This document shows, in pieces, positions 1-40,929 of a stretch of 40,929 nucleotides of DNA. The notes below the pieces were generated by a model, which was not told where the DNA came from, made no database searches, and was given only the letters and a program-made list of their open reading frames with translations. How positions within the stretch are numbered: the first letter of the stretch is position 1; the number at the start of each line of letters is the position of its first letter. Source of the stretch: Pigoraptor vietnamica (Eukaryota > Opisthokonta > Filasterea); contig CALSCQ010000190.1 in the NCBI GenBank assembly GCA_943704525.1, positions 1 to 40,929 on the forward strand, in the 5' to 3' direction. A program made the translations under genes and the position numbers.

Positions 1-411
1 GGGGGGGAATGAACCACCCACGTCAGCGTCGCGTGCACCTGCGCATAGAGCGCGGCAGCCTCCTGCACCACGAGCTGGATGGCATCTTCCTGCACAATAC
101 ACGGTCAGTATGGCAACGGCAGTTAATTATTTTTTTTTTTTTTTAAGAAAAAAATTGTGTCGAGAAATAGATCTCTGTTCTAGGAGTGCCGAATGTGCGG
201 GCTATCGTCAGGCAAGTCTTTTTTGTACATCGGACGTGTCTGCTGCCAACACGAGCACGGCCAAGTCCAAATACTCCACACGTGCCCCTGCGAACGGCGA
301 GAACACATACACTCGAACACACAGCGCACGCACGTTGTACGGGGGCACGGTGCCGCTGAAGAGGGCGCGCTTCAGCTCGCGCACGAGATCGACCGCCTTG
401 TCGCCGTACAT
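1..411 (-). CDS. GINS1: DNA replication complex GINS subunit PSF1 (partial)
   Basis: PSF1 is one of the four GINS subunits that join Cdc45 and MCM2-7 in the replicative helicase. Exon 1 (411..334) encodes a 26-residue start, MYGDKAVDLVREL and onward, matching the family N-terminus (a Met, a conserved helix with ELxR, then PxxN). The intron runs 333..90 (GTGCGT...GCAG) and contains a poly-T/poly-A run near 127-150. Exon 2 (89..about 39) continues with EDAIQLVVQEAAALYAQ, aligning with the human segment EDGLRQVLEEMKALYEQ. A GTGCAC at 38 probably opens the next intron, and the remainder lies beyond the window edge. The start is the only Met at the conserved position. It is divergent with ArfGAP1, whose ATG is 415 bp away. 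Only about 43 residues are visible, so the identification rests on the N-terminal helix. Confidence 0.85.
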
Positions 412-826
412 TCGGCCTCCTTCCGCTGCTGCAGCCGATGCCTGCTCTCCACTGACGCGCAGTGCTCCGTTTGAAACAATCCGTTTCGCTTTTGCGCGGG
501 AACGCACACGTGACATCGCGTGACCAATTTGGGGATGGCCGCAGCCGGATCGTACGGCATGTGGCGTGCCCCTCCAACCGAACACACTTGCACACAATAC
601 GACGCAAGAAGTGACGCTGCGGAGGAGAAGGCACGCACGCAGCAGCGCGCGGAGGCGGACGGAGAGAGGGAGAGAGGCGCAGGTCAACAGCTGCCTTCGC
701 CGCCCGCGGCCGCCACGCCCACCGCACCGCACCCTCCATTGGGTCCAGGCCCTTTGCCGCGACGCCTTCGCGAAACCAGTCTCTCGCGCGCACTTGTAAC
801 GCGCGCGCGGTTGCGTTGTTTGGAAG
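412..826. promoter_or_regulatory. Divergent intergenic region PSF1 / ArfGAP1
   Basis: This 415 bp spacer lies between two start codons facing outward. It contains a CACGTG E-box (507-512, followed by AC) and a CCAAT box in the context TGACCAATT (524-528). Both are typical of TATA-less two-way promoters. No RNA gene or extra coding exon is evident; long open frames here are GC-driven and lack recognisable protein. Confidence 0.5.
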
Positions 827-2703
827 ATGGCGAGCGCGGAGGCACTTCGTGTGCTTGACGACCTGAGGTCGCGGCAGGGAAACAACGTGGGTGCTGGCGG
901 CGGCGCTTGCAGACTACTGGCAGGCTAACTCCTTGCGCGCAGAACTGCTTCGACTGCAACGCGTACAATCCGCAATGGGCCTCTGTTTCGTACGGCATAT
1001 TCATCTGCCTCGAGTGCTCGGGCGTCCACCGCGGCCTCGGCGTGCATCTCAGGTGGGTTTTGCGGTGGCGTGCGGTGGCTGTGACCGGAGCACGCCGTTT
1101 ATGGCGACCTCTTCTGCAGCTTTGTGCGCTCCGTGACGATGGACAAGTGGAACGAGTCTCAGCTGGCAAAGATGAAGGTGCGTCCCCTCGGCGGTCCCTG
1201 TCACGTGCTGCGCCATTGACGGGACAGTCGCAGGCTGGCGGGAATGATGCGGCGCGCGCCTTCCTAACGTCCCGACCGGACTACCGCGATGGCATGTCCA
1301 TTCAAGAGAAATACAACACGCAGGCTGCGGCGCTCTATCGGGACAAGGTGGGCGCGCATGTCGCTATTGTGCTTGGGTGTTGCCTCTTACATCGCTCTCC
1401 TCTCAGATCGCGGCGGCCAGCGAGGGGCGATCATGGTCCCTGAACACGGCACTGGCGTCCCAGCAAACAGCGCAGCAACAGAGGTACGTTGCGGCGGCGT
1501 GATGGAATGCATGGCTGGATTTCCCATGCTCCATTTGCTCAACAGGCGGACATCCTCCCCCGCGGTGGGTGCACCGGCGGATGGCGGGAGGTCGTACACC
1601 ACCGAGCAGCTCATGGCTTCTGCCGCGGGCAAGGACGACTTCTTCGCGCGCAAGCAGATGGAGAACAGCGCGCGCCCCGAGTGAGTGCGTGATGCAGAGT
1701 CTGCGGTCACCAGCGGTGGTTGACACGGTGCTGTCTGCCTGTCTGCAGCCACTTGCCCCCCAGCCAGGGTGGCAAGTACGTCGGTTTCGGGTCGACACCG
1801 CTGAAGTCGCAGGGCGGGGCGGGCGGTGGCAACGACCTCCTGGACGAGGCGTGGTCGTCGCTTGCGTCGGGATGGAGCACGCTCACGTGGGGTGGGTAAT
1901 GCGATCGCCCAGTATGGGGTTGCCCAAGAGGCCGCGTGAGCCACTCGAGAACGTGCACCTAAAATGTGTGCTTCCGGCAGGTGCGTCGATGCTCGCTACG
2001 ACAGCGACGGAGAAGGCGACTGAACTCAGCGCGGCTGTGCGCGAGAATGTCATCAAGCCGACGAGCGAGCGAATGGCCGATGGCACGCTGTTGACCGGCG
2101 TGACGACGACGATGAGCTCGCTGGCGACCAAGGCATGCGTCCGTTTTCTTGCTGCGTGCATGCCGTCTGTCATGCACTTTATTTTTTTTTGGTTGCGGCA
2201 TAGCGTGTGCACTGTCTCTCCTTTTTTCAGGCTGTGTGCAACATTGTCGTTGCCGTTGTTGAATCGCTGATTATGCCGGGGTGCAGGTGGCGCATGCGAG
2301 CGAGGTGGGCTGGCAGAGCATGCAGACGTATCTGGCGGAAGGCACGGCGTCGGGGCCGAGCAGCGGCCGTGCATCGTCGCAGGCGGGCCGTAGCAGCGAC
2401 GACGACTGGGTTAAGGACGAGTGGGACTCTGGCGCGTGGGATAACTCGCCGTCGCGCACGCCGCGGTCGTCGGGACGCCATGCGGGGCGTGCCACAGAAG
2501 GCGACGACGCGGACGAATGGGTGTCTGGCGGGTGGGACGCGGCGCCCGCGCGGAGTAGGCAACCAGCCGTTGCGCCCCTGGAGCGTGCGCAGGCCCAACC
2601 GCAGCCTCAACGCACGTCTGGGGCGGGCAAGAGTGCGGGCTGGGAGTCGTCGGGATGGGACGACAGCGGCGACTGGGAAGAGATGCTCAATTCGAAGAAG
2701 TGA
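827..2703 (+). CDS. ARFGAP1: ADP-ribosylation factor GTPase-activating protein 1
   Basis: This GAP stimulates GTP hydrolysis on Arf1 at Golgi/COPI membranes. Nine exons: 827..886, 943..1052, 1120..1177, 1234..1347, 1407..1483, 1546..1680, 1749..1891, 1981..2132, 2287..2703, giving 421 aa (human 406). The N-terminal zinc finger is complete (CFDC at residues 22-25, CLEC 16 residues on) and is followed by the catalytic arginine in HRGLG. Further family landmarks are [25 protein letters not shown] and KYVGFGSTP, then the amphipathic ALPS-like stretch [16 protein letters not shown]. The C-terminus carries several acidic Trp motifs ([27 protein letters not shown]) that in the family bind coatomer, and it ends in KK. 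The last intron (2133..2286) uses a GC donor (AAG|GCATGC). The gene is convergent with PPT1, 109 bp between stops. Confidence 0.95.
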
Positions 2704-2812
2704 GGACCGTCACGTCATGCACTCGCCGGGCGCGGGCGCCTGAATACACTGTGAACGGCAGTCCGTGGAATCCGCCCGAGGGGTGTTTTATTGTGTCGGA
2801 CATGGCCGCACT

Positions 2813-4126
2813 TTAGGCGAGGTACGGCACAATGTTCTGGATGAACCAGTCCTGCGTGAACTGGAGGTGGTCTGCGCGACAGGGGCAAGGGCGACAGGAG
2901 CGTAAGAAGAGCAAGGTCACAGGAATTGCTTGTGCGGATGAGACGCGGCGCACACCCACCGCCGTCCGACTCGAGGAAGTGCAGGCGGCCGGTGCCCTTG
3001 AGCTCCTGGAGGCCGAGGTCGTCGTCAATGTACGTCGTCGTGTTCTCCATGGCGACGGTGAGCTTGTCCTGGCCCTCGGCGTAGAAGCCGAACCACTCCG
3101 ACTCGCGCGGCTGGACCATCGTGTCGCGCGTGAACTTGACCATGACAAAGTTCTTGAGCGTCAGCAGGTTGGCCTTGTACGTCGCATTCTTCTGCGGCAG
3201 CGCGTTGTTGATGTCCGCGAGGAAAGCGCTGCAGGGACAGCACGTGTCAGACGCGGTTGCACACGCGGCATGGCTCTGCGCCGGCGACAGAGACGCACCT
3301 CTTCTCCAGGTACTCCTTCTCGTTCTTGGGGTCGTGCCAGTACTGCGCCTGCACAAGGTGGTGCTGCACGTACGAGCCGTACGCGCCCCAGTTGAGCATC
3401 GTGCGCATCACCTCGCACAGCGTCCAGTTGGCTCCGATGCAACGGGGGAAGCCGTACACGCCCTGCAATAAGAAACGCCATAGTGAGCGACAGTTGGGAG
3501 GTTTTGCGCGTACAAAGGTGCCCACCTGGTGCTGGGCGCCAAACGTGATGAGGTTGAGGATGGGGGGGCTGTTGCAGCGCTGGACGTAGGCGCGCAGGAA
3601 CTGGCCGCCCTGCGAGAAGCCCAGCGCGTGGAACCCGTTCGCCAGCTTGGGGTCCGCCGCGAGCTGCGCGCACACGTTGGCCACCTGCGAAGCACAAGGG
3701 TCAGACACACGCCAGGTCGACCCCGTCGCGACGCACTCGGCTACACGTGCCTGCTCATTGCTGTCCATGAAGAACGAGTTCTCCGAGTCCTGGGCGGGCG
3801 AGTCGCCGATGCGGAGGCTCTTGACGTAGACGCCGGGGACCTGCGCCTCAATCATCTTCTGGATGCTGCCCATGCTCTCGGGAATGCAGCAGTTGTCGCC
3901 TGCGCGCAAAGAGCAATCCTCAGCCACTGCCTCCCAGCCGGTGGTATTGCGCGACAATAGACGACAAACGAAGGCGAGGCCTCAAAGACTGCGAGACAGG
4001 ATTACAAACAGGCCTCAGGCAGAGGGACAGCGACGCACCCATTCCATGCCAGAGAACCACGGGCACGGGGTCGGCCGCGACGAGGGCCACGGCGGCAAGG
4101 GCCGCGAGGATGGCGAGGGCGCGCAT
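2813..4126 (-). CDS. PPT1: Palmitoyl-protein thioesterase 1 (lysosomal)
   Basis: PPT1 removes thioester-linked palmitate from proteins in the lysosome. Six exons: 4126..4039, 3899..3751, 3684..3526, 3462..3299, 3228..2960, 2871..2813, encoding 295 aa (human 306). It begins with a hydrophobic signal peptide (about residues 1-19) followed by PVPVVLWHGMGDNCC. The nucleophile is in GFSQGGQ; the catalytic His is in SDGDHLQF near the end; YWHDP, SEWFGFY and TLVFGL-type family blocks are collinear. The intron 3750..3685 uses a GC donor (CAG|GCACGT). That intron and 3525..3463 are stop-free multiples of three, so retention would insert in-frame residues. The start is chosen because it gives the signal peptide. 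The upstream region holds TCACATGA (4326-4333). Confidence 0.95.
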
Positions 4127-4558
4127 GGTTGCTCTCTTGTGCTGTCTCTCGGGGAGGGGGGGGAGGGGGGGAAGGCAGTTGGCCCTCGTGCGCCTTTTTG
4201 CGTGTGTGTGCGCAGCCAAAGTGTGCCCGTGCGCAGATGGCGCCCCAAACAGCCAGCGGCACCAGAGCACTGCGCCCCCGCGAAAAATGCGCGCAAATTG
4301 CCCCCTGGCCAAATCACCAGCCGCGTCACATGATCCCCGTCTGGACGGGGTGGAATTTCAGTTGAATTTATTCAACGTATTCACACTACCCGGCTGAATG
4401 AAGGCCGAACGTAAGGAGCAGGACGAACCACTGCCGTCGGTGCACTGCATGTTGCCGCACACAGCTGCTACTCTGGCACGCGCAGTCATTTGTGCCACTT
4501 TGAGAAAGACGCCATTTTAAGGCAGACGCTGCAAACCGCACGCGCACGCGTTCTCTGC
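4127..4558. other. Intergenic: PPT1 5' flank / MTFR 3' flank
   Basis: This 432 bp gap lies between two genes transcribed leftward. It should hold the PPT1 promoter and the MTFR 3' end. Visible are a G-rich tract (about 4150-4172), a TCACATGA site resembling a CLEAR/E-box half (4326-4333) and an AT-rich patch (about 4352-4382). I see no coding or RNA gene. Confidence 0.4.
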
Positions 4559-5877
4559 TCACACGACTGCCGGCTCCTGCGACGGCGAACTTTGCACGGG
4601 CGCGTTCTCCTTGTTCTCGTCGTCCTTCGCAGTGTCCTTGGTGTGGCGGTGTGCGAACTTGCGCCGCAGCGCCTGCGCAATCAAGTCCGCGGGGTTGGTG
4701 GCCTCGCGCTTCTCCGGCGGGCGCCGAATGGGGGTGCCGCCTGGCGAGCGCTCGCTCTTTCGCAGCTGCACTTTGCCGAGATCCTTGAGCACGTCGCTCA
4801 TGTTTGGCCCCCTCTGGGATCCTCCTTCGCCATTGACTGTCTTGTTCTGGGGTTACAATCGTGTTAGCAATGAAAAGGCAACCGGGCACGTGCCATGTCC
4901 CACCTTCTTCACAATGACCAGCGGCGCAGGGCCCTTGAAGAGGGGCGGCAGGGGCGGCGGAGGCGGCGGGGGGCCTCCCGGGGCCGGCGGCGCATCGAAG
5001 GCAGGTGCAGGTGCGGACATCTGCGCTGTGACGATCATCGCAATCTGTTCCCGGAGCTTCGCCAGTTCCACCTCGAGGGCCTGTACAATGCGCAACTTGG
5101 GTTAAGACGACTAGTGCCGATGCGACCGTCATTTTCGAGAAAGTGCTTTGAAATAAAGACAGAAATTATCTTGGTTTACACGTGCGACATCACTTTTTGT
5201 GGGAGGAACATTGTGCAGCACCCACCGAAATTTTGGCAGAAGACGGGCTAGGCACGGCGGAGGAGGCCTGCGGCGGCGGGTGGCGCGGCGACAGGCGGGG
5301 CTGTGCAATGTCCTTGTCGGGAGTGGCTACTGCGGGCGACTCGCCTCCAGGCGTGGCGTTGCGCCACACGCGAAAGTTGTGTCGCCGGCGGTCGTTGATA
5401 AACTCCATGTCCGCAAGCGTTGCCACGCATTCGCTCTCTGCGCGCCTTGCAACGCTAAGCAGCTAATACACCTTGCTGTGTTGGGCAGCTTATACGTACC
5501 AGCGGAGCTTGAAGGAAGAGACTTCGATTTTCGCTTTCGCTGTCCATCCCTATTCGCACAATGGGACTGACGGTCAACATATGCGCGCTCCATTGCGTGC
5601 AACCCGCCGTATCTCACCTGAGCTCGAGGATATCTCGGTACTGGCGAGCAGGAACATGCCAATGCACACGCCGCCGAACATCAAGAAACGGCAGCAGGGC
5701 TGCGATGCGCCGCAAAAGGCTCCGTTGGGCAAGAAGACGCCGCCGCTGCGCCGTGCACACGTACTGCGCCGCCGGCGTTAACTGAGCAGCATGATCTGTC
5801 AGAAACAACATCTCAGTGGTAGGGTGGACCGTTGATTCCCTCCACGCGATACACCGCCAGGGCAAGTCGACTTTCAA
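4559..5877 (-). CDS. Mitochondrial fission regulator, MTFR1/MTFR2 family
   Basis: MTFR proteins act at the mitochondrial outer surface, affecting fission and distribution. Five exons: 5877..5618, 5549..5500, 5437..5226, 5080..4904, 4846..4559, about 328 aa (human MTFR1 333). Collinear family features are: a basic N-terminal SLLRRIAALLPFLD, like the SIVRRIG block of MTFR1; CVATLADMEF, like SVASLAD; the helix ALEVELAKLREQIAMIV; a polyproline run (GPPPPPPPLPPLF); NMSDVLKDLGKVQLRKSERS; and ATNPADLIAQALRRKFAHRH, the family signature. The C-terminal half is certain. The first exon and the 50-nt second exon are less so (acceptor AATAG|G chosen for phase), and a start at an internal Met about 23 codons in is possible. 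It is divergent from ARMC1, ATGs 213 bp apart. Confidence 0.85.
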
Positions 5878-6090
5878 CTATGCAACAACCTCTTTACCGC
5901 CGACTTGAAGGAGCGATGTTCAAATTCAAACTGACCAATCAGAGCCCACCCCGCCCCCACTGGTGCTTTGTGATTGGCTGGCCCGCATTTCCCCAAACCA
6001 GTACTTTCGCCTGCAAAAGACTTGCTCTGCTCATGATTCGTGAAGCGATCCTCGAGGAACAGGTAACGTTTCGACTCTGCAGCCAGGAGA
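5878..6090. promoter_or_regulatory. Bidirectional promoter MTFR / ARMC1
   Basis: This 213 bp spacer lies between divergent start codons. It contains two near-perfect NF-Y sites: TGACCAATCAG (CCAAT at 5934-5938) and, on the other strand, AGCCAATCAC (ATTGG at 5973-5977), 39 bp apart. A GC box, CCCCGCCCCC (about 5949-5958), sits between them. There is no TATA box. This arrangement is typical of two-way promoters of housekeeping genes. Confidence 0.6.
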
Positions 6091-7132
6091 ATGGAAGTGC
6101 TCGCCGTCGTCCGGCAGCTGCGCGATCTCGCGGCCAACCCCGACCACCGGGTGTTGATTGTGCGCGACCAGGGCTGCCTGCCGGGCCTCGTGCTCTTCCT
6201 CGACAACGCCGACGGCGAAGTCGTCGCGACGGCACTCGATGCCCTGCGCCTGCTGAGTGAATGCCACGCGAATCGCGCGGTCATGCACGGCGAGCTGGGC
6301 ATGACCGTGTCGCTGCAGGGCATCCTCGACCGGCCCAATTCGGCCGACGGGCGCCTCCACAGCCTCGCGCGGCAGGTGCTCGAGAACATCACCCCCGCCC
6401 CTCGCAAAGCTACGGAGACCGACAGCTTTCATAAGACGTGCGTAGGCCACTGATGGGTCCTTCCCGTGTATCTGTGCGTGTGTCGAAATTGGCAGCTCAC
6501 GCGCCCATTCTGCTTGACACCGCAGGTTGACGCGGAGGCATCCCCAGAACGGCACCGAAGTCGGCACTCCTAACGGACAGTCCTTTTTTGCGGGCCACGC
6601 AAACCGTCGCGCCCACACGATCACGCTGTCAGTGGAAGGTTTGATGGACGTTTTTTCGCGGCAGGCGGTTGAGAGCGCGTTGCTTCGCGTCAAGGGCGTC
6701 GTGTCCTTCACCTTCGAGATGCACCGCGCGCGGGTCGTTGTACGTGCGCGCACGGACGTCGGAGCAGATGCCATTGCGGCCGCCATTCACAAGGGCGCCC
6801 AGATGACGTGCCAGCTGGTGGGTACTGGGTGCATCAAATGGCCCGCGTGTTCAGCCCGCTCACGCGCCCATTTGAACGACCAGGTGAGCAAGAACGAGCG
6901 CGGCGAGGAGGTACTGTCGCCACTGGCTGCCGGTGCGCCTTCTCCCGTCGCAGACAAGGAGAACACCTCTGCCGCCGCGAACGAGCCCGACTATCTCCCC
7001 GAGGACGACAGCGCCGCAGCTCCACGGGAGGCGTCCAAGGGCGCCGTCGCGCGCACCGGCGACAAGGGCAAGGCCGCCGGCGGGTGGCTGAGCTCCTTTG
7101 GTGGCTACATTGCGCGGACACTGTATTGGTGA
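6091..7132 (+). CDS. ARMC1: Armadillo repeat-containing protein 1
   Basis: ARMC1 is a mitochondria-associated adaptor; in human cells it is reported with MTFR proteins, MIRO and the DNAJC11/MIB complex. Three exons: 6091..6437, 6526..6817, 6884..7132, giving 295 aa (human 282). The N-terminal armadillo part is closely conserved: VVRQLRDLAANPDH, VRDQGCLPGLVLFLDN, LRLLSECHANR, HGELGMTVSLQ. The middle HMA-like domain (THTITLSVEGL-type strand, VKGVVSFTFEMHRARVVVR) lacks a CxxC pair. The tail has GEEVLSPL, the near-invariant DYLPEDDS and ends ...LYW, as in human (FYW). The start is at the level where homology begins. Intron 2 (66 nt) is stop-free and in frame. It is convergent with PSMB2, 181 bp between stops. 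Confidence 0.95.
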
Positions 7133-7313
7133 GGCGTTAATTTGTGGAGAAACACCGTGCTCGCGCGTGCGTTGCGTTGCGTATCGCCGTGTTTGTTTGC
7201 CGCGTTGCGCGTTCGGCCAAATGTGGCCGTCAACCAAATACTGCAATTTTTTCCCAAGCTGTCCGTAATCACGCGCACGCTTCATTGCAAGGCCGCTGTC
7301 CCGAACAGCGCTG

Positions 7314-8156
7314 TCATTCGAGCGCGTCAAGCGTATGCACGCCGTTAGCATCGATTAACCGCACGCTGAATTTGGGCATGTTGATGACCATTCGCTTTTG
7401 CACCTCGGCAATACACAGCGCCATGAGACGCCTGACCTCGTCGACGGACATGCCTGGAAACACCACATCAAATCAGTCAGAGTGGCACACACCGACGCAG
7501 GCCAACGCAAGCACCTCACCTTGCTTGTAATGGCGATCGAGGATGCTCAGCACAAAATACGACGCGTAGCCGTGCGCCCCAAACGACAGTTTGTTCAGAG
7601 AGGCAAGATAGTCGATGTAATACAGCTCGCCAGCTTTGGTGGCTGGATCGTAGCCGGCGAGGAGAAGGTTCACGTAATGGTGCGACTGCACAATCCCACG
7701 TCAGCGGCCGCACAACAGCGCACAACGCGCGCAAGCGACACCCACCCGCGACCTGAGCGAGTTTGCCATGGTGTTGCGCACAAAATGGCCGGCCGCGTGC
7801 GGGCTCATCGGAATGCCTGCACCGCGCAACACAGTCAATGAAGCCCAGCACTCGCAAACACACCCTACGCAAACGCACCGTTCTTCATCTCGTAGAACTT
7901 GACGTTCTTGGCCACGTACTCGCAAAACTGCACGCTATCGCCCGATTCTCCACTCGACAGCAGCACCATATTGCGGCTCAAAGGGAACATCTTCTCGTGA
8001 TCTGCGAGGGAGGACGACAAGGTGAGATTTAAAAAGGCCACCGCTGCGCACACAGAGTTGCACACCTGTCTTCATGACCACGATGGAACGCGCGGCATTC
8101 GTGTCGGCCGCGACAAGCACAAAGCCGTCGCCGGCGATTCCTATGAGGCACTCCAT
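7314..8156 (-). CDS. PSMB2: 20S proteasome subunit beta type-2 (beta4)
   Basis: This is a structural, non-proteolytic subunit of the 20S core beta ring. Five exons: 8156..8066, 8001..7879, 7816..7746, 7685..7520, 7453..7314, giving 196 aa (human 201). It starts MECLIGIAG directly, with no propeptide or catalytic Thr1, as expected for beta4. Collinear blocks: [85 protein letters not shown] and FSVRLID. All splice phases close. It is divergent from spatacsin, ATGs 209 bp apart. Confidence 0.97.
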
Positions 8157-8365
8157 GACGTCGGCACAAGCAAACACACGCGCAGAGCGTTGTGGGTGCT
8201 GAGAATAAGATCTCAGATGCACAGCTGGGAAATAAGTTTCCTTGATCACGTGATACAGATATCGAAATCACGTGAAAGGTGTGTAACGTACCTGCGCCGT
8301 AACACCGTTCCTGCTTGTAAGGAGATCCGCCTGCGAGCGTCGCGGGCTGAGAGGCCACCGCCAGC
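8157..8365. promoter_or_regulatory. Bidirectional promoter PSMB2 / spatacsin
   Basis: This 209 bp spacer contains two TCACGTGA palindromes (8246-8253 and 8268-8275) with a 22 bp repeat distance, about two helical turns. They flank GATACAGATATCGAAA. These are bHLH-zip (USF/MITF/TFE-type) sites, and the paired arrangement suggests cooperative binding. No TATA box is evident. Confidence 0.55.
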
Positions 8366-11300
8366 ATGGGGGACGACGCCCCTCTGCCTGTGCGCTTGTG
8401 GGCGTGGCGGCGGGGACAGGCGTCCGCCGTAGCTGCTGCGTCCGAGTGCCACCTTGCGCCCAGCGGCGCCGTGCTTGCCCTCGTGTCGGACAGCGGCGCG
8501 CTGTCGCTGCTGCCTGTGGCGTCGGACGCTGATCCAGTGGCGCTGCCGGTGCCCACTAGACTGTGAGTGGCTTGCGTGAATTTATCCACTGTTGCTCTTT
8601 CAAGGTCTTACGGTCCGTGTGGTGTGTGCGTGCCCTGCAGGCTCGAATGGGTGCCAGCGGGAGAACCCGTCCGTGACGGCCGCGCAGTTGCAGCGGACAT
8701 GTGCGTTGTGGCGGGCCCGCGTGGCCTTTCAGTGCACCGCGTCGATAGCATGAGTGACCCCGTTGCCGTACAGACGCGCGAGCTGCAGCAGCTTGGCACT
8801 CCCTCGGGCGCTGTGTGCGGTGGGTGCAAATTGCGGCGTCCACGTTTACACACGTTCCCGCGCCCAACTTCATTCTTTACCCGTAGCTGTCTCTGCTGCT
8901 GAAGTGGCGCACATCGCGTGCGACGGGAGTGGCTTTGTCGTCGTCGATGCGTCCGGGGCTGTCGCCTGTTGCGAGCTGCGGGGCGAGTGGAGCGCCGTGG
9001 CCGTAACTTCCGCGTTCGCCTTTCCCCTTGTCCCGCTTGCCGTGCGCCTTCGTGGCACTTCCATCTTCTCTCTGGAGCTTGACGGCTCTGTCGGTGAGTT
9101 GCTGGTGCTGACAATGCTTTACGTTTCGCATCCCAATTCTGACTTCGCCCGTGGCCGCGTTTCAGGTGTGCACGACCGCGCTGGCTCGCTGCTGGCTTGG
9201 ATTTCCGCAGCAGAGGCTGTGCCCGGCGGAGGTACGATGAACTGAGCGATTGTGGCCGCTTTTCAGAATTTTCATACAAACGCGCTCTCACCTAGGGTTG
9301 GCACCGACCGCCTTTGACGTGAGTGCCGATGGTGCGACGCTGGCGCTCCTCTGCGACGGCATCGTGTGCGTCGCGGATGTCCTGCGCTGGCGCCGTTCTG
9401 GACAGCGACAGTCGGACGTCGCCTTGGAGCATGCTGCGCCGATTGGCCAATCGCTCATCGACCGTGCGTGGTCGCGCGACGTTGCGCGAGCGAGCCGCCG
9501 AGCGCACCCTGGAGCTGCCGCTGGGCAGCAGCAACCGCGCGTTCTGCGGCTGGGACCCGGAGCTGTCAGCGGCATGGAATTTGCCGGGCCGTTTGTCGCT
9601 GTCCGCCTGAGGGATGCGTCTCAACACGGCCGCCTCGTGCTCTGGGACGCACGGGCACCGGGAGACGAGCGCGCGCCAGGCGTTGCCGTGCTTGCTTTTG
9701 ACGAGCCGTGGCTGCCCGCGCCATGTGCTGGGGTGGCGGCGCCCCTGTTTCTCTCTGCGTCTGGCATCTCGGCGCTCGTGCCTGGCATCACGCAAGGTGG
9801 CGCGATTGACGCCGTCGTAGCCTTTTGCGGAACCCCGGCGGCGGAGGCACTCTGCGCCATCAACGGCTGGGACCGGCGCGCACTTCAGATGCACTCCCTC
9901 GCGACGGGGCTACGCTTCAGGCGCGCCGACGCCGTGGTGGCTGCCCTGCGCGGCCTCGACCCAGACCAGCACGACCTCGCCTTGCGCATGCTGGCAGCGT
10001 CGGCAGCAGAGGAAGGGGGCGGCGCGACGGGGCGCGCTCCCTCCGATTTCGCGGGGCAACTTGCCGGCGTGGCGATGTCGTTTGCGTCGGACACGCTTGC
10101 GCGCGCGTCGCGAGCCGCGCTGCTTTGGCCCGAGAACCCTGATCATCGCGCCCGCCTCACCGCGCTTGCCGGGCACGTGATCGCCCTTCGCAGTGCACTT
10201 GCCGGCACGCGCGCGCCCCAGGCACCGCTTGCGAACAGCGCCAGCGGCAGCCCTGTTGGGCAGACGCCGTCGGTGGGCTGCTCCGCCGATGCCGAGCCGC
10301 TGGCAAAGCGCCTCTCGCGCATCGCAGCCGCGGGGCTTGGCATTGGGACGGGACATTCGCACGCGTCAGACCGCACCGAGTCACAGGCGCGGGTGGTGTC
10401 CTCGGACGCCATGGCGCTGGCGCACAAGCGATGGGAGGGCCTTGACGCGTCAGAAATCGCGCGGTCCGCCGCCCTTGAAGGCGCCCTGGCTCTTGGGCAG
10501 GCCTACATTCGCGCACGCGAGGGTGGGAGTGCCGCGGTGTCGACGATGGGTGCCGTCGCACGCGAGGTGGGCGCGATGGTGCACCGCCTCCTGCGTGGGC
10601 GCCAAATGGACGCCGCAATTGCGGTGCTGCGCAATGCGGGCCTCGACCACGGCGCTGTGCTTCGCGCCGTGTGCATGTCCACCATCTCACGTGACATGCG
10701 CGCCCACGCGTCATCGTCCCCTGCCTTGCGCTCTCGGCTTGGGCCAGATGACACGTCGGCGCTTGCGTTTCTCCAGCGCCTGGAAACATCGCATCCGCCG
10801 GGATCCGTCGCAGGCGCCCTGGCTGCCGCGGGGAAGCGCCTTGTGCGGTGCGAACTGCGATCGTCACGACCAAATACGGGCGCACCCGATGCCGTCCAGA
10901 GGCTGTTCGACGAACCCGCTGACATTGCATCGGTGCTGCCAGACACGCCCGAGGATGCAGGAGACCCGTCCGCTCCGGACACACCGCGCAGCGCTCAATA
11001 CTTTGAGGCCGTCGGGCGGTGGGCGTGTGCGTGGGACGACGAGGCTCGCCAGCGCATAGTGCTCGAGCAGGCTGCCGAGGTGCTGCGCGCTCCCGGGTCG
11101 GAGTGCGATGCCGTGGCGGGCACGCGCGCGTGGTGGGCGTTCCATGCGCCGCGAGCGGATTTGCGGTCGCTAGCAGAGCGCACGCGCCAAGGGGACGTTG
11201 CGGCACTGCTGGCGGATGTGAACGCGACTGTTCTTCCGCCCTTTGTCCGGAAGGAGCTCTGTGCGCGCCTCGTGGTGGGTGGCGTGCTCTCGCCATCCGA

Positions 11301-14300
11301 GGCAAGCGTGCGCTGCGGCGAACCCGCGGCGTTGGTGCGGTTCGCCTGTCTGGCGCTGCCAGTGAATGGTCACGATGAGAGCGCTGCACGCGCCATCGCA
11401 ACGGTCGCCGCTCGCACCCGTGAGAGGGACCTTCCGCTGGCGTTGGAGGCTTGCGTCAGCCTCCTTGCTTTGGATGCGGTGGAGGCGGTGCGGACGCTGG
11501 TGGGCACGCGGGGCGGGGCGCATGCGTGGCTGGAACTCCTGTCTGCCGTTTCGGTGATTGACGTCTCCGCCGATCGCACTAGCGTTACCAGTGCGTGCGC
11601 CGAGTGCACTGCGTTCGTATCGCCGGCGTTTGCGGCTGCGCGCGCATCCGGCGACATGCGCGCATACCTCGACTGGCAGGAGAGCGAGCGGCCGCTTCTG
11701 TCGGTCGCCCTCGTGGCTGTGGGGGCTGGTGACCGCCCCACGCTGCCAGATGCCGTCGCTCGTTCGCACCCCTTTTTGGCGGCGGCGCTGTCGCAGAGGG
11801 ACCGAGCGCCACGTGCACGCGCCGACGGGTCTCTCCTCCACATCCTGCATGCTGTCGGCTCTCAGTTTTCTGAGCAGTTTGACCCCACGCGGGCGCCCAG
11901 CAGCGCTGCAGGCCATTCTGACACTTGCCTGACCCCCCTTGATTTTGTGGCCATGGGCCGACCGAGTCGCGCGTACGAGGCGCACTTGGGCGGCGGCGGT
12001 AGTGTGGGGGCCGGTGGCGTGACTGACCGCGCCGACGTCGCGGTGCGTCGCACGTCTGTGCTGTGTTGGGCGCGTGCGGCTGTAGTGGCGTCCTGCGCGT
12101 CATTCTTTGAGTTGGCTTCGTGGGACGGCTCTGCGCTGCGCGTGGACGCTGCCGCTGTGGCGCGCATCGCAAGGACAGAGGGCGCCGGCGCCGCCGAGTC
12201 GTTTGCCGTCGCAGTCGCCGCCGCCCTTCGCGGAGAGACAGCCATCGATTCCGCCACCATTGCGCGCCTCGAAACCGCCACGCGTGCGATGGTGGCGGGA
12301 AGTGGGCTGCCATCTGCGTCATGGGACGCGGCGCGGTTGTGGCGTCTGCCATATCTCTGCGCGCGGGCGCACGGCGATGCTGGCACGCCATTGCGCTTCA
12401 TGGAGCTGTGCGCGGCGCACGAGGACTGGCTGCTACTTCTTGCGTTTGCGCAGTCGTTGCGGATTCCCGCGGACGCTGTTGTCAACGCCTCGGCGCATGC
12501 ACGCAACGCGGATTGGTGCGAGCACATCCGCGTGTTCATTGACAGTCTCTCCGTCCGTTCGCCCGGCGCGCTGGCTGACCCCCGCCGCGTTCTTATGATG
12601 GCCAGCGACGATCGTTCCCGTGGGCTCCGCGCGACATTTTACAGCAAGGTGGGCCTGGGGTCTCCGCGGCGCGCCTCGGCATCCCTCTCGCCTGGAGACG
12701 CGTCCGCGGCCCCGGAGGCTGAAGCACTCTCGGCATCGATCTATACCGCGCCTCTGGAGCCAGCGCCGCATGCACCGCACCTTTTCGCTCTCGTCGCTGC
12801 CAGTCTTAAGGCGCCGGGCGCCGCTCGTGTTCTCCTGCGACAGGCGCTCATTCATGCGAGGCCGCTGCTGGCAGTGCTGGCGGCGTGCGTGGAGGGTGTT
12901 ACGGCCTTGGAAGCTGCGTGCGCATTTGTTGTGGCTGCGTGTCCGGCGCTCATGGCCTGCGCGGCTGGCGTCGCATCGACGACGGGTGGCGCTTCCCTCG
13001 CCATGCTGGAGGCGCTGGGTGCGGCGCTTGTGCGGCGTGGCAATCTGCGTCCGTTGCAGGATGCGCTTGCCCTCTTCGACCCCAGCCATCCGCTCGTGGA
13101 CTTTGTGCGTTTTGGAGAGCGATTCGTGAAGAGAGATTTCGCCGCGGCGCGCGCTCATCTCGCAGCCTTTGTGGCCGCAGCCGCGCATGCACATGCGACC
13201 AACGCTAATCCCGTGCTGCGCATTGGGGACGTGGACTGGTCGCTTGCGGCTGCTAGGGAGCTTGCCGCCACTCTACTGGACCGTTGTCCTACACGGCACG
13301 AGCGTATGGTTCTCGTCGAAATGCTGTGTTCGAGCGGCTTCGACCCAGCCTACAGACAGCTCCGGGCGGTGCTTCCTGCGCTGGAAGACGCCGGCCTACC
13401 GCCGCGACTGGGACTGGCTGCGGATGCGCGCGGCTCGCTCGGTGGCGGTGGCGACGGCGACGGACTCTCGCACGAGGACATTGCGCTTCGCCGTCTTGCA
13501 CGCTGCGTGGAGCTCTTTGCGGCCTCCCGCCTCTGGCAGAGCGAACGGGCTCGCGTGGCGTTCTGGAACTGGTGCGCTGATGTGATGGACGGCGCTGTTC
13601 GCCCGTCACGAGCGTGCGACTTTTTCGTGGTGCAAGTGGAGCGCGCCCGCCCGGGCCCCGCCAGTTTAGAGCGGGTTGCGCTTCTTCGTCTTGCCGCTGC
13701 ACGCAGCGAGGGCCCCGACGCGGCGGGAAATGCGAGGCTTTCCGGGCGTCTGTGGTTGGCGGCGCTCGCGGCGGGCGTCTCAACACCGCTACCGTCTGCG
13801 ATGCCAGCGGCGAACTTGGGCGAGGCCGCGACGGATGACGAGCGCAACGCCGTTCGTGTTGTCGTTGGGTCAATGCTGCGCGCCGGTGATCAACCTGCTG
13901 CCGAGACAGTCGCAAGGCAATTCGGCTGCTCGGACTTGCCAGAGATCATCGCCTCGCGCGTCGCTCTTCGCGTTGCGTCGTCAGGCTCACTGGCGGATGC
14001 GCTTGCGGACGAGACGCTCTTTGCCGCTCTGCAGGGACTTGGGGTTGACTTGAGCGCCGGCTTTGATTCTCTCGGAGCGGTGTTGCGCGTCTTGGCGAAA
14101 GTCGTACCGACTACCGCAGTAACGTTTGTCCACCGCGTTTCTTGTCTTGTGGACGCGGCGGCGGCGCTCGGTGTCGACTTTGAGAGCGTCGTTCAAATGG
14201 GCCACAGTGCTTGCGTGTCAACTTTTCTTGGCATGAGCGACTCCTTTGCGGTGTGCCGCGCGTACGTGGCGGGCTGCGACGTTCCCGCGCCCGTCGTTGC

Positions 14301-15495
14301 GGATGCCGTTGTCGAAGCGTATCTGCGGGCGTTACGACTATCGCGGTTGCGCCGCGACGGCGACGACGAGCATGAGGGACAGGGAGCTGTCTCGCCGGCT
14401 TGGTCGCAGGCCGACTTTCTCCGCTTTGCCACAGTTTGCCCCGATGTGGCGCTTGTCGGGCGGCGACTTTTGGACGCTGCCAGTCAGCCGTCGGCCGGCT
14501 GGGACGTACCCGGCGAGGCCAATCTTGTCATTCGTGCGCATCAGTGCTTCAGTTTGGCATGCAGCGAGGACGGAATGGCCGCGGTCGTCGCTCACGTGCG
14601 CGCGAGGGTCGATGCATTTGCCACCGCCGGCGAGTATCGGACTCTCGCGAAGATTGCGATGGAAATTCGCCGGTTTCGCGAGACAGAGTGTATCCTCGAC
14701 GCGCTTCTCGGGCACGACCAACTCGAGCTGGTTTTGCGTAAGGCGATGGACAAAAACGGCGTCCCCGAATTTCGCGCGGCCCTCCACGACTATTTGCGCC
14801 GCCGGCATCCGAAAGATACAACTCGCCTGACGATGGTCTTCGCACATTTCAGCATGCTTCGAGAAATCGGCGACATGCTGTCGGAGGAAGCAACAAAGCG
14901 TCTACACGCTATACGGAAGCCAATGTCGACGGCGTCGATGGGCTCTGAGCTCGTGTCGATCATGCGGCTGTTGACCGATGCGGCAGAAAGCTATGTCCGA
15001 GACGACGCGGCTCGGCGTGCAAATAAGTGCGTCGCGTTGGCGCGGCTCATTGGACTGCAACTTCAAGTTGGCGACAGCCTCTGCGTTCTCAACCTCTCAA
15101 CGGCGGAGGCAACGACGGTAATGGCGCAACTTCCACGTTTCTTCGACGCTCTCATCGTTTCGGAGGCGTACGGCGTTTCGGATTGGGTCGGTTCAGTATT
15201 CCAGCAGGCCGTTGTTCTTGGTAATGTGCGGTTCGCTGAAGACTACCTTCTCGCAATGCCGGCACGGGATGCTTTTTTCGTGGAACTCGTCGGTCGTTTC
15301 AAGGGTTCTCTTCAGAAAGTGCAGCAAATGGCGCCGATGCGGCGAATCGTTTCGCTCGTCCCGGACGTACGTCTTCGTTATCGGCTGGCGCGGGATTTAT
15401 CGTTAGACGACGTCGTTGCGTCGCTGTTAGCGTCTCAAAGCGGCTTGATCTTGAAGGACCTCGAAGGAGTCACCAAAGATTGGGGCCCGCAATGA
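8366..15495 (+). CDS. SPG11: Spatacsin (SPG11)
   Basis: Spatacsin works with spastizin and AP-5 at late endosomes/lysosomes and in lysosome re-formation. Five exons: 8366..8562, 8641..8819, 8887..9093, 9166..9231, 9296..15495, giving 2282 aa (human 2443). The N-terminal ~350 residues look like beta-propeller strands (LAPSGAVLALVSDSGALSLL, DGSGFVVVDASGAV). The middle is a long alpha-solenoid rich in Ala. The C-terminal ~320 residues are the conserved spatacsin domain: RAHQCFSLAC, FRETECILDALLGHDQLELVLRK, LHDYLRRRHPKDTTRL, SMLREIGDM, DAAESYVRDDAARRA, FDALIVSEAYGVSDWV and LKDLEG. The last exon is 6.2 kb without an intron, while four introns lie in the first 930 bp. Identity rests mainly on the C-terminal domain. 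Confidence 0.92.
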
Positions 15496-15809
15496 ACGTC
15501 CATATGGCGCGGTATCTTGAAATCTCGCGATCAAAATGGTAGTATATCCAACCGTAGCTCTCAAATATTTGTCCTAAATATGACATCACGGTTTCTACTC
15601 AGTGTGAATCTATGTTGATGACTCTGCCAAATTCTTCGGTTGCCTTGGCGGTAAACTGATCAGCTTGATTAATCTTTGACGGTTGTTCTGAAGTCGCTCC
15701 ACTACACAGAAAGACAGATATACAAAGAGAGGGATCGAATTAGCTTTTGCAAATTATGGATGTGTGTCCATCGACCGCACTGAGACGATTGAAGTTAGAG
15801 TCAGTTTGT

Positions 15810-15895
<86 letters not shown>

Positions 15896-15973
15896 TGTGT
15901 GCTTGAAAGAAGCTAATAACTCACACACTTGCGTCAACTTTCACTCACGAGAACTGAATGGATAGTATCGTGT
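15496..15973. other. Intergenic between spatacsin and NuiA-like gene 3' ends
   Basis: This 478 bp convergent gap is noticeably AT-richer than the surroundings. Apart from the GT microsatellite I see nothing coding. Short ORFs here are translations of the dinucleotide repeat. Confidence 0.5.
15811..15903. repeat. (GT)n microsatellite
   Basis: About 90 bp of nearly pure GT repeat (CA on the other strand) with interruptions such as GCGTGC near 15841-15846 and GCTTGT near 15893. It lies between two convergent stop codons and is likely length-variable. Confidence 0.95.
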
Positions 15974-16717
15974 TTATGTCTCCACCGCCCCTGACAGGAG
16001 TCCTCCCACATTACCGTTTGGTGTAAAACCAACAATAAAAATCAAGACCGGGTTGAATTTGCCCGTTCCAAAATGGACGTAATGGACCTGGTTAAAACGA
16101 GTCAGAAGGTCGACAAGTTTGTCGCGCTGCGCGCGCGAACGAACGGAGTCAGGATCATCGCTCCTGATTTTACGCTCGAACAGGTCAACGATGTCGCCCT
16201 TCTCTTCGAGCGCGCGAATATATAGCTCAGGATACGCAGGGTCGTCGTCAACGAGACGCTCGTTCGCTCCGATTGACTTTAGAAAGGAGGGCGGATCGAA
16301 ACGATCGCCCGCGGGCTTCGTAAACAAACACGGAACGAGCGACTCGTCGGATTCAGAGAGCCAATAAAACGGCTCAGACAACTTGCCCGCTGCTTCGAGG
16401 AGAGGGACATCGTCGCTCGATTCGACCACCTTAGCTTGAGCCGTCGTCGTCCATACGTTCCCGTTCCGAGTGAGTGGATCACGCAGCACTGACGAAACAC
16501 CCTTCACATAAATCGACGGTGACTGGTTGACATCGGTGACAAACTGAGGGGCGGACCACGGTGTCGAACCCATATTGCGCAGCATGACGCTCGTCGATGT
16601 CAACGAACGCTGCACCACAACGCAAAGGTCAGGAGCAGCCATAAAGATTCCACAAAGTCAATGACAACGCACCTTTAAGAGACCTTGGCACGCCCTGAAC
16701 GGAGCCAGGAGCGCCAT
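15974..16717 (-). CDS. NuiA-like nuclease A inhibitor-domain protein
   Basis: Two exons, 16717..16673 and 16609..15974, give 226 aa. The C-terminal ~140 residues (about 85-226) match the bacterial nuclease A inhibitor family: PFYWLSESDESLVP corresponds to the GLLFMSESEYPFEVF block, and the end IVGFTPNGNVGGLLSGAVET corresponds to the cyanobacterial NuiA C-terminus (TPAGNLAGISTKVVET). NuiA (about 135 aa) is a tight inhibitor of NucA, a nuclease of the EndoG superfamily. The start at 16717 gives MALLAPFRACQGLLKRSLTS, rich in Arg/Leu/Ser and free of acid for about 25 residues, which resembles a mitochondrial presequence. A later Met at 16642 lies inside the inferred 63-nt intron. Residues about 30-84 are unrecognised. 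GC3 looks lower than in neighbours by eye. Function is inferred from the family. Confidence 0.7.
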
Positions 16718-17014
16718 GTTGATGAGACGGCTCACACGTCGTATTCATACGCGACTGTTTTATTGTGCCTGTGCACGCAACGCATGCTATGCATGTGCGC
16801 ATGACGTCATCATTCGTGGTTTAATTGGGATTAGCAGTCCGAATCTGTGTGCATATTCGGGGTTTTCCTCAATTTAATTGGCCCTAGCGACCCCGTCACC
16901 CTCCTTGACAACTTTACTATGAGATGAGCCAAAACAGTCTCAAGTACGTGAAACTGCTCTTTGCATCTCTTCTGCGTCTGTAGTGTGGGCGGCCTTTCCC
17001 TCTTCGTCCCCACC
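16718..17014. promoter_or_regulatory. Divergent promoter, NuiA-like / unknown gene
   Basis: This 297 bp spacer holds a perfect CRE/ATF palindrome TGACGTCA (16802-16809). It also holds an AT-rich stretch including TTTAATTGGG and CAATTTAATTGG (about 16820-16880). The rightward start codon has an excellent CCCCACCATGG context. Confidence 0.45.
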
Positions 17015-18066
17015 ATGGTAGAGCCCGCCCTGCCGCGCCCCGGCAGCCGCGCAAGCCGTGCCAGCCGCGCCAGCAGTGCCCGTCAGAGCCACAGCAGCCG
17101 CTCCCCCTCGCGCGCGGGCGCTGACCCCTTGCCGCAGCCCGTGCGCTCTGTGCCGACGCGTTCGTCGCCGAGGAAAGACAGGTCACGCTCGCGCTCACCC
17201 GGCCGCGGGACGTCCCGTGATGTCTACCACGTCAGCGCTGATCCGGTGCGTGTTGCTTGTTGCTCTACAGGCGTTTGCCAAATTTAACTCGTGTCCATGG
17301 CAGGGCATGATTTCTGGAAAGCGCCAGTACGCGAAATCCGGTGTGCGGCTCACGCACGATGCCCCTGGCGGTCGCCCGAGTGAGTGCACGCCTTTGGTGC
17401 GACCGTACACTGCGCATGCTGGCTAAACGACCTTGTTCGCAGCGCGTGAGGAACTCTCCAGACCACCAATTTTGGCGACAGCGCCCGAACTGGACCGTGA
17501 GAGGCGGCAAAAGGACGTACTCATTGGTGCACTCAGGTATGCGCTGCTGTGCGAGTGGCACGTGCCTGCGATGCACGCATGCTCATCGCGCGAATGCAAA
17601 CAGTAAGCGAATGTACGAGCGCGAAGAACACGAACTCGCTTCCCGCGAAGAACGCAGCACCACATCCAGCGAACGGCTCGAGGCGCGCCGCAGTCGTTCA
17701 CGTCTTAACGAAAATAGGTGCGAGGTGCATCGTGATCCTGCCCTCTGCCGTCGTCGCTCCATCCTCATAACTCGCACGCCGCTCTCCGCAGCGTCGGGTA
17801 CAACCTGTTCACCGGCTCGTACGCGGACAACGACCGTGGCAAAGAACTGCGCCGCCGCGACCAGGGTGTGATGGTGAGTGCCAGTCGGTTGGCTGCCGCC
17901 GCACCCGTCGCTCACTTGCGTGTGTTGTGCGCCGCAGGAACGCATGGGCCGCCGAGGCATGCAGCTCTACTCGAAGGCCAACACGTTCGACCCAATCCGC
18001 GGAGTCACGCCCGAGCCCGCGTCCCCCTTCAAGTCGCTCGCGGCCACCACGGCCGACGCAAAGTAG
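17015..18066 (+). CDS. Unrecognised basic protein with Ser/Arg-rich N-terminus
   Basis: Six exons: 17015..17245, 17271..17379, 17443..17536, 17604..17717, 17792..17873, 17938..18066, giving 252 aa. The first intron of this model is only 25 nt, which is shorter than every other intron here, so that join is the weakest. Residues about 10-72 are low-complexity Ser/Arg/Pro (SRASRASRASSARQS, RSRSRSPGRGTS). Then follow YHVSADPAFAKFNSCPWQG, a charged helical segment (PELDRERRQKDVLIGALR; KRMYEREEHELASREERS) and a C-terminal part, SVGYNLFTGSYADNDRGKE, ERMGRRGMQLYSK, NTFDPIRG. The last block looks like conserved sequence, but I do not recognise the family. Its stop is 24 bp from the UXT stop. Confidence 0.6.
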
Positions 18067-18090
18067 CCTGCCCCGACGACACATAGGCGC

Positions 18091-18695
18091 TCAAAATGCC
18101 TTGGGTGGCGGCGTCCGCGGTGCCCCAAACTGCAGCTCTTGCAGCGCCTCCAGCACGAGCTTGATGTGAGCGCGAATGTCGGCCGCCTGCTTGCTTAGTG
18201 TCTCGGCGCCGCTGTGTCGGGGCGCTATTAGTGCGTGCATCTGGGAAATAGCCGAACGGGGTCGTTGTGGAGACCGCCCCGGCCGGCGCCTGCCTCGCAC
18301 CGAGGCACACTAAAGCAAACGGCTGAAGCAGTTCCCTCTGCCCACCTGTTGAGATGCGCCGTCTTCTTGTCAATGAACGCCACGGCTTCGTCTGGCGTAA
18401 ACTCGACAAAAAACCCAAAGCCCACGTCCACGCATATCATCGACGCCTCTTCCGCGCGCGCTTCAGCGTAGAAGTTGCAGCCAATGTCCACAAGAGCGGA
18501 CACGGGCCCTTCCGGCATGGCGCCCGACAGCCGCAGCGCCTCGATGGATGCGCGCAGTCGCACGTACTCGGCGGCCCGCGCGTAGAGGCGGTCGCGGGCG
18601 GCGAGGGCGGCGACAAGGTCTGGCTGCAGGCGGTCCGCAAGGAACCGCTCGTACTCGGCCACCTTGTCGGCGACGGAAGGGCGCGCGGGTGCCAT
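18091..18695 (-). CDS. UXT: UXT, prefoldin-like alpha subunit
   Basis: UXT is an alpha-type prefoldin fold protein of the R2TP/URI prefoldin-like complex, also found as a nuclear cofactor. Two exons, 18695..18346 and 18211..18091, give 156 aa (human 157). Collinear blocks with human UXT: KVAEYERFLADRLQPDL, ARDRLYARAAEYVRLR, VDIGCNFYAEA (human VDLGCNFFVDT), CVDVGFGFFVEFTPDEA, FIDKKTAHLNR and IRAHIKLVLEALQELQ. The two coiled-coil helices flank the beta hairpins as in the fold. It is divergent from the AIMP3-like gene, ATGs 169 bp apart. Confidence 0.93.
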
Positions 18696-18864
18696 GAGGT
18701 TCGCGTGGACAGCGGCACACGAGGGTTGGGTCAAATGAATGCCGCTGTCGAGAACTCTTCTACCAATTCGACGCCGGTCACGTGCCGTTGGGTCATCAGC
18801 TGTGTTGAAACAGAGAGTTGTTTGTGCACTCGCAGGCGTGGCTTTGCGAGCGCGTCGACACACC
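18696..18864. promoter_or_regulatory. Bidirectional promoter UXT / AIMP3-like
   Basis: This 169 bp spacer has a CCAAT box (18763-18767) and, 10 bp on, GGTCACGTGCC (CACGTG at 18779-18784). The rightward ATG sits in CACACCATGG, a good initiation context. Confidence 0.5.
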
Positions 18865-19950
18865 ATGGCTGCTTCCGGCCTCGCCGAGGTCTTTGTGAGC
18901 GCGGGGCCTGAGGAGGCTGCGTGGCGCGACCTGTTTGCGGTGCTCGTGTCGTATGGCGCCGTGCCCACGCCGCGCGTCGCCGTGGTCAGCGTGGACCCCA
19001 CCGGCCGTCACCACCCGCCCGGCCTGAAGCACGCGTCGCCCTCGGGAGAGGCATGTGCGGCGTGCTCGTGCGTGCGACTGTGCCTGCGACTGTGCGTGCT
19101 CCATGCATGCTGCTCGGTGCGTGCTGACCCTGAGTCTTGACTCGGCCGTACAGACACCCGCCGTCCTCTGTGCGGAGGGCGGCCTCGTTGGGCTGCATGC
19201 CGCGGCCACCTATGTCGCATCCCTCTCGCAAAAGGCGCTCCTTGGCCACGGCCCTCGCGACCGCGCACTGGTAGGTGTGCGCGAATGCTCCTTGGTGGCA
19301 TTTTCCTGCGTAACATGATCGCGCGCTTTCAGATTGCGCAGTGGCTCTCGTTTGCCAAGTGCGACGTTGACGGCGCGGTGCGTTCCAACGACGCCCAGCG
19401 CGTCACGTCCGTCCTCAAGGTGCGTTGGCTGTTGACGGGCATGTCAATGGGCTCTGATGCCCTCGAGTGCTTTGGCGCTCCGTTGGCGCGGCTTGATCGG
19501 CAACTGATGGCGTCGAATGGCCATTGTGCAGGCGGTCGATCTTGCACTGGCGGACCGCGTCTTCCTCGCTGGGTTTGCGCCTACGTTGGCGGACATTGCC
19601 GTGTATTGTGCGCTAAGGGCCGTCGTGGTGGGTATGCGCGGTCTGTCCGTGCGCTCAGCGGCGTTTGTGTGTGCGTGATTCGCGCCTCCTGCTTCCGACT
19701 GCTGACATGGCCGTGTATAGGCGGGGCTGTCCCCTCTGCGCCACGGCGAGTTTCCACACCTCCTGCGCTGGTTCGATCACGTACAACACACGGTCGACTC
19801 GTTCCGCCAGGGCCACCCGCGCGTGGTGGTGCAGCGCTCAAACTTCTATGCAGGTCACCCCCTCTTCGCGGTCGCGGTGAGTTAATGTAGTACGGCGTCC
19901 GCCTCGTCTTTCCCACGCTGACCCTCCTTTCCACACCGCAGCACTCGTGA
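18865..19950 (+). CDS. GST-C fold protein, AIMP3/EEF1E1-like
   Basis: Six exons: 18865..19050, 19154..19270, 19333..19419, 19532..19627, 19721..19876, 19942..19950, giving 216 aa. The second half is a GST C-terminal-like helical domain of the kind used in tRNA-synthetase complexes: LIAQWLSFAKCDVDGAV, VLKAVDLALADRVFLAGF, APTLADIAVYCALRAVV and HLLRWFDHVQHTV (compare AIMP3 YLTGYNFTLADILLYYGLH and RWFCHIQHYP). The first ~100 residues may be a thioredoxin-like half and are weakly conserved. Intron 1 (19051..19153) has a GC donor (GAG|GCATGT). The last exon is 9 nt (HS, stop); if that intron is retained the protein ends VS at 19885. It could instead be the N-terminal part of an AIMP1/Arc1-type factor. 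Confidence 0.7.
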
Positions 19951-19992
19951 TCCCCCGCGGACTGCCACAGTCAATGTATTGCTCGGTAGCCT

Positions 19993-22900
19993 TCACTTGA
20001 AGTGGTCAAAGAGGTAGTTTGGCACGTACGCCTCCACCGCCTTGCGACTGATGCTGCCGTAGCGGCAGTAGTCCTCGAGGAACACGAGCCCGTTGACGGC
20101 CTCCGGGGCGAGGTCCAAGGACTTGGCGTCCCTGCACGTGCACGCAACGAGTCAGGCAATGCGCGGGACACACCCTTGACACTGCAGTTTGGGTAACGGA
20201 CCTTGGGCCGACCATGTGGGCGCGGATAAACTGGCCCATGTACGCCAGAAACTCGGTCTGGTGCGCGGCGTGGAACTGCCGCACGAACGTGAGCACGCCG
20301 ACGACAAACGGCGCGCCATCGAGGGGGTCGCTCTTGTTCTTGCTCAGCATGGCGCCTGCGCCGCCCACGCGTCAGACGGGCCCACTGCCAAAGCAGACAG
20401 CGACCATTGCACCCACCGACAGACTTGGTGTACTGCAGCCGCGGCAGCTGGCTTGTCGCGAACAGGGCGTTGATCAGCGACAAGTGCTCGAGCTGTGACG
20501 TCGGCACGTAAATCTTGGAAAAGGTGTCGCCCAGGCCGGCGCTTTCGAGATAGAGGGACAGCTGCGCCATTCAAAAGATAAGCCAATCGCGCACGCTGTC
20601 GCATTCCAGCCCACCACTGCGCACCTCGTACAGGAGGGGGTTGTCGTCGCTGGGGTACGGCAGCGCGGGGTTCTTGTAGTGCGCGTGGATCGCCGCCATG
20701 AGCGAGTCGTTCATCACCGTCAGGCATGAGGCAAGCAGCTTCGAGTCGGCGCGGGCGGACGCGCGGAGTTCGTTCGCGATGAGGCGACGCACCAGCTGGA
20801 TTTGCCCGACACGCATGACGGCGTCGAGGTACACGGACCACAGCTTGGCGCCCTTGGTCGCCGCAACGGGATATATCTGGGTGTGATGCATGCAAATTAA
20901 CCCAAAACTGCCTCAACAACCGATGCAGCGAAAACATGGAAACCCGCAAGAGGGGGGAACAACGCCAACGCCAAACGCACCTTTGCCGGCGCCGCGGGCG
21001 TTTCGGTGGCGGGATCGAGGGCGTGCGCGCACTCGTCAATCATGGCGCGGAGGCCCTTGTCGGCCTTGGTGAAGCGCTTGTACGCGGCCGTGTATGACTG
21101 CATCTCCTTGACGATCATGAAGCACAGAAGGCGGTCCAGGCCCGCGAGGCCAAAGCTCCCAACGGCCCGGTGGAGGCTGCCGAACATCTTGATGTTGACG
21201 AGCTCGCGCGTCGTCTTCGCGTCGTACCACGCGCTCATGGCGTCAATGTAGACGGTGGTGCGCGAGTCGGTGAGGCGCAGAATTTCGCGGGCGAGGCGGC
21301 CGATGAAGTTGACCGACTCGCGGTCGACCGGGGGGAACTTTGGGATGGGGATGGCCGCCGACTGGTACACCGACTGCCAGTCAAAGACCTTGGTCTTCAG
21401 GAAGCTGTTGCACTCCTGCTCCACGTTGTACATCACGATGCGGCTCACTTCCTCCTGCCATATCTTCAGGCCGTAGATGTTCACGTAGTCCTGCGTCGGC
21501 CCTTCGTCAGCAACCCCGTGCACCAGCCAGATGACAAGCGGTGGCACAGCTGCCGCAAGCGCACAGTCGCCATGTTGCTCACCTGGATGTACTCGAACGA
21601 GCGACGGAAGCCGTCCATCTGCGCCGAGAGCACCTCGAGCCGCTTCACCACCTCACTGCCCTTCGCATTCCCAAACACGAGCGTCTGCAAGCAGGCAGAA
21701 CGCGGTTAGGGCACGCTCACTACGCACACAAGCATCATGCAATGGCCGCACGCACCTTGTCCAGCGCGTCGGCGACACGGCGCACGAGCTCCTTTCGGAT
21801 TCCGTCCTCAAGCAGCTGCTTCGGGTCGACCTGAATGATGCCGACGAGCGTCTTCTTCATCGCGAGAATGCCCTCCGTGAACACCGATATCATGTGCGTC
21901 AGGCGCGCCACGCGGTAGCGCTCGCCGAGCTGCGCGTAGTCCCGCATCTTGTCCTTGTCGAGCCGCGTCGGCACCTCCTGCATCTGGTTCGTCTGTATCG
22001 TCACAATCTCGTTGAGAATCTCAAACATCGACTCCGGGACGATTTGGAGGACCTTGCGCACGTACGTCACGAGTTCGCCGGAATAGTACTGCGACACGCT
22101 GTGCAGGTCGGGCGAATTCGCCTGGTTGATGCGCACGAGGGGAAGGTCCAGCGCCGTCGCGAGCTTGAGGAACGTCGCGCGGAGCTTGATGACGATCGAG
22201 GGGTCCGACTTGATCGACGCCTGCATGTACGGCGTGAAGTCGTCGACCGTCTGCCAAGCGTACGAGAGGTCGCCGACAATCTGCATCGTGACGAGCCACT
22301 CCTCCTTGATGTTGATCGTGCGTATCATCTGGTGGAGGTACGAGCGCGTCTCGGCGAGGAACTGCTTGATCTGCAGCGACGTCTCCAGCTGGTGGAATTC
22401 CTGCACCTCCTCCATCGCCTGCATCAGCTGCACGACCTTCCGCCCGGCGCTCGTCGAGTCGGCGTAGTCGAGCGAGCCAATCTGCTTGGCCATCTCGTGG
22501 AACCACGCCTGCAGGTTCTCGTTCTTCTCGACGCGCGTCAGCGGCTTCGTCCCGCTGAAGACGTCGCCGAGCTCCGTCATGCGCTCCACGCCCTCGCGCT
22601 TGCACGTCTCCCAGCGCGCTTGCTTCTGCGCGAGCAGGTCCGAGAACAGCCGCTTGAGCTTAAACTCGTATTGGCCCGTGTTAAGCAGCAGGCCGAAAAG
22701 AGCGCGGGGGTTGTAGTTCAACGCCACGATCGCGTCGCGAATCTTCTTCGCGCGCGGGTGCGTCTCGACAGCGCGCTCGTTGGTGTGGAGCATGAGCCAC
22801 CGGATGGCGACGTTGCATTCCCGCATGCAGTTCATCAGCTTGGGCACGTTGTCGAGCACATATTCCTCGGCGAGCACGCCCTCCGTGAGGTACTTGTCCA

Positions 22901-24333
22901 GCTCCTGCGGTTCAAAATGGGGCAGCATGAGCACGGAAGCGCCCGACAGCGCTCCGAGCGCAGCGCCCTGAAACCCCATCCCACCTTGCTGAGGGACTGG
23001 ACCTTCCCGATGTACTTCTCGGCGAGGCTCTTGACGTTCGCGGGCTCGACCGTGTTGTTGAGCGCCCTGGACGCGGCCTTGTACGGCTCCCAGACCTCCA
23101 TCAGGCTCACCGTCATCCCCATGTAGATCGAGATGATCCAGTTGTCGGGGAAGTGCTTGTCCACAATCTCGCGCATTTTAGACTGCTGGTTGTTCAGCAT
23201 GTCCGGCGCAAAGTACAGAATGACGTAGAGCATCGACGCCTGCGTCGCGAGTGCCGTGCTCCGGTGCTCTGGCAGCGGATACGCGCTGATCTGGTTGTAG
23301 ATGTCGTCCGATCGCAGGCGGCCGATGAGCATGTCGATGAACGTCTCGGGCAGCGGCACGCGCCGAAAGTACTGCTCGGGGTATCCCGCCGGCCGCTTTC
23401 CGCCAGGCACAAAGCCCGTCCCACGCAGCAGCTTGCAGACTTCGTCGATGTTCGCCTCGTTGGCCTGGGCGCCGCGGTACCTGCGACACGGCCGGGATGA
23501 GACAGGCAACAAGACGGGCACGCTGTGGAGCCATAGTCGCATACCTGTTGTACGCGACAAGCATTCTCTCGCGCACAGGGCCCTCCATTTTCGCGTCGAG
23601 TACGAGAAGCATGACGCCATACAGGTATAAAGCCTCGACCTGTGCGGAGGCAGCGGTGGCAGCAAAGGCACGGTATCCCGCATGGCCATGAGCAACGAGC
23701 ATGGACGCACGCACATCGCGCACGCTCACACAATACGCGCACCGCAATCACACCCACACACGCCCACACACATACACACGCCCACACACATATGCACGCC
23801 ACAAAAAACGCACAAAAGACGCACCAGCAGCTGCTTGCCGTCCGTGTTGTGCAGTACAGTCTCGAGTGTTTGCTGGATGAAGACGCCTTCGTCGAGGTCC
23901 TCGAGAAAGTGGGTCAGGTCAATCACATACTTGTACACGCTCTCGAATGCGAGGTAGAAGCGCGTCACGATCTCAATGTGGTTGTCGCGAAACTCCTCGT
24001 CGAGGTCCATGAGGTCCTGCAAAGTGCGACCATCAGGCACAAAGGCACTGCGCCGCACACAACACACGCATAATGGCAGCGCGCACATGTACAACGCTCG
24101 CGCACACTCACCGCCGACGACTCGATCTTGTTGTCGTAGAGCTCCGAGTTTTTGAAGTAGTTGAAGTCGATCAGAATGTCGGTGTACTTGTCGCGATCCT
24201 CCTTCGTCTCGAGGCGAAACACCGGCGGCACATAGTCCGCCAGTCGCAGCAGCTCCGCAATGATCGCATTCCCGCGGCTGACGAGGCGCAAAATCGTCTG
24301 CCCGCACGCGTTGTTTTCCGCGAGAAAGTCCAT
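19993..24333 (-). CDS. WASHC5: Strumpellin, WASH complex subunit 5
   Basis: Strumpellin is the large scaffold of the WASH complex, which drives Arp2/3 actin assembly on endosomes. Eleven exons: 24333..24112, 24016..23825, 23639..23545, 23480..22985, 22904..21756, 21684..21583, 21490..20981, 20876..20625, 20561..20417, 20355..20202, 20131..19993, giving 1151 aa (human 1159). Similarity is high from end to end: [109 protein letters not shown]-type block, [34 protein letters not shown] and the C-terminal [14 protein letters not shown]. All phases close. It is convergent with the AIMP3-like gene (42 bp between stops) and divergent from UBE2W. Confidence 0.98.
23726..23802. repeat. CA-rich imperfect repeat in strumpellin intron 2
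   Basis: Within the intron 23824..23640, repeated units of the type CCCACACACATACACACG form an imperfect CA-rich tract. Two units about 30 bp apart are nearly identical. Confidence 0.6.
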
Positions 24334-24763
24334 GGTGTGCGGCAAGTGGCCCCCACGCACGGCCCAAGCCCCTGCAATGCGCCGCGGACAACGGCCGTTC
24401 TGGCGAAGCGACCACCACGCGTCCCAAGCGAGACTTCCCTTGTGCTTTGTCCCTTCGTGCGGGCGGGTGATCAAAACAGAGACACAGCGGCCCAAGCGAG
24501 ATTTCGGCTGCGTGTCAAGGGTACTTATCAGCCGATGCGACCGTAACTGAAAGCGGCTGCGTCAACACTGCATCCATGCAAACGCCTTACTTCTTCACGC
24601 AGCACGGCTTAGACACGCTCGCTGCTTGTCCGTGTGGTGGCTTCTCTTGCTCCGTACTCACTACACACACTGGACTCATTGGCGTAATTTCCTCCGTACG
24701 ACTTCCCCTGTTGAACACTTGTCGTCTGCGGGCGGTCCACCAGTGCCGCGCGCACTGGACGCC
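24334..24763. promoter_or_regulatory. Divergent intergenic region strumpellin / UBE2W
   Basis: This 430 bp spacer lies between outward-facing start codons. I see no clear E-box, CRE or CCAAT box and no RNA gene here, in contrast to most other shared promoters in the window. Confidence 0.35.
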
Positions 24764-25398
24764 ATGTCGAAAAGTGCGACGCGTCGCCTACAATTGGAGT
24801 TGCGTGAACTTGAGGTGCGTCGCTGCGGCGCACACTACAAGCACGGGGCGACTCTAACTACGATCTGCTGCAGGCCAATCCCCAGCCTCACTTTCGCCTG
24901 GTGTCCGTCCCTGACTCTTTACAGTCATGGGCCATATCTCTCGAGGTGCGTCCGTGCGCGAGTGAGTGCCATGGCAGTGTGCTGACGGGAGGCTTTGCAG
25001 GGCGCGCCAGGGACGCTGTATGAGGGCGAGCGGTTCACTCTCAACTTTGTCTTCAACGACAACTATCCCTTTGAGGTGCCGTTTCGAATGCGGGCGCGCT
25101 CCATGCACGCGTGTAGCACTAACGGGGCATTTTGCAATCGCAGGCGCCTGAGGTGACATTTGCGCCCGGCGCCGTTCCAATGCACCCGCACGTGTACACA
25201 AACGGGCACATTTGCCTCAACGTGCTGTACTCTGGCTGGACGCCCGCGCTGACGGTGCAGTCCGTGTGCCTGAGCATACTGAGCATGTTGAGCAGCAGCC
25301 CCATCAAGGCGCCGCCTCCCGACAACGACCGATACGTCTCACACTGCGCGCGATCGCCCAAGAAAACCAACTGGGCGTTTCACGACGACACGGTCTAG
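24764..25398 (+). CDS. UBE2W: Ubiquitin-conjugating enzyme E2 W
   Basis: UBE2W attaches ubiquitin to flexible protein N-termini instead of lysines. Four exons: 24764..24814, 24874..24945, 25001..25075, 25144..25398, giving 150 aa (human 151). The family-specific HPHVYTNGHICL (HPH for the usual HPN, with the catalytic Cys) is present. So are GAPGTLYEGERFTLNF, WTPALTVQSVCLSILSMLSS, PPDNDRYV and the C-terminal PKKTNWAFHDDT, nearly as in human KKTKWWYHDDT. It is convergent with SNX4, 129 bp between stops. Confidence 0.97.
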
Positions 25399-25527
25399 CA
25401 GACCGCGAAACTGTAAATACACGTCACGCATGCACAGGGGACGCTCAGGATAGCGAAATGACACGCGTAATGACGAGCAGGCTTTAATCCACACGCGCAC
25501 AGCGCCCGTGGCATGGGATGGCGGTCT

Positions 25528-27432
25528 TCACGGGATCTTCTCGTAGACCTGCTTGAGGTTCTCCCAGGCAGACAGCGACTGCGACAACGCACAATCAGCT
25601 TCAACCGCACGTGTGCACGCAGCAACCTTCAGCCATCCCCCGCAGTGGTGTCGGACATACGTCCATGACTAGGCTGATCCGACGTCCAACCCCCCATTCT
25701 CCGTCGCCCATCAGCCGCTCACCTTGCGGTAGAAGTGGGCCTGCTGCTTGGCGTGGTGGAGCATGATCGCCTTGAAATCGCGCACCTTGTTGCGGTGGAA
25801 CAGCGCGACATCCTCGAGCGCCTTTGTCACAAACGACTCGTAATCTTTCTTGGCCTGCTCGTCGGCTTGCCGAGCCTGCAATTCAGACATATTCAAGTTC
25901 AGCCTAATAACTCTGACCTCTTCGGCGCAAGGTAGCAAATTCGCTCACGCAATGCAACGCACCAGCTCAACGGCCTCCTCGAGCTGGCGAATGCGTTCGT
26001 CACGCTGCTCGGGCGACTCCTTCGAGAACATGCTCTTGAACCCGCGGAACCCGCCCGCAGGCGCGCCGCCCTCGCCCTCGCTCCGCGCCGCCTCCAACGC
26101 CGCCGTCTTCGCCGCCAGCGCATCTGCCGCGCGCTGCTTGTCGAGGCAGCAGAGATCGTGCTTGTGGACCAGCACCTTGAGCGAATCGCCAAAGGCAATG
26201 TAGTCGCGCAGATTGTCCGTGAAGTTGGCCTCCTCATCCTTCACCTGCGCCCCAGTGATCGGTAGGCGTGTCAGTCACGGCGCAGCCACCGCCTCTCAGG
26301 TGCATGCACAACCAAGTGAACCCACCTTCTCCTGCGCGGAGAGGGCCATCGAGTCCATGAAGTGGCCGGTGGACTGCAGCGTGTCCCCCATCTCCTTCTC
26401 CTGCTCGCTCCACGAGCTGAACGGCTTCCCCAGGTTGCCGAGCTCCTGGTAGTGCTCTGCGCATGCAACCTCGGTGTCAGACAACAGCAATCCCATCACG
26501 CGCACGGTACACACAAACGCCGACGCACCGAGCACGTGCTTCGACAGGCGCTCCTGCACGCGCACAAGGCTGCCAATGTTCTCCTGGAGGTTTGCAGCGT
26601 AGTTGCGCACGTCGACAAACCGCGAGTCCTCGTCCTTGAGCGACACGCTCGCGCTGATGCTCTTCAGCTTATCGTCATACTTGTCGGTCACAGGCATCGC
26701 CGTCTACGCCACGCGCACAGTCAGCCCCAGCCCAACACCAGCCACCCTCAGGCTTTCGCAACCTTCGGTCTGCAGTACGCACCCAAGAATCGTCCTTGAG
26801 GAAGGAAACGAAGCCAGCGTCCTCGCCAAGCACAGGGTGTGCGGCGACGCGTCGGAGGAACGTTTGAAGGCCCGCGCGGCGCTTCTCAATAAACTCGGGA
26901 TCAAAGCTGCGCAAGGGTGCGATACGTTGGCATACGACAACGGTCATAACGGCATGCGGGCGACCCACTTGTCCGTGCCGCGCCACGTGACGTTCTGCTT
27001 CTTCGGCGGCATGGGGGGGATGACGATCGTCGGGTGGCTCGCCGTGAGGTACGTGCGCAGGGCGTCGAAATCATTGAAGCGGCGCCACACGTACACCTCA
27101 CCGGACGGGAAGCCAGCGACAGGCTCGAGTGCCTGAGCACGATGCATGTCGGATCAGAGCCCACAGAAGGAGGGGATCAAAAAACGCAGTGGCTTCAGAC
27201 TGGACTTAAGACGACTGACCTTAGCAACAACATGGTACACCATGTGTCCCTCGCCGATCATCTCGCTGCCCTTCCGCTTCTCGGTGTCCGAGATGCGGAT
27301 GTCGAGGCGACGCCCGACAATGCCAAGGGCGTGCGCCACACTGATGCTCTGCACTTCCAATGGGACGCAAAATCAGCGACCAGACACAGACAGCAACCGA
27401 CGACCCACAGCAGCCGCACTCGCCTCCGACAT
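25528..27432 (-). CDS. SNX4: Sorting nexin 4 (SNX-BAR)
   Basis: SNX4 is an endosomal recycling coat component with a PX domain and a BAR domain. Nine exons: 27432..27409, 27348..27220, 27132..26969, 26906..26783, 26703..26529, 26456..26326, 26244..25963, 25875..25723, 25578..25528, giving 410 aa (human 450). The PX domain has DIRISDTEKRKG, WRRFNDFDALRTYL (the RRF phosphoinositide motif), IVIPPMPPKK and EFIEKRRAGLQTFLRRVAAHP. The BAR region has RFVDVRNYAANLQENI, WSEQEKEMGDTLQSTGHFMD, DEEANFTDNLRDYI and SPEQRDERIRQLEEAV. The first exon is only eight codons (MSEASAAA); an alternative donor 11 nt upstream within that exon would give a slightly different N-terminus. It is divergent from the GUP1-type gene. 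Confidence 0.92.
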
Positions 27433-27721
27433 TTTCGAATGTGTGCAGCCGCGCTATGAAGGACGCAGAGTACACGTGGATATAAACAGCGACAGCGCGA
27501 AAATTAAATTAAGGCTGCGGCTGTGGCGATGCGGGATCAGCTGACCGGCGAAAACAAAACACAAGTACCCTGCGGCAGAAGACCCCCCTTGGAGGCCCTC
27601 TTGGCCCCCCTTGATCCCCCTTGATCGGCCTATGCAGTATCACGTGACAGAGACCTGACGTCAGCAAACCAAACTGCTTTTGGCTCCGGGTAGGTGAAAG
27701 TTGCAGCGTGCGTGGGGCCCC
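27433..27721. promoter_or_regulatory. Bidirectional promoter SNX4 / GUP1-type MBOAT
   Basis: This 289 bp spacer contains TCACGTGA (27640-27647) and a perfect CRE palindrome TGACGTCA (27656-27663) only 8 bp apart. Just left of these is a short direct repeat of CCCCCTTGAT (about 27605-27624). Confidence 0.55.
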
Positions 27722-30083
27722 ATGGCCACGAACGCGTTACCAATGGCTGTGCCGGACGTGCGCCGCGGGGCGCCCGGTCCGTCGACGCCAGCAGTGCGCG
27801 TGTGCGGGACTGCGCTTGCGGTTGCTCTCTCGTCGCTTGTCGCGGCAGGGGTGCGTCGCTGCGACGGTGGGTAACTGCAGTGTCAGTCGCGTCATGGCGT
27901 CGGCTAATCGCTCGAGAATGCAGAATGGCAGCGCATTGGTTTTTACGGGATGTCGTGGGGCTGGATTCCTGGGCGCAAGCAGGTAATGCGACGCGTGTCT
28001 TGTTGGGTGGCTTTGGCTAAAGTGCTTGCGTGACAGGACCTGTCAGACTTCCAGTATCGCATGTGGCGGTCGTTCTTCCCCCTGCTGGTGCCGGGGCTGT
28101 TGCTACACGTGCTCGCAGGGCGTCTGCTCTTCAAGAGATACGGGGTGAGTTCTCCGTGACACAATTTCGATCAACGCCGCTAATTGTGACGCATGCAGGT
28201 CCGGGCGCGCGTCCGCTATGCCGTCGTGACTGCCGGCGCGGCGCTTGTTTGTCTTCATGGAGCGGCGTCCGTGTGGCTGCTTCTCATTCTCGGGGTGGGT
28301 GGGCGGTGCTGTAAGGCATTTTGCGGCCTCCCGCTGACGGCTGCCGCGCAGGCCAACTATTCCTTGTCGCGTATTCTCGGCGGGCGGGGGGCATTGCCGG
28401 CGTGTGCGTGGGCGCTCAATGGCGCGCTGCTGTTTGCATGCGACTACTATGACGGCTTTCCGTTTGCTGCCATATCGCCTTCCCTGGCCTGGCTGGTGAG
28501 TGTTGCAGATCACGTGCGCAGTTGGCATTCGTGTGGCTCACGTGCGCTGCGTGCAGGATGGCTGGCGGGGCCTTCTGCGCTGGCACGTGCACTTCAACCT
28601 CTGCTTTCTCCGCCTAATCAGCTTCGTGCTGGATCACCACTGGGCGCTGCGGGCGGCGCACGAGGGTCGCAGTCGGGCGGATGCGGTGCGTCGCGCTGTT
28701 TCAGCCCCTTTCGAAGCTTGGCAGCTGACGCCGCCTTTGTGCGCAGCAAGAGTCACAGCCTGCGAACGATGGATACGAGCTGCGCGTGGCGACCCACCTG
28801 CCACTCGCGCACTACTCGGCCGTCCACTTCTTCGCCTACGCGTTCTATCTTCCGCTTTATATCGCGGGACCGATTGTGCCGTTCAACGGCTTTGTCTCGC
28901 AGGTGGGTGGCCATTTCGCGCAAGACTATATAGGGCTATATCGATCAAGTCTTAATTCTTTTTTGCGATCGCAGCTCTATGCGCCGCAGCGCTCGTTTGG
29001 GGATGCGCACTGCGGCGCACACCTTGTCCGTGTGGGCGTGTATATGCTGGGGCTCGAAGTGGCTCTGCATTATCTCTACTATTACGGGCTGAATGAATCG
29101 CGAGCGTGGGCGTCGGGTGGTGGGTGGCCTGTCGGCGCCGTTATCGTGAGCCGGACAGCGCTGACGTGCAAATGGCTCCGCAGCTATGCGCCCGTGGGAA
29201 GTCGCGCTCACCGGATTCTTCACTCTCAACTTTATGTATGTCAAATTTCTTTCAATTTGGCGCTTCTTTCGAGTTTGGGCATTGCTCGACGGCGTCGAGG
29301 CCCCGGAGAACATGCGAAGATGCGTCAACAACAATTACACGTTTGCCGGCTTTTGGCGGTGCGTCTCGATTTCACGTTCACGATGCCTCTGCGCCTGCAG
29401 CCTTGTTCACGCGTCGCACTCCACTCAGGGCTTGGCACGCCTCGCTGAACAAGTGGATAGTGAGGTAATTGAGGTTGGGCCGGTGTTGCACTGCAGGCAT
29501 GCGCGTAATGGACATGCGCCGCAGGTACATGTATGTCCCGCTGGGCGGCACGCGGACGCAAGCATGGAGCGTGTGGATCATCTTCACGTTCGTGGGGTTG
29601 TGGCACGATCTCTGGTGGCGATGGGTGGCCTGGGCTTGGCTCAACTGCGCCTTCTTCAATGCCGAGATGGTCGTCACGTCCTTCTATCGGTCTGCAAGGG
29701 TAGGTGCGGTTGTGCGGCGTAGTCTCGCGACCCCGCGCTTGTCTAATTGACCACCATCCGCAGTTTGATGCGCTGCGGCAAGGCCCTTGGGCACCTCACG
29801 TGGCAGCGGCCGCGGGAGCCCTCGACATTCTTTTTTTAATGATTGCGAACCTTGCAATCTTGCACGGCTTTGGGGGGACGTACGAATTTCTATGGCGCGC
29901 GTTTGCGGCGGACGGCGGTGGGTATGCGTCGTGCATGCCCTTGCCTACATGCAGCTGACGGTGTGGCTCCCAGGCCCAGTGACGCTTGCCGCAAGCCTTG
30001 CCGTCTTTTACTCTGCGGTCATTGTCATGCAAAGCATACGCGCGCGCGAATGGGCGGCGGCGGGCACTGTGCCGCGATGCTGA
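27722..30083 (+). CDS. GUP1: MBOAT acyltransferase, GUP1/HHAT group
   Basis: This is a multi-pass ER membrane-bound O-acyltransferase; yeast Gup1 remodels GPI-anchor lipid. Thirteen exons: 27722..27866, 27924..27982, 28037..28144, 28199..28294, 28352..28495, 28557..28685, 28747..28902, 28975..29119, 29184..29358, 29429..29464, 29525..29699, 29764..29917, 29974..30083, giving 543 aa (yeast 560). Recognisable blocks: GWIPGRKQDLSDFQYRMWR (yeast GWILGRKVDNSDPQYRFFR), IAGPIVPFNGF, WRFFRVWALLDGVEAPENM, FWRAWHASLNKWIVRYMYVP and FVGLWHDLWWRWVAWAW with the conserved MBOAT His. Most hydrophobic spans coincide with exons. Exon 10 is a 36-nt microexon holding the AWHASLNKWIV motif. A start at 27722 gives a hydrophobic anchor within 50 residues. 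Confidence 0.9.
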
Positions 30084-30508
30084 ACCCGAGGGGGCTGGAA
30101 AAAATTTCGATGCTAATTGGGCCAAAGGGACCATGCTGCGGGCTGACATGACATGTCGTCGAGAACAGTAAAGCCCCGTCGACAGCTGGAAGAACAACGG
30201 TAAGTGTATTGTGGCGCGTTACGTGTGTGGTCCGCGGGGTACATATGGCGCTGGACGGCTTCCCACGGCCGGCTGCTCTGATTTACCCGCAATATCCGTC
30301 TGCGAATGGGTACACGGGCGCGTCGTGTGCATGCCACAGATCGCGCGTTCGTTCAAATGCATTCGCCACAATTTCGCGTGCAGGATACCCCGCCACCGTA
30401 CGGTCGCAAGTTAGGCAGATTCGTATGACGTGTACTGGCAGAAAATAAAAGGGTTCCACTTCCAGACGACGCGCATTTAGTCAGCGAACACAGGCACGCG
30501 CAGCGCAG
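30084..30508. other. Convergent intergenic region GUP1-type / multicopper oxidase
   Basis: This 425 bp lies between two stop codons. A possible polyadenylation signal AATAAA is at about 30444-30449 (+). I see no coding or RNA gene. Confidence 0.4.
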
Positions 30509-32442
30509 TTACACATTCTTGCGGCAGGTCAACAGTAGGCTGGCGAAGACGAGGGCGACGAACGCAACCACGATGAGCGCGATGGACGTGTTCAGCACGT
30601 GCGTCTCCTTCTCGTCGGCCTCGGCGAGGATGGCCTCGCAGTCGGCCGTCGTGCGCTCCTCGGATAGTGACGGCGCACCGCACACGGGAAACCCCTTGGG
30701 AATCGCCGGCAGCTTATCGGGCGCGTCCGCGAAGATCACGGCCATGCCGCGCGCTAGGTCAAAGTCGACGTGGCAGTGAAACAACCAGTAACCGGGGTTG
30801 TTCGCGACAAAGGCGAAAGCGACCCACGAGTACCCCGGCACCGAGAACGAGTCCTTGATCGGCGGGTCGACGAGGTTCAGCTCGGCCACAGACGATGCAT
30901 TGTAGCGGGTGCCGTTGCGGCCGACACCCAGCAGCCACGCGCCGTGCCCGTGGAGGTGGAAGGGGTGCTCAAGGTAGTCGGCGTAGTTCTCAAGGACGAC
31001 AAACGCCACCTGCTTCTCGCTCAACGCGTATATCGGCAGCGGAGTTTCGTTCTCCGACGCCGCGTAAAGCGACTCGGCGGGCTTGGCGAACGTGAGCGGG
31101 CGCACCGGCTGCTCGTACGGCCTGTTGTTGATGACGAAGCGTCCCTCGTCGTTACGAGCCAGCGTGAGCTTGATCGGCATCTCCACAGAGAGGCCCGACG
31201 GCAGCTTCGCGGTGGACGAGAAGGCGTGGAGGCTCGAAAAGTCCGCCGCGCCGTCCCTCGGCGGATCCGTGGCGTTCAGCGCGGCGGCAATGGCAGGGTC
31301 CGTCGAGAGGGGCGTCGGCGCCGAGGGAAAGCGCAGCGCCGCGTACGTCGTGCCAAACTGGTCAATGTGGCCCACCACCGCACGCACGAGGACGCTGCGG
31401 CCCGTGATCGACGCATTCGCGCGAACAAGCACGTCGTAGCGCTCGCCAATCGAGACCTTCAGGCTCGACACTTCCTTGGGCTTGACGTAGCGGCCGTCCG
31501 AGGAGATGACCGTCATCGTGTGGCTGTCGATCGAGAGGACAAAGGGGAACTGCGAGCCCGCATTCACAATGCGGAAGCGGTAGAGCTTTCCCGGAGTCAC
31601 GTCGAAGATAGCCACGTTGTCGATCGTGTTGGGCGACTGGCAGCCGAATTCGCGGTTGTGGAAGTTCCAGCGAAGGCGCTGGCAGTGCGAAATGCCCTTG
31701 CCGTTGATCAGCGCCGACGTGAACTCGGCCGTGCTGCGGCCCCACGCCTGCACCCACCCATTGTCAGCGTACGCAGCCCATGAGTGCGCGCATCGTTGCT
31801 GCGGCGCCAGGCACATCTCAGCGACTCACCACAGTGTCGGCCCCGTTGGTGAGGTTGAGAAACGCGAAGTCGGCGGGAAGGTGGTCCCAGTCGTTGATGA
31901 ACAGCATGTATTCGGCGAAGTACTGGTCGCGATAGGGGTTCGCGGGATCGTCGACGATCAGCAGCCCCGCAAGGCCGTCCCCGTACTGCACGCCGTGGTG
32001 CGAGTGGTCTGCAGGAGCACAAGCAGGCGTCACTCTCAGCGCACCGGGCTGCATGCACATACGACAGACACCCACACCAAAAGGTGCCGGCTTCCTCGGC
32101 CTTGAAGCGGTAGGTGAACGACTCGCCAGGGCTAATGGGGCACTGCGTGAGCTGCGAGACGCCGTCCATGAACGGCTGCCCAGTCATGCTCATGCCGTGC
32201 CAGTGCACCGTCGTGCCCTCTCCGAGCAGCCGGTTGTTGACGCGCACGACGACGTCGTCGCCCTTGTCCACGCGGATGAGCGGGCCGGGGTACTGCCCGT
32301 TGTACACCTTGACGATTTTGCCGTAGCCGTCCGGCCATAGCACTGTGTCCGTCACGTTCAGCTCATAGGAGCGCACCGCTGCATCGCTGGGGCGCAGCAC
32401 GGAAAGCACCGCAAGCGCACAGAGCAGCCACACCGGCGCCAT
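30509..32442 (-). CDS. Membrane-anchored multicopper oxidase (laccase/Fet3-like)
   Basis: Three exons, 32442..32076, 32008..31830 and 31747..30509, give 594 aa. There is a signal peptide (MAPVWLLCALAVLSVLRPSDA), three cupredoxin domains and one C-terminal transmembrane helix (TSIALIVVAFVALVFASLLL) with a short basic tail. This type I topology resembles Fet3. Copper motifs: VHWHGM and WYHSHHG in domain 1; HPFHLHGHG and FHCHVDFDLARGM in domain 3. All eight trinuclear-centre His positions appear present and the type-1 Cys is in HCH. However, the type-1 His five residues after that Cys is Asp (HCHVDFD instead of HCHxxxH), while the axial Met is kept. Several N-glycosylation sequons occur. The substrate (iron or phenolics) cannot be told. 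It is divergent from mL53. Confidence 0.9.
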
Positions 32443-32761
32443 CCTCGCGCCGGACGCCCCAAACACACAGCCCAGAAGAAGACAATGCTCTGAAATGAAG
32501 TGTGCGCCAAGAGAAACAGGCGAGGCACGGGCCACAAAAACGACGTGTGCCAAACGACGTGCGTGGGTTAGAATGAATGAGGAGTCACTGTTGCTGTTGT
32601 GTGTGAGAGGAGGGTGACGGACCGCAGCTGTGGGCAAAGCCACACATCCGGGGTGTTGATTCGCATCCGGGGTGTGGATTGTGTGCTTCGTGAAAAGGAA
32701 CGGCGAGAGAGAGAAGAGAACAGACGTCGCACAGCTGTGTGCGTGTGCGCGGCGTGTCACA
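32443..32761. promoter_or_regulatory. Divergent intergenic region multicopper oxidase / mL53
   Basis: This 319 bp spacer has a 19-bp tandem duplication with two mismatches in the second copy, unit CATCCGGGGTGTTGATTCG (32645-32663 and 32664-32682). No E-box or CCAAT box stands out. Confidence 0.4.
32645..32682. repeat. 19-bp tandem duplication
   Basis: There are two adjacent 19-bp copies beginning CATCCGGGGTGT, located about 80-115 bp upstream of the mL53 start codon. Confidence 0.75.
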
Positions 32762-33242
32762 ATGGCACCGCCGTTGAAACTCAATGCGAACTTTCTCAAC
32801 AAGGTCCGCGTGGCATTCTCGGCGTGGGACCGCAATTCTGTCTGCGCAAGGTATGCACTCATTGGGGGGGAACATGGACAAGATTGTCGAACGACTCGAG
32901 TGACCCATGCCAACGCCGCTTGTCGCAGGGAATTCCTGCAGTACGCCCGCTGCCGCATTGCGTCGGGGAACCCCCGCTGTGTCGTGGAGGGCGCTGTGAA
33001 GCACGACGCCTCTGAGCCCATTGTCGAAGTCACGTACGGTGCGTTTGCCGCATGTTTTTGCCATTCGCTGGCTTTATTGCGACTACGAGCTGACTGATGC
33101 CATGTCACATGCAGCTGACGGATCGCAGCAGGTGTTTCGCACGCGGGAACACAAGGCCACGCCGCTGATTAAGCTCGTGGCGGCAAAGACACGAGAGCTT
33201 GAACTACGCGCTCAGACGAAGGCGCCGGCCGGCAAACACTGA
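32762..33242 (+). CDS. MRPL53: Mitochondrial large ribosomal subunit protein mL53
   Basis: Three exons, 32762..32850, 32929..33038 and 33115..33242, give 108 aa (human 112). The sequence follows the family: a start with LNKVRVAFSAWDRNSVCARE (human VKQVRVQFCPFEKNVESTR), FLQYARCRI, NPRCVVEGAVKHDASEPIVEV (human [21 protein letters not shown]) and YADGSQQVFRTREHKATPLI. The fold is thioredoxin-like, as in other L51/S25/CI-B8 relatives. It should act in the mitochondrial ribosome. Its stop is 79 bp from the stop of the convergent large unknown gene. Confidence 0.85.
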
Positions 33243-33321
33243 GGGGTGCTGGACATCCCAATACAATGCCCTGCCGCGTGTCTGTCTCAACAAATGTACA
33301 GGTTGTGTATTGCGTCTCCTT

Positions 33322-36300
33322 TCAGAGCAGCACGCTCGGCCGCTGCCGCGAGTCGCCGCGCACAAGGTACGAGTCGCCGAGCACCCAGTGTTCCTGGTGG
33401 CCGCCTATGTCCAGCCGGTTGAGCACCCGGAAGACGCTCGAGCTCGTGTCGACGACGCCCGCGCGCGCACGCATGTGGCCGAGCAGGTCGAGGTCCTCGG
33501 GCATGTAGACCGGGACGACCTTGGAAAAGGGGTCGGGCCATGTGGCGTCGTCCCGCACAAACTTCTCGCCGATAAAGCGGCGAAACTTTGTGTTGAGGCC
33601 CTCGGTGAGCCGCGCGTACTCCTCGTACGTCATCCAGCAGTCCACCTTGGAAGAGACCTCGCCCCACCCGCCCGTCGACAGCCGCACGATCGACGGCTTG
33701 CTGCTTGCCGCCGCCGCCACCGACACGCGCCGCCGCCGCTGCTTGGACGCCTTTCGGTACGCGTGCTTCGTGTCGATAATCTCCATCGACGGCTCCTCGG
33801 GCTCGGCGATCTTGATGTTAATGGGCACGGGCGACTCGAGCAGCTCGAGGCCGGCCTGTCGCAGGCGCTGACGGATCTCGCGGAGACGCCGGTCTGACGG
33901 GGGCAGGATGCCTGTGGCGACGGGGAAGCGAAACGGTCAGCACATTCGGCCGTCTCAAGCGCACTTTGCCAACACTCACCCTTCACAAGCGCATCCTCCG
34001 AAATGGTTGACAGTCCCTTCTCTTCGGCAAGAGTGAGGGCAGACTCAAGCTCTCGCTCCAGCCGCACGCGGTGCTGGAAGAGCAACGGGTACGTCTCGGC
34101 CAGTGTGGAGGTGAACGGCACCTCGCCGGCGCGCGCACTGAAGCGCAGCCGAAATCCCTTCGATTTGGCCACTGAGGCGCGCCCGCCAACGCTCGCCCGT
34201 CCCCGGAGACCGCCGCGTGGCGCCGGAGCCAACCGCGCACGCGGCTGCGCAAACACAGACGCCCTCCGATCCGGCACCGCAGTTCCCACAGCCGGCGCGG
34301 CCGAGGGCTCGCCCTGCGCAGGCGCCGCCGATGTGGACGGCGCGGGCGGTGCTGCAGGGGCCGCGCTCCCGTCGCTGACGGGCGGGAGGAGGGAGGGTCG
34401 CGGCATGTGCTTTGTCTTGCCGGCGAGGTTCGTGAAGCTGCCGCGGAGACTACCGAACGGCCGGCGCGGCTTCGGGGGCGGCGGAGCGTCCGGTGGCTGC
34501 GGTGCAGACGTCGCTGGCTGCACTGCGCTCGCAGCACCAGCCGCGGGCACCGCGTCAGCAGCTGCGACGGGTTCCGGAGACTTTGCGTCCTTTGGCGCAC
34601 TCGACGGTCGCGGTGACCGCGTGCCAGACGCCACCGGGCTGAGGGCGTTCTTCACCGGCGTCTGCGAGCGGTTCGCGCCCGCATCCGGCGCCTGCGGAGG
34701 TGCGTCGGGCTTGCCGGCCTGTTGCAGTTCGAGGCGCTGAAGGGACGAGAGCGTGAGGGGAGGGAGATGCGACGGCGGCTTCTCCTCCTGCCCCTGCTTC
34801 TCCTGTTCTTCGGCGATCATTTCGCCGACCATCGCCGCCAGCAGCGGGTCCTGCACCAGGAGCACGTCCACACGGCGCATGCCAGGCGGGGCGTCGCGGT
34901 CGGAAGACGTCGTCGTGTCCGGCGCACGCGGCGGCGCGCTGCCCTCGCCCTCCGCGCACGGCGGGGGGGAAGCGGACGCGAGCTCCGCCCCAAATCCCTC
35001 GAGGTTCATCGACGATCCCTGCACGGGCGAGGCGACCGAGGCAATCGAGCTCAGCGCCGCAAGGGACGTCCGCGACGACGACGACAGCGCGATGGACCCC
35101 CGCCCCTGGGAGGCGCGCGAAAACCGCGTGTTCCTGCGCGTCGCCTGCTGCGCCTTCTTGTTCGCCGCAGCAGACGCGGCCAGCAGCTGTGTCAGGCGAT
35201 CTCTCGACAGACGCAGCGTCGCCTTGATGCCATACTCAATCTCAACCGGCCGCTCATTTTGCATGCGAATTTCGAGGGGATAAATCTGCCGCGTCTTGGG
35301 CAGGGACCCGTCGATGCCCACCGCGGGGAATCCGTACTTTGCGACGTAAGCCTCGTGCAGTTCGCGCAGGCGGCGGTCGATGGCGCGCCGCTCGGCCTTC
35401 TCCGGGTTGCTCGGGGGCAGGTAGGGGTTGCCCAGGCGCGACCACTCGAGCAGCGTTGCCTGGTGCAGCTTCTCCGCCTCGATCGCCGCCTGGTTGTTGA
35501 GCATGGCGACAAACTCGCGCTCCTGCGACGACAGCGCCATCTTCTCGGCCTTGTCCATCAGCGCGTCATAGTTGTTGAAAGGCCGAAAGTTGTACAGCCG
35601 CTCGGCCAGCATGGGCGCCGAGATGAATATGTGCCGCAGAATCAGAATGAACGTGTCCCGCGTGCTCTTGTTCAGCCCCTGGATCGTCGGAAGCAGAAAT
35701 TGGTCGCCCCCCGTCGTCGACACGGATGTCTGCGACAGCGACCGCCGCATGCGCTGGATCGACCGCTTGCGCAGCGCCGCCTGCAGCGCCGCCTGCGTCT
35801 GCGCCTGCTGCGCCTGAAGGTCCTGCTGCGCCTGACGCACCGACTTCGACATGCGCCGCAGCTCCGCGTGTTCGCGTGCCTCGGCCTCGATCTTCTTCAT
35901 CCACGCCGTCTTCTGGTGCCGCCCGCCCTTCCGCGCGCGCACCTTGGTCGGCGGCGGCGCGGCGGGCTTCGACTTGGCCTGCAGTCGCTGGAGGTGCGCC
36001 TCCTCCAGCGCCGAGCGGTCCTTGTGCAGCAGCCACTCCTCCGAGAGGCCCAGGGAATCGAGGTCCTTGGCGAGCCGCCGCCGCGCGTCCAACCAATCGG
36101 TGAACTCGGCCGACTCGAGCGGCAGCTGGTCGTCCTCCACCCACGGCGGGGGCTCGTACGGCGGCGCCTGCAGCGGTTGCGACGCGAGCAGCGCCTGTTG
36201 GTGCTGCATGAGGTGCAGCTCCTTCAGCTGCTGCAGCGTCATGACGACGGGCGGCGGGCGGTGCTTCTTGCGCGCGGGTTGCGCGGGCGCCGCGGCGGGC

Positions 36301-36851
36301 TTCTCGGCCTCCACGGGCTCCGGCGGCAGCGGACGCGTCTCAATGTCAGCCGCCCTGTGCTCCTCGGTCTCTGCTTCTCGCGGCATGGCGGGTGCGTGGA
36401 TGAGCCGCTGGTGGAAGCGGAACGTGCGCTCGGCCATCCGCTTGATGAGCGACTGGTGGAGGTCGCGCGCCTTGTAGCGCAGCACCACCCTCTCTGGCGG
36501 CGGCGGAAGCCCATCGTTCAGCCATCGTTCGACATCAAAGAGATGCTCCAGGCACTCGCCAATGTCGTCCCCAAAAACCACAATCGCGTCCGTGTCGGCC
36601 TCGGCAGGTGTCTGCGGCTTGGACGGCGAGATGGAGCGGCTGCGCGGGTGCCGCTGCGACCCGCGCCTGTATGCCGAGCCGAGCGGTGAGCGCCCGCCGA
36701 CTGTTGCGCCGCCCCGAGCGACCGTGAGCGATGCACGCCTGGGCAGCCGAGGGACTGCGGACGGGCCAGCCGCCGCAGGCAATCCCGCCAGACCCACCGA
36801 CGGCACGGGGGCGATCAGGGCGTGCGCCCCGCCGCGCGCCTCCCGCCCCAT
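33322..36851 (-). CDS. Unrecognised large protein with coiled coil and disordered region
   Basis: Two exons, 36851..33980 and 33911..33322, give 1153 aa. Residues 1-75 are low-complexity Arg/Ser/Pro. About residues 85-150 (VFGDDIGECLEHLFDVERWL; RYKARDLHQSLIKRMAERTF) look structured. About 300-375 is a charged, Gln-rich coiled coil (ELRRMSKSVRQAQQDLQAQQ). About 385-560 is the best-looking globular part (FILILRHIFISAPMLAERLY; EWSRLGNPYLPPSNPEKAER; YGFPAVGIDGSLPKTRQIYP). About 570-900 is Pro/Ala/Ser-rich and probably disordered. The C-terminal ~250 residues (CWMTYEEYARLTEGLNTKF; MPEDLDLLGHMRARAGV) appear folded again. I do not recognise the family. Beyond the donor at 33979 the frame stays open but out of phase with exon 2. 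Confidence 0.6.
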
Positions 36852-37066
36852 GTGTCTCCACTCTCGGGCGGACTCACTAACTACTACCGCAACATGCTGC
36901 TATGCTTGCGTGTTTAACAGAAGGGTGTGAAAACGCAGCGCTCAAGTCTTGTGCGGCGAGCGTCAATACGCACTCATTTCAACACAGTCGCCCAATATGG
37001 GTCGCTATGGAGATGCCAAATTTAGGCCTTCACGTGATGTCACGTGAATAATTCTGTGAATTCCAG
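36852..37066. promoter_or_regulatory. Intergenic region with tandem TCACGTGA sites
   Basis: This 215 bp lies upstream of the large unknown gene and just past the stop of the kinase fusion gene. Two TCACGTGA palindromes sit 10 bp apart (37030-37037 and 37040-37047), one helical turn, and fall about 180 bp upstream of the unknown gene's ATG. Confidence 0.5.
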
Positions 37067-40000
37067 TTACCCTCGCAAACATTTCGAAAACTCTTCCGCC
37101 TCGCCGCAGACGATCTCGAACAGCTCTGTTGCGGGCAGCTTGCGCTCGGCCTCGGTGAACACGAGGCTTGCTGGCGACAGGGGCGGCACCGATGTAGGCG
37201 GGTCGGCGTCGAATTCCCGGAGCCACTCGTCCGCGAGGGCATCGGCGGCAGTGATGCGTCGACGTGGATCGGGCGTGAATGCACGCTCGAAGAACCGGAC
37301 GGCGGCGTCGGACACCGTCTCGGGCAATTTGGCGCGGATGGAGGCCTCGACACTCTGCGTCCGCGGCGGAACGGGAGGGAGATGCCGAGGCTTGCCACCG
37401 ACCTCGGCGAACCAGTCGTCGCCCGGCAGTCCGACTGTCTTTGCCACATCCATGAAGGTCGCGGCATTAGAACTGTTCGCGAACAAGTATGTGCCCCGCA
37501 GCAGCACGAACGCCGCTACACACGCGGCCGCCCAGATGTCCGACGGCCACGAGGACGTCTCCTGGTTGAGCATGCGCTCCGGCGACTCGCACGAGGTCGC
37601 CTCGATGTAGTCGGTCATCGCGGTCCTCACCGCATCGCCCGCGACGAATGACATGGAAAAGTCGCACAGGATGATGTCGACGTTGCTGTTGATCTCGATG
37701 CAGCCCGGGCGGATGTTGCGGTGCGCCACGCCGCGGGAGTGAAGGAAGCGAAGCGCATCGAACAACTGCGCAGCGACGTACTGAGCATGCTCTTCGGTTA
37801 TAGCGGCCGGCTGCGCACGGATCGCCGCGTCCAGGCGGGCGCCGCCTGGAGTTACGAGGAAAAGCATGTCGCGTGATGGCGACAGCCATGCATCGAAGAG
37901 AACGCACACGTTTTCGTGCATGGGACCGCTGCGTGCAAGGGCGGCCGCGAGGCGCGTCGCTGGCGCAAAGCCCTTGAAATCGAACCAGCCGTTCATCTCC
38001 GACCGCAGGAAACGCTCGATCTTAAACCTCCGCTTCGTGGCCGCGTGCTCCGCGACCGCATAACCGCTGTAGGACGACACTGTCTTGATCGAAAATTCGC
38101 CCGCGGGAAGGAAGAACGACGGGCAGTCGGCGTCCGCAACAATCACGCGCTGCACTGCAGGACCTCCGGCCGAACATGGAGCTTCCGCTTGCGCTTGCTC
38201 GAGCGTCTGCGACGGCGCGTGCCCTTCGGTGGAAGTTACCGGCCCCATGAGAGCTCCCTTCCCAAGCGCGACAGAGGCGCTGCCGGTCCCCGCGAACGCA
38301 TGTGCAACGAACGTGCGCGAGGCCGCCAGTGCCCAATACAGCGCGCCGCGCACCGTCGCATTCATCGCATCCACACCGTAGTCGCGCTCGATAAGCCCCA
38401 TGATGAGGTCACGGTCCGCGGCGACCGTTGCGCGGCTGTTGCGCACGTCGACAGTGACGCCCTCAATGTGCTCGTCCGAGTCGCCGGCGACCGCCTCCAG
38501 GGCATCGCGGAAGGACGCGAGCGACGCCGCCCCAAAGGCCATGCCGATGTGCGCCTGGAGGGTGCACGCCGTGAGCAGCTCGAATAGACACCAGACGCGC
38601 GTGAGTGCGACCGGCTCGGGCCAGGGATGCATCACAAAGAGCACGCGGGGTCGGCCGTACGCGGGGTGGTGTGCGCTGTTGACGCCCGTGGACAACTCGT
38701 GGAGCGTGTCTTTCGCCGCAATGACGTGTTGATTCTTGGCAAACACGTCAATCCACACGGCCTCGTCGGCGGTGCGCGTATGTCGCAGCTCATACGCATT
38801 GAGACCCCGCGACGCCATCCCCCCGTTGTCGCGCGCAGCCTCCAAAATGCTGGCGAAGGGCGCTGCCCATGCATGGGAGACGAACGTTGTCGCGGGAGCG
38901 AGGTGCGCGGAGCCGTCGTGTCGGAGGAACGCGTCGATGTAGCTCAGCCCCGTGCACGCGGTGAGGGGAAACACGATGCGGCCCACGACGTCGCCGGTGG
39001 ACATCTCGAGGGCTTCGGGGTGCTGACGCGCAAACTCCTCGAGGAAGGACAGCCGAACGCCCACGCTGTGTCCAGGCAGAAAGCGCCCCATCGCCGTCAT
39101 CAGTCGCTCCACCTCCGCGCAGGCGTTTTGCACGTGGTGGCTGAAAGAGACGCCGTCGGAAACCACAGCCTCGCCCAGGGCACAGTACACCCGCGGATAA
39201 CTGCCCGTGCTTGCGCGCCCAACCGAGAAGCCGTGTCGCGTGCCCAGCTGCTGGAATGTGCCCGGTTCGACGCATCTGATGGACGCGCGCTCGTCGTGCA
39301 GGGGCAGGAAGCGGCGGACGCACAATTCGGCCACCGCCGCGGAAAATTCGGGGCATTGTCCGGAAGGGCACAGAATTTCGAGGACGCCGGTCGCAGTGAG
39401 GCGGGCCACGCCGCCGTCGTTCCATCCGGACGCCCACCACGCCGCGTAGTCGTCGGGGCGCATGACGGTGCCAAAGTGCGGCTTGCCCAGGGGATGTCGC
39501 GCCAGCGCGACCTCGTCCGCAGGCGACGCGCACACTTTGACCGAAACCGGAACGGAAAAAAGCACGTCGTCGCGTGCGGGTGCATCCGAGTGCGCGTTCA
39601 GTCCAGACGCCTCCATGCACCACTTGAGTTCACGCGCGCACGCCTCGGCGACATAACGTGCAGAGGTCGCGGCGGACGCACACGAGGAGCGCACTCGCAG
39701 TGCGGGCGCGAGCCACTCGGCGACAGCCCGCGCGTCGTCGGCGGGATTAGTCGCAAGCGCACTGTCCGTGAGTAACGCAGCAATGGGCGGTCGCGCATGA
39801 GGATCCAAGTGGAGCATCTGGGAATAGGGCGATGTGAGACTGAGCCATTGGGCAGATAAAAAGGCGCGCGTGTGTGTGTGCATGTGAGTGCGTTGCACAA
39901 GTTGCTCTCAAAGTAAATTCAGCAGCATGCTTGCACGAGACACCACGTGCCACGCACCCCTTGAATGAGCGAACGCATGCTTCCGTCTACAGAGACAGGT

Positions 40001-40779
40001 AGCCTCTCGCACACCCGCGATGCCTCCTCCGCACGCACGGCCGACAGCACTTGCACGACAGACACGGCACCGACGGCGTCCGGAAAATACGGGTGGCGCC
40101 CGCCGCATGCCATCGTCGCGAGGGTGACACCGAGGGACCACACGTCCGCCGCGCTCGTCACCTTCCCCCCCTCGAGCACCTCGGGTGACAAGTACAGCAT
40201 AGTTCCGACCGGGCGATCGTGGGTCGCATCTCCGCCGTCCGCAGCACTCGCCGTGCCAAAGTCACACAGGGCCACGCGGCCGTCCGGGGAGCACAGGACA
40301 TTCGATGGCTTGACGTCCCCATGAACCCATCCCACGCAGTCCAGCGCGGCAAGGGCACGAAGCACGGCGCGCGCAGTCGCACGCAAGACGGCACCAGGTG
40401 CACCCCTGTCGTCTGCCGCCCGCTGCGCCGTGTGGTGTATGGGTGCCGCCGCTGCCGCGCGGAGGGCGAGCACATCGTCGACAGCGCCACCTTCGAAGCG
40501 CTCGAGGCACAGGCGCAGCTCGCATGGGTGGGCGGTGCACGACACGGCCAGTGGACGCGGGATGCACGCGCCTGCCAGCACGTCCGGTGGGAGGTTCGCG
40601 CAGAGTGTCAGGTATGCCCGAAGCTCCCCAAGCCCCTGCTGTCGACAGGCGGCGTCCTTCAGCTTTGTTGTCTTGAGCACGGCCTCTCGTTCCCCTTCGC
40701 CAGGACAAGCGAGTCGCACGCATTCCACAGCCGAAAACGCCGTCATGACACGTCCGTCGCCTTGGTTGCTGCTGTGCAT
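37067..40779 (-). CDS. Ser/Thr kinase - TIR-like 'SHAW' domain - pseudokinase fusion
   Basis: Two exons, 40779..39958 and 39817..37067, give 1190 aa. Kinase 1 (about 15-300): Lys in AVLKTTK (36), HGDVKPSN (153-160), DFG (173-175), YLSPE (196-200), DVWSLG (212-217). The splice restores subdomain XI (LIQGMLHLDPHARPPIAALL), confirming the join. HRD is HGD, a non-RD type. The central region (about 300-840) contains a Rossmann/TIR-like pattern: FVSHAW (586-591), VWIDVFAKNQH (628-638), TRVWCLFELLTA (680-691). Kinase 2 (about 845-1150) is a pseudokinase: HRNIRPGCI (973-981) lacks the catalytic Asp and the Mg-binding Asn, and DFG is DFS (993-995). No membrane segment is seen, so it is probably cytosolic signalling. 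An alternative start is the Met at 40746 (residue 12). Confidence 0.8.
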
Positions 40780-40929
40780 CGGGAGCGTCTGTGCGCAAAG
40801 TGCCCACGAAACTTTTGAGAGCGCGCGGTGGTCGAGTCCTGTGGCGGTAGTAAATTTAGCGTCAATCGGAGTCGTACACCAATATAAACACTGATCGGGC
40901 ACTTGCCTGGAGCAGCATGAACGCCGCGG
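40780..40929. promoter_or_regulatory. Upstream region of the kinase fusion gene (window edge)
   Basis: This 150 bp 5' flank contains a CCAAT box directly abutting an AT-rich TATAAA (about 40879-40888, + strand). The leftward reading frame is open back to 40902, so a longer N-terminus cannot be excluded. Nothing else is recognisable. Confidence 0.3.

Follow-up and report, generated by a model that had tools for sequence, protein, structure and literature searches.

A head-to-head ARMC1 and MTFR-family gene pair as a candidate ancient linkage of mitochondrial partner genes

How ARMC1 is tied to MTFR proteins was worked out mechanistically in human cells in a 2025 paper (PMC11980836). Human ARMC1 binds MTFR and brings it into an assembly with MIRO, as a preliminary description of the locus reported here had stated; the contact with MTFR is made by the helical domain of ARMC1. 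According to the same paper, the levels of MTFR depend on ARMC1, ARMC1 is present in nearly as many copies as the MTFR and MIRO paralogues taken together, and the D37R substitution in ARMC1 disrupts co-purification of MTFR, MIRO and TMEM11 (PMC11980836). MTFRs are described as docking on MIRO via FADV, FADI or LADI (PMC10897228), and a match between ARMC1 and MTFR1L had been recorded in an earlier interactome (PMC6808451). If a client needs its assembly factor for stability and the two are kept at nearly matched copy numbers, this would be a reasonable cause for driving both genes from one promoter.

Published tables place the two genes side by side in cattle and jointly within a small interval in human, a neighbourhood that the preliminary description had proposed for human and that these sources support. 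In a cattle gene list the order is CYP7B1, LOC104974032, ARMC1, MTFR1, LOC104974034, PDE7A (PMC7601430), and on BTA14 ARMC1 is placed at 31.70-31.72 Mb and PDE7A at 31.80-31.91 Mb (PMC10486602), positions that leave little room for further genes. ARMC1 and MTFR1 are the only genes listed for a human deletion of about 0.6 Mb, chr8:66,140,254-66,753,892 (PMC4074351), and one human SNP is assigned to both (PMC1995621). The two families also share a pattern of loss: Armc1 and an Mtfr gene are listed among 30 genes common to bee and vertebrates for which counterparts were not found, by 2009 criteria, in three dipterans, Tribolium, Bombyx and C. elegans (PMC2656531). This joint absence independently supports the view that ARMC1 and MTFR work as a unit.

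Conserved divergent gene pairs tend to be functionally linked, and in Metazoa pair conservation is reported to be greatest where the two genes are roughly 10 kb apart (PMC2871058). Hsp60 and Hsp10 are likewise divergent partner genes conserved across species, and are already catalogued as such (PMC2871058). The integrin alpha/beta pairs of Capsaspora and Corallochytrium, of likely holozoan origin, are likewise genes of direct binding partners kept head-to-head in unicellular holozoans, although the genes are different ones and serve cell adhesion, not mitochondria (PMC5560861). Neither 'armc' nor 'chppr' occurs in the main text of PMC2871058, and the metazoan part of the ARMC1–MTFR linkage may already be included in a published list of pairs. 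PMC11980836 gave no match for 'synten', 'adjacent' or 'chromosome'; among the literature matches listed, the passages retrieved do not name a head-to-head ARMC1–MTFR arrangement, which is weak evidence of absence.

How does the present locus compare with these systems? The window, by which we mean the whole stretch of DNA that was analysed, has 40,929 bases at 63% GC and is eukaryotic, with genes interrupted by short introns. Within it an MTFR-family gene on the minus strand and an ARMC1 gene on the plus strand adjoin and are transcribed divergently, in agreement with the preliminary description, and the outer ends of the region, 4559 and 7132, are exactly the stop-codon ends of the two genes. 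Both gene models are predictions from splice signals, reading frame and homology; all six modelled introns start with GT and end with AG, and their lengths range from 51 to 145 nt. One element of the original proposal had to be revised. The start codon of the MTFR-family gene had been placed at 5877, leaving a gap of 213 bp, but there is no ATG at that position and an in-frame stop occupies 5880-5878. The first in-frame ATG is at 5811, so that the spacer between the two start codons (5811 on the minus strand, 6091 on the plus strand) measures 279 bp. The features of the locus are as follows.

4559 to 5811, minus strand: MTFR-family gene, 5 exons, 311 aa (spliced model, sequence and homology)
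5811-5618, 5566-5500, 5435-5226, 5080-4904 and 4846-4559, minus strand: MTFR exons (spliced model)
5812 to 6090, no strand: spacer between start codons, likely bidirectional promoter (279 bp, 53.8% GC)
5933 to 5941, plus strand: putative NF-Y-type CCAAT site GACCAATCA (pattern match)
5951 to 5956, plus strand: GC box CCGCCC (sequence)
5971 to 5979, minus strand: putative NF-Y-type CCAAT site AGCCAATCA, inverted relative to GACCAATCA (pattern match)
6091 to 7132, plus strand: ARMC1 gene, 3 exons, 295 aa (spliced model, sequence and homology)
6091-6437, 6526-6817 and 6884-7132, plus strand: ARMC1 exons (spliced model)
6587 to 6817, plus strand: part of ARMC1 with the HMA-like domain (AlphaFold2 model from a single sequence, fold matches)

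The human sequences of ARMC1, MTFR1, MTFR2 and MTFR1L used for comparison were reconstructed, and their numbering was compared with residues printed in the literature. Reconstructed ARMC1 fits the printed numbering at D27, D37, D49, D239, E243, D244, E245 and F275, and reconstructed MTFR2 has K29, R35 and R39 at the positions given in the same source (PMC11980836). The LRF of MTFR2 at 91-93, the ARL of MTFR1 at 91-93, and L62 and the ARV at 77-79 of MTFR1L match PMC10897228, whose mouse numbering was left out of this check, while S103 and S238 of MTFR1L agree with the numbering of PMC9651865. The Pfam results given below are independent of these reconstructed sequences.

The whole proposal depended on the 4559-5811 gene being an MTFR homologue, and at the level of sequence this identity is confirmed. 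The Pfam family PF05308 (Mito_fiss_reg, Mitochondrial fission regulator) matches the predicted protein with 50.6 bits against a cut-off of 26.3 (E 4e-13), positions 12-244 of the 244 in the profile aligning to residues 29-245. The best human match is reconstructed MTFR2 (BLASTP E 1.9e-18 unfiltered, 7.8e-16 with low-complexity filtering), followed by MTFR1 (5.9e-14 and 7.7e-11) and MTFR1L (8e-4 and 0.011). In common with the reconstructed human proteins it has an RS-hydrophobic-hydrophobic-R block, an [FL]AD motif, the helix LEVELAKLREQIAMIV, a proline run and two C-terminal blocks, PNM..VLKDL.KV.LR..ERSPGG.PI and NPADLIAQALRRKFA. The MIRO-binding [F/L]AD motif is present as LADM at residues 94-97, aligned to the FADI, FADV or LADI of the reconstructed human sequences. 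The stretch of MTFR said to contribute a strand to MIRO, which reads ARL, LRF or ARV in human, does not appear to be clearly kept: the LRF of MTFR2 aligns to RVW, and an FRV lies one residue earlier. The four introns of this gene measure 51, 64, 145 and 57 nt, and the second has a plausible alternative that would add two residues. Human has three MTFR paralogues, whereas the window, to which this comparison is confined, has one MTFR gene.

The identity of the 6091-7132 gene as an ARMC1 homologue, also part of the preliminary description, is confirmed by comparison of the predicted protein with reconstructed human ARMC1 (41.8% identity over 294 aa; pairwise E 3.5e-75 unfiltered and 5.3e-64 filtered). 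Its two introns are 88 and 66 nt long. Pfam Arm matches residues 17-56 with 20.3 bits, just below the cut-off of 20.6, and Pfam HMA matches residues 149-205 with 21.6 bits, slightly below the cut-off of 24.8. The C-terminus, GWLSSFGGYIARTLYW, resembles SWLSTAANFLSRSFYW of reconstructed human ARMC1. An Arm region, an HMA-like region and a conserved C-terminal segment are thus all found in one protein, in the ARMC1 order. A single-sequence model of the segment 6587-6817 predicts a beta-alpha-beta-beta-alpha arrangement (mean pLDDT 72.1, pTM 0.56), and HMA-type domains or metallochaperones account for eight of its ten top fold matches; the probabilities reach 1.00, but no match has E <= 0.001. 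The corresponding model of the helical domain was poor (mean pLDDT 50.7) and was set aside. A PDB sequence search returned 37 sequences, nearly all of them designed armadillo or other engineered proteins and none an ARMC1 chain, and an NCBIfam search gave copper-chaperone-type matches only, all far below their cut-offs.

Are the contacts of the human complex retained? The locus resembles human ARMC1–MTFR in domain layout and in most of the contact residues that were checked. In the alignment, the MTFR-binding residues D27, D37 and D49 of human ARMC1 correspond to N, D and D in the window protein, the DNAJC11-binding residues D239, E243, D244 and E245 to D, E, D and D, all four acidic, and F275 to Y. 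The TMEM11-contact residues K29, R35 and R39 of MTFR2 are R, R and R in the window MTFR. When random positions were drawn as a control, 24% of the sets equalled the five of eight ARMC1 sites that are identical, 9.6% of random acidic sets equalled the six of seven ARMC1 acidic sites kept acidic, and 5.7% of random basic triples equalled the three of three MTFR basic sites kept basic. Conservation of the contact residues above background, considered for the MIRO, MTFR, TMEM11 and DNAJC11 sites, was rejected as not significant against random positions. The contacts are hence compatible with a working complex, while special conservation is not demonstrated.

The mammalian ARMC1–MTFR1 pair resembles the window pair in consisting of the same two families, neighbours in cattle and human according to the published tables. 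The comparison of neighbours covers the window and mammals. We take the human genes to be divergent as well, with ARMC1 on the minus and MTFR1 on the plus strand and about 10 kb between them, as against 279 bp at this locus; since so long a gap would not be a bidirectional promoter in the classical sense, it is doubtful that the human genes share a short promoter. In a virus collection, scans with the ARMC1 protein and with the alignments of ARMC1 and of MTFR matched 2, 38 and 108 pattern stretches, and in the contigs of prokaryote genomes the ARMC1 and MTFR alignments matched 29 and 85; none of these stretches was confirmed. The lack of a relative in these collections is expected, given that they consist of viruses and prokaryotes.

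The neighbourhood of the counterparts in mammals points to a pairing that predates animals, and on this ground we infer a common ancestry of the linkage in the host and in animals. We think it fairly probable that the window contains an ancient pair of partner genes, made together from one spacer and most likely already present in the common ancestor with animals, the spacer being longer in mammals. Toward the statement that the head-to-head linkage is a single pre-animal feature, kept by selection so that an assembly factor is produced together with its unstable client, we lean only slightly. Selection for matched expression might instead have joined the two genes twice, once in the line of the host and once in that of vertebrates or animals, and the two spacers are indeed very unlike (279 bp here, about 10 kb as taken for human). 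Gene order is described as generally scrambled between unicellular relatives and animals, and microsynteny between unicellular Holozoa and animals as generally rare (PMC5560861), which lowers the prior expectation of a retained pair. A convergent origin has moreover been raised for one ribosomal protein pair (PMC2871058). A single retained linkage, on the other hand, requires fewer events, and a chance meeting of two named genes, adjacent and divergent, would occur at about 5e-5 per genome, a figure that assumes 10,000 genes. A double origin is in our judgement unlikely.

Could the adjacency be a coincidence of a compact genome, involving no shared regulation and matched in mammals by luck? 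The genome is compact, and the pair was picked from one window among those read. A PSMB2-like gene (ATG 8156) and the apparent start of spatacsin (ATG 8366) form the next divergent pair of the window, with a similar spacer of 209 bp. Head-to-head spacing alone is therefore ordinary here; what is unusual is the identity of the two paired genes, not their spacing. In a randomisation over 64 species, a same-orientation pair recurred in at least two species with a chance of 0.002-0.01 (PMC2871058). Against coincidence, the number of neighbour pairs expected to be neighbours in human as well is about 0.0012 (assuming 12 window pairs and 20,000 human genes); the number of windows read is factored into neither this estimate nor the 5e-5 above. 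ARMC1 and MTFR are also direct binding partners (PMC11980836) and are reported as jointly missing in several insects (PMC2656531), and we hold a lucky match to be highly improbable. We give as little credence to a linkage that is microsynteny of animals only, with the window coming from an unusually compact animal. ARMC1 homologues have been described 'throughout the animal kingdom' (PMC6808451). When the PSMB2-like protein of the window was spliced roughly, it scored highest with PDB chains named PSMB2, at about 218 bits, the next chain scoring 189 bits. Further chains score about 150 bits, and these we take to be yeast. The 63% GC, the introns of 51-145 nt and an uninterrupted spatacsin frame of 2,084 codons nevertheless fit a compact protist better. 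As regards the two chance figures, the published range of 0.002-0.01 (PMC2871058) is less extreme than the computed 5e-5.

What would a single ancestral linkage imply for the ARMC1–MTFR module? The arrangement suggests that the pairing helps ARMC1 and MTFR to be co-produced. Divergent transcription from one short spacer would yield both subunits together, and in the host these would then associate into a complex of the outer mitochondrial membrane. Within it, the helical domain of ARMC1 would bind and stabilise MTFR, as in human cells, the HMA-like domain of ARMC1 and the LADM motif of MTFR would dock on MIRO, and the C-terminus of ARMC1 would anchor the assembly. Such a complex could tune the location of mitochondria in the cell. 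If the linkage is single and ancestral, it would rank with the oldest linkages retained between unrelated proteins that interact directly, its apparent spread would be unusually wide for a conserved divergent pair, and it would be mirrored by the joint loss from flies, beetle, moth and nematode. If a protist carries the pair together with a MIRO motif, the origin of the module would fall before that of animals. Linkage together with joint loss would give a genetic argument for ARMC1 and MTFR as a unit, and microsynteny studies would gain an example, open to testing, of partner genes that have stayed together.

A bidirectional promoter is understood here as one between divergent genes separated by under 1 kb, and with 279 bp between the start codons the region 5812-6090 likely acts as one. 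We infer that ARMC1 and MTFR share promoter activity and are co-expressed in the host. The two NF-Y-type CCAAT sites and the GC box that had originally been noted between the genes do lie between the corrected start codons (5933-5941, 5979-5971 and 5951-5956), the NF-Y assignment being putative. Of 20,000 sequences randomised from the spacer by a first-order model, 0.085% contained two RRCCAATSR sites; the test is post hoc, as the pattern was picked after the sites had been seen. An enrichment of CCAAT across the window was not seen, with 49 occurrences found against 51 expected, and RRCCAATSR occurs six times in the whole window (two of them in the spacer) against 4.6 expected. Given these ordinary totals, only the local pair of sites in the spacer is of note. 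One further place in the window has two RRCCAATSR sites within 279 bp; these overlap, at 9440-9453, and lie inside the spatacsin coding frame.

A second head-to-head arrangement appears in the window, where a PSMB2-like proteasome gene and the apparent start of a spatacsin gene diverge from a 209-bp spacer (8157-8365), within which two E-box sites (TCACGTGA) lie near 8246 and 8268. These and the further features are as follows.

ATG 8156, minus strand: start codon of the PSMB2-like proteasome gene
ATG 8366, plus strand: apparent spatacsin start
9241-15495, plus strand: spatacsin (SPG11-type) C-terminus (Pfam Spatacsin_C, E 2.6e-75)
20900-23177, minus strand: strumpellin (WASH complex) gene, several exons (Pfam)
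30512-33168, minus strand: multicopper oxidase gene
33633-36899, minus strand: frame matching OHCU decarboxylase in part (1,089 codons)
37070-39907, minus strand: frame ending in a protein kinase domain at its C-terminal side (946 codons; Pfam)

The spatacsin C-terminus is carried by a stop-free frame of 2,084 codons, and two of the strumpellin exons have Pfam matches (E 3.1e-183 and 7.6e-65). Spatacsin is a family with known involvement in hereditary spastic paraplegia; with strumpellin, two families tied to this disease share the window.

The OHCU decarboxylase match covers residues 410-569 (E 7.6e-11), in surroundings that appear low-complexity by eye, and the N-terminal >600 residues of the kinase frame gave no Pfam match at E <=0.01. 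In the multicopper oxidase gene, Cu-oxidase, Cu-oxidase_2 and Cu-oxidase_3 matches are spread across two frames.
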